Assembly: GCF_013377295.1 (NCBI RefSeq)
Contig: NZ_CP016180.1
Coordinates: 1,860,001 to 1,924,000, forward strand
Source: Pasteurella skyensis
Lineage (GTDB): Bacteria > Pseudomonadota > Gammaproteobacteria > Enterobacterales > Pasteurellaceae
DNA length: 64,000 nt
Direction of reading: 5' to 3'
Shown: positions 1 through 64,000 of the stretch, in pieces
How the letters are laid out: each line of letters begins with the position of its first letter
Position numbering within the stretch: position 1 is the first letter of the stretch
The notes under the pieces: model-generated
Told to the model about the DNA's origin: nothing
Seen by the model: only the letters and a program-made list of their open reading frames with translations
Database searches by the model: none
Program-made: the position numbers and the translations under genes

Positions 1-361
1 TTCAAAAGTATTTCCCTCTTTTAAGATAATATCCTCTATAGAAGCAGGAAACATAACATTTAATCCATTAATTGTTCTTGCTTTTACTTCTGAGGAACTA
101 AATATAGTCAAAATCACTTCATCTTCATTAAGCTGATAAACCTTATCTGAAACTAGGAATAAACTATAACCTTTTAACTGTGGTGTAATATGTTTCTTCT
201 CTTGTTCATTAAGAGTACGAACAGGGTTACTAAGACTTTTTAATTTGTTTTTATATTTTATATTTTATATTTTATATTTTATATTTTATAAAATAACTTA
301 ATAACATCGCAATTAAAATACCACAAACTATTATTGCAATCATATCTTGAATTCCAAACAT
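1..361 (-). pseudogene. Membrane-anchored hypothetical protein split by a 7-bp repeat (partial)
   Basis: Reading leftward from ATG at 361, preceded by an AAGGAG ribosome site, the frame encodes a start followed by one hydrophobic segment (about residues 6-24) and then hits TAA at 272-274 inside a tandem repeat of AATATAA. Beyond the repeat another frame stays open from position 264 to the window edge and encodes a hydrophilic domain of over 80 residues. Collapsing the repeat from five copies to one rejoins the two frames without a stop, giving a short basic linker between anchor and domain. So this looks like one anchored protein broken by repeat expansion. Function is not recognised. It could also be two unrelated short frames. 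Confidence 0.5.
251..290. repeat. Heptanucleotide tandem repeat TTATATT x5.7
   Basis: Five exact copies of TTATATT (251-285) plus five further bases. The unit is not a multiple of three, so each gain or loss shifts the frame of the leftward gene that contains it. Confidence 0.95.
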
Positions 362-381
362 ATTTACTCCTTCGCTCATTT

Positions 382-438
382 TAAGCGGTAACATTGTAAT
401 CAAAATTTGCAAATTTATTCCACTAAGTGACCGCTTAA
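382..438. repeat. Convergent pair of USS sharing one AT core
   Basis: AAGCGGTAAC at the left and GACCGCTT at the right face each other and share the palindrome AAATTTGCAAATTT. Each half matches the extended Actinobacillus-type uptake sequence. The pair can also fold as a long stem and may end transcription between the flanking genes. Confidence 0.75.
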
Positions 439-529
439 ACTAACCTCATCTTTAAATATAACTATATCAGAATTAAAAAATTACCACAAAAATGTATTTC
501 AAATTAATTTACCATTTTTAAAATCTAAA

Positions 530-564
530 ATTTTGCAAAAAATTTAGTATATCTGACCGCTTGT
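530..564 (-). repeat. DNA uptake signal sequence, Actinobacillus type
   Basis: Minus strand reads ACAAGCGGTC followed about 12 bases later by an A/T tract with TTTTGCAAAA, the extended USS consensus. It lies just upstream of the MATE gene. Confidence 0.8.
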
Positions 565-601
565 CGAGTATAATCTAGTAATCAAATACATTAGGACAAA
601 T

Positions 602-1993
602 ATGAATTTTAATCGCCAACATTATTTAGAAAATATCCAAAAACTATTTAAACTATCCACCCCTATTTTTATCGCCCAGCTTTCAATGTCTGGAATGGGA
701 TTGTCTGATATTATTATGGCAGGATTAGTGAGTGATAATGATGTTTCCGCACTGGCGGTGAGTAACTCCATCTACTTCCCTCTTTTTCTTTTTGTGATTG
801 GCGTAATTTATGCAATCACACCTATTGTTTCATATCTGAACGGCTCAGGACAACGTGAACTCATCGCACATCAAGTTCGTCAAGGTCATTGGATTGTGTT
901 TACATTAAGTATCCCTCTAATCATAATTTTTACCAATAGCCATTGGATTTTAGATTTTATGGAAGCACCTGCTGAATTTTCACTTAAATCCCAGCAATAT
1001 TTAACTATAATGGCGATGGGAATTATTCCTGCATTGTTGATGGTAAATTTACGTTGTTTAAATGATGGGTTATCCACCACCAAACCAGCAATGTTTATTA
1101 CGTTCATTGGACTACTACTAAATATTGTTCTAAATTATATTTTTATTTTTGGTAAATTTGGTTTACCTGAATTAGGTGCCGTAGGTTGTGGTGTCGCAAC
1201 GGCAATTATAAACTGGTCAATGTTTTTAATGCTACTATCTTATTGTAAAACGACAACAACTCAAAAAGATATTGAGCTTTTCAATCCTGTATTTGAACGC
1301 CCCAAAAAAGAAACTTTGTGTAAAATTACTCGGTTAGGCTTACCTATTGGTTTTGCAACATTTATCGAAGTAATGCTTTTCTCAATCTCAGCTCTTTTAC
1401 TTTCTCCACTAGGCTCTCAAGTTGTTGCAAGCCATCAGGTTGCTATGCAAACAAGTTCATTTCTATTTATGATTCCCCTTTCTTTGGGAATTGGCATAAG
1501 CATTATGATTGGTCAAGCATTAGGACAAAAAAACGTTAAAGAAGCAAAATATTTAAGTTATTATGCCATCGGTACAGTGCTATTTTTTGCGATTATTACA
1601 GCGATTGTTCTTATCTTGTTTAGACATTTTATTCCACATATTTTTACACAAAATGAAGTGTCCATTACGATAGCATCATCATTATTAATTTTTGTAGCGA
1701 TTTTTCAATTACCTGATGCAGTACAAGCAGTATGTAATGGTATTTTAAGAGGCTATAAATACACTAAACCTATTACTTTTATAACAATGTTTTGTTACTG
1801 GGGGATAGGCATACCCTTTGGGTATATTCTCTCTCGTACAGATTGGATTGTTGAACCAATGGCAGCAAAAGGCTTTTGGTTTATATTTTGTATTTCTCTT
1901 GTAGTGGTTGCTATATTGCTTTTTTATCAAGTATATAAAATTCACCAAATCCCTGAAAATGAATTGATTGAAAGACTAGAAAAAATTAAATAA
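602..1993 (+). CDS. MATE family multidrug efflux transporter
   Basis: A 463-residue integral membrane protein with about twelve hydrophobic segments, the usual length for MATE (NorM/HmrM-like) cation-coupled drug exporters of the inner membrane. The N-terminal run around residues 18-40 (TPIFIAQLSMSGMGLSDIIMAG) has the family's LS-P-x-x-x-x-Q and G-x-x-D-x-x-M-A-G pattern. The start at 602 has a weak AGGA site seven bases upstream. It is a single-gene unit ending at a bidirectional terminator that it shares with rnr. Family is confident; substrate cannot be told from the sequence. Confidence 0.9.
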   Translation: MNFNRQHYLENIQKLFKLSTPIFIAQLSMSGMGLSDIIMAGLVSDNDVSALAVSNSIYFPLFLFVIGVIYAITPIVSYLNGSGQRELIAHQVRQGHWIVFTLSIPLIIIFTNSHWILDFMEAPAEFSLKSQQYLTIMAMGIIPALLMVNLRCLNDGLSTTKPAMFITFIGLLLNIVLNYIFIFGKFGLPELGAVGCGVATAIINWSMFLMLLSYCKTTTTQKDIELFNPVFERPKKETLCKITRLGLPIGFATFIEVMLFSISALLLSPLGSQVVASHQVAMQTSSFLFMIPLSLGIGISIMIGQALGQKNVKEAKYLSYYAIGTVLFFAIITAIVLILFRHFIPHIFTQNEVSITIASSLLIFVAIFQLPDAVQAVCNGILRGYKYTKPITFITMFCYWGIGIPFGYILSRTDWIVEPMAAKGFWFIFCISLVVVAILLFYQVYKIHQIPENELIERLEKIK

Positions 1994-2077
1994 TGACATA
2001 ATTTCAAGTACCGTATTAATAAAAAACATTATTAAGTGGCTACATTTGGTAAATTTTTATCAGAACCCTACCGCTAT

Positions 2078-2109
2078 AAAAAAGAGCAAACTTAAGTTGC
2101 TCTTTTTTT
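2078..2109. terminator. Bidirectional intrinsic terminator
   Basis: AAAGAGCAA / TTGCTCTTT stem with A and T tracts on either side, between the convergent MATE and rnr genes. Confidence 0.9.
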
Positions 2110-2124
2110 GACTACAGCTTATTT

Positions 2125-4455
2125 TTAAGCGGTCTTTTTCTTACGACTTTTTGCAATTTTCTTTGTTTTTTTCTTCTTCGTTTTTACCGTTGAAGTTTCT
2201 TTGAAAACAGCTTTTTTAGTTTTACTTTTTGGTTTCTTCTTGGTCGGCTTTTTAGCTTTGCCATCCCCCAATGAACGACCTTTTGAATCAAGTAGGACAA
2301 AATCAATTTTTTTATCATCCAAATTTACACCAGCGACCTTGATTTTCACTTGATCCCCTAAACGATAAATAATTCCGCTTCCGCCAACTAGACGCTGACG
2401 ATCAGCATCATAACGGTAATAATCATTATCTAAGGTGGAAATATGTACTAAACCATCGATCATCAATTCGGTAATTTTTACGAATAACCCAAAACCAGTT
2501 ACGCTAGTAATCACGCCTTCAAACTCTTCACCGATGTGATCCTGCATATATTCGCATTTCAGCCAATCCGCCACTTCACGGGTTGCATCATCAGCACGAC
2601 GTTCCGTTGCTGAACATTTTTCGCCGAATTGATCGATATCATCAATTTTATAATGATAACCGCCACCGTCAGTATAATAACGTTTATTACCTTTCTCTTT
2701 TTCCACCAAATATTTAATCGCACGGTGTAATAATAAGTCAGGGTAACGACGAATTGGCGAAGTAAAGTGAGCGTATTCCGTTAAGGCTAATCCAAAATGC
2801 CCCACGTTATCCGCAGAATAAACCGCTTGTTTTAAAGAACGTAACAGCATTGTTTGAATTAACTCAGCATCAGGACGTTTACGCACTTTTTCCAATAATT
2901 TGGCATAATGTTTTGGTGTTGGCTTTAAACCCCCATCTAATAATAACCCGTGTTCTTTTAAGAAAGTTCTAAAACTTGTCAGTTTTTCTTCACTTGGCAA
3001 CGCGTGAACACGGTATAACGACGGTTCATTGGCTTTTTCGATAAATTTTGCCGACGCAACATTGGCTAAAATCATACACTCTTCGATAATTTTATGGGCG
3101 TCATTGCGAATTAACGGTTCAATACGTTCAATACGCCCTTCTGGGTTAAAAATAAATTGACTTTCTATGGTATCAAACTCTATTGCACCACGATTTTGAC
3201 GTGCTTTTGTTAGCACTTTGAACATATTATTTAATTCTTCTAAATGTGGCACTAGCGGTGCGTAGCGTTCACGTAAGTCTTCGTCGCCTTGTAGCATTTT
3301 CCATACTTTGGTATAGGTTAAACGTGCGTGAGAATTCATTACGGCTTCATAAAACTCATAACCCGTTAATTTCCCTTTTTCTGATACCGTCATTTCCGCC
3401 ACTAAACAGAGACGATCTACCTGTGGATTTAATGAACAAAGTCCATTTGAAAGCACTTCTGGCAACATTGGCACAACACGATTTGGGAAGTAAACCGAGT
3501 TACCACGCTGAATTGCCTCTAAATCAAGAGCAGTTTTAGGACGAACATAATAACTTACGTCGGCAATCGCCACCCACAAACGCCAGCCGCTGCCTTCTTT
3601 TTGACAGAATACCGCATCATCAAAATCTCTGGCACTTTCGCCATCAATAGTAACCAGTGGTAATTCTCGCAAATCAACACGCCCTAATTTTGCTTCTTCT
3701 GGCACGTCTTCTTTGAGTTTTTCGACCTGTTTTTCAACTTCTTTTGACCATTCATAAGGAATATCGTGATTTCGCAAGGCGATCTCAATTTCCATTCCCG
3801 GTGCTAGGTTTTCGCCTAAAATTTCAGTAATCACACCGATTGGGCGTTTAAAACTGGCAGTGCGTTCTTTTAATTCCACCACCACAATCTGCCCCATTCT
3901 CGCCCCTAAGCGGTGTTCATCTGGGATTAAAATATCTTGGGTAATACGGCTATCATCAGGTACGACAAAGCCCACACCTGATTCTAGGAAAAAGCGTCCT
4001 ACAAGCTGTTTCTTACGTGCTTCAATCACTCGCACAATACGAATTTCTTTACGCCCACGACGATCTCTGCCATTCGGTTGAGCTAATACATAATCACCGT
4101 GCAGCACTCGGCTCATTTGTCCATTTGGAATAAACCAGTCATCGTCTTCGCCTTCTACGTTTAAAAAACCGTAGCCATCTCGATGTCCAACTACCGTACC
4201 TTTGAGTAAATCCATTTTTTCAGGTAACGCATAACGCTTACGTTTGGTAAAAATCAGTTGCCCTGAATTTTCCATTGCTCGTAAGCGACGACGCACACCT
4301 TCCGTTCGTTCTTCATCATCGATATTAAAAGCATTAAGCAATTCTTCACGGCTCATTGGAGCATCGTATTGACGAATGGTGTCTAAAATAAATTCTCGGC
4401 TGGGTACGGGATTATCGTATTTTTCAGATTCTTGTTGATAATTTGGGTCTTGCAT
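2125..4455 (-). CDS. rnr: Ribonuclease R
   Basis: A 776-residue 3'-5' exoribonuclease that degrades structured RNA and works with tmRNA in clearing stalled messages. Order of parts: N-terminal helix-turn-helix (about 20-75), cold-shock/OB domains (about 85-230), RNB catalytic domain with the metal-binding RDFDDAVF motif at 276-283, S1 domain (about 640-725; [15 protein letters not shown]), and a very lysine-rich tail typical of RNase R rather than RNase II. Start ATG at 4455 is the first in frame. It is the only gene of its unit, terminating against the MATE gene. Confidence 0.97.
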
Positions 4456-4807
4456 AGGTGTTCCTTTTAGTAATAGTAAACATATTTTGTTTACAAATAA
4501 CTTAAAATAAATAATAAAAATTTACTATACATAGGAATTTTAAGTTACTCATAGCAACATATGAATAATTGAAATATTATTGATTATTGTAGATATAAAA
4601 TGATACAGCGATGATCAAAAATATGATTGATCTGCCTATTTAAAATTGGAAGTGTTATCTTGCTGTTTACCACTATCTGCATAAACTTCTGGTTACTATA
4701 TACCAAATTGTAATAATAATAAAAGATTATTTACAAATTTTCACAATAATGTTACCGCTTAAAATTTATTTACTTTGTGCTATTTCTACTCAAACAGTTT
4801 ATTTTTT

Positions 4808-4868
4808 TGTGAACAACCTCACAATTCCAACTTTTTCATTACATTTTTTTTACAAAAGAATCTACAAT
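4808..4868 (+). promoter_or_regulatory. CRP site and promoter of the lactate operon
   Basis: TGTGA-N6-TCACA at 4808-4823 matches the CRP consensus in all ten conserved positions. A TTACAT -35 (4839-4844) and TACAAT -10 (4863-4868) follow. This places the CRP centre near -60, a class I arrangement. The rest of the 455-bp gap back to rnr shows a single GTTACCGCTTAAAA half USS and otherwise nothing I can interpret. Confidence 0.7.
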
Positions 4869-4910
4869 AACCACCGTTTATTTAGTCCTTAATTTTTAAT
4901 GGAGTAGCTT

Positions 4911-6506
4911 ATGGCTCTTTTCTTTAGTATTTTTCCGATCGTATTGTTAATTTATCTTATGGTAAAACGCAATGCTCTACCTTCATATGTGGCACTTCCT
5001 TGGATTGCTGCTGTTGTGTTGATAATTCAACTTATTTTCTTTGAAACAGATATTACAACAATTAGTGCAAATATTGTTTCAGCACTTATTTCTGTTCAAA
5101 CACCAATTACCGTTATTTTTGGAGCAATCTTATTTAACCGTTTCTCTGAAAAATCAGGTGTAACCAATACATTACGTAAATGGCTAGGTAATATTAGCCC
5201 AAATCCAGTTGCTCAACTTATGATTATCGGTTGGGCATTTGCCTTTATGATTGAAGGAGCAAGTGGATTTGGTACACCTGCAGCGATTGCAGCACCTATC
5301 TTAGTAGGTTTAGGTTTCCCTCCATTACGTGTAGCAATGCTTGCATTAGTGATGAACTCTGTACCTGTATCATTTGGTGCAGTAGGTACACCAACTTGGT
5401 TTGGTTTTGGCCCAATGAATTTAAGTGATACTCAAATCTTAGAAATTGGTTCAATGACGTCTATTGTTCACGCAATCGCAGCGATGGTTATCCCAATTAT
5501 GGCATTGCGTATGATTGTTAGCTGGCAAGAAATCCGTAAAAATATTGCATTTGTCTATATCAGTATTTTTGCTTGTGTCGTCCCTTACTTCTTAATTGCT
5601 CAAGTAAACTATGAGTTCCCATCATTAGTCGGTGGTGCAATTGGTTTATTAGTTTCTGTATTCGTGGCACACAAAGGGTTCGGACTTGAAAAAGTAGAAG
5701 ATAATTTAGATGATAAAGCGGTAACCAGAGCAGAAGTAATGAAAGCGTTACTACCAACTGGAATGTTGATTTTCATCTTAATTATTACTCGTATCAAACA
5801 GTTACCATTCAAAGGAATGCTAACAAGCTCTACGGAATGGTTTAGTGTACAATTAGGCTCATTAGGTCACTTTGAAGTTAGCCAAAGTTTAATTCTTAGC
5901 TTAAAAAATATCTTTGGATCTTCAATTAGTGCAGGTTACAAAGCACTTTATGTTCCATCATTTATTCCATTTATTATTACTGTATTACTAGTTGCACCAC
6001 TGTTTGCAATGTCTTTCAGCAAAACTAAAACAGTGTTTGTTGATAGCTTCAAACAAACTCGCAACCCATTCTTAGCCCTAGTGGGTGCATTAATTATGGT
6101 TAAATTAATGCTTGTTGGTGGCGATGGTTCAATGGTAAAAATTATCGGTAAAAGCTTTGCTGCGGCAACGGGTGAATACTGGACATTATTCGCATCATAT
6201 TTAGGTGCTGTGGGTGCATTCTTCTCAGGCTCTAATACCGTATCTAACTTAACTTTCGGTAGCGTACAATTATCAACTGCTGAAATTACTGGATTATCTG
6301 CAACCTTAGTGCTTGCATTACAATCAGTTGGTGGTGCAATGGGTAATATGGTTTGTATTAACAACATCATCGCTGTAAGTTCAGTATTGAATATTGATAA
6401 ACAAGAAGGTGTGATTATCAAGAAAACCATCGTTCCAATGGTTGTTTATGGTATTATCGCCGCATTATGTGCTTCGTTTGTTATTCCGCTGTTCTTTAAC
6501 GTATAA
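4911..6506 (+). CDS. lldP: L-lactate permease (LctP family)
   Basis: A 531-residue inner-membrane transporter with about 12-14 hydrophobic segments. The GASGFGTPAAIAAPILVGLGF stretch near residues 117-137 and the GSNTVSNLTFG stretch near 440 are hallmarks of the LctP lactate:proton symporter family. Length is normal. It is followed 122 bp later by an FMN-dependent lactate dehydrogenase, with a stable hairpin between them, so the two form a lactate uptake and oxidation operon under the CRP-type promoter upstream. Confidence 0.93.
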   Translation: MALFFSIFPIVLLIYLMVKRNALPSYVALPWIAAVVLIIQLIFFETDITTISANIVSALISVQTPITVIFGAILFNRFSEKSGVTNTLRKWLGNISPNPVAQLMIIGWAFAFMIEGASGFGTPAAIAAPILVGLGFPPLRVAMLALVMNSVPVSFGAVGTPTWFGFGPMNLSDTQILEIGSMTSIVHAIAAMVIPIMALRMIVSWQEIRKNIAFVYISIFACVVPYFLIAQVNYEFPSLVGGAIGLLVSVFVAHKGFGLEKVEDNLDDKAVTRAEVMKALLPTGMLIFILIITRIKQLPFKGMLTSSTEWFSVQLGSLGHFEVSQSLILSLKNIFGSSISAGYKALYVPSFIPFIITVLLVAPLFAMSFSKTKTVFVDSFKQTRNPFLALVGALIMVKLMLVGGDGSMVKIIGKSFAAATGEYWTLFASYLGAVGAFFSGSNTVSNLTFGSVQLSTAEITGLSATLVLALQSVGGAMGNMVCINNIIAVSSVLNIDKQEGVIIKKTIVPMVVYGIIAALCASFVIPLFFNV

Positions 6507-6525
6507 ATAGCTCTTTAACATATAA

Positions 6526-6561
6526 ACAAGCGGTTAGATTTACATAAAAATTTACAAATTT
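6526..6561 (+). repeat. DNA uptake signal sequence
   Basis: ACAAGCGGT followed by TTAGATTT and AAAAATTTACAAA, the extended Actinobacillus-type USS, between the two lactate genes. Confidence 0.8.
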
Positions 6562-6578
6562 TATTTACTAAAACAAAA

Positions 6579-6604
6579 GGTTTGCTTACAAATTGTAAGC
6601 AACC
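6579..6604 (+). other. Intercistronic hairpin
   Basis: GGTTTGCTTACAA pairs with TTGTAAGCAACC. The following TTCATTT is too poor in T for a strong terminator, so this may attenuate or protect the message between the permease and dehydrogenase genes. Confidence 0.55.
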
Positions 6605-6628
6605 TTCATTTATAAGAGAGAAAATATT

Positions 6629-7795
6629 ATGAGCTTTCAAATGAATCCAGATTATCCAAGTATCGAACACCTTCGTGTTAAATCAAAAAAACGTATGCCA
6701 AAATTTGCCTACGAATATTTAACAGAAGGTTGTAACGAAGATCTAAATGTATATAAAAATACCAAAGAAATTCGTGATATCGAGTTAATGCCAACTTACT
6801 TAACTGATTTAAAAGAAGTATCTTTGAAAAAAGAGCTTTTTGGTCAAACTTATGATGTGCCATTTGGTATTACTGCTGTTGGTTTACAATCTTTAATGTG
6901 GCCAAACACAGCACAAATTCTTGCGAAAACTTCTGTTGATTTTAATATTCCATTTATGCTTTCAACAGTAACCACAATGTCTATTGAAGAATGTGCTGAA
7001 ATTACAAATGGTAACTTCTGGTTCCAACTTTATTATCCAAAAAACAAAGAATATCGTGAAGATATTTTAAAACGTGCTTGGGATAACGGCTGTCGTGTAC
7101 TTTGCTTATTATCAGATGTACCAACATTCGGCTATCGTCCAAAAGACATTTACAATGGTTTCGGTATGCCACCAAAAATGATGCTACGTAATATCATTAA
7201 TGCGGCATTACACCCAACTTGGGCGTTAGAATCATTAAGAGTAAATGGCATTGAAAATCGTGGAATGCCAAGTTTCAAAACTCTCGAAAAATATATGCCA
7301 AGTGGTATGGATTTAGGCCAATTAGGTATTTTTATGGACGATTTCTTTGATGGTAAATTAACGGTTGAACGTATTAAAGATATCCAAAAAATCTGGCCAG
7401 GTAAAATCGTGATTAAAGGTGTTGCAAGTATTGAAGATGTACAAACCTGTGTAGATTTAGGCTTAGACGGTGTAATCGTGTCTAATCACGGTGGTCGCCA
7501 ACTAGATGCAGGTCCAAGTTCAATCTCAACCTTAGGTCCTATCGTTGAGAAATTCAAAGGTAAAATTACCATTATGATGGACGGCGGTATGCGTAATGGC
7601 CCAGATATGGCTCGTGTTCTTGCAAGTGGTGCAGATTTCTGTTTCTTAGGTCGTCCATTTATGTATGGAACAGGTGCATTAGGTACAAAAGGTGGTGATC
7701 AAGCGGCTTGGATCTTAAAACGTGAATTCCAACAAGTAATGGAACAGCTAAACTGTGAAAAAGTAGAAGATTTACCAAATTTCTTATTGAAATAA
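6629..7795 (+). CDS. lldD: FMN-dependent L-lactate dehydrogenase / alpha-hydroxy-acid oxidase family
   Basis: A 388-residue TIM-barrel flavoenzyme oxidising L-lactate to pyruvate at the inner membrane. Visible family residues: WFQLYYP (131-137), Lys263 in VIKG, the catalytic base His287 with Arg290 in SNHGGRQLD, the phosphate-binding DGG (318-320) and GRP (341-343). The N-terminus differs from the E. coli LldD type, so another 2-hydroxy acid is possible. The adjacent lactate permease favours lactate. Good RBS (AGAGAG) before ATG. Confidence 0.82.
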   Translation: MSFQMNPDYPSIEHLRVKSKKRMPKFAYEYLTEGCNEDLNVYKNTKEIRDIELMPTYLTDLKEVSLKKELFGQTYDVPFGITAVGLQSLMWPNTAQILAKTSVDFNIPFMLSTVTTMSIEECAEITNGNFWFQLYYPKNKEYREDILKRAWDNGCRVLCLLSDVPTFGYRPKDIYNGFGMPPKMMLRNIINAALHPTWALESLRVNGIENRGMPSFKTLEKYMPSGMDLGQLGIFMDDFFDGKLTVERIKDIQKIWPGKIVIKGVASIEDVQTCVDLGLDGVIVSNHGGRQLDAGPSSISTLGPIVEKFKGKITIMMDGGMRNGPDMARVLASGADFCFLGRPFMYGTGALGTKGGDQAAWILKREFQQVMEQLNCEKVEDLPNFLLK

Positions 7796-7810
7796 TCACT
7801 TACCTACATA

Positions 7811-7850
7811 AAATAATGGTCAAGATAATCTATTTTGGCCATTATTTTTT
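7811..7850 (+). terminator. Intrinsic terminator after the lactate operon
   Basis: AAATAATGGTCAA / TTGGCCATTATTTTTT stem-loop with T tract, 16 bp after the dehydrogenase stop. Confidence 0.9.
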
Positions 7851-7945
7851 ATCCTCAATACTAACTTAAATTGAAGCGGTCACATTCCACACTTTTTTTG
7901 CAAAATATACTAATAACAAATCACTTAGATACTATTACTAAATAA

Positions 7946-8122
7946 CATTGATCCCTCGTTTTTTCCCTTTTCTAAGTGAGGGATCACTTGAGGGATCATT
8001 AAAGGCAGATTGTAATGAAATTTAATGAAACGCTATAAAACTCTATGAAATGCACAAAGCCTTGTTATAACTGGCTTTGTGATACTTTATGAAACGTTGG
8101 CGAACGTTAAAAAATGATATTC
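7946..8122. other. Relict integration arm left of attL
   Basis: Contains GGATCAC-N5-GGATCATT (7980-8000), closely like GGATCAC-N4-GGATCATT just after the integrase stop at the right prophage end, followed by four short repeats (A/T)ATGAAA at 8014, 8024, 8044 and 8088 and a perfect 9-bp hairpin CACAAAGCC/GGCTTTGTG (8053-8081), then the att core. This mirrors the right-end layout (integrase end, repeats, core) without an integrase. Confidence 0.45.
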
Positions 8123-8148
8123 TGGTGGAGCTGGGGGGAGTTGAACCC
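8123..8148. repeat. attL core (26 bp)
   Basis: TGGTGGAGCTGGGGGGAGTT plus GAACCC is identical to 57562-57587, the CCA end, acceptor and part of the T arm of tmRNA. Confidence 0.95.
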
Positions 8149-8209
8149 TAGTCTAACGTGTAACTAACACGTTGATTTATATTAGCTTTCAAACTTTCCA
8201 GCTTCACCA
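8123..8209 (-). other. Degenerate tRNA-like fold at attL
   Basis: On the minus strand the ssrA-derived 3' end CCAGCTCCACCA pairs at 11 of 12 positions with TGGTGAAGCTGG (8198-8209). Between them lie a hairpin with stem AACGTG/CACGTT and a 7-base loop TTAGTTA (8155-8173), like an anticodon arm, and the TTCAACT T loop. The T stem keeps only three pairs and no D arm is visible, so it is unlikely to be a working tRNA. Confidence 0.4.
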
Positions 8210-8259
8210 CGTGACAAATGCGGATTATTTGCTTCACAATCTTCAATGTAATTTAACAC

Positions 8260-8706
8260 TTAAACTAGCGCTGAAAGTTGATTAGGACTAAATCGCCAGC
8301 CCTCGTCACTTCCAAAAATTACATTGAAACACCATTCAGAACAAAAGTACTTTTCTCGTTCATCTTTAATTCCAAGACAAACTCCTATTGCTCCTAGTAA
8401 GTCATATTTTTTACCTTTCGTTTGTTGGAAGTAACTTATGACTTGTTGTTCTGTAACGTTTTCTAACTGTACTAAATCCCAATTTTCAGAATTGATATTA
8501 ATATTTTTACGTCGCACACCGTTGTCACGGGGACTAGACGAATAACATTCGTAAACAGTTTCATTTTCATAATGTGAACCGCCTGTAAACTCGGTTTTTT
8601 TAACAACAAGTTCGCAGTGCGAGTATTTGCCTTTCGTAAAAAGTCGAACAATGCGATCGATAAGGTTTCCTTTACCCTTGTAGAATGCGATATAGATTTT
8701 ATTCAT
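8260..8706 (-). CDS. Permuted NlpC/P60-type (YiiX-like) cysteine hydrolase
   Basis: About 148 residues from ATG 8706; an in-frame start further upstream would lie inside the preceding gene. His in YSHCELVV (near residue 36) and Cys in YFCSEWCF (near 120) come in the His-then-Cys order of circularly permuted papain-like amidases of the YiiX/YaeF group. Homologous phage genes are often misnamed enoyl-CoA hydratase. Last gene of the late operon; starts 8 nt inside the fibre-assembly gene. It may cleave peptidoglycan peptides or lipids; substrate unknown. Confidence 0.65.
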   Translation of the reverse strand: MNKIYIAFYKGKGNLIDRIVRLFTKGKYSHCELVVKKTEFTGGSHYENETVYECYSSSPRDNGVRRKNININSENWDLVQLENVTEQQVISYFQQTKGKKYDLLGAIGVCLGIKDEREKYFCSEWCFNVIFGSDEGWRFSPNQLSALV

Positions 8707-9337
8707 CGTCCACCTCTTCATAAATTTCGCACCACCCACTACTAAAGTCATACTCGAGCGGATTTTCTGATTGCAACATTAGCATTTTATGTCGCTCTCC
8801 ATTTTTGAAGTTTGCAATTTCCGTCAAGAGACGAGCATTAATTACATTAGATAGTAGTTCTTCCGTCATTATCACAAAAGAGCCGTCCATCGTTTTCCAC
8901 TGTAGATTTTCAGGAAGTGCGGGCAACTGTTTTAATGTCATTAATCGTAGATGTGAGATTTCATCAGAATGAAACCATTTATCACCGACTTTAACACCAG
9001 ATTGACTTAACTTGTCTCTGTGTTTTTTAATATTCTCCCACGCTTGTTTTTGCTCTTTCTTAAGTTTTTTTGCTTTTGCTTCTTGATTTAAAATCCACTT
9101 GTTATCAATTAACTCGTGATACTCCGATGGTCTTTTAGGAATTAAAATCGGATAACCGTTTTCATCTGATGAGATAAAACCATCACTATTAATTAAAGCT
9201 ACATAATCTGCTTCACTTATAATTTTCATTCCTTTAAAAAAAACCTCATCTCCATAATTTGAAGACATTGAAAGTGGGTAAAATAATCTCTTTACACTGT
9301 CAAAATAATACTGTTCTGTTTGTTTTTCTTTTGTCAT
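8699..9337 (-). CDS. Tail fibre assembly-type protein with DUF4376 domain
   Basis: 212 residues. The N-terminal part resembles fibre-assembly chaperones (YYFDSVKRLFYPLS, then FISSDENGYPILI). The C-terminal half, from the WENIKKHRDKL helix through KVGDKWFHSD and the LPENLQWKTMDGS segment, fits DUF4376, common in tail fibre loci. It directly follows the fibre gene by 9 nt, supporting a role in folding or attaching the fibre. Confidence 0.65.
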   Translation of the reverse strand: MTKEKQTEQYYFDSVKRLFYPLSMSSNYGDEVFFKGMKIISEADYVALINSDGFISSDENGYPILIPKRPSEYHELIDNKWILNQEAKAKKLKKEQKQAWENIKKHRDKLSQSGVKVGDKWFHSDEISHLRLMTLKQLPALPENLQWKTMDGSFVIMTEELLSNVINARLLTEIANFKNGERHKMLMLQSENPLEYDFSSGWCEIYEEVDDE

Positions 9338-9346
9338 AATGCTTCC

Positions 9347-10939
9347 TTATTTTCCTATTGCTATCCAATTTATATATGCGGGTGTTCCACCGCTTCCTTC
9401 GTAGTCACTGTGCATTTGAAAAGTAAAATTTTCATTAGTTATATTTTGTATTGTCGTACCTGCTGACATATTCCCCCACCAAGAACCGTTTGGAAATTGT
9501 GCTGATGAAGTAACAGAGAACACACTTCTAAAAGGAATTGGAAATTGCACCGTTTCACTAGTGTGTTCTTTATTATTTAAAGCCTTACCCCATTGCATAA
9601 TTAAGCCGTTTTCGAGTTTGCACCAACCGTTATTTTGTAATGATTTTTTAGACGAATCATCGCCTAAAATTAAGTCCCACGGTTTCCAACCTCCACTTGC
9701 ATTATTGTTTCTTGAATATATCCTTCCGCTTGAATAAGTTCTGTATTCTTGTCTAAAACCGTAAGCCGATGGCATTACGAAAAGAGTCCCAGCCTGCTGT
9801 TCAGGATAGTTTCCACTGCTAGTAGCACGAGAGTCTGCTCTTTGTGCATATATCCCCGCTACTTTAATATTGTCTAAGTTTTCAGTTGTGATATATTTAA
9901 TATTGAAATCATTTTCTGTTAGCAATTTATGATTGAACAAGTAAGCACCTTGATCATCAATAATTCTAAACCACTCTTTCCCTCCCTCTTCTGGTTCACG
10001 AATATAAAAGTGCTCACCCTCGCAACCAATACTTACATCAACGGCATTATCAGAATTATGATTAAAATTAATTGTTGGGTTTGCTTTTGATATTGTTAAA
10101 TCACCTGTTATTGTGCCGCCTGATGCTTTAATTTTCTCTGTTATAGTCAAGCCATCTTGATCAAAATAACCTAAATATTTTTTGTTTTTCTCATCAACAA
10201 AATACATATTTCCATTTTGATGAATCCCCAATCCTACCTTTCCATTACTGATGAGAGATGTCGGCGCAGATAGATTGATTGATACACCCCAGCCTGCAAA
10301 TTTGCTGTTTTTTATGTTTCCCTCTATGTCGACTCCGTTTTTAGCCCAGATATTTTTACCCAGTGCAACTCTTGGCGAACCGTCGTGACATAGGATGATC
10401 TGATGTCCTATTGCCATTTCTGTTGAACTATATTTATATGCCAACCCATATAAGTTACCGAAGTTAGAGCCGTCACCAGAGACCGTATAATCTATTCCCA
10501 TTGACCAGATTTGGTCTATTTTGGTGGGGTCATAAGAACCGCACAACGATTTGTTTTTAGGAACTGAAATAAGGTTTCCATAAAATGTGTCGCCGTTTTT
10601 CGACACTTTGCTATCAGCTAATTCTTTTGCTTCCACTGCTTCACTATTAGCCGTTTTAACTGCTTTTGAAGTTGCAACTGTGTCTTCACTATCTGAAGTA
10701 ACAGAACTTGATTTATGAGAGTTATCAATCTTTGTATCTACAGTTTCTTGTGCAGTAATTGCTTTGTTATAAGCAATATGTGCTTTGTCATCAATCTCAT
10801 TCAAAACAGCATTAAATTGCTCAACAGTCGGCGGTTCATCACCAATAAAATCCCATCCAGCTTTATACTGCTCATCTGTAAGCGTTTGAATATCGCTATC
10901 CTCAGCCCATTTTCTTTCAAATTTATTTTCTTCACTCAT
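9347..10939 (-). CDS. Tail fibre protein
   Basis: 530 residues, probably the receptor-binding fibre. The N-terminal section is helical and attaches to the baseplate, the middle is beta-rich (repeated GDLTISKANPTINFNHNS-like phrases), then a pyocin-knob-like region (YAQRADSRATSSGNYPEQQA, GGWKPWDL, about 365-425), then a C-terminal gp53-like tip with FPIPFRSVFSVTSS and WIAIGK. Order baseplate DUF2612, fibre, assembly protein is standard for Mu/P2-type tails. Confidence 0.85.
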   Translation of the reverse strand: MSEENKFERKWAEDSDIQTLTDEQYKAGWDFIGDEPPTVEQFNAVLNEIDDKAHIAYNKAITAQETVDTKIDNSHKSSSVTSDSEDTVATSKAVKTANSEAVEAKELADSKVSKNGDTFYGNLISVPKNKSLCGSYDPTKIDQIWSMGIDYTVSGDGSNFGNLYGLAYKYSSTEMAIGHQIILCHDGSPRVALGKNIWAKNGVDIEGNIKNSKFAGWGVSINLSAPTSLISNGKVGLGIHQNGNMYFVDEKNKKYLGYFDQDGLTITEKIKASGGTITGDLTISKANPTINFNHNSDNAVDVSIGCEGEHFYIREPEEGGKEWFRIIDDQGAYLFNHKLLTENDFNIKYITTENLDNIKVAGIYAQRADSRATSSGNYPEQQAGTLFVMPSAYGFRQEYRTYSSGRIYSRNNNASGGWKPWDLILGDDSSKKSLQNNGWCKLENGLIMQWGKALNNKEHTSETVQFPIPFRSVFSVTSSAQFPNGSWWGNMSAGTTIQNITNENFTFQMHSDYEGSGGTPAYINWIAIGK

Positions 10940-10953
10940 AATCGATTATCCTT

Positions 10954-11550
10954 TTAAGATTCATTAATAGTTAAATTAACACCAACACCAGCTGCTACTG
11001 GAATCCATCGTTCTATTTTATTTAGCAGTAATTTATTTCTGCTGTCTTTTAATGTTATTGAAATATCAATATTCGCATTTTCTGTCGTTCTCGCACTGAA
11101 ATTACGAAGATTAAAAATATGGTTCATTGCTTTATGAATGTCAGGTATTGTTCCTGAGCCAGTAATTACAGCAATTCTCCAATATAAAACTCGTCTGTAA
11201 TTATCATCATCAAGCCGCTCAATATTTCTAGCAAACAACCCATAATCTTGTTTTTTAAACTTAAACATCCCAAACCCACCAATATTTGGTTGTCCTTTAA
11301 ATCCGAAATAATGAATAGCAATAGGAAAATCGACTAAACGAGGTTGCCGTAGAATCTGACCTATGCCATCTAACTGCTTGCCTTTTGCAGTATCAAGCCA
11401 TCTTTCATCAAATAAAGCTTTAGTTGATTTCTGTATATCTTCAAACGGCTTATGGATTGCCATAAAAAAAGCTCGCATTGTGCGAGCCTTATCGAATTGA
11501 CCTAGATTATTACTCCACGCTATTTCTGCGTGATTTTGTGCTAAATCCAT
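10954..11550 (-). CDS. Baseplate protein, DUF2612 / Mu gp48-like
   Basis: 198 residues from ATG 11550, which overlaps the stop of the baseplate J gene (TGATG); a GTG codon lies just upstream. Phrases such as RWLDTAKGKQLDGIGQILRQPR and YRRVLYWRIAVITGSGT match the DUF2612 family, the last baseplate component before the fibre. C-terminal NES tail is polar. Role: connects the baseplate wedge to the fibre. Confidence 0.75.
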   Translation of the reverse strand: MDLAQNHAEIAWSNNLGQFDKARTMRAFFMAIHKPFEDIQKSTKALFDERWLDTAKGKQLDGIGQILRQPRLVDFPIAIHYFGFKGQPNIGGFGMFKFKKQDYGLFARNIERLDDDNYRRVLYWRIAVITGSGTIPDIHKAMNHIFNLRNFSARTTENANIDISITLKDSRNKLLLNKIERWIPVAAGVGVNLTINES

Positions 11551-12983
11551 CACATCACCTCAATTCTACTTAGATCAAATACCGCTTTTTCAAAGTCAGC
11601 GATAGTTATGTTATTTGCTGAAAAGTTAATTGGTATGTCATTAGGACTATCAGTAACTGCAAATTTTAAATCCACACTAGCAATTCCTTGTGTTTTATAT
11701 ATATCACCATAGAATTTTTGAGTGACAACATCAGCACCGATACTAAATAGATTTCCTGTGTTTAATATGGCTTGCTTAATGTGACTAAAACCATCAGATG
11801 TGAACATTTCCTCTACACTCGGTAGTTTAGTCACAACTGCTTTTGCGTGAATATACTTATATGTTGGTCTATCAAATCTAATTAATTGATCGCCTTCACT
11901 AGTATTAATCACTCTACTAATATTTCCATATGTCCCAATGCCACCTGCAACAGTATTATAGATAGTTGTTGCTATCTGTTCAGGAAGCCCTCCATCAACA
12001 ACACAATGTACGCAATGAGGAGGTCTACCCACATCATCAACATCATTTGTGTTATTTTGGAACGTTCTAGACTCAACTACGCCAAACACGCTTTTAAGAG
12101 CCACATCAAACGCTGGCAAAATTGATTTTCCATTGCCAAATTGTTTTTCTTGATGTCGCAACCTTAATTCTGAATCTGTTTCAGCTTTTCTTCCAGCAAT
12201 TGCGACTTCTAAATTATCAACTTGAATTAATCCATCAACACGTGTCACTATTTCACTTAACTCACCAACCTCAGCGCCTCGTTCAATATAATCAACGCTT
12301 TCTACCGCTATTCGTGTTCCCATTTTTTCAATATGCAACCTATCAGACAGCGATAAATTAATATTTAATTTCTCTTGTGCAGTGACACGAACAACTGCGC
12401 CATTGCTTGATACACTAACGCTTTGCTGTGGCAATTCAGCAACTAAACCAGCCAAAATTAAACTTAATTTAGTGTTAGAAGTCGAAGTGTAACTATAATC
12501 AGTATCGTCAATTGTTATAGTGTATGTGTGATTATTAATAACTTCAGGTCTGATTAATACATCTGCAACATTATCACGAGAAATAACGCCATTTTTAGCA
12601 GTTTGCCATTTATCACCAGTGTTTTTATTTTTAATCAATGTTCCTTTAGAGATATTTCCACTGCCATAGAATACAGCATACCCTTTAGCTTTCTCATTAG
12701 TAAAGCGCTCCATTCCAACAGTTCCAACACTTTTATCTAGTGAAATTCCGTTTGCTGAATCAGGATACATTGCATAATAAACACCCTCTTGCAATTCCCA
12801 CACTGCTGCCTCTCGCTCTGCGAATGTATCTATAAGCAATCCGATAATACTATCAGGTCGTGTGTCAATATCATCAGTGATACCTACTTTTGACAATTTG
12901 CTTTTAAGGTCACCAATAATCTCTTGTCGAATATCTGGCAATCTTTTTTTAATAAATCCCTGTAGTGTTACTCCATAAGTCAT
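11550..12983 (-). CDS. Baseplate J-like wedge protein
   Basis: 477 residues. N-terminal RPDSIIGLLIDTFAEREAAVWELQEGVYYAMYPDSANGISLDKSVG (about 42-87) is the signature of gpJ / Mu gp47-like baseplate wedge subunits, followed by a beta-rich middle and a C-terminal domain. ATG overlaps the last bases of the gp25-like gene. Forms the hexameric baseplate wedge that opens on sheath contraction. Confidence 0.88.
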   Translation of the reverse strand: MTYGVTLQGFIKKRLPDIRQEIIGDLKSKLSKVGITDDIDTRPDSIIGLLIDTFAEREAAVWELQEGVYYAMYPDSANGISLDKSVGTVGMERFTNEKAKGYAVFYGSGNISKGTLIKNKNTGDKWQTAKNGVISRDNVADVLIRPEVINNHTYTITIDDTDYSYTSTSNTKLSLILAGLVAELPQQSVSVSSNGAVVRVTAQEKLNINLSLSDRLHIEKMGTRIAVESVDYIERGAEVGELSEIVTRVDGLIQVDNLEVAIAGRKAETDSELRLRHQEKQFGNGKSILPAFDVALKSVFGVVESRTFQNNTNDVDDVGRPPHCVHCVVDGGLPEQIATTIYNTVAGGIGTYGNISRVINTSEGDQLIRFDRPTYKYIHAKAVVTKLPSVEEMFTSDGFSHIKQAILNTGNLFSIGADVVTQKFYGDIYKTQGIASVDLKFAVTDSPNDIPINFSANNITIADFEKAVFDLSRIEVM

Positions 12984-13333
12984 ACTATTACCTCTATTTT
13001 TTCTATACCCTCGTTAGTTTCTGCTTGCACTTCAACCTTTAGTTTTCTTGCAGGGTGATTAATAAATAGCTTCAAGTTTTGCACGCCCAAAACATCAGGA
13101 ACATCTTTAATCGCTTTTCGCAATATAGCCTCAACTTGCTCACGTGCTGGATTTTTAACTAATACATAATCAAAATAAGGCACGCCGTGTTCATTATCTA
13201 AAAACCACTCGCCTTTAAATGTTAGTAATGTAACCTTGATTTGCTGTGCTATTTTTTCAGCACCTGATATAAATTTGAAATCACCATCTAAAACTAAATC
13301 GTGTCCTTTGCTTAATGCTATATCTACACTCAT
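12980..13333 (-). CDS. Baseplate wedge protein, gp25/GpW-like
   Basis: 117 residues. KIAQQIKVTLLTFKGEWFLDNEHGVPYFDYVLVK (about 27-60) is characteristic of gp25-like proteins, with the EWFLD-G-P core that docks on the sheath base and triggers contraction. Starts 4 nt within the spike gene and ends within the J gene, as expected for a coupled baseplate operon. Confidence 0.85.
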   Translation of the reverse strand: MSVDIALSKGHDLVLDGDFKFISGAEKIAQQIKVTLLTFKGEWFLDNEHGVPYFDYVLVKNPAREQVEAILRKAIKDVPDVLGVQNLKLFINHPARKLKVEVQAETNEGIEKIEVIV

Positions 13334-13890
13334 ATTGGCTCTCCAGTATTTGATACGCCTTTGGCAATCCCATTATGTTTGTGACCACTACCAACGTCTT
13401 TCTTATTGTTGGTAAGTTTTCCTGTTGTTGCCGTATCGCCGTTAAGAATAGTCTTTCCATTAACAGTAAACTTTGGTGTTTTTATTGTAATTTCGCCGTT
13501 TTTAGCGATTTTAAAACTCCCTCCTCCATAACTAAGAGATAAATTTTCAGTATCACAACTTGCTTGTGTAGGACGACACACAGGAGTAGCAAAACAGTCC
13601 GATAAATCAAATCTTCTTGGGTCGTCTGGAGCAACATCATTACCACTTAGCCAATTTTCTAATGACCGTTCACAAAAATGTAGAGTTACTGCATCGCCTT
13701 TTTTTAGCGGCACGCTTATTACTGCATTTCCACCCATTCCAACAGGAAAATGAACAGGAACGCTCACTATTTGAGGTGGAGTAAGCTCGCTGCCATCTGT
13801 TAATTTTTTTGGTAATGACGGTTTAACTACTGCTAGCTTTCCATCCCAACTAATTATTTTTCCAGGCAAACTAGTGTGGATATCAAACAT
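13330..13890 (-). CDS. Tail spike / central puncturing protein (gp138/gpV-like)
   Basis: 186 residues. N-terminal OB-like part (WDGKLAVVKPSLPKKL), then VSVPVHFPVGMGGNAVISVPLKKGD typical of the gp138 N-terminal family, then short beta-helix strands and a GSGHKHNGI segment near residue 166. The H-x-H apex motif in P2 gpV-type spikes holds an iron ion at the needle tip. Sits between hub and gp25-like genes, as in Mu-like baseplates. Confidence 0.8.
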   Translation of the reverse strand: MFDIHTSLPGKIISWDGKLAVVKPSLPKKLTDGSELTPPQIVSVPVHFPVGMGGNAVISVPLKKGDAVTLHFCERSLENWLSGNDVAPDDPRRFDLSDCFATPVCRPTQASCDTENLSLSYGGGSFKIAKNGEITIKTPKFTVNGKTILNGDTATTGKLTNNKKDVGSGHKHNGIAKGVSNTGEPI

Positions 13891-14749
13891 CTCTTACCTC
13901 CATAATTGTTTCCCATCTATTGCCTGAAAAGTTACCTGAGTGTTTGACGTTATCAACTCTAAAAAAGCCACTCACATCTTTGGACTCTATTTTAATTCTA
14001 TCTCCAGCATTTACTTGAGGAGTTAACAAAGAGCGTATTTTCCAACCATTCTTTTCTTGTCGTCCACCCTTTTTTTGGTTTTTGTTTTTCTTTTCTTTGG
14101 CTGATATTCTTATTCTTTCAGGTGAACCCAACATTCCTGACTCAGAGTTAAAAACAACGGCTTTACGTGATGTTGTACTACCCTCTTTAATTATTTGTAG
14201 AGTGTTATTTTGGATTGACCATTCTAAACCTGCTCCTCGCACTACTTTATGTAGTGCTTGATGTGCGGCTCCATAAAAGCTAAAACCGTGTCGCCACACT
14301 CTATCAGGCAAATTTTCATTCATCATTAATGATAGACCCATTTGATTGGCTATTTCTTTAATGATCGCTTTAGCTGATATGCCGTTTGCATAACCTAAAG
14401 AAACTGCCGTGTCTCTTATTGCTACCCAACCATCTAAAAAATCAATATTAAAAATAACATCTTTTTCTGTCCGCTTAATATATGTTTCTTCAATATTTCC
14501 TGCTGCTAATAAGATAGCTCCATCTTCAAATTCATAACCTGCATATAAAACACAAAATTGATCAGGTTTAGAAAGTTGATCCATTGTTTCTTTCTTTAAG
14601 TTATAAATTCTCACAGAATGAACATTTGGTTTCTCGTCTGTATCCTTACTTACATCAAACTCAATATGAAAAGGTGGAGCGATTTCTATTCCCTTACCGT
14701 TCGCTTTTCCTACTTTAAGTTTGTAAACTCTTTTAAATTTCGCTTTCAT
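13883..14749 (-). CDS. Baseplate hub protein (gp27/gpD-like)
   Basis: 288 residues. Contains the hub pattern of short beta barrels with the phrase FHIEFDVSKDTDEKPNVHSVRIYNL (about 28-52) seen in hub proteins of this phage type, a LysM-like/ISAKAIIKEIANQMGLSL helix (about 135-152) and a final beta domain ending WETIMEVRDV. Immediately upstream of the spike gene with an 8-nt overlap; it likely forms the trimeric socket for the spike. Confidence 0.7.
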   Translation of the reverse strand: MKAKFKRVYKLKVGKANGKGIEIAPPFHIEFDVSKDTDEKPNVHSVRIYNLKKETMDQLSKPDQFCVLYAGYEFEDGAILLAAGNIEETYIKRTEKDVIFNIDFLDGWVAIRDTAVSLGYANGISAKAIIKEIANQMGLSLMMNENLPDRVWRHGFSFYGAAHQALHKVVRGAGLEWSIQNNTLQIIKEGSTTSRKAVVFNSESGMLGSPERIRISAKEKKNKNQKKGGRQEKNGWKIRSLLTPQVNAGDRIKIESKDVSGFFRVDNVKHSGNFSGNRWETIMEVRDV

Positions 14750-15047
14750 AAATCAACTCAGCCTCTCTTTTATTAAAGCTATCTCTATCAGGTTTACCTT
14801 GACCATTAGACATAGACACTATCATTCTTACTTTTGGAATATCTAAATAGCGATATTTAGCAAATAAATCGATATTACTAACCATTTTTATGCCAGAAAT
14901 AATAGTTTCTTGCTCACTGTCTTGAACACCAAGAACCCAAAATTCACCTTCCGAGTTCCACGAAAAAGAGAGATAGTAAGTTCTTCCATTTATATCTATT
15001 TCACCAACACTATCATTTAAGTCTGGTACTGTAATTACTGTTACCAT
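14733..15047 (-). CDS. Baseplate plug-type protein (DUF6983-like)
   Basis: 104 residues, beta-rich: INGRTYYLSFSWNSEGEFWVLGV, LFAKYRYLDIPKVRMIV. Small proteins of this pattern occur between Dit-like and hub genes in DUF3383-sheath myoviruses and act as a baseplate plug. Overlaps the hub gene by 17 nt. Assignment rests on position and pattern. Confidence 0.55.
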   Translation of the reverse strand: MVTVITVPDLNDSVGEIDINGRTYYLSFSWNSEGEFWVLGVQDSEQETIISGIKMVSNIDLFAKYRYLDIPKVRMIVSMSNGQGKPDRDSFNKREAELIYESEI

Positions 15048-15673
15048 AGTCCTACACCGTCCAAATCTACATTACTTAAAATTTTTGTAACACTCTCAGA
15101 AATCCCACTTTTTGTAGTGTTCATCGTAGAAGTAGGTTTTTGTTCTTTTTGCAAAGTGCCTGCATTTTGCTTTGTTTTACCTGCTTTTCCTTGTGCTGAC
15201 TTGCCACCTGCTTTTGATGGTTTTTTGCGAACTTTTTCAGGAGGTAAATCAGTTTCTTTTGGTGTGGCTAGCTTGATCTTTTTAAATGTTGCTTCAATAT
15301 TTAACTTTTCTAATGAATCTGAACGAGTTACAGTACAGGTTTCCATACCAAAATTGCGATATATTTCCATTCCTGTGACTATAGTTACTGGTAATTGTTG
15401 CTCGTGTATTTGTTTAATAACTTCTTTAGCCGCAATCATTTTCACTTTGCCTCCACCCTCAAACAAGCTAACACCAGCCCCTGTTACAACACCCTTTATT
15501 GATAGAGTTCTGGACTTTTGACCGATGTTATCAGTAATTGGCGCACCCTCTTCAACTGTATATTCTGTAACATCACTGTTGTAAGTGTTTATCTCAGTTA
15601 ATAACGCATCGAGAGTTAAACTACCAATGGTTGTTTTTTGTCTTGGTGAGAAAACCAAATTGATAAGACCCAT
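15041..15673 (-). CDS. Dit-like baseplate/tail protein
   Basis: 210 residues. N-terminal half with ITDNIGQKSRTLSIKGVVTG resembles the N-terminal domain of Dit-like distal tail proteins. The C-terminal third (from about 145) is a low-complexity Lys/Ser/Gly linker. It is the first baseplate gene after the accessory island and has a terminator just upstream. Its ribosome site is GGGAGAAATAT. Confidence 0.6.
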   Translation of the reverse strand: MGLINLVFSPRQKTTIGSLTLDALLTEINTYNSDVTEYTVEEGAPITDNIGQKSRTLSIKGVVTGAGVSLFEGGGKVKMIAAKEVIKQIHEQQLPVTIVTGMEIYRNFGMETCTVTRSDSLEKLNIEATFKKIKLATPKETDLPPEKVRKKPSKAGGKSAQGKAGKTKQNAGTLQKEQKPTSTMNTTKSGISESVTKILSNVDLDGVGLW

Positions 15674-15687
15674 ATATTTCTCCCATA

Positions 15688-15718
15688 AAAAAACCGCCTG
15701 TATTTCTACAAGCGGTAT
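15688..15718 (-). terminator. Leftward terminator before the baseplate module
   Basis: Minus strand ACCGCTTGTA / TACAGGCGGT stem followed by seven T. It contains a USS core and ends the accessory antirepressor unit only 15 bp before the Dit-like gene. Confidence 0.85.
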
Positions 15719-15740
15719 GATTTAATTAAGTTTTTACAAG

Positions 15741-16461
15741 TTAAAAATCATAAAGCAATCTTGGTCTAACTTGCTCTGCAAAATCATCAAGCCAAAAATT
15801 AAACTCGTGGCTTAAGTCATAAGCTGTCGCAGCAATATTATTGCTAATACCTGAAAGACGTGTTATTCCTAGTGCCTCAAACAAATCTCGGTGCGTTTGC
15901 TCCATATTTTTAGCAAATTGTTGAGACATATCAATATATTTTAGTATAACTTTTGCCGTTTCTCTGTCTATTGTAACCGTTTCATTTTGGTCTAATTTCT
16001 TTACTTCATTATCAAAATAGGCTTTTGCTTTTTTCATTACACATTTTAATGGCATTCCAAAATTATGTAAGTAATGACCGCCTAATTCATCACTGATTTT
16101 ATTATACATTCCTTTATTAATGGCTTCAGCTCTCATTTCTTGTGCTTGATTGCAGAAATGATACAGTTTAGCTACTAATTGTAATGTATCTTCATCACAT
16201 TTGTTTTCTTGTACCATATATCGAATAGTTTATGGGTAAGCAAATCATTTGTTGATCACCACCATTTGAAGGTGTGATCATAACGATCATACCTTGTGAA
16301 AGTACTGTATCACGTTTAATTCTAGCTAATTGTGCTTCCCACGCTAAGCCGATATTTTCACAAATAGGTTTCATTGCAGTGTATTGTGTACCGTCTTTTT
16401 CAAAAGTAATTAAAGATTGATTGTTGAATGTAATTGTTTGGGTTGAGATTTGATTAGACAT
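15741..16461 (-). pseudogene. Antirepressor (P22_AR_N type), internally deleted and frameshifted
   Basis: The frame starting at 16461 (AAGGAG site) encodes about 75 residues of a P22-type antirepressor N-terminal domain (YTAMKPICENIGLAWEAQ, RIKRDTVLSQGM, MICLPINY). In family members LPINY is followed by LNGWLFGI; here the frame runs into unrelated residues and stops at 16195. A second frame (15741-16217, 158 residues, no ribosome site) overlaps by 23 nt and looks like a helical C-terminal region. The best reading is one antirepressor gene with a deletion after LPINY. Alternatively the N-terminal fragment is made alone. Confidence 0.6.
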
Positions 16462-16486
16462 AACTGTCTCCTTCTTTTAGTTTTCG

Positions 16487-16748
16487 AAATTTTAACTATG
16501 GTCATATCACCATAGTAGGTGATCGAGTGGTTCGAAAATCTGAGAAGTAACAGATTGGACGTATTCCCCTTTCGGGTATTGTATTAGTCGCCCACTCGAT
16601 CATAGATTGTAAATACACCTTTTTGCATAAAAATTTGATAGACACTACTTTTAGTGAATTTTTGATACAAAAAAACCGCATAGGGTTTCGGCTGCGGACT
16701 TGCCGCTTCTTTTAAAGGTTTCGACACCTTAGACGTTTTCACATCTTG
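16487..16748 (-). ncRNA. C4-antisense-like structured leader of the antirepressor (copy A)
   Basis: Between a promoter and the antirepressor start the minus strand carries: a terminator-like hairpin ending ATGCGGTTTTTTT (near 16670-16700); a long-range stem TGATCGAGTGG (16592-16602) / CCACTCGATCA (16520-16530); inside it a CCC-GAAA-GGG hairpin (16566-16577) and an AATCTG/CAGATT hairpin with loop TTACTTCT (16537-16556); then a hairpin ATCACC/GGTGAT that competes with the long stem. Loop CUUCU can pair with AGAAG at the ribosome site. The same architecture recurs at 46510-46723 with different bases. An open frame passing through it (stop at 16584) resembles Icd/Ash leader peptides (AASPQPKPYAVF). 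Confidence 0.65.
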
Positions 16749-16754
16749 TGATGA

Positions 16755-16783
16755 ATAATATAATTTTATTTTTAATATGTAAA
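16755..16783 (-). promoter_or_regulatory. Promoter of leader A / antirepressor
   Basis: Minus strand TTTACA, 17-bp spacer, TATTAT; predicted start near 16748. The -35 abuts the terminator of the upstream gene. Confidence 0.7.
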
Positions 16784-16812
16784 GAAAAACCAGCCTTTTT
16801 GACTGGTTTTTG
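16784..16812 (-). terminator. Terminator of the 16852-17979 gene
   Basis: Minus strand ACCAGTC-AAAAA-GGCTGGTTTTT stem-loop with T tract, 40 bp after the stop. Confidence 0.88.
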
Positions 16813-16851
16813 TCGAAAATCAAAATCTAATAAAAGTTAAATAAATATCTA

Positions 16852-17979
16852 TTAGTCATTTCGTCTCCAAAAATTCATTCTACCACTTCCATCCTTTCCA
16901 AAAATACAACGAGCAGAGAATCCATATTCTACACCAAACGCATTTTTAGATTCAAAATCAGTATAAATTTCATAATTCCCAGTATTCTTGTTTACCCTCG
17001 TTGCTGTTCCTAACACCTCGTGGAAAGTTAAAACCTCAGATGGTGATGCTTCTGCTTGAATCATCTCTTTACACGCCCTCCACGTTTCTAGCGTGTCGTA
17101 TTCTGTTTCACTATTTGCTTTTGGTGCTGTTTTGACAATTCCATCATCACTAACATCTTTTAGATCTTTTTCTGTCAGTTCAAAACGCTCACCATTCTCA
17201 CAATCAACAAAATAGCGTAGATTTTTTAATGTACTCTTAGAACTCAATTCTGAAATAACAACATTGTCACATTTTTCACTCATAGCGGCTTTTAATGCTG
17301 CTTTTTTACGATGAATTTCAATATCTTTTATTCGTTTTTTATATTTTTTGAATAGTTTAGGATAACTCTTTTTATCATAAGGAGATAAATTAACTTTTTT
17401 GATTTTATCTTCTAAGTTTATTTCTTGTTTTTGCTTGGCTGATTCACTTACAGCTTTATCATCTTTACTTGACGCACAAGATCTAATAGTAACACCCACT
17501 ATTATTAAAAAAATAATTGAAACTATCCAATCTTTAGCTGTTGGTTTAGCTGTTTTTTTACCGCCTTTCGCGTGTTTTTTAATGTTTTGGTTATTAAATG
17601 TTTCACAAATATTATTTGTTTTTGCTACAGATGATACCGAAAAGCTCTCTAATTGATCATTTTGTTTATCTTTTTTTGGTATCTCAAAGCCTAGTTTTGA
17701 CTCTATAAATTCTAATTCAGCTTTTGCAACTGAGATCGCTTTATATCCTGCGGCCATTAAATCTTTTATATACAGCTTATTGTAGATGAATGGGAATATT
17801 AAAATAGATATGCCAGCAGTGAAAATAGCTAAAACAAACATAATTATTGTATATTTAAAGTCCCCTCTAAATAAAGCAGGGAAAAACCAAAAAAACAATG
17901 TTGTCCAAGAAAAACCCACAGGCGCTTCTTTAACAGAGTCTGTATTTTTATTCTCAAACATAATTGATGCAAATGCCAT
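16852..17979 (-). CDS. Prophage accessory membrane protein
   Basis: 375 residues from ATG 17979, chosen for its GGAGAAAATT ribosome site. N-terminal aromatic hydrophobic pair (about 20-75: SWTTLFFWFFPALFRGDFKY...) resembles DUF2628-type membrane segments; a third hydrophobic segment lies near 150-165 (WIVSIIFLIIVGVTIRSC). The C-terminal 200 residues are soluble, with cysteines at CDNVV, DCENGE, WRACKEM and SARCIF. It has its own promoter and terminator inside the late operon, so it is probably expressed in the lysogen. No function recognised; an envelope or exclusion role is inference. Confidence 0.6.
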   Translation of the reverse strand: MAFASIMFENKNTDSVKEAPVGFSWTTLFFWFFPALFRGDFKYTIIMFVLAIFTAGISILIFPFIYNKLYIKDLMAAGYKAISVAKAELEFIESKLGFEIPKKDKQNDQLESFSVSSVAKTNNICETFNNQNIKKHAKGGKKTAKPTAKDWIVSIIFLIIVGVTIRSCASSKDDKAVSESAKQKQEINLEDKIKKVNLSPYDKKSYPKLFKKYKKRIKDIEIHRKKAALKAAMSEKCDNVVISELSSKSTLKNLRYFVDCENGERFELTEKDLKDVSDDGIVKTAPKANSETEYDTLETWRACKEMIQAEASPSEVLTFHEVLGTATRVNKNTGNYEIYTDFESKNAFGVEYGFSARCIFGKDGSGRMNFWRRND

Positions 17980-18017
17980 AATTTTCTCCATTGTTAAAAT
18001 TAATTTAATTTCAACAA

Positions 18018-18060
18018 ATTATATCCAAAACTACAATCAATCTCTGTGACCAAGTTCAAG
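18018..18060 (-). promoter_or_regulatory. Promoter with degenerate class II CRP site
   Basis: TATAAT (minus, 18023-18018) gives a start near 18011. A site with one perfect half, TGTGA-N6-TCAAG (18045-18060), is centred 41.5 bp upstream, the class II CRP position. It drives the accessory membrane gene. Confidence 0.45.
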
Positions 18061-18125
18061 TTTTGTAAAATATTTTTACTAAATTATCAAGTTAGATCGA
18101 GAAAATAACACATTATTAGATAAAT

Positions 18126-19181
18126 TTAGTATTTTACTACTCCAAAATTAGCACAAAAATCATTTCTTCTTTTAACAAATTCTCTTTCATAATAACACCA
18201 AATATCGTGATGAACTTTATTTAATGTACTATGAGTTTGAGGTTCCCCCCATTTTGCTACAATCCATTTGATATCTGTAACACCTAAACGTAATTTTTTA
18301 TATCCAACTTGTTGATAGTCATAGGTTAAATCTGTGAATTCATTTGTATTTTTCCATACTAAATTCATTATATTATACCCCGGTGTATCAGCATATGTAG
18401 AATAAGGAATCGCCATTGATTCAAAGACAGCTAGCCCATAAAGAATCTCTAGTTCAGCTTCATAATCTGTTTTATATTTTCTTTTTTCTCTTATTAATGC
18501 TCTAACTGCAATTTTAGCTTCCTTAAAAGCTACTGATAAAGGTAAGTTTTGATATGCTAACCCGAGTCTTTTAAGTGGTTCATTTTTATATTGTTTGATT
18601 TCATCAGCCCAATACTCAGGAATATAATTCCTTAAGAAATTACTTACATCTGAGAAGCTATTGTGAGTTCTTGGTAGTTTTGCAAGGAAACTCATTACTT
18701 GTTCAAAGTATAAATTTACAAAGTTTGCTTTGTCGAAGTATTTCTTTAATAGAAGCACTGTTTTATCCTCTAAAACTTTTCCTGACAAAAAAGCATACCA
18801 ACACATATATTGAAATGCGCCCTCGTCTCTACCTTCGTAAGAAAGAAATATCGCACTATGATAATAGTTCTCTGCATCAAGGCTTAAAAACTCTTTATAT
18901 GAAATAGCTCTAGAGCTTAAAGCCTCTGCTAAAATTCTAGATTTGTTGTCTAAAAGCCCCCAAGCGGCATCCATTTCATTTTTATTAATCGCTAACCTTA
19001 TCTTTCTATCAACCTCAGATAAGTCTCTATTTAGTTTATCGTGTGACGAATATGACTGAGTAGAAGTGGTAGTGGGCAAATGTTCTTGTTGTTTTCTATT
19101 ATCATATTCCTTCTTGTCCCCTTTTTTTCCATACTTATAAAACACAAAAAAAACTACACCAAAGACAATCCAGCCCCACAT
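18126..19181 (-). CDS. Prophage accessory protein with N-terminal membrane anchor
   Basis: 351 residues. A single hydrophobic segment (residues 2-15, WGWIVFGVVFFVFY) is followed by a charged cytoplasmic-type region, a Thr/Ser/Gln linker, then a largely helical domain. The C-terminal part has RLGVTDIKWIVAKWGEP and DIWCYYEREF, the pattern of a small SmpA/OmlA-like fold (inference). AAGGAGG ribosome site. Own TATAAT -10 at 19205-19210. Not recognised; with its neighbour it forms an accessory pair. Confidence 0.55.
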   Translation of the reverse strand: MWGWIVFGVVFFVFYKYGKKGDKKEYDNRKQQEHLPTTTSTQSYSSHDKLNRDLSEVDRKIRLAINKNEMDAAWGLLDNKSRILAEALSSRAISYKEFLSLDAENYYHSAIFLSYEGRDEGAFQYMCWYAFLSGKVLEDKTVLLLKKYFDKANFVNLYFEQVMSFLAKLPRTHNSFSDVSNFLRNYIPEYWADEIKQYKNEPLKRLGLAYQNLPLSVAFKEAKIAVRALIREKRKYKTDYEAELEILYGLAVFESMAIPYSTYADTPGYNIMNLVWKNTNEFTDLTYDYQQVGYKKLRLGVTDIKWIVAKWGEPQTHSTLNKVHHDIWCYYEREFVKRRNDFCANFGVVKY

Positions 19182-19204
19182 AATAACCTCCTTAAGTTAA
19201 TGAT

Positions 19205-19272
19205 ATTATAAGAAGGTTATTACTAATTTAACTCTTAGCAAGACTTATTTCCTATTTTTGCGATCTAGATCG
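19205..19272. promoter_or_regulatory. Divergent control region with 12-bp palindrome
   Basis: TATAAT (minus, 19210-19205) for the leftward gene and the palindrome CGATCTAGATCG at 19261-19272, between the leftward anchored protein and the rightward 54-residue gene. AGATCGAGAAAATAA near 18094 echoes one half. Confidence 0.35.
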
Positions 19273-19354
19273 AAAAAATTAATCATTCAGCTTTCTAACT
19301 TGTGATTTTGTAGTAATCTTTGCTCAACAAATTTGGCGAGCAAACAGGAAAACT

Positions 19355-19519
19355 ATGAAACAACAATTCAGACAATGGCTAATTAATCAGAATGATACTT
19401 TCATCAACGATAACCTTGATTCTATTCTTTCTAAGATTGATGACGAATTTAATATCATTAATGCTAATGAAGAAGAAACAGAAACTTTAATACTATGGCT
19501 TAGTGAATTTTTAGGGTAA
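19355..19519 (+). CDS. Small acidic protein (54 aa)
   Basis: ATG 19355 with an AGGAAA ribosome site encodes 54 residues rich in Asp, Glu, Asn and Ile (MKQQFRQWLINQND...), with no cysteines and no membrane segment. It lies on the strand opposite to all neighbours inside the accessory island. Not recognised. Small acidic phage proteins sometimes mimic DNA or inhibit host enzymes; that is speculation here. Confidence 0.5.
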   Translation: MKQQFRQWLINQNDTFINDNLDSILSKIDDEFNIINANEEETETLILWLSEFLG

Positions 19520-19520
19520 T

Positions 19521-19543
19521 AAAAAACCTGCATTATGCAGGCT
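19521..19543 (-). terminator. Leftward terminator
   Basis: Minus strand CCTGCATAATGCAGG followed by six T. It ends leftward transcripts directly against the stop of the rightward 54-residue gene. Confidence 0.75.
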
Positions 19544-19558
19544 TAGGTTATTTCTTTT

Positions 19559-19597
19559 CTAGTCGTTACCGTCCCAACCCTCAATAAATCTTTTCAT
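19559..19597 (-). CDS. Possible 12-residue peptide
   Basis: A strong AAGGAG site precedes ATG 19597, which opens a 12-codon frame (MKRFIEGWDGND, stop TAG). A hairpin AAAGATTA/TAATCTTT with a T tract (about 19624-19650) lies just upstream and a terminator just downstream, so it sits in its own tiny transcription unit. Could be a leader or signalling peptide, or chance. Confidence 0.3.
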   Translation of the reverse strand: MKRFIEGWDGND

Positions 19598-19804
19598 AGT
19601 ATGCTCCTTTTTAATTGAATTAAAAAAGATTACTGTCACTAATCTTTACTGCTTTTACGTGATAAATTATAACAAAGTGTATTTATAAAATAAACTTTAT
19701 ATTTATTCAACAACCACTTCTTCATCAAATGTTTCAACGCCCTGAGAAATAACTAATGCTCCTGTTCTGATTTATCCATTAGTTCTAACATTTTACGAAC
19801 CTCT

Positions 19805-19927
19805 TTAGTGCATAAGTAAAACTATCAACTCAGGAAGCATTGAAATAATCTTAATCAATGCAATTCCAAAAATAACAGACCATATTGTTTTACGTAATTC
19901 TTTACCATTAAAATTTAAGGTCTCCAT
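19805..19927 (-). CDS. Small single-pass membrane protein (40 aa)
   Basis: ATG 19927 with a perfect AGGAG site encodes 40 residues with one hydrophobic segment (WSVIFGIALIKIISMLPELIVLLM). Downstream (19707-19795) is a second small frame broken by a shift (MLELMDKS... / ...ALVISQGVETFDEEVVVE), probably a decayed partner. Unknown function; size and placement suit a phage membrane accessory peptide. Confidence 0.5.
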   Translation of the reverse strand: METLNFNGKELRKTIWSVIFGIALIKIISMLPELIVLLMH

Positions 19928-20011
19928 AATAAATACTCCTAGAATTTTGAGTTTAAATCGTTTATCATTCATATATTATTTGTTTCCTTATACTTGTACT
20001 ATTTGGAAATA

Positions 20012-20049
20012 AAAACCCTAGTAATTACCAGTTACTAGGGTTTCTTTTT
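20012..20049. terminator. Bidirectional terminator
   Basis: AAACCCTAGTAA / TTACTAGGGTTT stem with T tracts on both strands, in the gap between tape measure and accessory island. The rest of the 20050-20190 gap holds the 14-bp palindrome TTAAACTAGTTTAA (20165-20178), a possible operator. Confidence 0.85.
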
Positions 20050-20190
20050 TTCTACTAACTGTGTTACTTAATTATCACAATATTTATTATCTATTAAGAG
20101 AAGAAGCTGTTCAGCACTCTCATTTTGTGATTATTATTTTCACACTACAAATGCAATATTTCTTTTAAACTAGTTTAAGAATTTAGATAA

Positions 20191-20222
20191 TAAAAAACCC
20201 CAACTATTTCTAGTTGAGGCTG
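20191..20222 (-). terminator. Terminator after tape measure
   Basis: Minus strand CCTCAACTA-GAAA-TAGTTGGGGTTTTTT directly after the tape-measure stop. It splits the late operon unless antitermination is active. Confidence 0.88.
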
Positions 20223-20241
20223 TTTATAATTCCTTTGTTTT

Positions 20242-22395
20242 CTAGTTTACTTCAACACTAGGAGAAAATGTCTTGCTTACCATATTTCTTCCCTCGTTAG
20301 TAATAACATTAACTACTTCCTTTGCAGTCGCTGCTGTTGTGACATTTACCGTTTGATGGTTTGTTTGGTTAGTTGTTATTACTTTTTTATTGTGTTGCGC
20401 TCCAGGAGGCTGAACACTCACATTTCCTATAGAGAACATTCCTGCCTTTCCTGTCTGCATTATTTTCTGGTTTGCTTTTAAAGCGTTTTTGAGACCACTA
20501 GGCATATTTTTACTACTTTCACTGAAATCAAAAAGTTTAAAACTATCAACAATTTTGTCTATCTTTTTGCTAATCCAATCAAACGCACCAGAGAATACAT
20601 CCTTAAACCATTTAATTGGACTGAAAGAAAGTATAATATTTTTTATATTATTAAGGGCGTTTTTAAACGCATCAGATAAATTGTCAGGAAGATCAACACC
20701 AAACCAACTTAACACCTTAGCAAATATTTTGTAAAACCACCACATTGGAGTAAAGTAGTCCAAAATTGCAGCGCCTATTTTTAAAATTCCAGCAACCGTA
20801 TAGGTTTTCAGCAAACTCCACATATCTTTAAACCATTTTGTAATACCCTCCCAATTGTCATATATTAAATATCCAGCATAAGCAAGAGCTGCAATAACTG
20901 CTAAAACAGCTAAAACAGGAAGAGAAAGCCCCGCTAAAAGAGGAGCTAACAGTGCGAAAGCTGTTTTTAATAATGAGACAACCCTAAGCACAACAGAAAG
21001 AACAGATGCAATGGCTATAATGTTGGCGATAGCTGGACCTGCTCCTCCCAAATACTCAAAAAACTCAGAAAGCGGATCTAATATCCACTCAAGAGATTTT
21101 CTAACTTCCTCAAAACTACCAACCCAGTCACCTATTAAGCTATTGCCACCTTGCATCCATACAAGTATATCCTCACCTATGAGGTACATTCCGTACATCA
21201 ACAATGAAGCTTTTAAAAATCCTTTTAGCATTGGTAATAACATTTTCTTAAAAGCGGTTGCTATCGCTATAATTGGACCTTTCATTTTGGCAACACGTCT
21301 ATACATTTTGATAATTTTATTATTGGTTCTTTTCAACATTGAGTTGAGCATTAAGAACGAACCAAGAATTCCAGCAGAGCCTACTTTCGCTGCAATTTCT
21401 TGAAAGTTATCAGAAATATATGTTGTTAGTTCGTAGAATTTCTGCCCCCATTGTGTCATTTCATTGAGTGGCTTAGCTATTTTCTCAACTAAAATGGTGT
21501 GTAGGTTCGTCCATCCTTGTCCAAATCTTTTGGGTATTAGTGAGAACTTTTTATCTATTTTATCGCCTTGAGCAAGTAGCCCTTTAACCATTTTTTTAGA
21601 TGATAAAAGTCCTTTTTCTCCCATCTCTTTCAACTCACCTACTGATATTCCAAAACTATCTGCAATAGCTTTAGCTAAACCGTTTGAGTTTTCTAAGATT
21701 GATCGTAACTCATCACCTCTAAGCGTTCCTGCTGATAATGATTGTGAGAACTGCTGTATAGCCGCTGCATCTGTTCCTGGATTTTTACCTCCAGTCATCG
21801 CAACAGACTTACCAACAATATCAGCAAGTCTAACAGCATCCTGATCTGAAATTCCTAATGCTTGCTTATTTCTCGCAACAGAGCCAAATAAATCAATGTT
21901 ACTTTCAAAATCTGTACCTGAGTTAATCGAATTTTCATAAACCTGCTTACGAACATAATCCGCATTACCCTCATCAGCAGAAATCGCTAGACGTCCTTTT
22001 ATACTTGCTGACTCGTCCATTAATCTAGTTACACTAAGTCCGCCCATTGCAACTAGAGCCATTCTAATGTAACCACCTAAACGAGAGTAAGCCTTTGCCA
22101 TTTTATTAGCTGAGCGTGTTACTCTTCGCTGTGTATTGTGTAGCCTTGTTGCTCCATTATTCGCTTTATTGTACGCTTCTGCTCCTTTGTCTACTTTTTT
22201 CTGTAACTCATCTACTACTTTTTGAGTTTTTTTAAGAGAATCAGACAAACCTGAGGTTTTTGCTGCTTTGTTTAATGACTTATTTAAAATCTCTACTTTC
22301 TTTTTTGCTATTTCTACAGACTTGATAAACTTCTGCATATCTTTGTTATTTTTAAGTCTGTACTCAAGCACAGTAACTAATTCATTTGCTATCAT
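20242..22395 (-). CDS. Tail tape measure protein
   Basis: 717 residues. N-terminal coiled coil (about 10-110), then the tape-measure N-terminal domain with SASIKGRLAISADEG and AIQQFSQSLSAGTLRGDELRSILENSNGLAKAIADSFGI (about 210-250), then several hydrophobic segments (about 340-400 and 460-540) that insert into the host membrane. Directly downstream of the tail assembly chaperone pair. It sets tail length: 717 residues would suit a tail of roughly 100 nm (about 1.5 angstrom per residue, inference). Confidence 0.92.
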   Translation of the reverse strand: MIANELVTVLEYRLKNNKDMQKFIKSVEIAKKKVEILNKSLNKAAKTSGLSDSLKKTQKVVDELQKKVDKGAEAYNKANNGATRLHNTQRRVTRSANKMAKAYSRLGGYIRMALVAMGGLSVTRLMDESASIKGRLAISADEGNADYVRKQVYENSINSGTDFESNIDLFGSVARNKQALGISDQDAVRLADIVGKSVAMTGGKNPGTDAAAIQQFSQSLSAGTLRGDELRSILENSNGLAKAIADSFGISVGELKEMGEKGLLSSKKMVKGLLAQGDKIDKKFSLIPKRFGQGWTNLHTILVEKIAKPLNEMTQWGQKFYELTTYISDNFQEIAAKVGSAGILGSFLMLNSMLKRTNNKIIKMYRRVAKMKGPIIAIATAFKKMLLPMLKGFLKASLLMYGMYLIGEDILVWMQGGNSLIGDWVGSFEEVRKSLEWILDPLSEFFEYLGGAGPAIANIIAIASVLSVVLRVVSLLKTAFALLAPLLAGLSLPVLAVLAVIAALAYAGYLIYDNWEGITKWFKDMWSLLKTYTVAGILKIGAAILDYFTPMWWFYKIFAKVLSWFGVDLPDNLSDAFKNALNNIKNIILSFSPIKWFKDVFSGAFDWISKKIDKIVDSFKLFDFSESSKNMPSGLKNALKANQKIMQTGKAGMFSIGNVSVQPPGAQHNKKVITTNQTNHQTVNVTTAATAKEVVNVITNEGRNMVSKTFSPSVEVN

Positions 22396-22444
22396 ATTTT
22401 CTCCACTTAATTAAATTAAAAAGCCCTGTAAACACAGGGCTATC

Positions 22445-22678
22445 TTATTTTTTATATGCTTCAGCTTCAGCGGCTGCTTGCCCATCTAGCAAAGCATTTA
22501 ACTTAAGTAAGTCAAGCAATGAACAAGTACCGTTTTTTACTTCTGCAAGAGTCGTCACTTTTGCAATTATTGGTCGCCATATCAACATCTCATCTAAGAG
22601 TTCTTGTCGATAAGTTCCGACAGACTGCCCTTGCTCAAGCCGTCCCACCCAGAACGGTTGAGCAAACGCACTAAAGGG
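22445..22678 (-). CDS. Tail assembly chaperone, -1 frameshift extension (gpGT-type)
   Basis: The -1 frame from the slip site gives 75 further residues, beginning AGT GCG TTT and containing QPFWVGRLEQGQSVGTYRQELLDE, the usual PFW-GRL phrase of the downstream frame in tail-chaperone pairs. A free start exists only at GTG/ATG codons after the overlap, so it is probably made as a 198-residue fusion with the upstream frame. The fusion bridges tube subunits and the tape measure. Confidence 0.8.
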   Translation of the reverse strand, partial: PFSAFAQPFWVGRLEQGQSVGTYRQELLDEMLIWRPIIAKVTTLAEVKNGTCSLLDLLKLNALLDGQAAAEAEAYKK

Positions 22679-23040
22679 TCTTTAAAGTTCTCAATAGCAA
22701 CTTCAACAATTAACTCTAAAATGCCAGTGAAGTCCTCAAAAGCCTCATCAAAATTTGCTTTTTTAAGTACCACATTATCATCATTTGCATCATCAAATGT
22801 GACTAAGCCATTACACAATAATCGAGATGACCAATGCTCTAAACTCGCTCCATCTAATGCAGTTGATAACGCTGTTATAGCGCTTTTAATATCGACCTGA
22901 CTGTCAGTAGTCATAACACCACTTAACGCAGGCAATATTTCTTTCTGCAAATCACCAAACGTTTTTAAAGCATCAAAAGCATTCATTCTTTGAATATAAA
23001 AAGACTTTTCGCCTATCTTAACTTCTTTAATTTTTGCCAT
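22594..23040 (-). CDS. Tail assembly chaperone (gpG-type)
   Basis: 148 residues, short frame of the tail chaperone pair. Contains KIGEKSFYIQRMNAFDALKTFGDLQKEILPAL, typical of chaperones of Mu/DUF3277-tube phages. Sits in the fixed position between tube and tape measure. Ends at 22594 in normal decoding; most ribosomes are expected to make this form. Confidence 0.85.
   Translation of the reverse strand: MAKIKEVKIGEKSFYIQRMNAFDALKTFGDLQKEILPALSGVMTTDSQVDIKSAITALSTALDGASLEHWSSRLLCNGLVTFDDANDDNVVLKKANFDEAFEDFTGILELIVEVAIENFKDPLVRLLNRSGWDGLSKGSLSELIDKNS
22672..22678 (-). other. Programmed -1 frameshift site CCCTTTA
   Basis: The heptamer is in the slippery phase C_CCT_TTA of the upstream chaperone frame (codon 122 starts at 22677). 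A slip by one base opens the downstream frame with no stop until 22445. Confidence 0.75.
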
Positions 23041-23465
23041 TAGTTACCCCCTACTGTATAAATTGCATTTGCTGTATGAATTTCCCATTCTCGAGTAGAT
23101 AACTCTTTTCCAAACTCACTGTTTGGTTTTTTAACAATCCACGCCTGAGCGGATGCAAATAATGATTTACCTCGCTTATCAGTAATAGAAATTGGCATAA
23201 TGTAAGAGCCACCAGAGATTTGGTCTCGGTCGTAAGCATCTGACAAAACAGCATTACTTTCAGATGTTTGTTGCAAAGTCAAAGTGACTTTCATTCGCTT
23301 ATCCGTACTCATAGCACGAGCTACTTCACCGTCAGCCCCTGCTTCAGAAGAAACACCATCTGACATTTGCTCAACGTTCACAAAAGTGCCATCTGCGTAA
23401 CCTTTTACTGAGTGAGCGCCAAAAGTAATAATGACCTTACTTGGATCGTATGTTTTTAATCCCAT
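23040..23465 (-). CDS. Tail tube protein (DUF3277)
   Basis: 141 residues, all-beta. The order after the sheath, and phrases KTYDPSKVIITFGAHSVKGYADGTFVNVE and TLTLQQTSESNAVLSDAYDRD, fit the DUF3277 tube family. Forms the inner tube pushed out on contraction. Stop overlaps the chaperone start by one base. Confidence 0.85.
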   Translation of the reverse strand: MGLKTYDPSKVIITFGAHSVKGYADGTFVNVEQMSDGVSSEAGADGEVARAMSTDKRMKVTLTLQQTSESNAVLSDAYDRDQISGGSYIMPISITDKRGKSLFASAQAWIVKKPNSEFGKELSTREWEIHTANAIYTVGGN

Positions 23466-23475
23466 TTTTTACTCC

Positions 23476-24792
23476 TTATAGTTCGTATGCTAACGAGCCT
23501 TTGATTTCAGTTAAGTGGATAGCACCTGCTAAACGTGCAATCCAAGTCATATTTTGTAAGAAACGACTAGCTTTACGGTTAGAACTAATTGATGAAGCAA
23601 GTGGCTTGTTAATGATATAAGACGGAATAACTTTGCCTTCTTCATCTAACTCATCTGGAGCAATTCCACCACGTCTTATACCTAAGTCTAATGACTGTTG
23701 CATTGAGGCAGCTATCATTTCAATCCCTGCATCTGTGTATGGGACTTTTCCATCAGCATTAATAATCGTAAACGCCACATCAGATTGCATTGTCGCCTCT
23801 AACCAATCACGGAAGCGGATAATATCAATCCATTCACCAGCTGCTACTTTTCCTAATTGCGTTAGGGCAAATTGACCGTTAAACATTTCAAATGTATTCA
23901 CATTTTTACCGTGCGCAACAATCGCCTCACCCTCTTTCAGATAGTCTGCGGTAACTCCAGCCAAACGCTTATTTGCCCACGTTGCAGAGCCTGGATAATA
24001 TGTAAATAATTTAGCCATTGCTGCAATATCAGTAAATTCACTATCTGCTTGCGGATCATAATGAACGGCTGTTCGGAAAAATTGTCGATCTTTAAGAATA
24101 GAGCCGATATCATCCGTCTTGCCACCATCTACAATATGTTTGTCGCTAGATGCTGTTACGAATAACTTACCATTAGCCTCAACCCATTCAGCTACTGCAA
24201 TAACATCTGATTTTTCACGAGAAGTGATTGCCACACCATACCAAGAGCCGCCTTCATCTTTAATTGCAGTTAAGCACTCAGCCCAATTTTCTGTGCTTGT
24301 ACTTTCACCAATCGACAGCTTGCCTTTAACTCCAATCTTGCTATCGCACTGAACAGTTATTACACCATCGCTAGCTGTAGCACTTGTAACATTTGAAAGT
24401 GCAGCTAATTTAGTAGCTAATCCTGTAGAAATTGAATTAAGCGTGCTTGATGATGTTGCGTTCTGCGTTACTGATTCATCGCCAACAGTAACTGTATAAT
24501 CACCTGTAACTGCTCTAGTCACTTTGATTTCTGTTTCATTTGCCGCTTGGCGACCAATATAAACTTTGTCAACGTGAGGAATTTGTGAGAATGTAGATGC
24601 CGCTGCTTTATATAATTTAGTGTCAGACGACAATCCTAAATCTAAAAGCTGATCAGCTCCTGTAATTGCCATCATACGAGTGTTAGATAGCGAATGAGGC
24701 GCAACAATAATTATGTCACTAAAACTAGGAACGCTAATTCCTGTTGTGTTCAAACTAATCTGAACACTTACTAAACGGTCTAAATTAGCCAT
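23476..24792 (-). CDS. Tail sheath protein (DUF3383)
   Basis: 438 residues from ATG 24792, chosen because AGGAG lies eight bases upstream; the frame also runs further but without a site. N-terminal LDRLVSVQISLNTTGISVPSFSDIIIV and the central LKDRQFFRTAVHYDPQADSEFTDIAAMAKLFTYYPGSATWANKRLAGV fit DUF3383 sheath proteins. This makes the phage a myovirus. Overlaps the upstream neck gene by 8 nt. Confidence 0.88.
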   Translation of the reverse strand: MANLDRLVSVQISLNTTGISVPSFSDIIIVAPHSLSNTRMMAITGADQLLDLGLSSDTKLYKAAASTFSQIPHVDKVYIGRQAANETEIKVTRAVTGDYTVTVGDESVTQNATSSSTLNSISTGLATKLAALSNVTSATASDGVITVQCDSKIGVKGKLSIGESTSTENWAECLTAIKDEGGSWYGVAITSREKSDVIAVAEWVEANGKLFVTASSDKHIVDGGKTDDIGSILKDRQFFRTAVHYDPQADSEFTDIAAMAKLFTYYPGSATWANKRLAGVTADYLKEGEAIVAHGKNVNTFEMFNGQFALTQLGKVAAGEWIDIIRFRDWLEATMQSDVAFTIINADGKVPYTDAGIEMIAASMQQSLDLGIRRGGIAPDELDEEGKVIPSYIINKPLASSISSNRKASRFLQNMTWIARLAGAIHLTEIKGSLAYEL

Positions 24793-25255
24793 TTTTATAC
24801 TCCTGATTAATTTCCACTTTCTCAATAATATGAAGTGTCTCCATCACACTTGTCACATAATTAAAGTGAATTGTTAAAGTTGATCGGCTTTCCCAATCAA
24901 CGCTGTTGATAGTCTCTGGCATCTGCTGAATGCCACCAAAATTACTTATTGATACGTTTAAAGATTCACAAATAGAAAGAACTTCTTCTGTTTGTAATTG
25001 CTGTACAAATTCATCAAGTATTTGATAGCTGTCATTTCCATAACAATCTATCTGTACAATTGCTTGTCGATGCGACTCAATTAAACGCTCTCCATTTTCG
25101 CCTAATACTTGCTTGTGACTTGGCAAACTTGTATCAGCACTTAAAATGTGAATAGTTATATAAGGCTTAGGAGGGAGTTTAACTCCTGATTGATACGCAA
25201 AAAAAAGAGGCTTGCTTGTCGCTGCCTCTAATACTTTATAAAGTGATTTTTTCAT
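24785..25255 (-). CDS. Neck / tail terminator protein
   Basis: 156 residues. Phrase PPKPYITIHILSADTSLPSHKQ and a beta-alpha layout match the tail terminator (gpU-like, LIC_12616-type) found before the sheath gene in this phage type. Forms the ring closing the tail top. Assignment from position and pattern. Confidence 0.6.
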   Translation of the reverse strand: MKKSLYKVLEAATSKPLFFAYQSGVKLPPKPYITIHILSADTSLPSHKQVLGENGERLIESHRQAIVQIDCYGNDSYQILDEFVQQLQTEEVLSICESLNVSISNFGGIQQMPETINSVDWESRSTLTIHFNYVTSVMETLHIIEKVEINQEYKNG

Positions 25256-25602
25256 ATCTTAACCGCCAAATAACGATAATGTGGAATAATGCCTGACTGC
25301 CAACTAGATTTATCACGAATTAAAAATTCACAATCATCATATATCAGCACATCACCATCAGCAGAGTTAGAACCATCATTTCCTGCTTGCTTTAAATTCT
25401 CTCTGGTGTAAATGCGGATCGCTCGCTCAACAACTGCACCATCACTACGCAACTCCATAGCATCGTAATCGCTTTGCGTTGCAGGCTGAACGCTTGCCAT
25501 TACCTCAATTTTTTCTTCAGAAGCGATATCTTGCCAAACGCCATCAACAAAAGAGCCGTTCTTTTTAGCCTTTTTAACTACATACTTTTTTCTAAAAGTC
25601 AT
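25252..25602 (-). CDS. Head closure / stopper-type protein
   Basis: 116 residues, beta-rich, with VQPATQSDYDAMELRSDGAVVERAIRIYTRE (about 37-67), a phrase seen in small connector proteins of Mu/DUF3383 myoviruses. Overlaps both neighbours by 4 nt. Likely head-tail connector. Confidence 0.55.
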   Translation of the reverse strand: MTFRKKYVVKKAKKNGSFVDGVWQDIASEEKIEVMASVQPATQSDYDAMELRSDGAVVERAIRIYTRENLKQAGNDGSNSADGDVLIYDDCEFLIRDKSSWQSGIIPHYRYLAVKI

Positions 25603-26024
25603 AACTTACTCCAGTTAATAGAACGATACATTTTTCTTGTGTCGATTAAAGGTCTACCGTGTCCTTTCTTACGTATTGTTGCAGGTGCGTTTTCAACAAA
25701 ATTTCCTTCTGAAATCTCATTTTTCACATACCTAACATATGTTCGCCCAATGTTTTCTGTAATAGAGTTAATGTCTAAACTTTCATTTTGAAGTTGTTTT
25801 AACATTTTTCTCTGATACTTTGTTAATTTATCTTTAGATGTTCCTAAGGTTTGTCGCATAAAGGGACGAGGAGGCGCTTTTGATGTGCCAAATTCATTAA
25901 AAATAGCAACTTGAGCAACACTAATACCACTGCTGTACTCGCCAGACTCTGGAAGAATACCAACCTTTATCTTAACTTTAGACAAATTCCGCATTTGTCG
26001 CTCTATCTGCTTCAACTTATTCAT
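25599..26024 (-). CDS. HK97 gp10-like connector protein
   Basis: 141 residues. VKIKVGILPESGEY, FNEFGTSKAPPRPFMRQTL (about 45-63) and a C-terminal APATIRKKGHGRPLIDTRKMYRSI match the HK97 gp10-like / Mu-type tail completion family. Connector between head and tail. Confidence 0.75.
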   Translation of the reverse strand: MNKLKQIERQMRNLSKVKIKVGILPESGEYSSGISVAQVAIFNEFGTSKAPPRPFMRQTLGTSKDKLTKYQRKMLKQLQNESLDINSITENIGRTYVRYVKNEISEGNFVENAPATIRKKGHGRPLIDTRKMYRSINWSKL

Positions 26025-26029
26025 TTCGT

Positions 26030-26392
26030 TTAGCTCCGTGACATAGGCACCATTGTGATGGTTTGTTTAGCTGAATCAATGATATTCTGATAAGCAGCTA
26101 AATATCCATAAAGATCGATTCCTACGCCATTGTCGCCATAACTTCTAGATAAGTCCCCCTCTTCTTCTCTTGTAACGCCAATAGGAATACTATCTATTGA
26201 TTGCGTTCGCTTCTGATTAGTTAGAAGATACCCAGCATAATAAACTTGCGCTTCTCTTTTTTCGTCTTCCGACAAATTGACTTTCACTTTTTTAACAGCG
26301 AAAGTAAGAGCTTGCTCCTTTTTATCAGTTTCGACACTAGATACTGCTGGGCATAATAAATCAAGCAATTCTATTAAACTGAGATTATCCAT
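26030..26392 (-). CDS. Head-tail adaptor (DUF4054)
   Basis: 120 residues, helical. Closing phrase SYGDNGVGIDLYGYLAAYQNIIDSA (about 84-108) and size suit DUF4054 adaptors, the gp6-like ring below the portal. Followed upstream by an intra-operon hairpin CCACCCC/GGGGTGG (about 26420-26455) without T tract. Confidence 0.65.
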   Translation of the reverse strand: MDNLSLIELLDLLCPAVSSVETDKKEQALTFAVKKVKVNLSEDEKREAQVYYAGYLLTNQKRTQSIDSIPIGVTREEEGDLSRSYGDNGVGIDLYGYLAAYQNIIDSAKQTITMVPMSRS

Positions 26393-26483
26393 TTAACCCC
26401 TCTTTAAGCTACATTTAATAACACCACCCCTTAGCGCCAAGTCTTTTGGGGTGGCAATTAATCAACTAACACAACAAAAATAA

Positions 26484-26816
26484 CTAGTCGTTAGATCCGT
26501 CATTGTTGTTCTCCGCATTTTCTAGCAAAGCAATTAACTCATCTTTTTTAGCATCAGAGCCATATGCAATACCTTTTTCACCTAAGAGAGCTTTCAGTTC
26601 TGCAACTTTCATTTTGCTAAAAACATTGGTTTCAGAATTATTGATGACGACCGCTTCAATGCCAAGATTTTTATAAGCCTCAACTATTAAAGGATAATCA
26701 CCATAAATCGTGACTTTTTTCGCATTTTTTCTAGCTTCCTCAAAGTGAGAGGCACTGCGATAGTGCCCATCTAAACCATCAATCTTGCGACCATTACTTG
26801 AATAAATTAAATGCAT
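26484..26816 (-). CDS. Head protein with C-terminal HeH/SAP-like motif
   Basis: 110 residues. N-terminal part reads MHLIYSSNGRKIDGLDGHYR. The C-terminal helix-extended-helix (MKVAELKALLGEKGIAYGSDAKKDELIALL, in parts, about 68-98) is the HeH/SAP or Rho-N-like fold that binds nucleic acid. It sits right after the major capsid gene, a usual place for head fibre or DNA-stabilising accessory proteins. Role inferred. Confidence 0.6.
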   Translation of the reverse strand: MHLIYSSNGRKIDGLDGHYRSASHFEEARKNAKKVTIYGDYPLIVEAYKNLGIEAVVINNSETNVFSKMKVAELKALLGEKGIAYGSDAKKDELIALLENAENNNDGSND

Positions 26817-26825
26817 TCATTCCTC

Positions 26826-27767
26826 CTAAGTTAATGTGATAATTACACCAGCAGTGTTCTTATTGCTTGATGCATATTTCTTCCAAGATGCAGTTGCTCC
26901 TAATGTTTCTATATCAGGGTTAGAACCTGCTTCTTTGTCATTGTAAGAGTACCCAAGAACATCAATGTTGAATGTCCCCTCAGCACGAACACCAATAGAT
27001 AAGTTTGTTCTGTCGTTGATGTTGTATGCAGCAACTTCTGGCAGTTGAGAATTGGTGATTTTCACTGCACCAGGCTGTAAGCCATAGATTGTTCTTTGTT
27101 TTGCTTGGTCGGTAACTAAAACAGGAACGTTTAAAGTACCTGGCATTCCGCCATAGATGACCACACCTGCCTCTTCATAGATTTTTTCAGCAATAGCTTG
27201 ATCAATAAAATCAAACCACGTTTCACTATCCATTAACCACAAACCTACTCGGTTAAATTTATCACCAAAAGCACGAAAGCCTTTAGTCATCACTTTTTTA
27301 CCATCTACACTGATTGAACCGCTAGTTTGCATTTGGCTATTAGACCCGATTGCACCATCTAATGAGGCTGTAGCGTAGTTAAAGTACCCTTCTATTAAAG
27401 CGTCAGCATAATCACGACCAACTACCTGAGAAAACTCTTCAGGGCTGCGTCCGCGACGCTTCATCGCTTCTTTGGTCATTTCGTATGGACCATACATAAA
27501 AGGCACTTTAACCCCTACCTTTTCGCCCATATCAATCTTGTTGCCTTCTGCTGCTGCATTAGAGTTGACGTCACGATGTTTGATTGAACCACCAATTTTG
27601 TAAAAAGCATCGTGAGAAAAATCGCCTAGAATATTTTTATCTTCGAGGACTAACGCGCCATTACTTGCTTTGTTGAAAGTTGCAAGATTATCTTGCATTT
27701 GCTCAAGATATCCAGTTTGAACATCTTGGTTATAGATGATTACATCACTATTTACTGTTGTTGCCAT
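26826..27767 (-). CDS. Major capsid protein
   Basis: 313 residues, HK97-fold type by position and content: between scaffold and connector genes, with phrases GPYEMTKEAMKRRGRSPEEFS, VGLWLMDSETWFDFIDQAI and VPVLVTDQAKQRTIYGLQPGA. AAGGAG ribosome site. No protease gene lies nearby, so the shell probably assembles on the separate scaffold. Confidence 0.85.
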   Translation of the reverse strand: MATTVNSDVIIYNQDVQTGYLEQMQDNLATFNKASNGALVLEDKNILGDFSHDAFYKIGGSIKHRDVNSNAAAEGNKIDMGEKVGVKVPFMYGPYEMTKEAMKRRGRSPEEFSQVVGRDYADALIEGYFNYATASLDGAIGSNSQMQTSGSISVDGKKVMTKGFRAFGDKFNRVGLWLMDSETWFDFIDQAIAEKIYEEAGVVIYGGMPGTLNVPVLVTDQAKQRTIYGLQPGAVKITNSQLPEVAAYNINDRTNLSIGVRAEGTFNIDVLGYSYNDKEAGSNPDIETLGATASWKKYASSNKNTAGVIITLT

Positions 27768-27782
27768 TTATAGCTCCTTAAA

Positions 27783-28556
27783 TTATTTATCAAGTTTTAG
27801 AAAAGCTGCGTGTCCGTTTTCTTCAACAAACTTATGCTTTTCTTCTGCACTCATTTTTGAACGTTTTAAATTCGTTTGGCTTCCACCATTACCACTAACA
27901 GAAGGGTTAGCACCTGCACCGCTCATTCCAGAGCTTTTTAAAATACTGTCTTTGTTTGGATAGCTATCAACTAAAATAGCCAGTGACTCTTCAAAGTCGG
28001 CTAAGCTACCTGCTGTTTCAGGCTTGCGTGAATACAGTTCATTACCTTGACCATCTGTTGCAACCACTTTGCCATCTTTAATTTGAAAATGACGACCAAA
28101 GAATGCTTGTGCTACATCAGTAGGAATTGCTAGGTTTTCTGCAATAAACTTACTTCTAGCAAACGAACCGCCAATCTTCTCATCATAAAGTTGTTGTTTA
28201 AGTTTTTCTGCTTCTGCATTCGCTTCGTCAAGTTGTGTTTGATATGTTTTAGCCATTTCAGCCTTAACTTTTTCAACCTCACCTGAATCAATTAATTTTT
28301 TGGCATCTAAATCACCTAACTTCTGCAGCGCTTCTTTTGCCTTTTCAGGGTCTGTAATCCCTTCAAACGCTTTGAGTTGTTTTTCTAACGCATCTTTTGC
28401 CTCACGATGTCCTTTTGCTTCACCATTCAACTGAGCAATTTTTGCTGAGGCTCGAAACGCATCGAAAGCAATCTCGCTTCCATCTTCTTTTAAATAAACT
28501 GGCTTTCCGTCTTCTAATACTACGTTGCCGTTTTCGTCTAATTTTAATTTCCACAT
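27783..28556 (-). CDS. Scaffolding protein (DUF6651-like)
   Basis: 257 residues with N-terminal beta hairpin (KLKLDENGNVVLEDGKPVYLKEDGSE), a long central coiled coil (about 45-125), a short folded piece (FAENLAIPTDVAQAFFGRHF-like, about 130-160) and a charged C-terminus. This is the usual plan of phage scaffold proteins upstream of the capsid gene. Confidence 0.8.
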   Translation of the reverse strand: MWKLKLDENGNVVLEDGKPVYLKEDGSEIAFDAFRASAKIAQLNGEAKGHREAKDALEKQLKAFEGITDPEKAKEALQKLGDLDAKKLIDSGEVEKVKAEMAKTYQTQLDEANAEAEKLKQQLYDEKIGGSFARSKFIAENLAIPTDVAQAFFGRHFQIKDGKVVATDGQGNELYSRKPETAGSLADFEESLAILVDSYPNKDSILKSSGMSGAGANPSVSGNGGSQTNLKRSKMSAEEKHKFVEENGHAAFLKLDK

Positions 28557-28612
28557 ACTTTAGTTTCCTTTTGGTTTTTCCAAACATTCGCCTAAAACCT
28601 TCTGATTTCAGA

Positions 28613-28653
28613 CATAAAAAAACCGCTTACATATCTCTATGTAAACGGTCGGT
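28613..28653 (-). terminator. Terminator after the toxin-immunity cassette
   Basis: Minus strand ACCGTTTACAT-AGAGAT-ATGTAAGCGGT plus T tract, between the immunity-like gene and the scaffold. It contains a USS core. Confidence 0.88.
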
Positions 28654-28674
28654 TAATTTTAAATTGTTTAAATT

Positions 28675-28932
28675 CTAATGATTGATTTCTGCTAGATATT
28701 CTCTAACTAGCTGTCTAAATTCATCTTCGTTAATTTCATAATCATCACCTGGATAATAATCATCGCACGCTGTTCTGATTTTGGCAGCAGTTTCCCACGT
28801 ATCTTTGTCATTTTGACCAAGCCCTCTATCATCGCTATCCCACATATCAAGGTACTTATCAGAAAAATCAAATGCAGATACTTTGCCTTTATCAAAATCA
28901 ATCGCAAATTGTATTAATGGTGTTACTACCAT
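28675..28932 (-). CDS. Colicin-D-type immunity protein
   Basis: 85 residues, very acidic, helical. The pattern F-G-K-V-S-A-F-D-F-x-x-x-Y-L-D-M-W (about 13-31) followed by a CDDYYPGDDYEINEDEFR segment (about 55-72) is that of bacterial colicin-like immunity (ImmD) proteins; ImmD itself is 87 residues. Starts 7 nt inside the MuF-toxin gene, so translation is coupled, and is followed by a terminator. Presumed to bind and block the tRNase-like domain of its neighbour. Confidence 0.75.
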   Translation of the reverse strand: MVVTPLIQFAIDFDKGKVSAFDFSDKYLDMWDSDDRGLGQNDKDTWETAAKIRTACDDYYPGDDYEINEDEFRQLVREYLAEINH

Positions 28933-30263
28933 ATAAAATCCTCTTTAAGATATTTGGTATATTGTGTTTCTCCCTCTACTAACTGCAACACAGTTAGAAA
29001 ACTATTATCTTTACCAAAAACAACAACTACCTTTGTTTTTGGATCATACCAAACTTTGTTATTGCTGTTTTTATACACTCCTTTCTGAATTATATTAGGA
29101 CTATTCATAAAATCAACGATTTTATTCTGAAACTCTTTTTGTGTTACTGAATTATTTCTTGTTGTATCAATTCCCAAATGTTTTGCGTGTTTATTAAACT
29201 TGCGCTTTAATTGACTACTTTGAAACCTTGCTCCTTTTAATGCTTTAGTATCAACAACAGGCTCTATAAAATGCGGATTAAATTTACGCTTTAATTCTGT
29301 TAGTGTCAAAGGTCGCCCTGTCTGATCTAACATATCACTAAAAGTAATGACGTTTCTACGCCATAAATCAGCTTTTCCTTTGCCTAAAATCTCATCTTGT
29401 TGAGATTTGGTTTTACCTTCTAGCCAATCCTCATACGTTATTCTTTTAGAGTTACCATTTAACAATTTGCATTTAAATATTAAACGCAATCTAGAGCGAC
29501 AACGAGGATGAAGAGGAGGACGAGCATAAGGCACTGAATGTCCTATTGGTTTCTTATCCAAGTCCCAACGTTTACCATCTCTCACCTGACAAGATGTTGA
29601 TGTTCTGCCATCTAATACAGACACGTGTTCTTCACCAAGAAATATTTTCTTACCAACTTCTTTTAGTGCGTAATGAGCTGCATCAGACACCTTGCCAACA
29701 GATGTGACTATCAATGTTTCTGCGTTTCTAAGCTGTGACTTAGCTAATGATTTGAAATCACTGATGATGCTTTCAATATCACTGTTGTTAAAAGCTCCTT
29801 GTCTTAGTGTCCCTTGAAATCTACGAAAATAATCATTGCTTTGTTTGACCCACCAATCGCCTATTGCAACACCACTTATTAAGAGAGCCTCATCTAACGA
29901 ATTTAACTTATCATCGCTCATTGGCTTTAATAAGTCATCATCAATGTAATTATTGTAAACTTCTACAAGATTATTGTGTTCAACACGCAAGAACTCTAAA
30001 AGCTCTGTTTCTTGCTCTATTCTAATTTCTTGATATTTATCATTAATTAATTTTTTAACTTCATTTATAAACTTGTTTAGCTCCCTTTTTCGCAGATTTT
30101 TAACATCAGCGAGCAACAATCTTTTAATGATATTGTCTTGGAGAATGTTTAAATTTTTACGAGCCATTTTTCTAAGATGAGCATCATATCTGAAGTGGAG
30201 AATTTGATGGTCAACAAGATCTTCAATTATCTTCTGCTCGATTGTTCTCTTCTGTGAAGCCAT
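28926..30263 (-). CDS. MuF-type head morphogenesis protein with C-terminal colicin D-like toxin domain
   Basis: 445 residues from ATG 30263 (GAGGG site; a GTG precedes it). Residues about 1-190 are helical; 195-265 hold the MuF minor-head motif (VLDGRTSTSC ... HPRCRS). From about 348 the sequence changes: KRKFNKHAKHLGI, FMNSPNIIQKGVYKN, WYDPKTKVVVVFGKD, SFLTVLQL. This order (K-F-KHA-x-x-x-G, Y-x-x-x-x-Y-DP-T, D-x-x-F-S/T) follows the colicin D anticodon nuclease domain. The catalytic KH is present (358-359); the later Ser and Trp of colicin D read Thr and Leu. MuF proteins enter the capsid, so the toxin could be packaged and injected. Confidence 0.75.
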   Translation of the reverse strand: MASQKRTIEQKIIEDLVDHQILHFRYDAHLRKMARKNLNILQDNIIKRLLLADVKNLRKRELNKFINEVKKLINDKYQEIRIEQETELLEFLRVEHNNLVEVYNNYIDDDLLKPMSDDKLNSLDEALLISGVAIGDWWVKQSNDYFRRFQGTLRQGAFNNSDIESIISDFKSLAKSQLRNAETLIVTSVGKVSDAAHYALKEVGKKIFLGEEHVSVLDGRTSTSCQVRDGKRWDLDKKPIGHSVPYARPPLHPRCRSRLRLIFKCKLLNGNSKRITYEDWLEGKTKSQQDEILGKGKADLWRRNVITFSDMLDQTGRPLTLTELKRKFNPHFIEPVVDTKALKGARFQSSQLKRKFNKHAKHLGIDTTRNNSVTQKEFQNKIVDFMNSPNIIQKGVYKNSNNKVWYDPKTKVVVVFGKDNSFLTVLQLVEGETQYTKYLKEDFIW

Positions 30264-31617
30264 CACTTAAACCCTCGCTATTCAGCCTTTCTTGCTCATC
30301 TTCCCAAGTTCTTTCTTCACTAATCAAGCCACGTCTTTTGGCTTCTTCAAAAGTCGTGCGTGTTGAAAGTGAACCGCTTGTTTGTAACTTAATTACAGTA
30401 TCCATTGAAGCGTTTGGATCTAAATCATCATCAATATTACCCGTTATTTCTACAGCGTTATCTTGCGGAATATTGAGCCACATTGAGACAAAATCTAATG
30501 CTTGGTCTAAACTATCTTCTAAAGTGTTAGCCATTGCTTTTAACTGACTAATTTCCTTTCCTTGCTCGTCTTTAGCTTGACTATCTGTCATTGCTAAAGC
30601 TGTTTTAGTCAGTAACTTAGCACCTGCAACTTTCATCTGCTCTTCAAGCTCTTTTAGACTTCCTTGTCCTGATGAAATCGCTGCACCAGAATGCTCTATG
30701 TAACCAATTTTTCCATTTTCAGGAAGTAGTATTAGACTTTTCCCAATCTCGACATCGTCAGAAACAGTAACACCTGAAGCCCACAACAGTGGAACTCTAG
30801 CAGTATTTAATATATTGTCTTGATCTGATTGTGATTGCCAGTGCTTGATGTTTAAATAAGCTAATTCCATCAATGGTGGCTCTGCATTCATAAAACCTTT
30901 TTTATTAGTAATCAAAGGAACTATAGGAATTGCATTTAATGACTTGCCGCTTGCTTTTGGCGTTATTTCGTCAACTAATTTATATTCACCATCAACATCT
31001 TCGTATTTTCTAACTCTTCCAATTTCATAAACAACAATCAGTTCTTTTGTTTCTGATGAAAACTCATCACTATCAACAGTTGAGATTTCTTTGTATCTAA
31101 ACTGAGAAAGCGATAGAACGCCGTTTATAACCGCTGTTTTGAAGCCAAGTACATTGTGAGGTGGAATATGTACGAGATAAGGTCTAACCCCATTTTTCTT
31201 TTCGTCCGAGCGTGTTTTAACGTTGTCATTAACAGGATAATCAACCAACACAAAGCTAATGCCATAAGATAGTGCTGATTTAAACCATTCCATTGCAAAT
31301 ACATTCAGATCATTGCCTAACAAATCAATATTCGGCAATATCTCGCTTTTTATTTTTTCTTGTACGTTTTCAGTAGAAATAGGATCGAAAAATACTCGTC
31401 CTGTCATTTGTTTAATAGTCTCAGCTAATGTTGGATATAATGTTGCTTTCTGTAATCGTTTTTTATAATCATCATCTTCTTCGCGCTTAAATTTCGGCAA
31501 ATGTGTTTCGCCTTTCGCTCGCATTGTTCGAGTTCCGCCGAGCAAATCATCTATAATCTGAATTTGTTCGTGCAACAACGTTATTTCTTTTGTCTTTTTT
31601 GCAACTGATGAAGTCAT
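30223..31617 (-). CDS. Portal protein (DUF4055-like)
   Basis: 464 residues. N-terminal RMRAKGETHLPKF region, then LYPTLAETIKQMTGRVFFDPI (about 56-76) and a C-terminal SMWLNIPQDNAVEITGNIDDDLDP (about 383-406) match DUF4055 portals. Sits between terminase and MuF genes. Forms the dodecameric vertex through which DNA is packed. Its end overlaps the MuF gene by about 40 nt, more than elsewhere in the operon. Confidence 0.85.
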   Translation of the reverse strand: MTSSVAKKTKEITLLHEQIQIIDDLLGGTRTMRAKGETHLPKFKREEDDDYKKRLQKATLYPTLAETIKQMTGRVFFDPISTENVQEKIKSEILPNIDLLGNDLNVFAMEWFKSALSYGISFVLVDYPVNDNVKTRSDEKKNGVRPYLVHIPPHNVLGFKTAVINGVLSLSQFRYKEISTVDSDEFSSETKELIVVYEIGRVRKYEDVDGEYKLVDEITPKASGKSLNAIPIVPLITNKKGFMNAEPPLMELAYLNIKHWQSQSDQDNILNTARVPLLWASGVTVSDDVEIGKSLILLPENGKIGYIEHSGAAISSGQGSLKELEEQMKVAGAKLLTKTALAMTDSQAKDEQGKEISQLKAMANTLEDSLDQALDFVSMWLNIPQDNAVEITGNIDDDLDPNASMDTVIKLQTSGSLSTRTTFEEAKRRGLISEERTWEDEQERLNSEGLSDGFTEENNRAEDN

Positions 31618-31631
31618 TTTTATTCCTCATT

Positions 31632-32867
31632 TTAAATTGGAGACTCAACTTGTGTTAATCCTCCTTTTCTCTTAATTAAAGGATTTAGAGCGTAACGAAG
31701 AGCATCTATATAGTGATTATGCTTATCAATTATTATCGGTAGCACATCACCAGTTAAACGGTCTGTCTTATAACTGTATAAACGAAATTCTTTTAATGTC
31801 TCTACACAACGTGGGTGTATATAAACTTTGTTATATGACTTGATATGTTCAATACCATCTTCAACGCTACCTTTCCATTTTTTAGCACCTATAATTCTCG
31901 CTAATCCTTTGCGTTTTAAATGACTAATGCTTTCAGGACGTGCCGAATCAGCTCGAATGATATGCCTTTCAATATCAGGTATTCTATCTACTAGATATTT
32001 AGGCGTATCGTCCAGCTCTAAGCCCACTTTTCCGCCCTCGTATTCAATATAAAGATTATTATTAAACACCCAACACTTAATACCAGCCGTTGGATCTTGA
32101 GAAAACCCAAAGTCAAGACCGTGGTAAGGTCCAGCAAAATCTTCTTTTGCTGTGAACTCTAATTCTTGGTACTTGCCATTGAATATTTGAGCATCCGAAT
32201 GCTCTCTATAAGCACCTTCCCAAATCCATCTGTATGTAGCATCGTCTAAACGTTTCTTATCAGACAATCGCTCTTGTTCTAACACATCAGGGAACCAAGG
32301 GTTATCTGTGTAATTCATTTCAACGATTAGAGCGTCATCAGGAGGATTAACTCTAAATCTATTATCAGTAGCAGACTCTCTTTGCTCAGGATTCCACGTT
32401 ACCCAAATTTCAGAATTGTTTTCACGAACTGTCGGAATTAATTTAGACCAAGCCACCTCGCTTACTGACTCAGCTTCATCAACCCAAGCAAGTAGTATTT
32501 TAGCTTTAGACTTAATACTGTCTAAATTATGACGTAATCCTGCAAACACATAACGAACAGAACCACACTTTGTTTTGATGTATTTATCGCCAATTTCAAA
32601 AAAGTTATTTAAAAAAGGCTCTGACCTTATCGCTTCTTTAACCTCTTCTAATGAACTTTCCTCTAGTGAATTCATAAACTCACGACCGCAGAGAATTACA
32701 CCACTATCGCCACTTTGTACTCTCATATAAGCATAAACAGCGGTCATTTTTGCGAACGATCTTGTTTTAGCAGAACCTCGTCCGCCATAAGCCCCTTTAT
32801 ATCTGCTTGGCGTGGCAAATACAGGTATTAATTTTGGTGGAAGTCTAATAAGTGTTTCATCATTCAT
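31632..32867 (-). CDS. Terminase large subunit (PBSX type)
   Basis: 411 residues from ATG 32867 (GAGGA site, 8-nt overlap with the small subunit). Walker A GGRGSAKTRS near residue 27-36, Walker B ILLAWVDEAE near 127, and nuclease acidic residues in HGLDFGFSQDPTAG and DSARPES, then DALRYAL at the end. ATP-driven motor and headful/cos nuclease of the Terminase_3 family. Confidence 0.93.
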   Translation of the reverse strand: MNDETLIRLPPKLIPVFATPSRYKGAYGGRGSAKTRSFAKMTAVYAYMRVQSGDSGVILCGREFMNSLEESSLEEVKEAIRSEPFLNNFFEIGDKYIKTKCGSVRYVFAGLRHNLDSIKSKAKILLAWVDEAESVSEVAWSKLIPTVRENNSEIWVTWNPEQRESATDNRFRVNPPDDALIVEMNYTDNPWFPDVLEQERLSDKKRLDDATYRWIWEGAYREHSDAQIFNGKYQELEFTAKEDFAGPYHGLDFGFSQDPTAGIKCWVFNNNLYIEYEGGKVGLELDDTPKYLVDRIPDIERHIIRADSARPESISHLKRKGLARIIGAKKWKGSVEDGIEHIKSYNKVYIHPRCVETLKEFRLYSYKTDRLTGDVLPIIIDKHNHYIDALRYALNPLIKRKGGLTQVESPI

Positions 32868-33231
32868 TCTTTTCCTCAAAATCAGGAGCAACTAATTTAA
32901 TAACTGTTGGATTACGTATTGAATTATCGCTAGAAGTGTGATCGATAACTTGACTTTCTTTCCAGCCTGCTTGTGTTTTTAAATAAAATATTGCAGCAGT
33001 AGTATTGCCATCTTGTGCTTGTCTTATTAAATTATGAGCCACACTTGCAATAGCCTTATTTTTCCCTTTTTTATAATGTTCAAAAACTTCTGGCTGTCTT
33101 TCGCAAATCGCAGTAAAAGTGTTTCTAGCTATACCGAAGTAATCTGCTATTTGCTCTAAAGTTAAAACACTAGCAAGAGCTTCTACTTGTGCTATTTGCT
33201 TTTCATCTAATTTTTTTTTAGGTCTTGCCAT
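32860..33231 (-). CDS. Terminase small subunit
   Basis: 123 residues. N-terminal helix-turn-helix (EQIADYFGIARNTFTAICERQPEVFEHY, in parts, about 26-53) followed by an oligomerisation helix and a variable C-terminus. Recognises the packaging site and loads the large subunit, whose gene overlaps by 8 nt. Confidence 0.85.
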   Translation of the reverse strand: MARPKKKLDEKQIAQVEALASVLTLEQIADYFGIARNTFTAICERQPEVFEHYKKGKNKAIASVAHNLIRQAQDGNTTAAIFYLKTQAGWKESQVIDHTSSDNSIRNPTVIKLVAPDFEEKNE

Positions 33232-33234
33232 AAC

Positions 33235-33435
33235 TTATACTCCAGTTACATCTAATTCGCTCTCAATGTCTGCGTAAAAAGAACCATCATTATTGTGCCA
33301 GTGAGTAACTGGAGGCTCTTCTGCATTTTCACCTGTTTCTGCCAATAACCACTTTCCAAATTTACTTTGAAAAATAACTTGAGCATACTTACCATTACGT
33401 AGTTTTACTGTTTTTCCAATTTCTAAATCAATCAT
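33235..33435 (-). CDS. Hypothetical phage protein (66 aa)
   Basis: 66 residues from ATG 33435, fixed by AAGGAG seven bases upstream. Content: MIDLEIGKTVKLRNGKYAQV, KWLLAETGE, VTHWHNNDGS; beta-rich, small, without cysteines. Sits between the spanins and the terminase. Not recognised. Confidence 0.6.
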   Translation of the reverse strand: MIDLEIGKTVKLRNGKYAQVIFQSKFGKWLLAETGENAEEPPVTHWHNNDGSFYADIESELDVTGV

Positions 33436-33710
33436 TCTGATTCTCCTTGCCACTCTTTAATTAAATTAATCTGTTTAGCACAGATGTCACGCTCTTCAAT
33501 CACTGTGATTAAAAACCTAATAACATCACCATAAGTCTTGCCATTAAACACTGTTTGCTTACACTCAACTAGATAAGCAATCGGTACTCTTACTTTCTCT
33601 ACTTTAGTTACTACTGATTGACTGCAACTGCTTAGAAATATCGCTAGGCAAAAAGGTATTAGCACACTTTTCATTTTGAAGAGTTTGCTTAATATTTTTT
33701 TTTGTTTCAT
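33432..33710 (-). CDS. Outer-membrane spanin lipoprotein (Rz1-like)
   Basis: 92 residues. Signal peptide with lipobox FLSSC (Cys near residue 29) and a soluble remainder of about 60 residues, longer than lambda Rz1. Reading frame is nested out of frame in the end of the Rz-like gene, the standard Rz/Rz1 arrangement. Start could also be the internal Met at 33674. The nine-A run near 33695-33703 lies in both frames. Helps fuse inner and outer membranes at lysis. Confidence 0.75.
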   Translation of the reverse strand: MKQKKILSKLFKMKSVLIPFCLAIFLSSCSQSVVTKVEKVRVPIAYLVECKQTVFNGKTYGDVIRFLITVIEERDICAKQINLIKEWQGESE

Positions 33711-33951
33711 TTGCTTTTTCTCTTAACGATGTAACAGCTTGTTGATAGCTAGTAACAGCATCTCTTTCTAGTTTTAAGTTTCTAACTAACTCTTGATTTG
33801 CTTCTTCTTGCTTAATGATAAGCTGGGATTGAGCTTGGACTTTGGCACTTAATTTCAAATTCATCTGATATTGAACCCATAACCCACTACACAATCCCAA
33901 AACTAGCACTGCGATTACTGCCCTGATTGTGAACTGTATCCTGCTAAACAT
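33604..33951 (-). CDS. Inner-membrane spanin (Rz-like)
   Basis: 115 residues from ATG 33951. N-terminal membrane anchor (about 9-30, IRAVIAVLVLGLCSGLWV) followed by a periplasmic coiled coil with many Gln and Lys. Overlaps the end of the endolysin gene by 37 nt and contains the start of the Rz1-like frame. Together they form the spanin complex. Confidence 0.82.
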   Translation of the reverse strand: MFSRIQFTIRAVIAVLVLGLCSGLWVQYQMNLKLSAKVQAQSQLIIKQEEANQELVRNLKLERDAVTSYQQAVTSLREKANETKKNIKQTLQNEKCANTFLPSDISKQLQSISSN

Positions 33952-34460
33952 AGTTGTTTCTCTTTCTCTCGACGAATAACCAAGCCATTTAATACTCGAC
34001 CATTGCTGTACTTCCATTTCGTAAACTCATTGCACATAGCTTTGATTTTTCCAGCTCGAGCATACTTAAATAGAGTAGATTTCTTCATCGTGCCACAACC
34101 AACATTAAACGTGATTGATGTCGCAGCTTCAAAAGCACCCTGCGGTAAATTATCACCATTAGCAAATCTATTTACACACTCTTCGGCTTTGTGAATGTCT
34201 TTTACCCATCTGTCCGCTATCTCTTCGTGTGTGTAAACTTTACGTTTAATTAAATCTCCGCCGGCTTCTGTTGAACCAATCCCAACAGTAAGCACTCCCG
34301 CAGGACATTTATAAGGGTATTTTCTACAACCCTCTGCTTGTCCTATAATTTCAAGACCTTGCTGTGTAGTTCGGATCTCATCCGGATATTTAGATACAAG
34401 TATCCCAATAACGGCAAGAACACTACACCCCGCAGCTAACTTATGGCTTCTCATCTTCAT
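33915..34460 (-). CDS. Endolysin, SAR-type glycoside hydrolase 24 lysozyme
   Basis: 181 residues. Weakly hydrophobic N-terminal signal-anchor (about 8-23, Ala/Gly rich) followed by a T4-type lysozyme with catalytic Glu43, Cys52 and Thr58 in the E-8-C-5-T spacing of R21-like enzymes (EGCRKYPYKC...VLTVG). Four or more cysteines suggest activation by disulfide exchange after release from the membrane. ATG 34460 with GGAGA site, within the end of the holin gene. Confidence 0.9.
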   Translation of the reverse strand: MKMRSHKLAAGCSVLAVIGILVSKYPDEIRTTQQGLEIIGQAEGCRKYPYKCPAGVLTVGIGSTEAGGDLIKRKVYTHEEIADRWVKDIHKAEECVNRFANGDNLPQGAFEAATSITFNVGCGTMKKSTLFKYARAGKIKAMCNEFTKWKYSNGRVLNGLVIRREKEKQLCLAGYSSQSGQ

Positions 34461-34677
34461 TAATCAGTCTCCCGTGTTTGTCTCTTACTCCCGTTCTTAT
34501 TTCTTCAAGATATAACATTCTTTTTTTATATCTTGATTCTCTAAAATATCCAGCAACGGTTATAATCATCCCAATTAAAACCGCCCATTCGCCGAGAGTA
34601 AAATATCCAAATATGGCAGTAGCCCAAGCAGACAATTGAGATGTGATTGGAATATCTTTCACTACGTTTTTATACAT
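34441..34677 (-). CDS. Holin (pinholin-like)
   Basis: 78 residues with two hydrophobic segments (about 16-30 and 32-45) and a charged C-terminus. First gene of the lysis cassette; overlaps the SAR endolysin gene by 20 nt. SAR endolysins are typically paired with pinholins, which depolarise the membrane. Confidence 0.78.
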   Translation of the reverse strand: MYKNVVKDIPITSQLSAWATAIFGYFTLGEWAVLIGMIITVAGYFRESRYKKRMLYLEEIRTGVRDKHGRLINEDEKP

Positions 34678-34691
34678 CCCATAATCTCTCC

Positions 34692-34816
34692 ATAAAAAAA
34701 GCCCACTTAAAAAGTGAGCCCATAAATTTTAGATACAAAAAAACCTCAAATGTATCGCTACATTCGAGGTTATAAAATTCTTTAACTTTTCTTTAAGATG
34801 TGTTTTCGACATCTTA
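34692..34816 (-). terminator. Three stacked hairpins upstream of the lysis genes (tR'-like)
   Basis: On the leftward strand in order: AAGATG/CATCTT (34794-34816), AACCTCGAATGTA/TACATTTGAGGTT plus T7 (34736-34771), GGCTCACTTTTTAAGTGGGC plus T7 (34692-34721). They separate the Q-like gene from holin, the classic place for Q-dependent readthrough into late genes. Confidence 0.85.
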
Positions 34817-34859
34817 TGGGATAAATATACCTTACTGGGCTACCCATTGTCAAATTTTT

Positions 34860-35198
34860 TTATGATAAAAAACCGTGAATAAACATCTCAGCACCTCTAA
34901 ACACAGTATGAACATACCCTTTAGAGCGTTTAATATCCTTAGAAATTTTATTCAAGGAGATATTATTTATGTAATAAGTTTTAATCACTTCATAACCTAG
35001 TTCATCAAATTGTTTCAGCTTGCACACGGCTTTTTCCACTTCGAGTATTTCTTTTTCGGTACCCGTTACACTAGAGGGTATGCACATATCCGAAGTATTC
35101 AAAAAAGCGGATAAACTGGGATATCCAGTGTGTATCTCTACTTCTCTGGACCATCTTCCCCAATTAATCAATCTGGCTTTCAATTCATCTTTTTTCAT
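34860..35198 (-). CDS. Antitermination protein Q-like
   Basis: 112 residues. N-terminal LINWGRWSREVEIHTGYPS and C-terminal helix-turn-helix LGYEVIKTYYINNISLNKISKDIKRSKGYVH (about 67-97) fit the phage_antitermQ family, which binds DNA and loads onto RNA polymerase paused near the late promoter. Position directly before stacked terminators and the holin supports control of the whole 26-kb late operon. Confidence 0.82.
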   Translation of the reverse strand: MKKDELKARLINWGRWSREVEIHTGYPSLSAFLNTSDMCIPSSVTGTEKEILEVEKAVCKLKQFDELGYEVIKTYYINNISLNKISKDIKRSKGYVHTVFRGAEMFIHGFLS

Positions 35199-35216
35199 TT
35201 TTTATCCTTATGACAG

Positions 35217-35552
35217 GGAGACACCTACGTGTCTCCTCATTAAACCCAGTATTTGCAATGCTTTTATGAAATTTTGCGACGGCGACACCTTCATTAAAAA
35301 CTTTCTATATAAATAGAAAAATATAAAAATACATAAATACTCATTTATTTAACTAATCTATATTTTTATAAATCTTTTTTTAGTGTCTCCTGTCTCCTTT
35401 AGTACTAAAATACATATAACATATTGATTTTATTAAAGTTAACAAGGCGACACTTGTTTTTACTTGGTGTCTCCTCGCACCATATAACTTGTTGATTTTT
35501 ATATAAATTAATGGCGACACGAGATTTATGGTTGTTACAGGTTGCTGTCGCC
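35217..35552. repeat. Cluster of GG(A/C)GACAC repeats, candidate replication origin
   Basis: Nine copies in 336 bp. GGAGACACC at 35217; its complement GTGTCTCC at 35229, 35383, 35391 (TGTCTCC) and 35466; GGCGACAC at 35281, 35446 and 35513; complement CTGTCGCC at 35545, inside the primase C-terminus. A very AT-rich stretch (35290-35380) lies between. The gap holds no gene. Iteron-like sites beside a replication primase suggest an origin. Confidence 0.65.
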
Positions 35553-37931
35553 TTCTAATAAGTGTTCCGCTTTTTCTATATGTAAACGATAAATATCATT
35601 TTCTACATTTTTAAGCTCATCACACAAAACCCAAGGACGAAGCATTTTACCCTTATACTTTAAACGTCTTTGGTCGCCCACGTGGTGCTGTAATAACTTC
35701 ACTAACTGTGATTCATCAATAAACAAATCATCATTAGAATTATTTAAAAAGTCTGTGATTTGCTTAAGAGTCATCACACCAACAGGAGGCTTTTCTAAGA
35801 AATCTAAAAAAGCGACTTCGATATCAGAGCGATTGAACTCAATCATATTGCGACGTGCCGGGGTATCAAAGGAATGTGTCCAACGATAGTCTGATAAATC
35901 GAGTGTAATTAAGTAAGAATACACCTCGTCAATAAATGTACTATCTTCCAGTAAGTTATATAAATTATCATAATAGTCCTTTGATTTAGCTTTATCGGGT
36001 CCATCAAAGGCATTGATACGCCTGTCTTCTTCTCGAAGCACTAACGCATCCCTGTGATTTGTCATAAAAAAGAAATTTGTATAAACAGGAATGGTTTTCT
36101 TTGCACCGTATTTTATATTTACTTCCAAATCTTTCTCCGTCAGTGTATCTCGTACTTTATCGCTAATCGCAAAGCGATCGTTACGCTCTTTTACTTCTTC
36201 AACACAACATAAAATAGAGCGATACATAAAACCGTTGAATTGGCCATCGACCAAATCACCCATTTTGCATTTCGTACAATTCCATTTACCCAATACTATT
36301 TGTAATAACTCGACAACCCAACCACGCCCCGTTCCGTGGGGAACTGAAACCAACATATTAGTGACTTTATTGCGGCGTTCAGGATGTTGTCTAAGAGATG
36401 CCATCCATTGTAAGAAATGTTTACGTTCATCTGCGTTAGGGATTAAATACTCAATATGCTCTAAAAAGAAATGCAATTTATCTTTAGAACTTACTTTATT
36501 CAATTTTGGAAAATGGAATGTATTGAAATATCTTGCACCGCCTTGTTCTTCAATAAACATATCTTGGCCAGGAAGATAAACAGTACTAATAACCGATTGG
36601 CGTTTATGGTTTGAAAGCCACTCTTTCCAGACTGGAACAGGCTCTAACTTATTCTTGCTTACCGCTTTCATAATTGTTATATTAGCAGTATAGTTTTTGA
36701 ACTCAGAAAGCTTAGGCATATATGAATGGTGCGGATGCTCTAAATCAAGTACACGGTCATTTTCTGCGACATAAACATAACGCCGAACGAACTCCGCCAC
36801 CCAATCATTGGCGGGGTTTTCTGTATCTGCCGGGATTTCGTCAAACATATCATCATAGAAACCTATTGCATCTAAAAAATCATTATCAGAACGACTAGCA
36901 CAATGCGCGTGTTGGCATTTGAAATGCCCCATTTCAAAACCACCCGTTTCCGCAGGAAAGTAAGCTGTAGAGGTTTCATTACCGCTATCGCTAGAATGCT
37001 CACTCTCAAACGGACAACGAATAAAACGCTCACCGCGATTGCCAATACCGAATACTTCGCAGTTATTGTCTAAGAACTCGGCGACTTCATCAGAAGATAA
37101 GCTATCGCCTTGAGACAAATCACGGTTTTTAGAAAGTGATTGTGAAGATTCATCAACGACATCAAGAATCAAGGGTAGCGTTTCCCAGAAGTTATTGAAT
37201 TCGTTTAATGAAATGGTAGGAATATTCGTTGGTAATCCTCCCTCCCATTCATATCGCACACCACTTGGATGCGTACCTACGGCAACAAATTGCTGACCTT
37301 TTGCTAAGAACTCAATCATACCGCCATCAGCTAATCGCATAATACGTTTCGGTAATTGCTCATCTTCAATCGCAAACATAAATAAGCACTTATTAGAGTT
37401 TGAACGAAAACGCTTTGGCGGGATAATGCCAAAATAAGATTGTAAAGTATTTGCTACATTTTCAACATCTTTTAGGTTTTCACTATCGACATCTAATGCA
37501 ACGAGGTATCTTTGTGTACTTTTGTCAAATAGTGGATTATTTGAACTATTACCATAATATGTGAGTGGCTGTTCACATATTATGGTAGGATCGTTTTTTA
37601 AACTTGTTTCGTTTGTTTTTTCATCACTTACGCGAATATGTTTATTTATACAGTATTCATTGCCTAAACGAATACAAATCCCTAAGCGATGATCTGTTTT
37701 CCACCCTTTGATATCTGAATCTGTAATAGTTCTATTCGTCCAATTAGTAAGTCCCACCATAAAACCATTGTTATTAATAGTAGAAGGTAATTTTCCCTTT
37801 GAAGTAATTCTGCTTCTAGGAGATATTTTTATATTTGGATCAGAAACGACAGGTAATAAATCTTGACCTAAACCGAGATCGACAAAATGCTGCCATTCTT
37901 CAGATGATGCCCCATAAATTTTATCAGCCAT
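35535..37931 (-). CDS. Replicative primase / SF3 helicase (Prim-Pol plus VapE/D5-like)
   Basis: 798 residues. N-terminal primase-polymerase pattern (YLVALDVDSENL near 142; MIEFLAKGQQFVAVGTHPSG near 207-226; RYEW), a zinc-binding piece (IRCPFESEH ... FKCQHAHC, about 310-347), then an SF3/DUF5906 helicase with P-loop VPHGTGRGW near 540 and Walker B ILCCVEEV, and FFFMTNHRDAL. The P-loop Lys is Arg here, which is unusual. First gene after Cro on the leftward operon. Confidence 0.85.
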   Translation of the reverse strand: MADKIYGASSEEWQHFVDLGLGQDLLPVVSDPNIKISPRSRITSKGKLPSTINNNGFMVGLTNWTNRTITDSDIKGWKTDHRLGICIRLGNEYCINKHIRVSDEKTNETSLKNDPTIICEQPLTYYGNSSNNPLFDKSTQRYLVALDVDSENLKDVENVANTLQSYFGIIPPKRFRSNSNKCLFMFAIEDEQLPKRIMRLADGGMIEFLAKGQQFVAVGTHPSGVRYEWEGGLPTNIPTISLNEFNNFWETLPLILDVVDESSQSLSKNRDLSQGDSLSSDEVAEFLDNNCEVFGIGNRGERFIRCPFESEHSSDSGNETSTAYFPAETGGFEMGHFKCQHAHCASRSDNDFLDAIGFYDDMFDEIPADTENPANDWVAEFVRRYVYVAENDRVLDLEHPHHSYMPKLSEFKNYTANITIMKAVSKNKLEPVPVWKEWLSNHKRQSVISTVYLPGQDMFIEEQGGARYFNTFHFPKLNKVSSKDKLHFFLEHIEYLIPNADERKHFLQWMASLRQHPERRNKVTNMLVSVPHGTGRGWVVELLQIVLGKWNCTKCKMGDLVDGQFNGFMYRSILCCVEEVKERNDRFAISDKVRDTLTEKDLEVNIKYGAKKTIPVYTNFFFMTNHRDALVLREEDRRINAFDGPDKAKSKDYYDNLYNLLEDSTFIDEVYSYLITLDLSDYRWTHSFDTPARRNMIEFNRSDIEVAFLDFLEKPPVGVMTLKQITDFLNNSNDDLFIDESQLVKLLQHHVGDQRRLKYKGKMLRPWVLCDELKNVENDIYRLHIEKAEHLLEGDSNL

Positions 37932-37941
37932 AGATTAATCC

Positions 37942-38163
37942 TTATTTACTATTACGAAGTACAGACCAATCAATATCAGGACGAAGCTCTTCACATCGCA
38001 CTTGACCCTTTGTTAATTTTTCGATTTCAGGGCAATACTCAGCTGGGACTTGTCTAGTATTGCTTACCCAAAATGATAAATTAGAAGATTTAACATTTAA
38101 TGCTTTAGCGAAACCCGCTAAACTTCCTCTTCCTTTATTGTTTAAATAATCTTTTAAAGTCAT
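37942..38163 (-). CDS. cro: Cro/YdaS-type repressor
   Basis: 73 residues with helix-turn-helix (SLAGFAKALNVKSSNLSFWVSNTRQVP, in parts, about 14-40) and the typical ending RCEELRPDIDW of YdaS/Cro-like proteins. Divergent from CI, first on the leftward operon with primase and Q. Expected to turn down CI on induction. Confidence 0.85.
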   Translation of the reverse strand: MTLKDYLNNKGRGSLAGFAKALNVKSSNLSFWVSNTRQVPAEYCPEIEKLTKGQVRCEELRPDIDWSVLRNSK

Positions 38164-38183
38164 AAAAATACCTATTTAATTGT

Positions 38184-38262
38184 TTTTTGATATCAAAAAG
38201 ATAGCATTTTAAGTATCAAAAATCAATATCTTTTATGTTCTTTATTCGATATCATTTTGATA
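38184..38262. promoter_or_regulatory. CI/Cro operator region
   Basis: Operators of form TATC-N5-GATA at 38191-38203 and 38250-38262, and a degenerate third at 38213-38230; the first lies inside the 16-bp palindrome TTTTTGATATCAAAAA. The same motif recurs at 40701 and 40727 in the early rightward promoter. Confidence 0.75.
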
Positions 38263-38292
38263 ATAAAATGCTTAATGTAGAGGAGAAAAGGT

Positions 38293-38967
38293 ATGAAAAC
38301 TATAAAAGAGATTCGTTACAACAATCTTTTATTATTAATAGAAGAAGCGGGGGGAATGCCAACGCTAGAAAAACGAACTAATGTTACTGCAAATTATTTA
38401 AGACAGATAAAAAATAAAAATATAATTCAAAATGGTAAACCTAAGGGAATTGGAGATAAAATTGCCTCAAAACTTGAAAAAGGAATGAATAAACCAAAGG
38501 GTTGGTTAGATCAAGATCACTCTGACTATGACGTAAATGCAAAAGCACATTGTGTTAAAAAATCATTTTCTTACCCATTAATAAGTGCAGTTCAAGCAGG
38601 AGCTTTTACAAGTACTTACGATTTACAAGACAGTGAGGGCTATGAAATGCTTGATAGTGAAACGGCTACTAAAGGAGAGTCCTTTTTCTTACGTATTTCA
38701 GGGCGTTCTATGGAGACTAAATTTAGCGAGGGTGATTTAGTATTAATTGATACTGGAAGAGTGCCTCAGCCAGGTAACTATGTTGCCGCAGTTAACGGTT
38801 CTGGTGAAGCTACATTCAAAATGTATAAGCAACTCGGGGAATTATCAGAAAGTGGTAATCCACATTTTGAGTTAGTACCTTTAAATAGTGTTTTTCCAAC
38901 GTTGAGCTCACTAAAACAAGATATAAGAATCATCGGCGTAGCCGTTGAACATAGAAGTTATTTGTAA
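38293..38967 (+). CDS. cI: CI repressor (XRE helix-turn-helix, S24 peptidase)
   Basis: 224 residues. N-terminal DNA-binding domain (about 1-70) and LexA/UmuD-type C-terminal domain with cleavage bond Ala102-Gly103 in QAGAF, catalytic Ser139 in GRSM and Lys176 in ATFKMY. RecA-stimulated self-cleavage should induce the phage. GAGGAG ribosome site. First gene of the lysogeny operon, followed by a RexAB-like pair. Confidence 0.95.
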   Translation: MKTIKEIRYNNLLLLIEEAGGMPTLEKRTNVTANYLRQIKNKNIIQNGKPKGIGDKIASKLEKGMNKPKGWLDQDHSDYDVNAKAHCVKKSFSYPLISAVQAGAFTSTYDLQDSEGYEMLDSETATKGESFFLRISGRSMETKFSEGDLVLIDTGRVPQPGNYVAAVNGSGEATFKMYKQLGELSESGNPHFELVPLNSVFPTLSSLKQDIRIIGVAVEHRSYL

Positions 38968-39019
38968 AAAAAGTGATACATCGTACCGCTTAATGTAATT
39001 TAGAAAAGAAGGAAAATAT

Positions 39020-39946
39020 ATGCATTCGATTTCACCATACGCATTACGTTGTTTTGATAAAAATATACAACAAATAAAGAGGAAGAAAACAGGTGGGTAT
39101 CATAAATTAACTAATATTAAAGATGATAGTCTATATAATATTCTGATTGAATTTATTAATAGTAGATCTCAAAACTTCGAAAAATATAAAGAATCTAAAC
39201 AAGTATACAGGTTTTCTAATATCAACTCTGAGCCTGAAACGGACGTGTACTGTTGGATTGAGATTGGTGATTATGGTACAGAAAACGATATAATAGACAT
39301 TGATACAGGTAAAATTAGTTTTCAAAAAACACAACAAAATGCCTTAATTAATAAATTTTATATTCATTTTCATATTCCAAAAGATACCACGACTGCATTA
39401 ATGTTTATTCATAACTATCGTTATGGTGGAGCTAAAACACTATTTGATTCAGAATTTAAAAAATTTTTCAAAGATAGAACGAAACTGACACTCCAAATAT
39501 TCCCATTTGCTCATAAAAAGGCGGTAGACGCTTGGCAAGATGCAAATGTAAAGGATTTAAAAGTAATAGGATATGAACAAGTATCAAAGTTTTCTGATTC
39601 AGCGGATGCGTTGAAAGCACTTTCTGAAGGGAATGAGGTTGAATTATCAATAAAACCACAGAGAAACGGTTCTTTGGGTAAGTTTAAAGAATTGTTTGAT
39701 AAGAAGAGTCAAAAATATTCTTTAATTCAGGAAGTTGCTCCAGAAACAAAAGGGATTAAAGTTGAAGTAGAAATGAATGGGAATTATAGAACTTTTTCAG
39801 TTTACCATCCAAAAGGAACTGGAAGACGCTCTTATGAAATAGAGATTGACAATGACATTGAAATGGAAAAGAATATGCCTACATTCGAATCTATGCAAAT
39901 ATTAGCAAAACAATTAATTAAAGATTTTATATTCCTTATGGAATAG
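39020..39946 (+). CDS. Cytosolic protein of a RexAB-like cassette
   Basis: 308 residues, soluble, no membrane segment. Phrases TDVYCWIEIGDYGTENDIIDIDTG (about 74-97), FYIHFHIPKDTTTALMFIHNYRYGGAKTLFDSEFKKFF (about 113-150). Acidic C-terminus. Not recognised by family. It follows CI by 50 bp with an AAGGAAAA site, and precedes a four-segment membrane protein, the layout of lambda rexA (279 aa) and rexB. Presumed intracellular sensor of a superinfection exclusion system. Confidence 0.6.
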   Translation: MHSISPYALRCFDKNIQQIKRKKTGGYHKLTNIKDDSLYNILIEFINSRSQNFEKYKESKQVYRFSNINSEPETDVYCWIEIGDYGTENDIIDIDTGKISFQKTQQNALINKFYIHFHIPKDTTTALMFIHNYRYGGAKTLFDSEFKKFFKDRTKLTLQIFPFAHKKAVDAWQDANVKDLKVIGYEQVSKFSDSADALKALSEGNEVELSIKPQRNGSLGKFKELFDKKSQKYSLIQEVAPETKGIKVEVEMNGNYRTFSVYHPKGTGRRSYEIEIDNDIEMEKNMPTFESMQILAKQLIKDFIFLME

Positions 39947-39958
39947 TGGAGATTAAAA

Positions 39959-40507
39959 ATGAGTGCAAAAATAAATATTCTATATATCATCAAAGAGCAT
40001 TTTTGTACTTTGACGGATAATAAGGGAAAGCTATCTAAAATAGATATTCTTACTTTTTTTGTACTTCCAATATTCATATCAGTAACTTTTTCTTTTTATG
40101 AAATAGGAATGACAAAAGATATTACATCATTAATTATCAGTTTTTCATCTATTATAGTTTCACTTCTTGTCAGTGTTTTAATACTTGTTTATAGCACTTA
40201 CGACAATATAGAGAAGAATGAAGATAATATAAGTAATCTCAAAAGAAAGGTACTTGCTGAATTATTTAGCAATATATCATATACAATACTTTCAGGTATT
40301 ATTTTGGTTGTTTTTTGCTTAATACTGAATTTTTTACAGGTTAATGAATTACAGCAGTTTACTTATAAAATAACTATAAACGGTAATGGTATTGATCTTG
40401 TAAGATACTTTTATACTCCAGTAATTATTTTCTTCCTACTACAGATGCTATTAACACTTTTAATGACTCTAAAAAGGCTTAATATAATATTTTTTGCAAG
40501 AACTTAA
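39959..40507 (+). CDS. Four-segment membrane protein of a RexAB-like cassette
   Basis: 182 residues with four predicted membrane segments (about 30-50, 54-79, 105-127, 148-170) and a charged loop (YDNIEKNEDNISNLKRK) between the second and third. GGAG site, 12 bp after the preceding stop. RexB of lambda is a 144-residue four-segment channel, so this may be the effector that depolarises the membrane. Assignment is by layout, not sequence. Confidence 0.6.
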   Translation: MSAKINILYIIKEHFCTLTDNKGKLSKIDILTFFVLPIFISVTFSFYEIGMTKDITSLIISFSSIIVSLLVSVLILVYSTYDNIEKNEDNISNLKRKVLAELFSNISYTILSGIILVVFCLILNFLQVNELQQFTYKITINGNGIDLVRYFYTPVIIFFLLQMLLTLLMTLKRLNIIFFART

Positions 40508-40528
40508 AGATACTAAAAAATCTCATTA

Positions 40529-40563
40529 TTAGCTACTAACATTCCCTTAGTAGCTATTTTTTT
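40529..40563 (+). terminator. Terminator of the lysogeny operon
   Basis: TTAGCTACTAA / TTAGTAGCTA stem followed by eight T. Between here and the early promoter (to 40698) lie a reversed USS half, a CRP-like site CGTGA-N6-TCACA (40607-40622) and no gene. Confidence 0.9.
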
Positions 40564-40698
40564 TGCAAATTTCTCACCCAAAGCTACCGCTTATATATCT
40601 AAAAAACGTGATCTAACTCACATTTTCAAAAATTCGCAAAAAAAGATTTCTTTATAAATCAATATGGTATCTAAAAAATAGTATTTTAGGCTCAAAAA

Positions 40699-40743
40699 GA
40701 TATCAAAAAGATATTGACATAAATAATATCTTTAAGATATCAT
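40699..40743 (+). promoter_or_regulatory. Early rightward promoter with CI operators
   Basis: TTGACA (40714-40719), 18-bp spacer, TATCAT (40738-40743). Operators TATCAAAAAGATA (40701-40713) and TATCTTTAAGATA (40727-40739) cover the -35 and -10, so CI should silence it. Confidence 0.8.
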
Positions 40744-40760
40744 TTGTCACATAAAACAAA

Positions 40761-40893
40761 TTGCTCTTTAAAAACCTGAATAACTCTCTATAGCCTACGT
40801 GTTAGGTTCGTAAACGTGTACGAGAGAGGCTGAGGCAAGCACGTATCAAGCTATTACCCTTATTTATTTTTTATAAGTGAATAAAGGTAATAG
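40761..40893 (+). other. nut-like leader: boxA and hairpins
   Basis: TGCTCTTTA (40762-40770) matches the boxA antitermination element. A small hairpin TCGTA-AACGTG-TACGA (40808-40823) could be a boxB. A long hairpin CTATTACC...GGTAATAG (40851-40893) precedes the ribosome site. The leader is about 160 nt without a gene. Confidence 0.5.
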
Positions 40894-40912
40894 TTAACTA
40901 GGAGAAAAACCT

Positions 40913-41206
40913 ATGGCAAAAGTTATCATAAAAAGAAGTGCTACTAAGTTTTCTAATAAAAAAGATATACGCTTAAAAGGTAAAGCGGGTCGCAAAGCGA
41001 GAATGTTCCAAAAATCTCGTAAGATAGAAAACGTATGGCAAAAAGCGGTAGAAAAACCAAGTAAAGTGGATAGTGTACTTTCGATGGTATCCGCTAAAAA
41101 AGCTATCAGAGACGTAGCGCTACCCAAGAAAAGCTACAAACAGGCACATATTCCAACCGCAACTGCGAAACAAAAACGTTGTTGTGGTCATAGAGATTTA
41201 ATTTAA
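40913..41206 (+). CDS. Small basic protein, candidate N-like antiterminator
   Basis: 97 residues, about a quarter Lys/Arg, with an arginine-rich stretch (KGKAGRKARMFQKSRK, about 22-37) and a C-terminus ending KQKRCCGHRDLI. First gene of the early operon behind a boxA-bearing leader, like N proteins of lambdoid phages, which are similarly short, basic and unrelated in sequence. AGGAG site. No direct match is claimed. Confidence 0.45.
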   Translation: MAKVIIKRSATKFSNKKDIRLKGKAGRKARMFQKSRKIENVWQKAVEKPSKVDSVLSMVSAKKAIRDVALPKKSYKQAHIPTATAKQKRCCGHRDLI

Positions 41207-41220
41207 TCATCATAATCACC

Positions 41221-41245
41221 GCCCGCTTAATCGCGGGCTTTTTTA
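41221..41245 (+). terminator. Intrinsic terminator in the early operon
   Basis: GCCCGC-TTAATC-GCGGGC followed by T7, immediately after the first early gene: the expected target for antitermination. Confidence 0.92.
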
Positions 41246-41269
41246 TACCTAAAAAACAGGAGAATAATA

Positions 41270-41635
41270 ATGTCGTTGGAGCAAACATTACAAGAAAATA
41301 CTGCAGCAGTAAATAAGCTGAGTGAAATACTGCAGAGTCTATTTGAAAAAGGTATTGAGATACCGAAAAAAGTAAAAAAAGAAGCTAAGGCACAAGTTAA
41401 GGCACAAGCTAAGGAGGAAGCTAAGGCACAAGCTACCGATAAAGTGGATTTAGTTTCTCTCCGCCAAAAAGCCGCCGAGCTAACTGTTAGCGTGGCTAAA
41501 ATAAATCGAGAAAGCGTTGTTTCATTGTTGGCGGAGTTCAATGTAAAAAAACTAACGGATGTATCGGATTCTGATATTGAACAGTATTTTAATAAATTGC
41601 TGAAGTTAAAAGAAGAGGTAACCAATGCCGACTAA
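41270..41635 (+). CDS. Coiled-coil phage protein with Lys/Ala repeats
   Basis: 121 residues. N-terminal helix, then KEAKAQVKAQAKEEAKAQ (about 38-55) encoded by 12-bp tandem repeats, then a folded C-terminal part (VVSLLAEFNVKKLTDVSDSDIEQYFNKLLKL). Its end overlaps the DUF2800 gene. Proteins of this type precede the DUF2800 nuclease in related phages; possibly a nucleoid or ssDNA-associated helper. Confidence 0.6.
   Translation: MSLEQTLQENTAAVNKLSEILQSLFEKGIEIPKKVKKEAKAQVKAQAKEEAKAQATDKVDLVSLRQKAAELTVSVAKINRESVVSLLAEFNVKKLTDVSDSDIEQYFNKLLKLKEEVTNAD
41382..41437 (+). repeat. 12-bp tandem repeat inside coding sequence
   Basis: AAGCTAAGGCAC-type units begin at 41382, 41394, 41406 and 41418, with a partial fifth at 41430. 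In-frame, so copy changes lengthen or shorten a charged helix. Confidence 0.9.
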
Positions 41636-42830
41636 ACACGCACTACTTTCTCCAAGTGGTGCGCATAGATGGTTAAATTGCCAAGGTTCGTTACTTCTTG
41701 AGTCTCAATTTGAAAATACCACATCGGATGCTGCGGTTGAGGGAACAACCGCCCACGCGTTAGCTGAAATATGTTTAACAGAAAACAAAGCACCTGCGGA
41801 TTTTCTAGGGAAAATTATAGAAGAGGGCTTTGTTGAAGTAGACCAGGATATGGTGGATTACATTTCAACCTATATTCAAGAAATCAGGTCTGCAGCACAA
41901 GGGGCGATTTTACATATAGAAGAAAAGGTAGATATTTCGCCTTATATTGAGCAAAAAGACGTATTCGGAACCGTGGATGCTTTAATTATTTCAAATGATG
42001 AAATACAAGTCCACGACCTAAAATACGGAATGGGTGTAAAAGTAGATGCTAAAGACAATGAGCAATTACAAATGTACGCATTGGGAGCGTATGCACTCTA
42101 TCAATTCGGTTTTGATATTAAACAAGTTCGAATGGTAACACACCAGGTACGACTTAATTCAATATCAGAATGGGTTATCTCAATTGAAGAGTTGCTTAAA
42201 TTTGGAGAAAAAGCAAAACAGAAAGCCGCGCAAGTCATTGCTATTTACGATTCAGGAGAATTAAAAGAGCAAGATTTCAACCCAAAAGATAAAACCTGCA
42301 AATTCTGCAAAGCTAAAGCACATTGCAAAGCATTAGCACAACACGTAGCGGATTTAGTTGCAGATGATTTTGTTAATCTTGATGAAGAGATAGATTTAAG
42401 TGCAGGTATCAATAAGCTTGCAACCTGTGATAACTCACACATTGCAAAACTACTCCCCCAGTTAGATTTAATCGACGGTTTTACAAAAGCGGTAAGAACT
42501 CGAGCAACATCCGAATTATTAAGTGGAAACGATATACCGGGGTACAAACTCGTTGCAGGACGTAAGGGTGCAAGAAAGTGGACTGACGAAGAACGTGTTG
42601 AACAAGAATTGCGAAAACTTGCAAAAGTTAGCGATATTTACACGAAAAAACTTATCACACCAACCGTCGCAAACAAACTCTTTAAAAATGCACCAAAAAA
42701 AATCGCAAGACTACAGGACTTTATCACGCAAGCCGAAGGTTCTCCTTCAGTTGTTCCTGAAACGGATAAAAGACCTGCATTAGTTATCAATGAAGTCGCT
42801 GATGACTTCGACAATTTAAACCAACCATAA
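41625..42830 (+). CDS. DUF2800 PD-(D/E)XK nuclease with Fe-S type cysteines
   Basis: 401 residues. N-terminal SGAHRWLNCQGS, TTAHALAEICL, then FGTVDALI and VHDLKYGMG (D-x-n-L-K, about 111-140) form the nuclease core; CKFCKAKAHC (about 225-234) with the N-terminal Cys suggests an iron-sulfur cluster as in AddB/Cas4-like exonucleases. Part of a phage replication-recombination module; probably processes DNA ends. Confidence 0.8.
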   Translation: MPTKHALLSPSGAHRWLNCQGSLLLESQFENTTSDAAVEGTTAHALAEICLTENKAPADFLGKIIEEGFVEVDQDMVDYISTYIQEIRSAAQGAILHIEEKVDISPYIEQKDVFGTVDALIISNDEIQVHDLKYGMGVKVDAKDNEQLQMYALGAYALYQFGFDIKQVRMVTHQVRLNSISEWVISIEELLKFGEKAKQKAAQVIAIYDSGELKEQDFNPKDKTCKFCKAKAHCKALAQHVADLVADDFVNLDEEIDLSAGINKLATCDNSHIAKLLPQLDLIDGFTKAVRTRATSELLSGNDIPGYKLVAGRKGARKWTDEERVEQELRKLAKVSDIYTKKLITPTVANKLFKNAPKKIARLQDFITQAEGSPSVVPETDKRPALVINEVADDFDNLNQP

Positions 42831-42842
42831 AAGGAAAAACCA

Positions 42843-43391
42843 ATGAAAGTAAAATTAAAAGATGTACGTTTAGCATTCCCTGCATTGTTTCAAGCGAAAA
42901 CAATTAATGGCGAGGGAGACCCACGTTTTAGTGCTACGTTTCTATTAGAAAAAAATAGCGCTAATGCTAAAGCCATTGAAAACGCTATTAATCAAGTCGC
43001 AAAAGACAAATGGGCTGATAAAGCGGAAGCGATACTAAAAGGTATTCGCACGCGAAACGCTGTTTGTTTGCACGATGGTGCTGAAAAAGCTGAGTACGAC
43101 GGTTTCGATGGCAAGATGTATGTTTCGGCGAGTAACTCCGCAAAACCTAAAATTTTGGATAGAGACAAAACAGAGCTTATCCAAGCAGACGGTAAGCCAT
43201 ACGGCGGTTGCTATGTAAATGCCGTTATCGACATCTGGGCTCAAGATAATAAATACGGTAAACGTATTAATGCGTCATTAATGGGTGTTCAATTCTTCCG
43301 TGATGGCGATGCGTTTGCCGGTGGCGGTGTTGCTAGCGAAGATGATTTCGAGGACTTAGGTGTCGATGAAAACGACACTGATTTAGTGTAA
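42843..43391 (+). CDS. DUF2815, probable single-strand DNA-binding protein
   Basis: 182 residues. KLKDVRLAFPALFQAKTINGEGDPRFSATFLLEK at the N-terminus and a middle KPYGGCYVNAVIDIWAQDNKYGKRINASLMGVQFFRDGDAF (about 119-159) are diagnostic of DUF2815, an OB-fold family placed with DUF2800 nucleases and family A polymerases. Acidic C-terminal tail as in SSB proteins. Confidence 0.82.
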   Translation: MKVKLKDVRLAFPALFQAKTINGEGDPRFSATFLLEKNSANAKAIENAINQVAKDKWADKAEAILKGIRTRNAVCLHDGAEKAEYDGFDGKMYVSASNSAKPKILDRDKTELIQADGKPYGGCYVNAVIDIWAQDNKYGKRINASLMGVQFFRDGDAFAGGGVASEDDFEDLGVDENDTDLV

Positions 43392-43411
43392 CTAATTAAG
43401 AGGAAATAAAA

Positions 43412-43771
43412 ATGGATAAAACAAATATTTACGATTTTATGGGGGAGCTTGATGCGGGTATTTTTGAACAAAAGATAGCAGCGGCTCTTTCTGACGTAGC
43501 ACTTGGTGTAGTTAATCATAATAAAGAGGGTAAGGTCACCCTTGAATTTAAAGTGAAGAAAATGGACAGTGATAACCCACAGGTTCAAATCTCACACAAA
43601 CTCACGTACGCCAAACCAACCAAACGCGGTAAATCTTCAGAAGAAGATACAACGGCTACACCGATGTACGTACATAAAGGCGGTAAGCTCAGCGTTACAC
43701 CTGAAAAAGTGGATAATGCACTATATCAACGCGATAGTGAAAACCCAACAGTTGTTTATAAAGTAAATTAA
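43412..43771 (+). CDS. Hypothetical early protein (119 aa)
   Basis: 119 residues with FEQKIAAALSDVALGVVNHNKEGKVTLEFKVKKM in parts and VQISHKLTYAKPTKRGKSSEEDTTATPMYVHKGGKLSVTP. Beta-rich pattern with a flexible acidic insert. Lies between DUF2815 and DUF2303, consistently part of this module in related phages. Role unknown; AAGAGGAAA site. Confidence 0.6.
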   Translation: MDKTNIYDFMGELDAGIFEQKIAAALSDVALGVVNHNKEGKVTLEFKVKKMDSDNPQVQISHKLTYAKPTKRGKSSEEDTTATPMYVHKGGKLSVTPEKVDNALYQRDSENPTVVYKVN

Positions 43772-43785
43772 TAGGAGCATTAAAA

Positions 43786-44592
43786 ATGGAAAAAACAAGT
43801 ATTCAACAAATTAAAGATTTAGCCTTATCAAGTGTTAAAGTAGAAAACAGCGATTTTCCTATCGCAATTTTACCTAACAATATGGAAATCCATTCGCTTG
43901 AAAAACATAACCTACACCGCAATCAATTCCGTGCCAGATTTGTAACAGAGAATTTTCATAGCTGCATTAATTATGCTAAACAAATGCCATCAGCAAACGC
44001 ACAATGCTTTATTAACGCGGAACGTTTAGGTGCTGAGATTGTTTTCGATTTTGGTGATACAGCTAACCCATTACACGCTAAAAACCGAGCGGTTTTGGTG
44101 ATGCAAAAAACAGCTGCATATCAAGCCATATGTAACTTCACAGGTGTGAAGCACAACCAAAAGGATTTTTCAGAATGGCTGGAAGACTGGAGTGAACACT
44201 TGGAGGCATACTCAGAAGACGATAAGCCAATGGGGGTTACAAAAGCAGTTCAAGCAATTCGAAAAATGACGTTAGATTATGCTCGTAATGAAGAGCACGA
44301 AGTCAGTGATTTCGCAGCGAAAAAATCAGCAATGGAAAGCGTTGAAGCAAAAAGCAAATTGGAGCTTCCTAAATACTTTGTATTCCACACTACCCCATAC
44401 AATAGTTTAAACGCTCGTGATTTTGTATTGCGTTTGTCTGTATTAACAGGTGGCGATAGCCCAACACTCGTGGTTCGCTTAGCTAAAGAAGAGCAAATCA
44501 ACGAAGCTATTGCACAAGAGTTTGCCGATAAATTAACAGAAGCGTTAAAAGAAACTGGTATAAAAGTTAATATTGGAAGTATTAGTATTTAA
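43786..44592 (+). CDS. DUF2303 family protein
   Basis: 268 residues. RFVTENFHSCINYAKQ, INAERLGAEIVFDFGDTANPLHAKNRAVLVMQKTAAYQAI (about 83-122) and FSEWLEDW match DUF2303, a family of unknown biochemical role in phage early regions. Ends the replication sub-operon at a terminator. Confidence 0.78.
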   Translation: MEKTSIQQIKDLALSSVKVENSDFPIAILPNNMEIHSLEKHNLHRNQFRARFVTENFHSCINYAKQMPSANAQCFINAERLGAEIVFDFGDTANPLHAKNRAVLVMQKTAAYQAICNFTGVKHNQKDFSEWLEDWSEHLEAYSEDDKPMGVTKAVQAIRKMTLDYARNEEHEVSDFAAKKSAMESVEAKSKLELPKYFVFHTTPYNSLNARDFVLRLSVLTGGDSPTLVVRLAKEEQINEAIAQEFADKLTEALKETGIKVNIGSISI

Positions 44593-44602
44593 AATAGTAT
44601 AT

Positions 44603-44623
44603 GCCCTCTCGCGAGGGCTTTTT
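44603..44623 (+). terminator. Intrinsic terminator
   Basis: GCCCTCTCGCGAGGGC followed by T5. Confidence 0.88.
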
Positions 44624-44642
44624 ATGAAAATAAAATTAATTA

Positions 44643-44670
44643 TTGACAATACCTTGCTAAAAATTAAGAT
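44643..44670 (+). promoter_or_regulatory. Candidate promoter for the coiled-coil membrane gene
   Basis: TTGACA at 44643-44648 and TAAGAT at 44665-44670 with 16-bp spacing, after a terminator, suggests independent expression. Confidence 0.45.
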
Positions 44671-44703
44671 CATAATATATCCACAAAATTATGGGAAATC
44701 ATT

Positions 44704-45930
44704 ATGAAAACTGTAAAAGCAGAACTTACCAAATTAAAAAATCATATTAAAAACGAATTTCAAGATAATCATCTTTTCCTTGAAACATTTTCTCTCAATG
44801 CGATTGAAAAAGAAATCAATGAACTATATCCACTACTCGCAAAAATTGAATTAAGTAAAAATACTCTTGAAATTATTTATACCAAGAGAACATCATTGAA
44901 TTTACTTAAAAAGCTCAATAGACTTGCTAAGCAACGTGAATGGAATGATTTTATTGAACTTAGATTTATTCGTTATCTTGTTGAACTAAAAGCAATAATA
45001 AAACAAATCTATTTATTAGAAGTTAAAGGAGAATTAAGAAGCGAAGAAGAATTGAGTGCGTTATCTAGTGACCTTGAAAAAATAAAGGAAAATCTTCAAC
45101 AACATACCAAGCTAGAAACTCGATTAAAACAAGATCAAGAAACCTTTGAAAGCCTAAAAAAATCACTTAAAACACTTCAAACTAACTACGAAGAAAGTGA
45201 AGAGCAAGCAGAAACAATCCAAGAATGGTTTGATGAATTACAGCCTATCTATAAAGATTTTATAGAATATGACCAAACGGCAAAACATAAATTATCCTTA
45301 ATTGCAACAATGGCATCATCAGCCGAAGCTGACAAGCCTAAAATAGAAAAATACAAAAAGGAGATCGAAGAAATGATTACTCTATTTAAAAAACAAAAAG
45401 ATGATATTCAAGAAATTATTGAAGATGCAAATCGAGCAAGTATGGCTGGTTCTTTTAAAAAGCAAGCCGACAATATTAACGCAAAAATGCAATGGGCGAA
45501 TGGTGTTTTAATAGGTTCTCTACTACTTACTGCGGGAATCTCCTGCTGGGGATTTGAAACAAGTTTCAACCCAACGGAAAATACATTTAACTGGATACAT
45601 TTTTTTGCAAAATCAGCGATATCATTACCACTTTTAGTACTTGCGTGGCTAAAAGCAAAAGAATACTCTTACCTATTCAGATTGCGTGAAGATTATGCCT
45701 ACAAATATTCATCAGCAATGGCATTTGAAGGGTATAAAAAGCAAATCCAAGAACAAGATCCTGAGTTACAACACGAACTATTACAAATCGCTGTCGATAA
45801 TTTAGGTTCAAAACCAACAAAAGTATTTGATAAAGAAATCAATAGCACGCCACTAGAAACTATTATTGACGGAGTAGGAAAGAGAATAGACAAGGGATTA
45901 AGTGAATTATCTAAGCGTACTGACCTCTAA
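44704..45930 (+). CDS. Coiled-coil membrane accessory protein
   Basis: 408 residues. Long coiled coil (about 1-260) rich in Glu/Lys/Leu, two hydrophobic segments (about 270-287 and 300-317), and a cytosolic C-terminal tail with a short amphipathic region (ETIIDGVGKRIDKGLSEL). Flanked by a terminator and its own promoter, and followed by a lipoprotein with a CRP-type promoter. No function recognised. A membrane-tethered coiled coil expressed apart from the lytic genes fits a lysogenic conversion or exclusion gene. Confidence 0.6.
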   Translation: MKTVKAELTKLKNHIKNEFQDNHLFLETFSLNAIEKEINELYPLLAKIELSKNTLEIIYTKRTSLNLLKKLNRLAKQREWNDFIELRFIRYLVELKAIIKQIYLLEVKGELRSEEELSALSSDLEKIKENLQQHTKLETRLKQDQETFESLKKSLKTLQTNYEESEEQAETIQEWFDELQPIYKDFIEYDQTAKHKLSLIATMASSAEADKPKIEKYKKEIEEMITLFKKQKDDIQEIIEDANRASMAGSFKKQADNINAKMQWANGVLIGSLLLTAGISCWGFETSFNPTENTFNWIHFFAKSAISLPLLVLAWLKAKEYSYLFRLREDYAYKYSSAMAFEGYKKQIQEQDPELQHELLQIAVDNLGSKPTKVFDKEINSTPLETIIDGVGKRIDKGLSELSKRTDL

Positions 45931-45933
45931 AAC

Positions 45934-45976
45934 CGTGAAACAGATCACAGAAAATAATCTATTTTCTCGGTAGAAT
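45934..45976 (+). promoter_or_regulatory. Class II CRP-type promoter of the lipoprotein gene
   Basis: CGTGA-N6-TCACA (45934-45949, nine of ten conserved bases) is centred exactly 41.5 bp before the start predicted from TAGAAT (45971-45976), the class II position. Confidence 0.65.
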
Positions 45977-46006
45977 AGAGCTTTATTTTACCAAAGGAGT
46001 TTTTTT

Positions 46007-46438
46007 ATGAAGAAATTATTAGCAGTTGGTTTATTAAGTCTTGGATTGGTAGGATGTATAGTACCTCCTAAAGAATATCAGTTTGATAAATCTAGACAAT
46101 ATACTCAGTCATTTAATGAAGTGTGGACTAAGATCACAAAGTTTTATGCACTTAATAATATTGATATTAAAAGTATTGAGAAAGCTAGTGGTATCATCGT
46201 CGCGGATGTGGGTACTTTTGACCATACCATAGCCTCGTGTAAGGTGATCCCTTTTGCACTTGATGCATCCTCAGTGGGGAAATTAAATACTTTTGTTGAG
46301 AAAACACAGCCAATTACGGTTACCGTAAATGCCAAGTTTAGTAAAAAGGCTCGTATGAGTGATGGAGCGACTTACCCAGTTGAGTGTAACTCTACAGGAC
46401 TTTTAGAAACACAAATTCTAGATTTTATTGGCAAGTAA
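46007..46438 (+). CDS. Prophage lipoprotein
   Basis: 143 residues. Signal peptide MKKLLAVGLLSLGLVGC with lipobox LVGC (Cys17); Ile at +2 and no Asp, so sorting to the outer membrane is expected. The mature part has FNEVWTKITKFYALNNI and SGIIVADVG. AAGGAG site, own promoter and terminator. A phage lipoprotein expressed from a prophage is typical of superinfection exclusion (as in TP-J34 Ltp or T5 Llp), but this one is not recognised. Confidence 0.78.
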   Translation: MKKLLAVGLLSLGLVGCIVPPKEYQFDKSRQYTQSFNEVWTKITKFYALNNIDIKSIEKASGIIVADVGTFDHTIASCKVIPFALDASSVGKLNTFVEKTQPITVTVNAKFSKKARMSDGATYPVECNSTGLLETQILDFIGK

Positions 46439-46449
46439 TACCTAAAACA

Positions 46450-46477
46450 AAAGCTCACAATTCAGTGAGCTTTTTTA
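46450..46477 (+). terminator. Terminator of the lipoprotein gene
   Basis: AAGCTCAC-AATTCA-GTGAGCTT with T6. Confidence 0.92.
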
Positions 46478-46478
46478 T

Positions 46479-46508
46479 TTGACAAACCGCTCCCTTTCGG
46501 ATTATTAT
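46479..46508 (+). promoter_or_regulatory. Promoter of leader B / BRO antirepressor
   Basis: TTGACA (46479-46484), 18-bp spacer, TATTAT (46503-46508). Same -10 as copy A. Confidence 0.75.
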
Positions 46509-46509
46509 A

Positions 46510-46723
46510 ACCGCACTATTTAACGCAAGCGGTTATCCGCACCCGACAGCATAGCGGTTTTTTTATGCCTAAAATTTAGCATAGTAACGATCTATGATCG
46601 GGTTTAGAGAACCTAATAAAATACCCTTTGGGGAATAAGTTCCGCCAGCTTGCGTTGGTAGTTGAAGCCCGATCACCCTACTAAAGTGATCGAATTACTA
46701 ACTAAAACGCAAGGTATTAAAAA
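46510..46723 (+). ncRNA. C4-antisense-like structured leader (copy B)
   Basis: In order: hairpin ending CATAGCGGTTTTTTT (to about 46564); long stem TGATCGGG (46595-46602) / CCCGATCA (46668-46675); inside it CCC-TTT-GGG (46624-46632) and a hairpin GCCA...TGGT with loop CTTGCGTT (46649-46656); then GATCAC/GTGATC, which competes with the long stem. The loop is fully complementary (8 of 8) to AACGCAAG at 46522-46529 and again at 46706-46713, which covers the ribosome site of the antirepressor. Architecture equals the minus-strand leader at 16487-16748. Confidence 0.7.
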
Positions 46724-47734
46724 ATGTCAAATTTAACTCAATTCAATTTCAAATCTAATCAAGTTCGTGTAGAAACTAAAAATAATCAACCATTATTTTG
46801 TTTAACCGATGTGGCTAATATTTTAGAAATACGTAACGCAAACCCTAGTCGTTTCAATATGAAAGAAGACGGTATACATAAAATGTATAGTGTCGATTCT
46901 CTTAATAGAAAGAATGAAATTACTTTTATTAACGAAGCAAACTTATACCGAGTAATTTTCAGATCTAACAAAAAAGAAGCTGTAGAGTTTCAAGATTGGG
47001 TATTTGAAGAAGTATTACCAACAATTAGAAAAACGGGAAACTATTCAATACAACAACCAAAATCCCATACCCAAACAAAACCGATTAATATTCCAAAAAA
47101 ATTAAATGTAGGAGGGGTGATCGTTCACCCGATAAAAATTAACGGGCAAGCCTATTTTACTGCAAGAGAATTAGCTTGTGCATTTGGATATACAAAATCA
47201 GATGCAATATTACGAAAATACCGAGAGTATAAAAGGCTATTTAAAGAGGGAATGGTTCAAACAGCTCAACACTACGTTACCAATCTTGTCGGCAAACGAA
47301 CGCTAACCTTAAGTTATGCCTTTAGTATTGAAGCCCTACGATTAATTGAAGCTCAAATGAACCCTAAAGCAAGAAGAAATACCTTTAGACTTGGCTTAGC
47401 AAGACTGGAAAGAGCCTTAGAAAATCCGCAACTAAATTTACCTATCCAACGACCTGATTTACCTGTGCAAATATCCCCAACGGTAATAGAAAAGCCGATA
47501 GGATTAAATCCGGGTCGTTGGTTTGTGAATGTCGACGACAATTGCAATATTACTACCCTTATGAACCTAGAAGGAAAAAGTATTGTTGAGGCAGAACTCT
47601 ACGACCAACTCAAAGGCGAAACTCGAATGATGGCAAAATTAATGCAAGAGCTAGCGGAAAGAATGAAAATTGCAAGTGGCGAATGCAGTCCATCTCGCTT
47701 CGACATACCACTATTACAACCTAAAAACCTGTAG
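46724..47734 (+). CDS. BRO-N domain antirepressor-like protein
   Basis: 336 residues. N-terminal BRO domain (LFCLTDVANILEIRNANPSRF, ITFINEANLYRVIFRSNKKEAVEFQDWVFEEVLPTIRKTG; about 24-103) followed by a second DNA-binding-like region (QAYFTARELACAFGYTKSDAILRKYREY, in parts, about 145-172) and a helical tail. Antirepressors of this type relieve CI repression. The leader suggests RNA control in the lysogen. Confidence 0.85.
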   Translation: MSNLTQFNFKSNQVRVETKNNQPLFCLTDVANILEIRNANPSRFNMKEDGIHKMYSVDSLNRKNEITFINEANLYRVIFRSNKKEAVEFQDWVFEEVLPTIRKTGNYSIQQPKSHTQTKPINIPKKLNVGGVIVHPIKINGQAYFTARELACAFGYTKSDAILRKYREYKRLFKEGMVQTAQHYVTNLVGKRTLTLSYAFSIEALRLIEAQMNPKARRNTFRLGLARLERALENPQLNLPIQRPDLPVQISPTVIEKPIGLNPGRWFVNVDDNCNITTLMNLEGKSIVEAELYDQLKGETRMMAKLMQELAERMKIASGECSPSRFDIPLLQPKNL

Positions 47735-47747
47735 GTAAGGAGTAATT

Positions 47748-48101
47748 ATGAAAAGGGACTGGGAATTAGTTCGTAAAATTCTGATAAAACTCGAGGAGAA
47801 AGTTGATGATTCAGACTTGGATTCTGATTGCTTTAAAAAGTATCCATCAGACGTTGTAGCGTATCACTATAAACTTTTATCCCAAGCAGGGCTAATTGAA
47901 ATTATAGATAACTCAACGGTATCTGAAGAAGATTTCTCCGCCAAACAATTAACGTGGCAGGGACACGAGTTTTTAAATCAAATTCGGCACGATACTGCGT
48001 GGAATAAGATTAAAGCAACATTAAAAAATAAAGGAATAGATATTTCTTTTGAAGCGATAAAGGTAGTAAGTAAAACCTTTATTACTAGCTTGCTTTCTTA
48101 A
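47748..48101 (+). CDS. DUF2513 family protein
   Basis: 117 residues. MKRDWELVRKILIKLEE at the start and LTWQGHEFLNQIRHDTAWNKIKATLKNKG (about 75-103) are the DUF2513 signature, a winged-helix-like family linked to phage and repressor regions. AAGGAG site 13 bp after the BRO gene, so probably co-transcribed. Confidence 0.82.
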   Translation: MKRDWELVRKILIKLEEKVDDSDLDSDCFKKYPSDVVAYHYKLLSQAGLIEIIDNSTVSEEDFSAKQLTWQGHEFLNQIRHDTAWNKIKATLKNKGIDISFEAIKVVSKTFITSLLS

Positions 48102-48103
48102 CC

Positions 48104-48141
48104 CAAAATTTGCAAAAACTTAACACAATCTGACCGCTTGT
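48104..48141 (-). repeat. DNA uptake signal sequence inside the prophage
   Basis: Minus strand ACAAGCGGTC, then AGTTTTTGCAAATTTTG, the extended USS. Evidence that this phage has evolved within USS-bearing Pasteurellaceae. Confidence 0.75.
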
Positions 48142-48195
48142 AGAAATATAAGCGGCGGATTGTTGCACCCAAATTTCAGGAAAAGGTGGAAAAAA

Positions 48196-48894
48196 ATGAC
48201 AATGACAACACTTATCTCAATTGAACATCAAATTTTAAATAATGAAATTGTACAAACAATAAATGCCAGAGAATTACACCAGTTTTTGGAAAGTAAACAA
48301 GATTTCTCAACGTGGATTAAAAACCGTATTAAACAATATGACTTTTCTGAAAATGTAGATTATATCCTGCTCCACAAAAAAATGGAGCAGGTTTCAGGGA
48401 GTAAATACCTAATGGAATACAATATCAGTCTAGATATGGCAAAAGAGCTTTCAATGGTTGAACGCAGTAAAAAAGGCAAACAAGCTAGACAGTATTTTAT
48501 TGAGTGCGAAAAACAGGCAAAACAAAATGTAATACTTCCAAAAAATTATGCTCAAGCATTACGGGCTTACGCTGACCAAGTAGAAAAAGTAGAAGAACTT
48601 AAACATACCAAAGCTGAAATAGGTTCAAGAAGAGAGGCGACAGCAATGGCAACGGCAAGTACAGAGAAACGCCGTGCTGAAAAGCTACAAGTTGAATTAG
48701 ATAAATCAAAAGAATACGCCACAGTAAAACGTATGGAAATGCTTTATCACGGACAAAAATTTAATTGGCGAGAATTAAAATCTACCTCAAACGAAATGAA
48801 TTTACCGCCTATAGATGTTTTTGATGCCAATTATGGCACGGTTAAAAGTTATCACCGTGATGTATGGCAAGAAACTTACGCATTAGGTTTTTAA
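48196..48894 (+). CDS. AntA-type antirepressor
   Basis: 232 residues from ATG 48196, placed by the AGGTGG site. N-terminal AntA/AntB domain (INARELHQFLESKQDFSTWIKNRIKQYDFSENVDYILLHKK; YNISLDMAKELSMVERSKKGKQARQYFIECEK) at about 25-110, coiled coil, then a C-terminal domain with GQKFNWRELKSTSNEMNLP. A second antirepressor in the same operon. Confidence 0.85.
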   Translation: MTMTTLISIEHQILNNEIVQTINARELHQFLESKQDFSTWIKNRIKQYDFSENVDYILLHKKMEQVSGSKYLMEYNISLDMAKELSMVERSKKGKQARQYFIECEKQAKQNVILPKNYAQALRAYADQVEKVEELKHTKAEIGSRREATAMATASTEKRRAEKLQVELDKSKEYATVKRMEMLYHGQKFNWRELKSTSNEMNLPPIDVFDANYGTVKSYHRDVWQETYALGF

Positions 48895-48910
48895 TAAAAA
48901 GGTGGAAAAA

Positions 48911-49084
48911 ATGGACATCTTATTAGACAGAACTAACCAAATCCTTTTTGGCATTATCTTATCTGCTTTCTTTTTATTAAGTATCACGACGAATATAGAT
49001 GATGAAACGGCGAATGCCATAAATACTTGCCAACTGCAACAAGGCACTTGGCACGAAACAGGAAAAGGGGGCTATTGTGATTGA
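48911..49084 (+). CDS. Small membrane protein (57 aa)
   Basis: 57 residues from ATG 48911; the ribosome site AGGTGGAAAAA equals that of the preceding gene. One hydrophobic segment (about 9-28, QILFGIILSAFFLLSI) and a short extracytoplasmic tail with two Cys (CQLQQGTW... GYCD). Unknown role. Confidence 0.6.
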   Translation: MDILLDRTNQILFGIILSAFFLLSITTNIDDETANAINTCQLQQGTWHETGKGGYCD

Positions 49085-49160
49085 CCCGAGAGATATCCTT
49101 TACACAACGCTATTTTTATTATTCATCACCCTTATTCAAAATTTAGCAGAGGCACTTTAA
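49077..49160 (+). CDS. Tiny membrane peptide (27 aa)
   Basis: GTG 49077 overlaps the end of the preceding gene by 8 nt, with an AAGGGGG site, and encodes 27 residues with one hydrophobic segment (DILYTTLFLLFITLIQ). It fills the gap exactly up to the polymerase start. Coupled translation is likely. Confidence 0.45.
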   Translation: MIDPRDILYTTLFLLFITLIQNLAEAL

Positions 49161-49162
49161 CT

Positions 49163-51220
49163 ATGACAACTCTTTATGCAGATTTAGAAACTTACTCCTC
49201 AACACCCATAAAAAATGGTGTTCACGCTTACGCAGAGCAAGCAGAAATCTTACTTTTTGCTTATGCGTTAGAAAGTGAAGATGTACAAGTATGGGATTGT
49301 ACAGCGGAAGATATGCCAGAAGATTTAAAAGAGTATTTAGCCGACCCAACTATTACTTTATGCTTTCATAACTCGCACTTTGACCGCACTATTTTGAGTC
49401 ATACTATGCCAAATGCTATAGCGGGTGGCATAGAAAGATGGTTTGATACTATGGTTCAAGCATACTGGCATAGTTTACCGGGTAGCTTGGGTGAATTAAG
49501 TGAAATTTTTAATTTGGATATAGGGGATGCAAAAGATAAAGCAGGTAAACAGCTTATTCAACTTTTTTGCAAACCAAGACCTAAAAATAGCAAGCTAAGA
49601 CGAGCAACCAGAGAAACACACCCTGCGGAATGGGAACGCTTTAAACAATACGCGACACTAGATATTAAAGCAATGCGAGTGCTTCACTCAAAAATGCCGA
49701 TGTGGAATGCTACGCAGGAAGAAAAGCAACTTTGGTATTTAGACCAAAAAATTAATGATAGAGGGTTTGAAGTTGATATTGAACTAACCCAATCTGCTAT
49801 TAAAGCAATAGATAAGCAGAAAAAGGGGTTAGCAAAACGAACGTTAGCACTAACAGATGGTGAGGTGTCATCAACAACACAAAGGGATGCGTTACTATCC
49901 CATCTTCTATCAACTTATGGCGTAACACTTCCTGATTTAACGGCGAGTACAATTGAAAGGCGTTTATCAGACCCAGAGTTGCCAGAAGCAGTAAAAGAAT
50001 TGTTATCTACGAGATTAATTGCCAACGCAACGAGTTCAAGTAAATATAAAAAATTATTAGGAGCGGTAAGCTCTGACAGTCGGTTACGAGGCACCTTGCA
50101 ATTCTGTGGTGCGACACGCACAGGTCGATGGGCAGGGCGAACATTCCAACCTCAAAACTTGCCTCGCCCTACACTTAAACAACACGATATTGACTTAGGT
50201 ATTGAGGCGTTAAAAAGTGATGTTGCGGAGTTGGTATATGACAGTGTTACCGAGTTAGCAAGTGCCGCACTTCGGGGCTGTATTGTTGCGCCAAAGGGCA
50301 AAAAACTTGTAGTTTCGGACTTATCCAATATCGAGGGAAGAGTGCTTGCTTGGTTAGCAGGTGAAGATTGGAAAATCCAAGCCTTTGCAGATTTTGATAG
50401 GGGGCAAGGCCACGACCTTTATAATCTCGCTTATGCAAAATCTTTCGGTATAAAGCCTGAAAAAGTCACTAAAGACCAAAGACAAATCGGAAAAGTGCAA
50501 GAACTGGGATTAGGTTATGAGGGTGGAGTAGGTGCGTTCTTAACGTTCGCGAGTGCATATCGCTTAGACTTAAATGACCTCGCTAAATCAGCAAAGATTC
50601 CGCCACACATCAGAGAAGCCTCTACTCGAGCGTGGGATTGGGCTGTTAAACAAAAACGAACATACGATTTAACAAAAGAAATTTTTATTGTATGTGACTC
50701 AATAAAACGAATGTGGCGAGAGGCACATCCAAATATATGTAGTCTTTGGAAAGGGGTAGATAATGCGGTTCGCAGTGCGATACAAAAGCCACATTCTATA
50801 TATACAGTTGGACGTTTAAGAGTTCTCCGCCAGGGGGCTTGGCTAAGGATTGAGTTACCCTCCGGGAGATATTTATGTTATCCCGGGATTAAAATTGACG
50901 AACTCAATCGCATTACTTATATGGGGATAGATACTTATACGCGTAAATGGAAGCGTTTAACAACGTACTCTGGAAAACTGGTTGAAAACATAACACAAGC
51001 AACGGCTCGGGATGTAATGGCTGTCAATATGCAATTGATAGATCAATACGGCTACTCTATTATTTTAACGGTTCACGATGAAGTGATTACTGAAGCTCCA
51101 GATACTACTGAATATTCACATCAACATTTAAGCGAATTGCTTTCAACTCAACCAAAATGGGCAACAGACTTGCCACTTAATGCCGGTGGGTTTGAAGCAT
51201 ATCGATATAAAAAGGATTAA
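49163..51220 (+). CDS. Phage DNA polymerase, family A, with 3'-5' exonuclease domain
   Basis: 685 residues. N-terminal DnaQ-like exonuclease (Asp7 and Glu9 in YADLETYS; NSHFDRTIL near 72; later acidic TLDIKAMRVLHSKM near 171) and a Pol I-type polymerase with motif A VVSDLSNIEGRVLAW, motif B region KVQELGLGYEGGVGAF, and motif C LTVHDEVI near 628. No 5' nuclease domain. Likely replicates the phage with the primase, DUF2815 and helicase. Confidence 0.93.
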   Translation: MTTLYADLETYSSTPIKNGVHAYAEQAEILLFAYALESEDVQVWDCTAEDMPEDLKEYLADPTITLCFHNSHFDRTILSHTMPNAIAGGIERWFDTMVQAYWHSLPGSLGELSEIFNLDIGDAKDKAGKQLIQLFCKPRPKNSKLRRATRETHPAEWERFKQYATLDIKAMRVLHSKMPMWNATQEEKQLWYLDQKINDRGFEVDIELTQSAIKAIDKQKKGLAKRTLALTDGEVSSTTQRDALLSHLLSTYGVTLPDLTASTIERRLSDPELPEAVKELLSTRLIANATSSSKYKKLLGAVSSDSRLRGTLQFCGATRTGRWAGRTFQPQNLPRPTLKQHDIDLGIEALKSDVAELVYDSVTELASAALRGCIVAPKGKKLVVSDLSNIEGRVLAWLAGEDWKIQAFADFDRGQGHDLYNLAYAKSFGIKPEKVTKDQRQIGKVQELGLGYEGGVGAFLTFASAYRLDLNDLAKSAKIPPHIREASTRAWDWAVKQKRTYDLTKEIFIVCDSIKRMWREAHPNICSLWKGVDNAVRSAIQKPHSIYTVGRLRVLRQGAWLRIELPSGRYLCYPGIKIDELNRITYMGIDTYTRKWKRLTTYSGKLVENITQATARDVMAVNMQLIDQYGYSIILTVHDEVITEAPDTTEYSHQHLSELLSTQPKWATDLPLNAGGFEAYRYKKD

Positions 51221-51222
51221 CA

Positions 51223-51432
51223 ATGGCATATACAACAGAAATTGAAGAACTACCTGATAATCGCGGGTGGGTTGGGCGAATAAAAAATGAAAAGAATAGA
51301 GAGATATATAAAACCTCGAATTTTTGTGCAAAAGAGCTCGCTATTACGGCATTAAATAAATTTATTCGTTATCACAATGATACTTTTGGAAAAAATATTC
51401 CAGAAGTTCCCCAAATTTCAATGTTTGGGTGA
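51223..51432 (+). CDS. Hypothetical early protein (69 aa)
   Basis: 69 residues between polymerase and VRR-NUC genes, 3 bp after the polymerase stop. Begins MAYTTEIEELPDNRGWVGRI, then ELAITALNKFIRYHND. No family recognised. Confidence 0.6.
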   Translation: MAYTTEIEELPDNRGWVGRIKNEKNREIYKTSNFCAKELAITALNKFIRYHNDTFGKNIPEVPQISMFG

Positions 51433-51435
51433 TTT

Positions 51436-51705
51436 ATGCTTCGAGAAAGAGACATTGAAAAAAATCTCGTGGATGAAGTTAAAAACCGCGGTGGGATTGC
51501 GTATAAGTTCGTTAGCCCTGGGCGAGCGAATGTTCCGGATAGAATAGTCGTACTTCCAAATAGTCGTTTGATTTTCGTTGAATGTAAAGCACCGAAGCAA
51601 AAACCACGTGCAGGGCAAATCAGAGAGATTGAACGATTGCGAGCGTTAGGTCACCGAGTTGAAATCATAGATAGTTATGAGGTAGATCATTTATGGCAAG
51701 ATTAG
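51436..51705 (+). CDS. VRR-NUC domain nuclease
   Basis: 89 residues, essentially one stand-alone VRR-NUC domain: Glu4-Arg-Asp-x-E at the start, FVSPGRANVPDRIVVLP (about 25-41) with PD, then LIFVECKAPKQKPRAGQ (E-x-K, about 44-60). Probably a structure-specific nuclease for recombination intermediates. Overlaps the helicase gene by 13 nt. Confidence 0.9.
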   Translation: MLRERDIEKNLVDEVKNRGGIAYKFVSPGRANVPDRIVVLPNSRLIFVECKAPKQKPRAGQIREIERLRALGHRVEIIDSYEVDHLWQD

Positions 51706-53075
51706 AGTTTAAACCTCGCCCATATCAACATTTAATCATTGATTATATCATCAATAACCCCCGTTGCAGTATCTGGGCAGGGATGGGAACCGGTAAAACA
51801 TCATCAACATTAACAGCGATAGATTTACTTTTTTTAAGCGGTATTATTACTCCCCCAGTACTTGTTATTGCTCCGCTCAGGGTAGCAAGCTCAACGTGGG
51901 TTGATGAAGTAGAAAAATGGCAGCACTTATCAGATATGAGAGTTGTTGCGCTTGTTGGCAAACCTCAAGAGCGTTTATTAAAGCTGCAGACTAACGCAGA
52001 TATTTACACCATTAACTATGAAAACATCCCCTGGTTAGTAGAAACTTTAGGAGATGATTGGCAATTCTCTACTGTAATCGCAGATGAAAGTACTAAACTA
52101 AAAAACTACAGAGCGAGAAAAGGCGGAAAGAGAGCTAAATATCTTGCAAGAGTAGCACACAGCAAAGTTACAAGATGGGTAAATTTAACAGGCACCCCAT
52201 CACCAAACGGCTTAATTGACCTATGGGGTCAGCAATGGTTCACAGATAAAGGAAAACGATTAGGCGTAACCTTTACTGGATTTAAAGATCGTTGGTTCAG
52301 GTCTATCCCCATTGGTACAACTGGATTTTTTAAAACCGAGCCATACCCCTTTGCACAAGATGAAATCCAAAACGCACTCCAAGATTGTTGCTTATCAATT
52401 CAAGCAGAAGACTATTTTGATATAAAGAAACCTATACAAACACGAATAGACGTAGATTTACCGCCAAAAGTAATGAAGCTCTACAAAGATTTTGAAAGAG
52501 AAATGTTTATCGAAATAGCGAATGAAGAAATAGAGGCGATGAGTGCTGCGGCTAAAACACAAAAGTGTTTACAACTTGCAAGTGGGGCTGTCTATACCGA
52601 AAGCGGAGAATGGATTGAAGTACACAAAGCAAAACTACAAGCATTAGAAAGTATTGTAGAAGAAGCTGCGGGTACGCCAGTTCTAGTCGCATATCACTTT
52701 AAAAGTGATTTAGCTCGATTAAAAAAACATTTTCCCCAGGGAAAAGAGTTAGACGCAAACCCAAAAACAATAAGAGATTGGAACAAAGGAAAAATCCCAA
52801 TCTTATTCGCGCATCCAGCGAGTGCGGGACACGGATTAAACCTACAAGATGGTGGGAATATTCTCGCTTTCTTTTCTCACTGGTGGGATTTGGAACAGTA
52901 CCAACAAATCTTGGAACGTATAGGTCCTACAAGACAAGCACAAGCAGGACATAATCGTCCTGTATTTATATATCACATTGTCGCTAAGGGAACATTAGAC
53001 CAAGCAGTTATAGAAAGGCGAGATAGTAAAAAAACTGTACAAGAAATTTTATTAGAATCAATGAAACCTGAATAG
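51693..53075 (+). CDS. SNF2-type helicase/translocase
   Basis: 460 residues. Walker A GMGTGKTSS (about 28-36), motif Ia VLVIAPLRVASSTW, motif II VIADESTKLKN (DEST), motif III NLTGTPSPNGL, and C-terminal motifs VAYHFKSD, ILFAHPASAGHGLNLQDGG and QQILERIGPTRQ. Compact SF2 enzyme of the DUF2800-polA-VRR-NUC module, probably recombination-linked replication. Confidence 0.9.
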   Translation: MARLEFKPRPYQHLIIDYIINNPRCSIWAGMGTGKTSSTLTAIDLLFLSGIITPPVLVIAPLRVASSTWVDEVEKWQHLSDMRVVALVGKPQERLLKLQTNADIYTINYENIPWLVETLGDDWQFSTVIADESTKLKNYRARKGGKRAKYLARVAHSKVTRWVNLTGTPSPNGLIDLWGQQWFTDKGKRLGVTFTGFKDRWFRSIPIGTTGFFKTEPYPFAQDEIQNALQDCCLSIQAEDYFDIKKPIQTRIDVDLPPKVMKLYKDFEREMFIEIANEEIEAMSAAAKTQKCLQLASGAVYTESGEWIEVHKAKLQALESIVEEAAGTPVLVAYHFKSDLARLKKHFPQGKELDANPKTIRDWNKGKIPILFAHPASAGHGLNLQDGGNILAFFSHWWDLEQYQQILERIGPTRQAQAGHNRPVFIYHIVAKGTLDQAVIERRDSKKTVQEILLESMKPE

Positions 53076-53246
53076 GAGGTAAAAAAGCGACATATTAAGA
53101 GAGAAAGCCGTAAAGGATAGCGACACTAGTAATGCACCCACACTACTAGTGCCAGCTATGCAGGGATTTTCTGCATATAGCCATACGCCATCCCCCCGAT
53201 CGGGTAGGCGGATTTTAACAGAAAATTTTGGTAATATGGAAAAAAT
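53076..53246 (+). other. Intergenic stretch with orphan ribosome site and hairpins
   Basis: AGGAGGT at 53074-53080 has no start codon within reach. The hairpin CACTAGTA / TACTAGTG (about 53123-53150) and the GCAG/CTGC pair near 53158-53175 follow. This may be a lost gene start or an RNA leader for the Com gene. Confidence 0.35.
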
Positions 53247-53366
53247 ATGCAAAAAATTAAAGAGATCCGTTGTAAAAAGTGTAGAAAACTTCTTGCGAAA
53301 TATAAAAAAGTACAGTACTTAGAAATTAAATGTGTACGTTGCAAGAAAATTAATACTTTTAATTAA
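53247..53366 (+). CDS. com: Com-like zinc-finger translational activator
   Basis: 39 residues with two Cys pairs, IRCKKC (8-13) and IKCVRC (28-33), separated by a basic loop, the form of phage Mu Com (which reads RCKNCNKLL, then IRCPRC). Mu Com binds mom mRNA and opens its start hairpin. Here the next gene is a DNA methyltransferase with an equivalent hairpin. The gene is too short to be noticed by most length cut-offs; RBS is poor (GGAAAAAAT). Confidence 0.8.
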   Translation: MQKIKEIRCKKCRKLLAKYKKVQYLEIKCVRCKKINTFN

Positions 53367-53402
53367 CAGAATTGAGTGTCTGAGTATCCAGAATACCAGA
53401 GC

Positions 53403-53431
53403 GCCATAATTACCTGAGGAAAAATTATGGC
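53403..53431 (+). promoter_or_regulatory. Start-sequestering hairpin of the methyltransferase gene
   Basis: GCCATAATT (53403-53411) pairs perfectly with AATTATGGC (53423-53431), which contains the ATG; the 11-base loop contains the TGAGGA ribosome site. This is equivalent to the translation-inhibiting stem of Mu mom, relieved by Com. Confidence 0.75.
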
Positions 53432-54173
53432 AAAAAAGAAAATAGTAATTTGGGCATTGTTTGACAGCGGAAACGGGTGCTACTCACAAGCCGCTAAAAC
53501 GTTTTCGAATATTAAAATATATCCAATTGGTATTGATATTGAAAATAAAAATAAGCATTTTATCAAGCTGAATTTAGCTGACTACTCAAGATTATTTGGA
53601 GTAAATAAGCTATTTAAAAAACTGGATAGATTACCAAAACCTGATGTTATTATCGCAAGCCCACCGTGCGAAAGTTTTAGCGTAGCAAGCGCTATGCGGG
53701 GAGGAAATGCTTGTTGGAAACAAGAAGATAAAAATGGGTCTCGCTTTGTGATTCGCAATAGAAGAGATTATGAAATACCACAGGTTCCACGAGTACACTT
53801 TCGCTACGAAAAATCATTTTTAAACAGAGTGAACGGCGAATTATGTATTTTCAATACAATTGAAATTATTAAACGTTATCAACCTAAAATTTACATTATT
53901 GAAAATCCTTATGCTAGTAGAATGTGGGACTATATTGAAAAAGTTTTGGGATTTCATATAGAGTATGACAACCCAACATACTACGGAAATTACAATTATC
54001 CAGTTAAAAAACCAACAAAATTTAAAAGTAATATTCCTCTTTCTCTTAAATATGAGAACTATTATTCAGGGGTAAAATTAAGCAATGTTTTAAAAACATA
54101 CAATGCAAGGTCTAATATCCCCCTTGCTCTTATTCGAGATATTTATCGCGAAATAATAAGAGTTTTCAATTAA
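53427..54173 (+). CDS. C5-cytosine DNA methyltransferase-like protein
   Basis: 248 residues. Motif I FDSGNGCYS (12-20), catalytic PPC at 79-81 in ASPPCESFSVASA, ENP in IIENPYASRMW (about 158-168) and a C-terminal SNVLKTYNARSNIP in place of the usual motif IX/X. Target recognition domain is short. No restriction enzyme gene is nearby, so it is an orphan phage methyltransferase, probably masking phage DNA. Translation likely depends on Com. Confidence 0.8.
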   Translation: MAKKKIVIWALFDSGNGCYSQAAKTFSNIKIYPIGIDIENKNKHFIKLNLADYSRLFGVNKLFKKLDRLPKPDVIIASPPCESFSVASAMRGGNACWKQEDKNGSRFVIRNRRDYEIPQVPRVHFRYEKSFLNRVNGELCIFNTIEIIKRYQPKIYIIENPYASRMWDYIEKVLGFHIEYDNPTYYGNYNYPVKKPTKFKSNIPLSLKYENYYSGVKLSNVLKTYNARSNIPLALIRDIYREIIRVFN

Positions 54174-54198
54174 CAAAACCACTATTTTTAAGTCACAT

Positions 54199-54229
54199 AA
54201 GCCTTTTTTAATTAAAAAAGGCTTTTTCT
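54199..54229 (+). terminator. Intrinsic terminator
   Basis: AAGCCTTTTTT-AATT-AAAAAAGGCTT followed by TTTC, after the methyltransferase. Confidence 0.88.
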
Positions 54230-54243
54230 TTATGAGGTAATCT

Positions 54244-54552
54244 ATGCGTAAATTAAAAAAAATGGAAAAGGATACCAACATCCAATTAACAATTGAACAG
54301 TTTGAAATGGTAGAAAAAGTTGTTTTACAGAATAAAAGTGCGGCTCGCCTTCTTTTATTCTTCATAAAAGAAAAAGCCAAGCATTCTACCGTTAAGTTAA
54401 GCTATTCAGAAATAATGGAACGGCTTTTTATATCGTATCCACTGGTTAGAGTTGGCATACGGTTTTTACAAAATAACGGCTATTTAGAGAAGCAAGATTT
54501 TAGAACTTTAAAAGCCACCGAAAAACCCACATTTAATTTATTAAAATTTTAA
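54244..54552 (+). CDS. Winged-helix DNA-binding protein
   Basis: 102 residues. LSYSEIMERLFISYPLVRVGIRFLQNNGYLEKQ (about 59-91) is a helix-turn-helix with wing. GAGGTAATCT site before ATG 54244. Resembles replication-initiator-like or plasmid-type winged helices in phage early regions. Target unknown. Confidence 0.6.
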   Translation: MRKLKKMEKDTNIQLTIEQFEMVEKVVLQNKSAARLLLFFIKEKAKHSTVKLSYSEIMERLFISYPLVRVGIRFLQNNGYLEKQDFRTLKATEKPTFNLLKF

Positions 54553-54567
54553 TTGGAGAAATCAAAA

Positions 54568-54804
54568 ATGAAAAATAACATTGAAGATTTAAACAATCAC
54601 TTGTTTGCACAACTAGAAAGACTTGGTGATGAAGATTTGACTGATGAGCAATTAAAAACAGAAATTGAGAGGACGAAAGCAATTACTGGTGTTGCAGGAA
54701 AGCTTATTGAAAGTGCTAATACTTCTTTGCAACACGCACAGATTGTTCTCGAGTATGGACAGCTTACTGAAAATGCAAAAATACCTAAATTGTTAAGTAA
54801 GTAA
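54568..54804 (+). CDS. Small acidic phage protein (78 aa)
   Basis: 78 residues from ATG 54568, placed by TTGGAGAAA. Helical and acidic (DLNNHLFAQLERLGDEDLTDEQLKTEIERTKAITGVAGKLIESA). Such a helix-loop form is common in phages of this family just before HNH genes. Function unknown. Confidence 0.6.
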   Translation: MKNNIEDLNNHLFAQLERLGDEDLTDEQLKTEIERTKAITGVAGKLIESANTSLQHAQIVLEYGQLTENAKIPKLLSK

Positions 54805-54810
54805 AAAAAA

Positions 54811-55395
54811 ATGAAAGGGAAAAAAATTCATTATTCAAAAGCTGAGTTAATTTGGATTGAGTTAAATCAAAAAGGTAAAAGTCGTAAAGACTTAACTCTA
54901 GAATTTAACAGCAAGTTTAATCGGAAGCTATCTGTTGCTCATCTTTCCGCTCTTTGTAAGCGGAGAAACTGGAAAAATGGATTGTCTGGACAATTTGTTA
55001 AAGGTGCTGTTTCCTGGAATAAAGGAAAGAAAGGTTTAACGGGTCCAAATAGAACTTCTTTTAAAAAAGGTGAAATCCCGCCTAAGACACTTCCTGTAGG
55101 TTCAACAAGATTGTCTGTTCAAGGCTATTATGAAATTAAAATCTCAGAGCCGAATAAGTGGGCTTTAATGCACAGGGAAATTTGGACTAATCATTATGGA
55201 GAAATAGCGAACAATGAAGTAATTGTTTTTAAAGACGGTGACAAAAGCAACTGCGATATAGAAAATCTAATGAAGATTAATCGAGGGGCATTATGTATCG
55301 CTAATCGATATTTTTCAAAGTATCCAAACAAACTCAAAGAGACTGTTTATTTAATGGCTCAATTAAAATATAAATCAAGTCAAAGAGGAAAATAA
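54811..55395 (+). CDS. HNH homing endonuclease-like protein
   Basis: 194 residues. N-terminal helix-turn-helix-like part (LNQKGKSRKDLTLEFNSKF...), a basic middle with SWNKGKKGLTGPNRTSFKKGE, then an HNH core: MHREIWTNHYGEI, VIVFKDGDKSNCDIENL (about 119-151). The usual His before DG is Phe here, so nickase activity is uncertain. Free-standing selfish gene or DNA-processing enzyme. Confidence 0.8.
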   Translation: MKGKKIHYSKAELIWIELNQKGKSRKDLTLEFNSKFNRKLSVAHLSALCKRRNWKNGLSGQFVKGAVSWNKGKKGLTGPNRTSFKKGEIPPKTLPVGSTRLSVQGYYEIKISEPNKWALMHREIWTNHYGEIANNEVIVFKDGDKSNCDIENLMKINRGALCIANRYFSKYPNKLKETVYLMAQLKYKSSQRGK

Positions 55396-55396
55396 A

Positions 55397-55765
55397 ATGT
55401 TAGACATAACAAAAACTAGGTGTTGGTCAAAGGTTGATAAACAATACATTCCAATATCTAGTATAGATTTTTCGCCCCAAAAAGTAGACTTTATTATCAA
55501 CAAAGAGAGCATTTGGCGAACTAGTGATGAGGTCTTATTAGAGTTTTCAACTGGGGTAGAAGATTGCAACGGCAAAGAAATTTATAAAGGGGATATTATT
55601 CGTTATCGCGATAAAATTTACTACGTTGTGTTTATTGACTGTGAATTTAGACTAACTACGGGCAAAGGTTATGATACTAATAACGCTGTTAGTTTAAATG
55701 AGGATGTAGCTTACGAATCAAAAATTATCGGTAATATCAACGAGAACCCTGAAATATTTAGATAA
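55397..55765 (+). CDS. YopX family protein
   Basis: 122 residues. FSTGVEDCNGKEIYKGDIIRY (about 50-70) and the ending KIIGNINENPEIF are diagnostic of YopX, a common phage protein of unknown function. One base after the HNH stop. Confidence 0.9.
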   Translation: MLDITKTRCWSKVDKQYIPISSIDFSPQKVDFIINKESIWRTSDEVLLEFSTGVEDCNGKEIYKGDIIRYRDKIYYVVFIDCEFRLTTGKGYDTNNAVSLNEDVAYESKIIGNINENPEIFR

Positions 55766-55790
55766 TTCAAATCCGTGAAACAAAAAAAAA

Positions 55791-55818
55791 CAATCGCTTA
55801 TACGAGCGGTTTTTTTTA
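55791..55818 (+). terminator. Intrinsic terminator
   Basis: ATCGCT-TATACG-AGCGGT with a run of eight T, just before the DUF6378 gene. Confidence 0.7.
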
Positions 55819-55843
55819 TATCTGAAAAGTAGAGGAAAACAAA

Positions 55844-56149
55844 ATGAAAAATAACACTGTACAAGAAACCCTAGAAAAGCGTGGTGAAACCTATGGCAAT
55901 TTTGAAGATGTTGCACAAACATCGCAAGATCTAAAAAGCGTAGTAATACACGCAGGGAACCGAGGTAAGCTTACAGATGTACAACGTGAGGCTCTAGAGA
56001 TGATTTGCGTAAAACTCGCACGCATTGCAATAGGCAACCCTAATTATGAAGATAATTGGCTAGATATCGCAGGATACGCAACGCTTGTCGTTGATTCTAT
56101 CGCAGGAGAAGGAGTAGAAAATGGAAACAATAGTAATTATTCCAGCTAA
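55844..56149 (+). CDS. DUF6378 family protein
   Basis: 101 residues. RGETYGNFEDVAQTSQDLK and EALEMICVKLARIAIGNPNYEDNWLDIAGYATL (about 52-84) match DUF6378, a helical phage family distantly like MazG folds. Overlaps the excisionase gene by 29 nt, so they are coupled. Role unknown. Confidence 0.78.
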   Translation: MKNNTVQETLEKRGETYGNFEDVAQTSQDLKSVVIHAGNRGKLTDVQREALEMICVKLARIAIGNPNYEDNWLDIAGYATLVVDSIAGEGVENGNNSNYSS

Positions 56150-56336
56150 AACAATGCCGATTTCAAAATACTGTGAAACTTTCGGTTTGACTTTACCACA
56201 AATCAATCGGAGATTGGAACGAGGTATTTGGCAAGAGAACATTCACGTTTTAAAAGTTGAGGGTTGTAAAGAGCGGATTATAGACTTGGAAGAGGTGGAC
56301 AAATGGGCAAGACAAAACAAATGCCAAGTGGTGTAA
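56121..56336 (+). CDS. xis: Excisionase-like protein
   Basis: 71 residues with the winged-helix Xis layout: MPISKYCETFGLTLPQINRRLERGIWQ then HVLKVEGCKERIIDLEEVDKW. Directly before the integrase, overlapping it by 34 nt. Directs excision from ssrA. Confidence 0.8.
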   Translation: METIVIIPAKTMPISKYCETFGLTLPQINRRLERGIWQENIHVLKVEGCKERIIDLEEVDKWARQNKCQVV

Positions 56337-57445
56337 CGATAAGGAAACATAAGACCACCGAAACTATCAATATCAGCTTTTCATATAAAGGTATTCGTTG
56401 TAGAGAACCTTTAAACATTCCAGTCAACCAATCTAACATTAAGTATGCAGGTCGTTTAGTCGGCGAAATTTTAAATAAAATCGAAAGAAATACATTTAAC
56501 TACGCCGATTACTTTCCAAATTCCAGAAAATTAAAACTTTTTGGCAAGATGGTAGAGGGAGTAACTGTAATTGTTTACTTAGATGAATACCTAGAAACCT
56601 GTAAATCTAGGAAATTATCGCCATCCACAATCGACGGGTACTTAAAAATCAAGGGGCAATTAAAACATTTTCATAATGTTGCCGTATCTCAACTTACACC
56701 TGCGATGATTAAAAATTGGATTAAGCAACAAGAAACAAAAACAAAGACAATACGTAATCGATTGTCTTTTTTAAAGTCTGCACTGGATGAAGCAGTAACC
56801 GATGGCGTTATAACAATAAATCCAGTGTCGCTTGTAACTGTTGCTCGATATAAATCAACAGAAACAGACAGTAATAAAAAAGATTATATTGTCGATCCTT
56901 TTTCACCGACCGAAATAAATGCTATTCTTGAAAGTTGTAAATACGAACAGTGGCGTAATTTATTTCAATTTGCGTTTAGGACTGGATTACGCAGTTCTGA
57001 ATTATGTGCTTTGCGTTGGATTGATATAGATTTTGAAGATAAAACGGCTCACGTACAAACAGCAAAAGTAACGAAAGGCGTTGTAAAAGGTACAAAAACA
57101 AAATCAGGAAATCGAATAGTAGAATTAGATGATGTAGCAATATCCGCAGTTAAAGATCAACTTAGTTTTACTAAAGATAGTGATTTTGTATTTAATGATC
57201 CAAAAACTAAAAAAGGTTGGCAAAACGCAGATGCAATACGCAAAAAAGCGTGGGTACCAACTCTTAAAAAATCAGAAGTTCGATATAGAAACCCCTATCA
57301 AACCCGTCACACTTTTGCGACACGTCATATCAGTTTAGGAGCAAACCTTTTCTGGTTATCAAAACAAATGGGACATAAAGGTCCTGAGATGTTGCTTCGA
57401 GTGTATGGCTCATTTCTCAAAGAATACGAAGCTTTAAAAAACTAA
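56303..57445 (+). CDS. int: Tyrosine recombinase integrase
   Basis: 380 residues from ATG 56303 (GAGGT site). N-terminal arm-binding domain (VTIRKHKTTETINISFSYKGI), core-binding domain (about 88-180), catalytic domain with Arg230 (TGLRSSE), Lys267, Arg335 in PYQTRHTFA, His358 in MGHKG and Tyr368 in RVYGSF. Ends 117 bp before attR, so it inserts the phage in ssrA. Confidence 0.93.
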   Translation: MGKTKQMPSGVTIRKHKTTETINISFSYKGIRCREPLNIPVNQSNIKYAGRLVGEILNKIERNTFNYADYFPNSRKLKLFGKMVEGVTVIVYLDEYLETCKSRKLSPSTIDGYLKIKGQLKHFHNVAVSQLTPAMIKNWIKQQETKTKTIRNRLSFLKSALDEAVTDGVITINPVSLVTVARYKSTETDSNKKDYIVDPFSPTEINAILESCKYEQWRNLFQFAFRTGLRSSELCALRWIDIDFEDKTAHVQTAKVTKGVVKGTKTKSGNRIVELDDVAISAVKDQLSFTKDSDFVFNDPKTKKGWQNADAIRKKAWVPTLKKSEVRYRNPYQTRHTFATRHISLGANLFWLSKQMGHKGPEMLLRVYGSFLKEYEALKN

Positions 57446-57475
57446 ACCTCACGGATCACCGACGGATCATTTTAA

Positions 57476-57556
57476 GTTGTATCTGTGTTGTATTAAAATT
57501 GAGTGATTTTAAATAAATGCTTGATTTGCAACGCTTAGTTGTATCGCTGTTGTATG
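57476..57556. repeat. Integrase arm-type repeats
   Basis: GTTGTATCTGTGTTGTATT (57476-57494) and GTTGTATCGCTGTTGTATG (57538-57556) match at 16 of 19; each holds two GTTGTAT units. They flank the att core, as arm-binding sites do. The preceding ACGGATCA pair (57450-57470) is also repeated. Confidence 0.7.
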
Positions 57557-57561
57557 AAAAT

Positions 57562-57587
57562 TGGTGGAGCTGGGGGGAGTTGAACCC
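57562..57587. repeat. attR core (26 bp)
   Basis: Identical to attL and equal to the last 26 nt of mature tmRNA including CCA. Confidence 0.95.
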
Positions 57588-57928
57588 CCGTCCGAAATTT
57601 CTCTACCGTCAGTACTACATGTTTAGTCTAATCTTTAATTTAACTTACTCACTGCGGATAGACACGCGATAAGTAAGCGAACTTGGTTTAATTTAATGCT
57701 TCGATCCTCAAGTTGCGGCTTCCACACGATCTTGTTTGGTTTTGACTCCTCTTGATCCCCGTCTTACAAGCTAAAGCTAGGGAGAGAAGGCTCTATGCAG
57801 GTTATTAAGCTGCTAGTGCGTAGTTTTCGTCGTTTGCGACTATTTTTTTGCGGTTTGTTTACGAGGCCTACCGCACCTCGACATGCACTTTGGGCTTCGC
57901 TAATCCCGTCGAATCCTGAATCAGCCCC
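57562..57928 (-). ncRNA. ssrA: tmRNA
   Basis: 367 nt. 5' end GGGGCTGATTCAGGATTCGACG, tag frame GCAAACGACGAAAACTACGC... at 57805-57837 encoding ANDENYALAA followed by two TAA, and 3' end GGGTTCAACTCCCCCCAGCT...CCA. 5' and 3' ends pair as the alanine-tRNA-like domain. The tag is the same as in E. coli. Host ribosome-rescue RNA; its 3' end here is supplied by the phage attR. Confidence 0.97.
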
Positions 57929-57954
57929 ATTCTTAAAAAAATCTAAGAAGAAAG

Positions 57955-57983
57955 ATTCTATCAGAAGAGGTAAGATCTGTAAA
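57955..57983 (-). promoter_or_regulatory. ssrA promoter
   Basis: Minus strand TTTACA, 17-bp spacer, TAGAAT, ending 27 bp before the mature 5' end. Confidence 0.8.
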
Positions 57984-58045
57984 CTTTTTTGCAATTTTGT
58001 TTTCTATGTTACTATAGCAACCTAATTGCAAATTAAGGAAATAGA

Positions 58046-58954
58046 ATGAGTGATACCCAAGAAACTAAATTACTTGAAGCAAAAGAAAAACATTTACCTG
58101 CAAAACGTGATGATTTTGCAACTAATATGCTAATTCCTCAAGGTGATTTAGATAGCTATATTCGTATGGCTAATCAATATCCCGTTTTAACCGCAGAAGA
58201 GGAAAAGGAATTAGCAGAGCGTTTATATTATGATGAAGATATTGAGGCGGCGAAACAGTTAATTCTTTCTCATCTACGCTTTGTGGTACATATTGCTCGT
58301 GGTTATATGGGATATGGCTTACCCTTAGCCGATTTAATTCAGGAAGGCAATATTGGGTTAATGAAAGCAGTAAAGCGTTTTAATCCTGAAGTGGGTGTTC
58401 GTCTTGTTTCTTTTGCCGTGCATTGGGTTAAGGCTGAAATTCACGAATATGTGCTGAAAAACTGGCGAATTGTAAAAGTAGCCACTACAAAAGCACAACG
58501 TAAATTGTTTTTTAATCTTCGCAAAAATAAACATCGTTTAGCGTGGTTTAATGAAGAAGAAGTCAATCACGTTGCTAATGAATTAGGCGTTTTACCTTCT
58601 GATGTCAAGGAGATGGAATCCAGAATGACAGGACAAGATCTTGGATTTGATTTACCTACTAACGAAGACAGTGATGATGCTTATGTTCCTTCAATGTATT
58701 TAGAAGATGATGAATCTAACTTTGCCGATGATATTGAAGATGAACAATATAGTGGACAAGCAACCGCAAAACTTGCCTATGCGTTAGCGACTTTAGATGA
58801 AAGAAGCCAAGAAATCATTAAAACTCGCTGGTTAGATGATAATAAAGCCACATTACAAGACTTAGCTAATAAATATAGTATTTCTGCGGAAAGAGTACGT
58901 CAATTAGAAGCCGCCGCACTGAAAAAAATTAAACAGGCTATTACATTAGATTAA
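58046..58954 (+). CDS. rpoH: Heat-shock sigma factor RpoH
   Basis: 302 residues, sigma-32 type. Region 2 ([39 protein letters not shown], about 73-111), RpoH box [12 protein letters not shown] (about 149-160), region 4 ([17 protein letters not shown] ... [17 protein letters not shown]). Slightly longer than E. coli RpoH (284), through an acidic insert [17 protein letters not shown] near 213-229. Diverges from ssrA with a 117-bp gap. Confidence 0.97.
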
Positions 58955-58959
58955 TGTTC

Positions 58960-59016
58960 ATAGCGGTATGATGAGAACAAAAATTTGCAAATTTTTATCA
59001 ACATCTTACCGCTTAA
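58960..59016. repeat. Convergent USS pair acting as terminator
   Basis: TAGCGGTATGATG and CATCTTACCGCTTA face each other around AAAAATTTGCAAATTTTT, between convergent rpoH and symporter genes, as at 382-438. Confidence 0.75.
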
Positions 59017-59025
59017 TTAACTTAG

Positions 59026-60387
59026 TTATCCATTCTGTTGCTTCATTCGCTCAAAATAACCTTTAGTTTCATCAATAATAATGTGACGTAGTGCAATTAG
59101 TGCAATTAGATTAGGGAATGCCATTAGCCCATTTACGATATCTGCAATCGTCCAAATAGTTTGTAATTTAATCATTGGTGCGACAGCAATCAATACAATA
59201 AAGACAATTCGATAAAACTTAATGCCTTTAGTACGCCCTCCTGTTAGATATACAAAACAGCGCTCTCCATAATAGCACCACCCTAAAATAGTGGTGAAAG
59301 CAAAGAAAACTAATCCAACGGTCACTACAATTGATCCAAATGAATTTGATAAACCTGTTGAAAATGCAAGATTAGTTAAAGCAGCACCTTCTACATCACC
59401 CTGCCAAGTGCCTGTTAATACAATCACTAAACCAGTCATTGTACACACAATAATAGTGTCTAAAAATGTCCCTGTCATTGAGATTAAACCTTGACGAACA
59501 GGTTCATTGGTTTGAGCTGCCGCTGCCGCAATCGGAGCAGATCCTAAACCAGATTCATTTGAGAAAATACCACGAGCCACTCCAGACTGAATGGCTTGCA
59601 TAACAGTAAAACCTAAAGCTCCACTTACTGCTGATTCAGGATTAAATGCCATTTTCACTATAAATACAATAGTTTCAGGTAATTTATCAGCATTTAGTAC
59701 CAAGATCACAACAGATACTAAAATATAAGCGAATGCCATAAAAGGTACTACAATACTCGCAATTTTAGAGATTCGTTTTACACCCCCTAAAATAATGGCA
59801 GCCACACAAGCCGTTAAGATAATTCCACTTATAAAAATAGGAACACTAAATGTATCGTGCAATGCGTGGGTAATACCGTTAATTTGAGGGAACGTACCTA
59901 TTCCAAAAAAGGCTACCATTACACCAAATAATGCAAATAACTTTGCAAGCCATTTCCACTTTTGCCCCATTCCCATTTCAATGTAATACATTGGACCACC
60001 AGAAATAAAGCCATCTTTATCTCGTCCACGAAATTTAATTGCAAGTAACCCTTCTGCATATTTGGTCGCCATTCCAAAAATAGCAATGATCCACATCCAA
60101 AATAAAGCACCTGGACCACCTGCTTGAATAGCGGTGGCTACGCCCACAATATTCCCTGTTCCAATAGTAGCGGCTAAAGCGGTTGCTAAAGATGCAAAAG
60201 CAGAAATATCTCCTTTTTGATTTTCACCTTTTTCAGGTTTAAAAATATATTTTAATGCTCGTGGCAAGCGGAAAATCTGAATAAGTTGTAATTTGAACGT
60301 AAAGTAAATCCCAACGCCTGCTAATAAAATAAGCAGGGGAGGCCCCCAAATAAAACTATCAATCGCTTTTAAAATTGTATCTAACAT
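59026..60387 (-). CDS. Sodium:alanine/glycine symporter (AGCS family)
   Basis: 453 residues from ATG 60387 with a GAGGA site; the frame extends far upstream but that region is a riboswitch. About 10-11 membrane segments. Family motifs: ASLATALAATIGTGNIVGVATAIQAGGPGALFWMW (about 65-99), GGPMYYIEMG, and ANESGLGSAPIAAAAAQT-like FSNESGLGSAPIAAA (about 275). Takes up alanine or glycine with sodium; the glycine riboswitch favours glycine. Confidence 0.93.
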   Translation of the reverse strand: MLDTILKAIDSFIWGPPLLILLAGVGIYFTFKLQLIQIFRLPRALKYIFKPEKGENQKGDISAFASLATALAATIGTGNIVGVATAIQAGGPGALFWMWIIAIFGMATKYAEGLLAIKFRGRDKDGFISGGPMYYIEMGMGQKWKWLAKLFALFGVMVAFFGIGTFPQINGITHALHDTFSVPIFISGIILTACVAAIILGGVKRISKIASIVVPFMAFAYILVSVVILVLNADKLPETIVFIVKMAFNPESAVSGALGFTVMQAIQSGVARGIFSNESGLGSAPIAAAAAQTNEPVRQGLISMTGTFLDTIIVCTMTGLVIVLTGTWQGDVEGAALTNLAFSTGLSNSFGSIVVTVGLVFFAFTTILGWCYYGERCFVYLTGGRTKGIKFYRIVFIVLIAVAPMIKLQTIWTIADIVNGLMAFPNLIALIALRHIIIDETKGYFERMKQQNG

Positions 60388-60436
60388 TGAAAATTCCTCG
60401 TAAAAAAATAGTTTACAAGGAAAGAAAAGTAGAAAT

Positions 60437-60470
60437 GCAAGCGGTATGATCTTTATAAAAATTTGCAAAA
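60437..60470 (+). repeat. DNA uptake signal sequence
   Basis: GCAAGCGGT followed by ATGATCTTT and AAAAATTTGCAAAA, in the leader of the symporter gene. Confidence 0.75.
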
Positions 60471-60509
60471 ATACATAAAGACCACAAACCACTCTATAGA
60501 AAGAGTTAC

Positions 60510-60742
60510 TTTTCTCCCCTGTCCTTTTGCCTGAGCGTTTCACATAACATTTTTTAATGTCATATTTTCGCCTTCGGCGTCCATTTTCTGCATTTAGCAG
60601 ATTGGATCTCTCCAAGGGTTCGTCCAATAGCTGTCCTCACTATGCGGTCTAATTTTTATTCAATTATATTATTAAACATTTGCACAGCACCTGAAAGATT
60701 TTTCCTCTTCGGTATGGTGTTCTCACCATTCTCCAGCTACCT
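60510..60742 (-). promoter_or_regulatory. Tandem glycine riboswitch
   Basis: Minus strand has two aptamers: the first from GGTAGCTGGAGA with ACCGAAGAGG, a TTTCAGGTG variant and GAGGACAGC; the second with CTTGGAGAGA, GCCGAAGGCG, then CGCTCAGGCAAAAGGACAG. Conserved glycine riboswitch strings are clear in the second. The expected partner, an AGCS symporter, follows. A small hairpin ACTCTTT...AGAGT and about 100 nt lie between it and the start codon. Confidence 0.9.
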
Positions 60743-61073
60743 TCAACCGAACATCTTTTTATCTTAAAAATAAAAAGCGTCGAAATTCTAACAAGTCTAA
60801 ATTTTTTTTCAAGTTTTTAGTGGTACTTTATTTATCAAAGCAGTCTGTTTTTCAAACAATCAAACTGACTTATGTGAGCTTTATTAGATAAAGCTGTAAT
60901 TATTTGATATAAAATAAAAAATACTTAGTACTGGCTCACTTTTCATCCGACACAAAAGCATCTTTCAAATTTAGATATTTGAGGGAATCTTTTTATCACA
61001 ATAATGCGGAAAAAAAGGTGGTGGAAATTATTATTTTATTGTTAATAATAAAAGCATGAATAAGAGGTGGACG

Positions 61074-62900
61074 ATGGCATATTTACAAGAAATTTATCAA
61101 ATATTAAGTGATAAAAATTACCACAGTGCGAAGGAAATTGGAGTTCAATTGGGCATTTGTGATCGTAGTGTTCGTAATAAAATGGCAGATCTCGCCTCTA
61201 TTTTAGAAAACTATCCATTAGAAATTATTGCAAAACCACGTAAAGGATATTGCTTAAACGGAAACTTGGTTAAACCATCTCTACTGTTTTCTACACTAAA
61301 TTCATCACTCAATATCAATGAAAATCGCCGTGCTAAATTATTGGCTCTACTATTAAGTGCAGAAGGGTTTTATAAACTAGAGGATTTTGCAACTCAAATT
61401 TTTGTCAGTGAAAAAACACTTTCTCGCTATCTCCCTAGTATTGAGCAACAAATTAACCAACATCATCTTAAACTTGTTCGCCGTCCACATCACGGTATTC
61501 AAATTCAAGGAAAAGAATTTGATCGCCGTAATTTAATGATTGATTTGGTGGTACGTGATTTACCTCTACGGCGTTTTGATGATTTTTTATTTCCTGAATC
61601 AGATCTTGTACCTATTTTTCAATTTATGAGAGAGCAAGGTATTAAAATTTCTGATTGGTGTTTTTCTAAACTGATTACCAGTATCTTAGTCTGTCTAAAA
61701 CGTAGTGTTGCGGGTTTCACTTTAGATTCCATAGAAGTAGAAAAGTCTGCATTCTTTACTCAAAAACGTACGCTGATGGTCAAAATGTGTGAAAAGTTTT
61801 TTCCTGCTTATTTAAGTGATGCAGATTTAGATTTTATCACCTTAAACTTTTTAAGTTTGGAAGAAATGTCCTTTGCTCATTTAGAAAAGAATCCACAAAT
61901 AGAATGGCTTATTGAGGAAATTCTACACTATTTACAAACCGCTTATCCTTTGAAATTAAGTAATAAAGAGAAACTTTATCAAAATTTATATGTTCATTTA
62001 TCTAGTCTAATTATTCGTTTACGCTTTGATTTACCATTAGATAACCCATTCTTGGGTGAAATTAAGCAAAAAAGACCTCTAGAATTTGGTGCTGCTCGTT
62101 TGGGTGCAAATATTATTGAGCGTCATTATGGTAAAAAGTTAAGTGAAGAGGAGATTGGTTATCTAGCGGTAATTTTATCAATGGCACATCAAGAAGTCAC
62201 TACAAAACGCTTACTGATTGCTTGCCCTGCTGGACGCTCTCTCTCCAAGTTTTTAGCTCATCAATTTAATAATATTTTTGATAATGCCATTATTGAGCAT
62301 TGCTCTGTAGCGGAACTTTTGACAAGAGATTTAACGGAAATAGATACTGTATTTTCTTTGGTAGAAATAGAGCAACCTTTAAGTAAAAAGGTGCATAAAA
62401 TTAATTATTTTTTAGATAATAAAGAAATTGAGAAAATTCGTTCTTGGGTTTACGGCAATATAAATTGGCGTGAAATTTTACCTCCGCAACTCTTTTTTTC
62501 ATTTGATAAGCCCATTAAAAAAGAACAAATTATAGAGAGTGTGAGCCAAGTAATGAGTCAATACTGTGGTGTACCACAAAATATCAAAGAGAAGTTTTTA
62601 GAACGAGAACAGTTAGGAATGACTGAACTCTGCCCTGATATTGCCATTCCTCATTTAATGAAACCTCTATCTGGTGTTAATTTATTAGCATTAGTTCAGC
62701 TAAAAGAGCCTGTCGTATGGAATGACAATGCGGTACGCATTATTTTTTTCCTATTGTTAAACAATGAAGAAAATAGTAACGAACCAATTTTTAAGATTTT
62801 TGGGGAATTGACCAACGATCGAGCAATGATTGATGCAATCTGTTCCACACATAACTATGAAGATGTCATTCATTTATTAGAAACTTTTGAAAATATTTAG
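61074..62900 (+). CDS. PTS-regulated (PRD) BglG/MtlR-type transcription regulator
   Basis: 608 residues from ATG 61074 (AAGAGGTGG site). N-terminal helix-turn-helix (YHSAKEIGVQLGICDRSVRNKM), second HTH (FVSEKTLSRYLPSIEQ), PRD repeats around 200-390 with His in YVHLSSLI and HYGKKLS, EIIB-like segment (RLLIACPAGRSLSKFLAHQF, about 390) and C-terminal EIIA-like domain with IAIPHLM (about 535). Controls the following PTS genes, which start 8 bp later. Confidence 0.88.
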   Translation: MAYLQEIYQILSDKNYHSAKEIGVQLGICDRSVRNKMADLASILENYPLEIIAKPRKGYCLNGNLVKPSLLFSTLNSSLNINENRRAKLLALLLSAEGFYKLEDFATQIFVSEKTLSRYLPSIEQQINQHHLKLVRRPHHGIQIQGKEFDRRNLMIDLVVRDLPLRRFDDFLFPESDLVPIFQFMREQGIKISDWCFSKLITSILVCLKRSVAGFTLDSIEVEKSAFFTQKRTLMVKMCEKFFPAYLSDADLDFITLNFLSLEEMSFAHLEKNPQIEWLIEEILHYLQTAYPLKLSNKEKLYQNLYVHLSSLIIRLRFDLPLDNPFLGEIKQKRPLEFGAARLGANIIERHYGKKLSEEEIGYLAVILSMAHQEVTTKRLLIACPAGRSLSKFLAHQFNNIFDNAIIEHCSVAELLTRDLTEIDTVFSLVEIEQPLSKKVHKINYFLDNKEIEKIRSWVYGNINWREILPPQLFFSFDKPIKKEQIIESVSQVMSQYCGVPQNIKEKFLEREQLGMTELCPDIAIPHLMKPLSGVNLLALVQLKEPVVWNDNAVRIIFFLLLNNEENSNEPIFKIFGELTNDRAMIDAICSTHNYEDVIHLLETFENI

Positions 62901-62908
62901 GAGTAACA

Positions 62909-63247
62909 ATGCAATATGAAGAATTATCAGAATTAGCAATGGAAATTATTGTTAATGCAGGTGCAGCAAAATCCAGTGCAATGGAAGCCATTCAGGCAGC
63001 AAAACAAGAAAATTTTACTACTGCTAACGAGCATTTAAAATCAGCAAGTCAATTTTATTGTGAAGCACATAAAGCACAAACTGCACTGATTCGTCTTGAA
63101 GCTCAACAGGCTGAAAAAAATAAGCAATTAATTGTACCTTTAATGATGGTTCACGCTCAAGATCATTTAACAATGGCATTAATGACACAAGATTTTGCAC
63201 GTGAATTGATAGATTTATATCACAAACTGGAGGAAAAAAATGACTAA
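62909..63247 (+). CDS. PTS lactose/cellobiose-type EIIA
   Basis: 112 residues, three-helix bundle. AKSSAMEAIQAAKQENF and active-site His in MVHAQDHLTMALMTQ (about 79-93). Transfers phosphate from HPr to EIIB. Overlaps the EIIB gene by 8 nt. Confidence 0.92.
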   Translation: MQYEELSELAMEIIVNAGAAKSSAMEAIQAAKQENFTTANEHLKSASQFYCEAHKAQTALIRLEAQQAEKNKQLIVPLMMVHAQDHLTMALMTQDFARELIDLYHKLEEKND

Positions 63248-63545
63248 TATTTTACTAATTTGTACCGCTGGGATGTCTACTTCAGCATTGGTTGAAAAAA
63301 TGAAAAAAGCTGTAACGGTTCGTAATTTAGATATCCAAATTCAGGCGATTGCTGAATCAACCGCTGAAGACTTTGTAGGAAAAGCTGATGTTGTATTGCT
63401 GGGTCCACAAATTAAATATCTTGTACCCAAAATGACTGAAATGTTTAACCCAACCCCTGTTTCACCTATCAATATGGTTGATTATGGAATGATGAATGGT
63501 GAAAAAGTATTAGATAGTGCATTAGCACTACTGGAGGAAAAATGA
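63240..63545 (+). CDS. PTS lactose/cellobiose-type EIIB
   Basis: 101 residues. Active Cys8 in ILLICTAGMSTSALV, and VVLLGPQIKYLVPKM (about 56-70). Receives phosphate from EIIA for sugar uptake by EIIC, which must lie beyond the window. Stop overlaps the next start (ATGA). Confidence 0.93.
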   Translation: MTNILLICTAGMSTSALVEKMKKAVTVRNLDIQIQAIAESTAEDFVGKADVVLLGPQIKYLVPKMTEMFNPTPVSPINMVDYGMMNGEKVLDSALALLEEK

Positions 63546-64000
63546 AACGTTTTTTAAGTCTTGATCCTCAACAAATGGCATATTTATCACCAGAGGATCT
63601 TTTTACATCTTTAAAGTTAAGTGAAGGACGTATTGTGGTGAGTGAAATGTTAGCCACTCACGCTTTGATTCCTGATTGTACTAATGCTGAAATTGCACGT
63701 GCTTTTGCAGCAGATCTAATGTTACTTAATTTACTTGATGTCACAAATCCTAAGGTGAAAAATTTACCCTTATCTTCATCACCTATTTCGGATTTAAAAA
63801 AACTTTGTCCACGTCCTTTTGGTGTGAATTTAGAACCATCAGAATTGGTTGAAGCAGGAAGAATGGCGAGTTCTCAAAATTTTATGCTGGCTCAACAATT
63901 AGGTTTTGATTTTGTATCCATCACAGGAAACCCTGCTACAGGTGTCAGTCTTGAAGGTATTATTCAGGCAGTGAAAGTAGCCAAACAACATTTTCAAGGA
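63542..64000 (+). CDS. PTS-operon protein of unknown family (partial)
   Basis: First 153 residues of a gene running off the window. Starts MKRFLSLDPQQMAYLSPEDLFTS, later TNAEIARAFAADLMLLNLLDVTNP, CPRPFGVNLEP and FDFVSITGNPATGVS. The alternating beta-alpha pattern suggests a TIM barrel. Possibly a phosphosugar enzyme of the operon (families once called PEP phosphonomutase-like occur here). I do not recognise it firmly. Confidence 0.6.
   Translation, partial: MKRFLSLDPQQMAYLSPEDLFTSLKLSEGRIVVSEMLATHALIPDCTNAEIARAFAADLMLLNLLDVTNPKVKNLPLSSSPISDLKKLCPRPFGVNLEPSELVEAGRMASSQNFMLAQQLGFDFVSITGNPATGVSLEGIIQAVKVAKQHFQG

Follow-up and report, generated by a model that had tools for sequence, protein, structure and literature searches.

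A MuF head protein fused to a colicin D-type RNase domain, with an ImmD-type immunity gene, in a prophage of Pasteurella skyensis

A prophage of Pasteurella skyensis carries a gene in which a MuF minor head protein is fused to a C-terminal domain of the colicin D (ColD) type, followed by an overlapping gene for a homolog of the colicin D immunity protein, ImmD. The phage is temperate and myovirus-like, and the fusion is probably one of its virion components, a MuF toxin of the polymorphic kind: a ColD-type tRNase that is packaged and delivered by the virion and neutralized by the ImmD homolog. Features found in the window, the stretch of 64,000 nucleotides analyzed here, are listed in table 1. 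The combination of a ColD toxin domain, MuF delivery and ImmD is already known as a kind, having been listed by Zhang et al. 2012 (PMC3482391); what makes the present find worthwhile is that a single host holds two alleles, that the active site is altered and that cassette exchange can be seen.

Table 1. Features of the prophage and of the toxin region, in positions of the window.
Feature	Position	Strand	Evidence or remark
Whole prophage, 49.4 kb	8123..57592		attL 8123-8153, attR 57562-57592, 94% alike
Scaffold-type and major head protein genes, beyond the terminator	26826..28556	-	PHROG 206 E 5.5e-30; PHROG 247 E 9.6e-59
Intrinsic terminator of the portal-MuF-immunity transcript	28621..28650	-	Stem of 13 pairs, then TTTTTA
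ImmD-type immunity gene, 85 aa	28675-28932	-	PF09204, AlphaFold2 and Foldseek
Block differing between the two prophages (toxin C-terminal half and immunity gene, about 400 bp)	28684..29080	-	65-75% DNA identity, flanks 92-100%
MuF-ColD fusion gene	28926-30266	-	GTG start, 446 codons
C-terminal colicin D-type RNase domain, residues 329-446	28929..29282	-	PF11429, phmmer, AlphaFold2 and Foldseek
MuF minor head part (SPP1 gp7-like), residues 1-328, with conserved junction LGKGKADLW..ITFSDMLDQTGRPLTLTEL	29285..30266	-	PF04233, PHROG 7625/241
Portal gene	30223..31617	-	PHROG 145 E 6e-130; 44-nt overlap with the start of the toxin gene
Terminase large and small subunits	31632..33231	-	PHROG 3717 E 1.1e-66; PHROG 309 E 9e-26

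The prophage is inserted at the 3' end of the ssrA (tmRNA) gene. Genes recognized in it include those for an integrase, a CI-type repressor, a primase, a Q-like antiterminator, an endolysin and a spanin. Terminase, portal, scaffold and major head protein genes were also recognized, as were genes for the sheath, the tape measure, the hub and wedge of the baseplate and the tail fibre. This set of genes indicates a contractile-tailed temperate phage. Judged by its gene content the prophage is myovirus-like and largely complete, and it may be functional. The toxin and immunity genes sit in the packaging module, between the portal and the scaffold-type genes.

The toxin gene has an alternative ATG start at 30263, one codon after the GTG, which would give 445 aa. 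About the first 260 residues of the fusion matched PF04233 (E 2e-7, over the cut-off of the Pfam profile) and the head morphogenesis families PHROG 7625/241 (E 1e-66 to 1e-67, best 2.7e-67), in agreement with the MuF domain proposed in a preliminary description of this DNA. The nearest MuF proteins belong to phages or prophages of Pasteurella, Mannheimia, Rodentibacter and Haemophilus, and the junction at the end of the MuF part is kept across MuF proteins of Pasteurellaceae phages. A distinct basic domain had been placed from about residue 348 onwards; the domain is indeed basic (pI 9.8), but the variable cassette starts earlier, near residue 325-330.

The immunity ATG overlaps the 3' end of the toxin gene by 7 nt and is preceded by an AGAGG Shine-Dalgarno-like site; its product is acidic (pI 4.1), as had been stated. 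The predicted terminator behind it was also found (28650-28621). Candidates for a promoter specific to the immunity gene did not rise above shuffled sequence, so that constant protection of the lysogen is something we infer.

Residues 343-426 of the fusion matched colicin D (PF11429, Colicin_D, E 8.7e-7, over cut-off). When phmmer was run against solved structures, only colicin D chains appeared below E 1 (1v74, E 7.9e-9). The AlphaFold2 model of the toxin domain (mean pLDDT 83, from a shallow alignment of 4 sequences) gave five Foldseek hits below E 0.001 in the PDB, all of them colicin D, with 5znm, 1tfo, 1v74 and 1tfk among the best; superposition on 1tfo yielded TM 0.78/0.89 and an rmsd of 1.2. 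The next hit was the E. coli O32:H37 CDI toxin 8ey4 (TM 0.52), which was absent from the phmmer hits of the fusion up to E 10. The earlier identification of a colicin D-like nuclease domain is borne out by these matches. A toxin-domain-only scan of viral contigs yielded L011, a spurious match of just 12 residues.

The immunity protein matched PF09204 (Colicin_immun) marginally (E 1.5e-4, 22.7 bits, cut-off 22), and its counterpart in a second prophage gave a clear match (30.3 bits). Its AlphaFold2 model is a four-helix structure (mean pLDDT 82, from a shallow alignment of 3 sequences), for which the first two Foldseek hits were the ImmD chains 1v74_B and 1tfk_B (prob 1.00, TM 0.75-0.78, E 0.02-0.05); nothing else close was found in the PDB. 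That the predicted structures of two neighbouring genes independently land on both partners of the ColD:ImmD complex is the strongest single argument for the assignment. The ImmD-like identity read earlier from the sequence holds as well. With PADLOC the immunity protein also hit a methylase (E 9e-4), which was set aside as a chance similarity, and a scan of viral contigs with the immunity protein alone returned no relatives.

The identity of both genes is further backed by a second, diverged MuF-ColD/ImmD pair in the same chromosome, in a prophage near 1.046 Mb, whose proteins are 65% and 73% identical to those of the window. Outside the packaging module and some short stretches that they have in common, the two prophages differ. 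Sliding identity, codon comparison and base-by-base alignment were used to delimit the diverged block. Identity between the prophages is 93% in the portal, 64% in MuF residues 1-265, 92-95% in the junction and the N-terminal half of the ColD domain, 65% in its C-terminal half and 75% in the immunity gene; the two are identical from the stop codon of the immunity gene to the end of the terminator. In the diverged blocks dS ranges from 1.1 to saturated, and dN/dS is 0.22 for MuF, 0.33 for the toxin C-terminal half and 0.08 for the whole immunity gene (0.03-0.33 in the diverged block). High dS with low dN/dS indicates old alleles that arrived by recombination and have stayed functional, as opposed to fast evolution at the site, and positive selection on the block was rejected on the same values. 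The toxin C-terminal half and the immunity gene diverge together as a single unit, which suggests that the alleles are matched in specificity.

Two further observations concern the pair of prophages. Positions 31503-33603 of the window (terminase and start of portal) are mostly 100% identical between them, against 60-80% beyond, a sign that the co-resident prophages have recently exchanged sequence or undergone gene conversion. At the left attachment site (window 8129-8247), a 120-bp stretch is 90% alike to a sequence at about 1022683 of the chromosome (G000:C1), near the second prophage; an attachment site of the ssrA type may thus have been used, or be carried, by the second phage too.

Relatives were collected with four aligned MuF-ColD proteins as query, run against IMG/VR and against genomes, which recovered MuF relatives only: 34 loci in IMG/VR and 4 in genomes. 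Matches occurred in 13 of 140 Pasteurellaceae genomes, and a scan of genome contigs with a single protein as query returned no relatives. In the relatives compared, the N-terminus is kept and the tail varies after a conserved ITFxDMLDQSGRPLT junction. ColD tails are of two subtypes, A (the window and the second prophage) and B (L029, L031-L033). L015, L020, L038, L055, L056 and others carry a RelA/SpoT-like (alarmone synthetase) tail accompanied by genes for a 72-aa protein and an HD hydrolase, which is the Apk2/IapK/Aph1 set (the RelA_SpoT profile matched weakly, whereas PF13328, for the HD hydrolase, exceeded its cut-off). An ADP-ribosyltransferase tail is found in L064 and L069 (PF01129, E 2e-16) and a PRTase-like tail in L043-L050 (PF00156, E 2e-5, just under cut-off); L036, L037, L039 and L007 have tails of other kinds without a Pfam family as far as scanned (L036, L039), and the MuF protein of Pm86 has almost no tail. 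Since the same slot holds various toxin/immunity modules in its relatives, the fusion of the window belongs among the polymorphic MuF toxins.

Subtype B toxins, all on IMG/VR contigs, share the architecture of the window's fusion and come from related phages, with ColD domains 34-36% identical to it; they differ in lacking the insertion described below and in keeping D614, and the ORF downstream (128-131 aa; L029 6369-6758, L031 6369-6752) has no Pfam match. No relation of this ORF to ImmD was detected (hhalign P 0.1), and the ORF is a candidate for a new immunity family for ColD-type toxins. Several other MuF tails were observed, of 244 aa (L036/L037), 237 aa (L057/L068) and about 122 aa (L039/L007), and in L084, most with a small ORF downstream. 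The L036 and L039 tails had no accepted Pfam match when scanned, and the tails of all these loci possibly represent undescribed toxin/immunity pairs.

CDI loci carry orphan toxin/immunity modules. In L057 (2971-6257) and L070 (2971-7024) a complete Apk2/IapK/Aph1 cassette follows the active toxin and immunity gene, and these orphan cassettes open with the MuF junction sequence in a further copy (ITFRDMLDQSGRPLT), yet have no MuF domain; L070 has a third, partial cassette further downstream. These tandem arrays resemble the CDI orphan modules and suggest a route for cassette exchange.

Immunity-type genes were also found beside broken toxins. Among the 140 Pasteurellaceae genomes, PF09204 matched only in the genome of the window and in a congener (G112), where an intact immunity-type ORF lies beside a ColD remnant with stops and without MuF (L075 1435-1934, G112:C1). 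In another genome (G068), an intact ORF of the type found downstream of subtype B toxins stands beside a frameshifted ColD toxin, again without MuF (L004 1483-2251, G068:C91). The outlasting of toxin by immunity fits protection against incoming toxin, the cases being few (two). Together with the observations above, this makes it possible, though less likely than not, that the co-resident prophages hold ColD/ImmD pairs of different specificity through a swap of the toxin C-terminal half and immunity gene across conserved islands, and that with orphan cassettes stored downstream, as in L057 and L070, MuF toxins may switch by CDI-like cassette recombination, bacterial immunity genes being kept as a defence against incoming virions.

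The MuF protein of SPP1, gp7, is taken into the procapsid in few copies by the portal and helps infection to start (PMC6316719). The position of the fusion gene next to the portal gene, as for gp7, supports packaging by analogy: the MuF part would dock on the portal, and the head would thereby receive the fusion in a few copies. Packaging, injection and protection of lysogens had likewise been put forward as inferences in the preliminary description. The fusion would then enter the infected cell with the DNA, where the ColD-type domain would be released and, as a metal-independent RNase, cut tRNA, most likely tRNA-Arg, so that translation would be slowed or stopped. The ImmD homolog would bind the domain and cover its active site, thereby protecting the producing cell during assembly and also lysogens that express it. 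The cassette itself is swapped among related prophages. Jamet et al. 2017 propose that MuF toxins either bias the choice of lysogeny or act as weapons against competing bacteria or phages (PMC5576092), and the present data do not favour one over the other.

In colicin D, K608, H611, S677 and W679 are given as critical (PMC4964976) and D614 as essential (PMC3482391). K356 and H360 of the fusion align with K608 and H611, which are thus both kept. The preliminary description had noted two late replacements, S677 to Thr (Thr425) and W679 to Leu (Leu427). Both are present, but the first is ordinary for the family: Thr is likewise found in the relatives L014, L025, L029 and L031, which have Phe in place of W679, and Zhang et al. 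2012 give [ST] at this position (PMC3482391). The description had missed an extra Asn in the catalytic helix, between F357 and K359 (before K610 of colicin D), as well as the changes of D614 to His363 and of K607 to Arg. The active site therefore departs from that of colicin D further than had been seen, and activity and target may differ from those of colicin D, as had been proposed. The toxin of the second prophage has all the same departures.

The tRNA-Arg anticodon, which colicin D cuts between positions 38 and 39, is the likeliest target. It is not secured, since the Colicin_D family also includes toxins that cut the acceptor stem, CdiA-CT EC3006 and Kp342 (PMC9990079). With its catalytic neighbourhood changed in both prophage copies, the ColD-fold domain could have shifted to another tRNA or to the acceptor stem. 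We consider this possible though not probable, as the domain is nearer to colicin D than to 8ey4 by both phmmer and TM score. The replacement of several residues important in colicin D would also suit a domain that no longer acts as an RNase and serves the head protein as an extension that binds RNA or has a structural part, and in phage Mu itself the MuF protein has been suggested to contain an inactive BECR domain (PMC5512222). The catalytic His and both flanking Lys are kept, however, and the immunity gene, which would be needless beside an inactive toxin, is under strong purifying selection in both copies, so that loss of activity is very unlikely.

If the pair worked chiefly within the lysogen or against rival phages, as a module for addiction or superinfection exclusion and not as a weapon injected into new hosts, this would account for adjacent and overlapping toxin and immunity genes and for the keeping of immunity in genomes with a broken toxin. 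Against this, the toxin forms one protein with a head component and is encoded in a late operon that a lysogen should not express, and the layout is the same in other MuF toxins (PMC12226406, PMC5576092); we regard such a module as rather unlikely, and a packaged and delivered tRNase with its ImmD-type immunity protein as the preferred reading.

The fusion resembles known MuF polymorphic toxins (PMC5576092, PMC3482391) in its MuF N-terminus, its C-terminal toxin from a shared pool, the small immunity gene directly downstream and its place in the packaging region of a temperate phage. The known toxin domains that Jamet et al. 2017 found lay mainly in phages of Firmicutes, whereas the present one lies in a myovirus-like prophage of Pasteurellaceae, in a genome set apart by two diverged versions in one chromosome. 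MuF toxins of Mannheimia and Pasteurella prophages, of another toxin type, were tested experimentally in 2025 (PMC12226406). The Apk2-type relatives (Pmp13, vB_MhS_1152AP2) are likewise from Pasteurellaceae and have the same slot with a homologous MuF protein and junction sequence, but their C-terminus makes (p)ppApp and is accompanied by two immunity genes, in place of a ColD-type RNase and one ImmD-type gene. Colicin D/ImmD (1v74, 1tfk, 1tfo, 5znm), klebicin D and pyocin SD1-3 share the nuclease fold, the positions of the catalytic His and Lys, and a four-helix acidic immunity protein encoded beside the toxin; the fusion lacks the receptor and translocation domains of these bacteriocins and has MuF in their place.

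What MuF toxins do for their phages is still debated, and nature has supplied here two matched toxin/immunity alleles of a well-studied fold. Because the two diverged alleles reside in one genome, cross-protection and specificity become directly testable. A way for phages to change toxins is suggested by the orphan cassettes in tandem, and the persistence of immunity-type genes beside broken toxins hints that protection is selected for.

Follow-up and report, generated by a model that had tools for sequence, protein, structure and literature searches.

A 64,000-nucleotide stretch of the Pasteurella skyensis genome (hereafter, the window) contains two copies, A and B, of what is probably a C4-type antisense module that silences an antirepressor gene. 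We place the probability of this reading at roughly 88%. The layout is like that of C4 and yet the C4 model test failed, so we call the module C4-like rather than C4.

Organization of the two copies

As shown in Table 1, copy B consists of a promoter-like site, an upstream box, a terminator-like hairpin, a folded RNA, a box at the ribosome site, and a gene, in that order, with the predicted promoter directly upstream of the a1/b1 boxes. The sequence-only reading had claimed that a hairpin loop is complementary over eight bases to both the ribosome site and an octamer upstream. The complementarity was borne out base for base at all three places, although calling it a loop was only partly right: half of the octamer lies in the stem of the predicted fold, which has a TTGC loop on a 6-bp stem (the loop has six bases in the Rfam model). 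It is the arrangement of AACGCAAG at copy B that is unusual rather than its count, which was three on both strands of the window against 2.0 expected. The bipartite pattern ACTA-N1-6-ACGCAAG matched four times in the whole 2.2 Mb genome, always within the copy B locus (the RNA, the upstream site, and the ribosome site, the last of which can be read in two overlapping ways). Read backwards as a control, the pattern gave seven chance matches in the genome. The octamer is found 10 bases upstream of an ATG twice in the genome, at copy B and at one other place.

Table 1. Positions within the window of the features assigned to copies A and B.
Feature	Position	Strand	Basis or remark
Copy B predicted sigma-70 promoter, TTGACA-18-TATTAT, 11/12	46479..46508	+	consensus match; 0.8 expected in shuffles
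Copy B a1 box, ACTA, upstream complement of TAGT in the RNA	46515..46518	+	sequence, genome pattern search
Copy B b1 box, AACGCAAG	46522..46529	+	RNA match reaches 46530 (nine bases)
Copy B leader, GCGG (46529-46532), CCGC (46537-46540), GCGG (46554-46557), T-run (46558-46564)	46529..46564	+	
Copy B C4-like RNA, RF02221 (sRNA-Xcc1) match, 56 bits	46596..46682	+	closing helix 46596-46604 with 46667-46674
Copy B b', CTTGCGTT, part of hairpin P3, antisense to both b1 and b2	46649..46656	+	predicted fold
Copy B a', TAGTT, antisense to a1 and a2, between P3 and closing helix	46659..46663	+	
Copy B a2 box, AACTA	46700..46704	+	sequence, genome pattern search
Copy B b2 box, AACGCAAG, overlaps AAGG ribosome site, 10 bases before ATG	46706..46713	+	
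Copy B Bro-N antirepressor-type gene, 336 aa, proposed silenced target	46724..47734	+	PF02498, E 4.6e-26
Copy A predicted promoter, TTTACA-17-TATTAT	16755..16783	-	weak; 1.8 promoter-like sites expected in shuffles
Copy A a1 box, TCGAAA, in hairpin loop	16719..16724	-	sequence, predicted fold
Copy A b1 box, AGAAG, then CGG	16706..16710	-	
Copy A leader terminator-like hairpin, CCGCA/TGCGG and T-run	16669..16697	-	
Copy A C4-like RNA, RF02221 match, 64.8 bits	16514..16600	-	
Copy A b', CTTCT	16543..16547	-	sequence, predicted fold
Copy A a', TTTTCGAA	16531..16538	-	sequence, pairing table
Copy A a2 box, TTCGAAAA	16481..16488	-	
Copy A b2 box, AGAAG, adjoins GAG of ribosome site	16471..16475	-	
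Copy A target gene, P22_AR_N antirepressor start, 88 aa only	16195..16461	-	Pfam scan

The matching sites had been said to change together at copy A. The three-way co-change between A and B stood, but the 9-mer shared at copy A, TAAAAGAAG, can pair with just five bases of the hairpin (AGAAG/CTTCT), and a second box, TTTTCGAA with TTCGAAAA, supplies most of the pairing. Such a second box pair stands beside the octamer or its equivalent in both copies, joining TAGTT to AACTA and ACTA in B, and TTTTCGAA to TTCGAAAA and TCGAAA in A. This pair was absent from the first reading, as were the leader terminator and the precedent of C4 in phages P1 and P7. The antirepressor gene of copy A looks broken and its RNA module intact, and repression at copy A may therefore be idle.

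Several other features were seen in the window. An AntA/AntB antirepressor gene (48196-48891, +) is located just 3' of the Bro-N gene, with a DUF2513 gene between them. After the 88-residue antirepressor of copy A there is a second open frame (15741-16217, -) in a different frame. A tmRNA (57562-57928, -) may mark the end of the prophage, and a glycine riboswitch lies at 60509-60625 (-). Short dispersed repeats with ACCGCTT-like words occur at 384-438, 6529-6583, and 58962-59016; at 528-567 and 48105-48144; and at 15694-15742.

The RNA body belongs to RF02221

Both copies matched the RF02221 covariance model over positions 1-87 of 87, with 56 bits for B and 64.8 bits for A against a cut-off of 53 bits. 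Copy B's predicted closing helix starts with UGAUCGGG and that of copy A with UGAUCGAG. The RF01695 (C4) model gave no match at either copy even to E 10, and membership in that family was rejected on these grounds; the C4 of P1 scored 68.8 with RF01695 in the same kind of search. Conversely, the RF02221 model did not match P1 C4. Since RF02221 and RF01695 do not cross-match, it is layout only that would argue for common descent with C4. The model of the leader family c4-a1b1 (RF03163) found nothing at either copy to E 10 and scored 51 bits in P1. Two traits of the C4 type were nevertheless found, namely that a'/b' are complementary both to a1/b1 upstream and to a2/b2 at the ribosome site, and that the RNA lies upstream of, and in line with, antirepressor genes (Bro-N, P22_AR_N). 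A covariance model that we built from 59 relatives held only 11 base pairs, with two sub-classes perhaps misaligned.

Boxes change together across relatives

We asked how well each box region matched the target region of its own locus relative to that of other loci. A total of 213 loci provided 220 core instances, of which 206 had enough flanking sequence (14 were left out for short flanks). These fell into 104 clusters, leaving out 102 as near-duplicates, and 75 representatives were tested after setting aside 29 without a predicted P3 loop or a start codon. Seven further representatives with three-base loops were left out in the first test only. A fixed rule selected the start codon, and for some rows (e.g., L122 and L159) it selected the wrong one. 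Specifically, the test statistic was the longest exact complementarity between a box region and its own target region, compared with swapped loci.

All four comparisons among the 75 representatives favored the locus's own partner, with 0 of 10,000 permutations reaching the observed value in each. The mean match of b' was 6.21 bases with its own ribosome site versus 4.00 when swapped, and 6.59 versus 4.59 with the upstream site. For a', the corresponding means were 6.09 versus 4.68 at the ribosome site and 7.09 versus 5.14 upstream. Matches of at least six bases at both sites were present in 47 of the 75 representatives. Where b' matched at least six bases before the start codon, the match ended 7-11 bases from the ATG in 38 of 49 cases. 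Seven of the 75 matched in the leader and not in the chosen start region, and at least two of these look like a wrong choice of start. With a slightly wider loop, 48 loci matched at both sites; the upstream word was followed by CGG in 43 of them and the downstream word by a GGA/AGG ribosome site in 39. Box order, three-way complementarity, and co-change in relatives can be read directly from these loci. The earlier claim of a self-silencing RNA with locus-specific matching was thereby strengthened, and the four comparisons argue for it.

Predicted specificity of pairing

The P. skyensis genome has four RF02221 copies, and in a table of all their predicted pairings every RNA paired best with its own ribosome site and its own leader, in all rows. 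Copies A and B had own pairings of -17.7 and -17.0 kcal/mol, respectively, whereas the crosses between them gave -6.5 and -10.3 kcal/mol. Judged by pairing energy, the isolation of A from B that had been predicted from sequence would hold, and copy B appears well isolated among the four copies. Copy A is more weakly isolated from the copy at genome position 1030518 (own -17.7, cross -15.6 kcal/mol), because the two share a', the second box. When RNAduplex energies were ranked over all 50-base windows of the 64 kb, neither copy's target sites were among the best. Hybrid energy alone does not single out the target sites.

Distribution and downstream genes

RF02221 was found in 14 of 148 genomes searched of the order, 69 of 140 genomes of the window's family (Pasteurellaceae), and 22 of 79 in the family to which a Xanthomonas genome belongs. 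A search for an exact core with 20 specified bases gave at least 120 viral-contig stretches, along with 66 stretches of named genome contigs, which included Alpha-, Beta-, and Gammaproteobacteria, Desulfovibrio, and others. The genes downstream are mostly of antirepressor types: a Pfam scan of the 75 downstream open reading frames gave (in overlapping counts) Bro-N 21, P22_AR_C 11, KilA-N 10, Rha 9, P22_AR_N 8, AntA 6, and SymE 1. The isolated phage S1249 (L245) has two tandem units, the second of which precedes an annotated anti-repressor, Ant, with matching boxes.

We also noted that the first unit of S1249 is missing the downstream b box ahead of the next promoter. Tandem RF02221 units spaced about 230-540 bases apart were seen at L024, L048, L052, L083, L208, L245, and others. 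RF01695 was present in 96 of the 140 genomes of the window's family, with three matches in this genome. One of these three (L246, genome positions 271900-273600) is a true C4 (RF01695) that has an IsrK-like leader. Inspected by eye, its b boxes match, and the whole C4 module is spanned by an open frame. Another genome (G236) had 28 RF02221 and 27 RF01695 matches, and many of the C4 ones were regularly spaced with identical scores.

A different picture emerged in the Xanthomonadaceae, where the matches listed comprised 41 distinct units, four of them linked to SymE (12 of 59 loci were left out as not from Xanthomonadaceae or not from the RF02221 searches). Among the 37 units without SymE, 33 matched their own leader over at least six bases and 4 had a local downstream match of at least seven. 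Genomes with many dispersed RF02221 copies (L217-L274) had hairpins matching their own leader and not the downstream gene. For two box sets lacking a target, a search of three Xanthomonas genomes for partners returned none for one set and a single match for the other, none of it convincing. These leader-only copies, possibly including the kind that passages of one paper discuss for Xylella vesicles (PMC12189769), fall outside the simple picture.

RF02221 upstream of SymE

Co-change was also seen among paralogues. A Candidatus Thiosymbion record carries five SymE genes of 66 residues that differ at one position, and their boxes differ, changing together in the leader, the RNA, and the ribosome site. 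Variants of a1 include TTCAAAAC, CGAAAAC, TTGACAAC, and GTGAAAAC, each matched by its a' and a2; two of the five copies share one box set. A sixth RF02221 place in this record (L242), with a decayed start and ribosome-site box, stands outside the five. Upstream of some of the copies is GTTAGGC, which we take to resemble the core of an integron attachment site. Our scripts identified SymE by a sequence motif. The Xanthomonas locus with the best RF02221 score (92 bits) is also located upstream of SymE, with boxes that match on visual inspection. One SymE locus (L216) failed the automatic test owing to a misplaced loop, but its boxes match when inspected by eye.

According to passages of a study of Xanthomonas integrons, sRNA-Xcc1 upstream of symE is the most widespread cassette, and divergent regulation has been suggested for it (PMC12444791). 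We propose that the box matches at SymE loci may indicate what that regulation is.

Proposed mechanism and alternatives

Under the C4-like reading, one promoter would give rise to a transcript containing a1/b1, a hairpin resembling a terminator, the folded RNA (about 80 bases), a2/b2, and the antirepressor gene. The b' box in P3 and the a' box on the strand following it would pair with a2/b2 and cover the ribosome site, such that the antirepressor would not be made and the prophage would stay silent. We infer from the matched sequences that the element acts as an RNA and that this RNA represses. The RNA would probably be cut out as C4 is and could also act in trans. Less surely, its binding to a1/b1 may promote termination in the leader and so limit its own transcript, in the manner of the P4 CI RNA.

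The strongest of the competing readings centers on the leader. The copy B leader can be read as a terminator-like hairpin overlapped by an alternative hairpin, a layout repeated in relatives. The leader hairpins of A and B went unreported in a standard terminator scan, in the case of B because its loop exceeds the length that the scan allows. A CGG..CCCGNNAG..T-run motif followed b1 in 59 of 104 representatives compared to 10 of 2080 shuffles. In P1, the SymE loci, and both copies here, the CCGC of the terminator stem is also a possible partner for the GCGG next to b1, so an RNA bound to b1 could free the terminator. Attenuation in the leader is plausible on this predicted structure. That attenuation or self-limitation is the main task, with pairing at the ribosome site secondary, we regard as unlikely, although it would account for the frequent CGG after b1, the leader-biased matches of the Xanthomonadaceae units without SymE, and the shared layout of the P1 leader, and it has a precedent in the P4 CI RNA, for which passages of PMC4825925 describe a termination mechanism that uses seqA and seqC. 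Against this, the match at the ribosome site nearly equals that in the leader across the 75 representatives, b2 mostly overlaps the ribosome site, and the terminator is itself predicted, with CGG in many loci able to pair only with a CCG in the terminator loop rather than the stem.

A second possibility is that the unprocessed leader folds on itself, with b' on b2 in one molecule and no RNA acting in trans. A predicted fold of 220 bases of the transcript does pair CTTGCGTT with AACGCAAG at the ribosome site (z -3.2 versus shuffles). We consider this reading improbable given that it leaves the upstream boxes unexplained and that the fold of the separate RNA is conserved and matches RF02221, the founder of which is an 88-nt RNA seen by Northern blot and end mapping (PMC2996969); the C4 of P1 and P7 is likewise a processed RNA that binds target mRNAs, as passages of PMC5320573 have it. 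Far less probable is that the octamers are DNA operators for a repressor. A short word present three times close to a promoter would suit operators, but across very different loci the word varies in step with the hairpin apex and the ribosome site, it is not palindromic, and the second box pair runs in antiparallel order, for which reasons we rejected this interpretation. Finally, the lack of enrichment of AACGCAAG by itself in the window could hint at chance or a repeat artefact in an AT-rich prophage. We rejected this as next to impossible in view of the permutation test, the confinement of the bipartite pattern to the copy B locus, and the SymE paralogues.

Implications

Returning to the C4-like reading, the coordinated changes seen in relatives suggest a C4-like mode of action for an RNA family that is widespread and unexplained. 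This provides a testable function for an Rfam family found in about half of the Pasteurellaceae genomes and in many phages, relatives of which have been treated in the literature as RNAs of virulence or of vesicles. The co-changes found in nature predict precisely the base swaps that would redirect the RNA, which bears on target specificity, cross-immunity among prophages, and a same-strand antitoxin for SymE. More tentatively, and with greater odds against than in favor, RF02221 may represent a second great branch of C4-type RNAs, in the Proteobacteria and reaching beyond phage immunity. Its boxes would be swappable addresses, with one body silencing prophage antirepressors and serving as a same-strand SymE antitoxin in integron-like cassettes, and leader-only copies would be self-limiting and possibly act in trans against incoming phage genes. 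If so, the roles of sRNA-Xcc1 relatives in virulence and vesicles would need re-reading.

Comparison with known systems

The closest counterpart is C4 of phages P1 and P7. The P1 record lists a1, b1, C4 (77 nt), a2, b2, icd, and ant, with a1/b1 marked putative, and the order here is the same. RNase P, cleaving at a GG, yields a processed C4 of about 77 nt. The likeness extends to a single transcript, a closing helix with two hairpins, an antirepressor operon, a ribosome site covered by b', and pairing of a' upstream of the ribosome site. P1 and copy B share their spacing, with 66 bases separating b1 and the RNA and ten separating b2 and the start codon (105 and nine, respectively, in copy A), and the GCGG-N-CCGC-N-GCGG-T layout of the P1 leader is that of copy B. 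According to passages of PMC5320573, C4 is cut out by RNase P and binds target mRNAs, its b' partly covers ribosome sites, and its a' gives target specificity. The differences are that the RNA body here falls in a different Rfam family, one whose P2 arm is long and conserved, and that the direct target would be the antirepressor-type gene itself rather than icd ahead of ant.

In the passages concerned, sRNA-Xcc1 is treated as a virulence-linked sRNA with targets that are only predicted (PMC12189769, PMC12444791, PMC2996969), whereas the present analysis defines a candidate local target. A passage of PMC12189769 lists sRNA-Xcc1 and C4 both, as separate annotations. Among openly licensed papers in PubMed Central, we found none assigning a C4-like local role to sRNA-Xcc1.

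Three further systems share parts of this arrangement. The CI RNA of phage P4 lies on its own transcript between two complementary sites, seqA and seqC, but as described in passages of PMC4825925, on which this comparison is based, it prematurely terminates transcription of replication genes and does not block a ribosome site. IsrK of prophage Gifsy-1 is a short leader RNA with a terminator and read-through into an antirepressor operon, again per passages of PMC4825925. With the IsrK model, the P1 leader scored 35.1 bits and the copy A leader weakly (20.2 bits), both below the cut-off of 50. IsrK activates anrP translation in trans, whereas the RNA here would repress. Finally, the SymE/SymR type I toxin-antitoxin system resembles the RF02221 loci that precede SymE, in that an antisense RNA controls SymE. 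SymR is described as encoded in cis opposite symE, whereas the RF02221 RNA lies upstream on the same strand.
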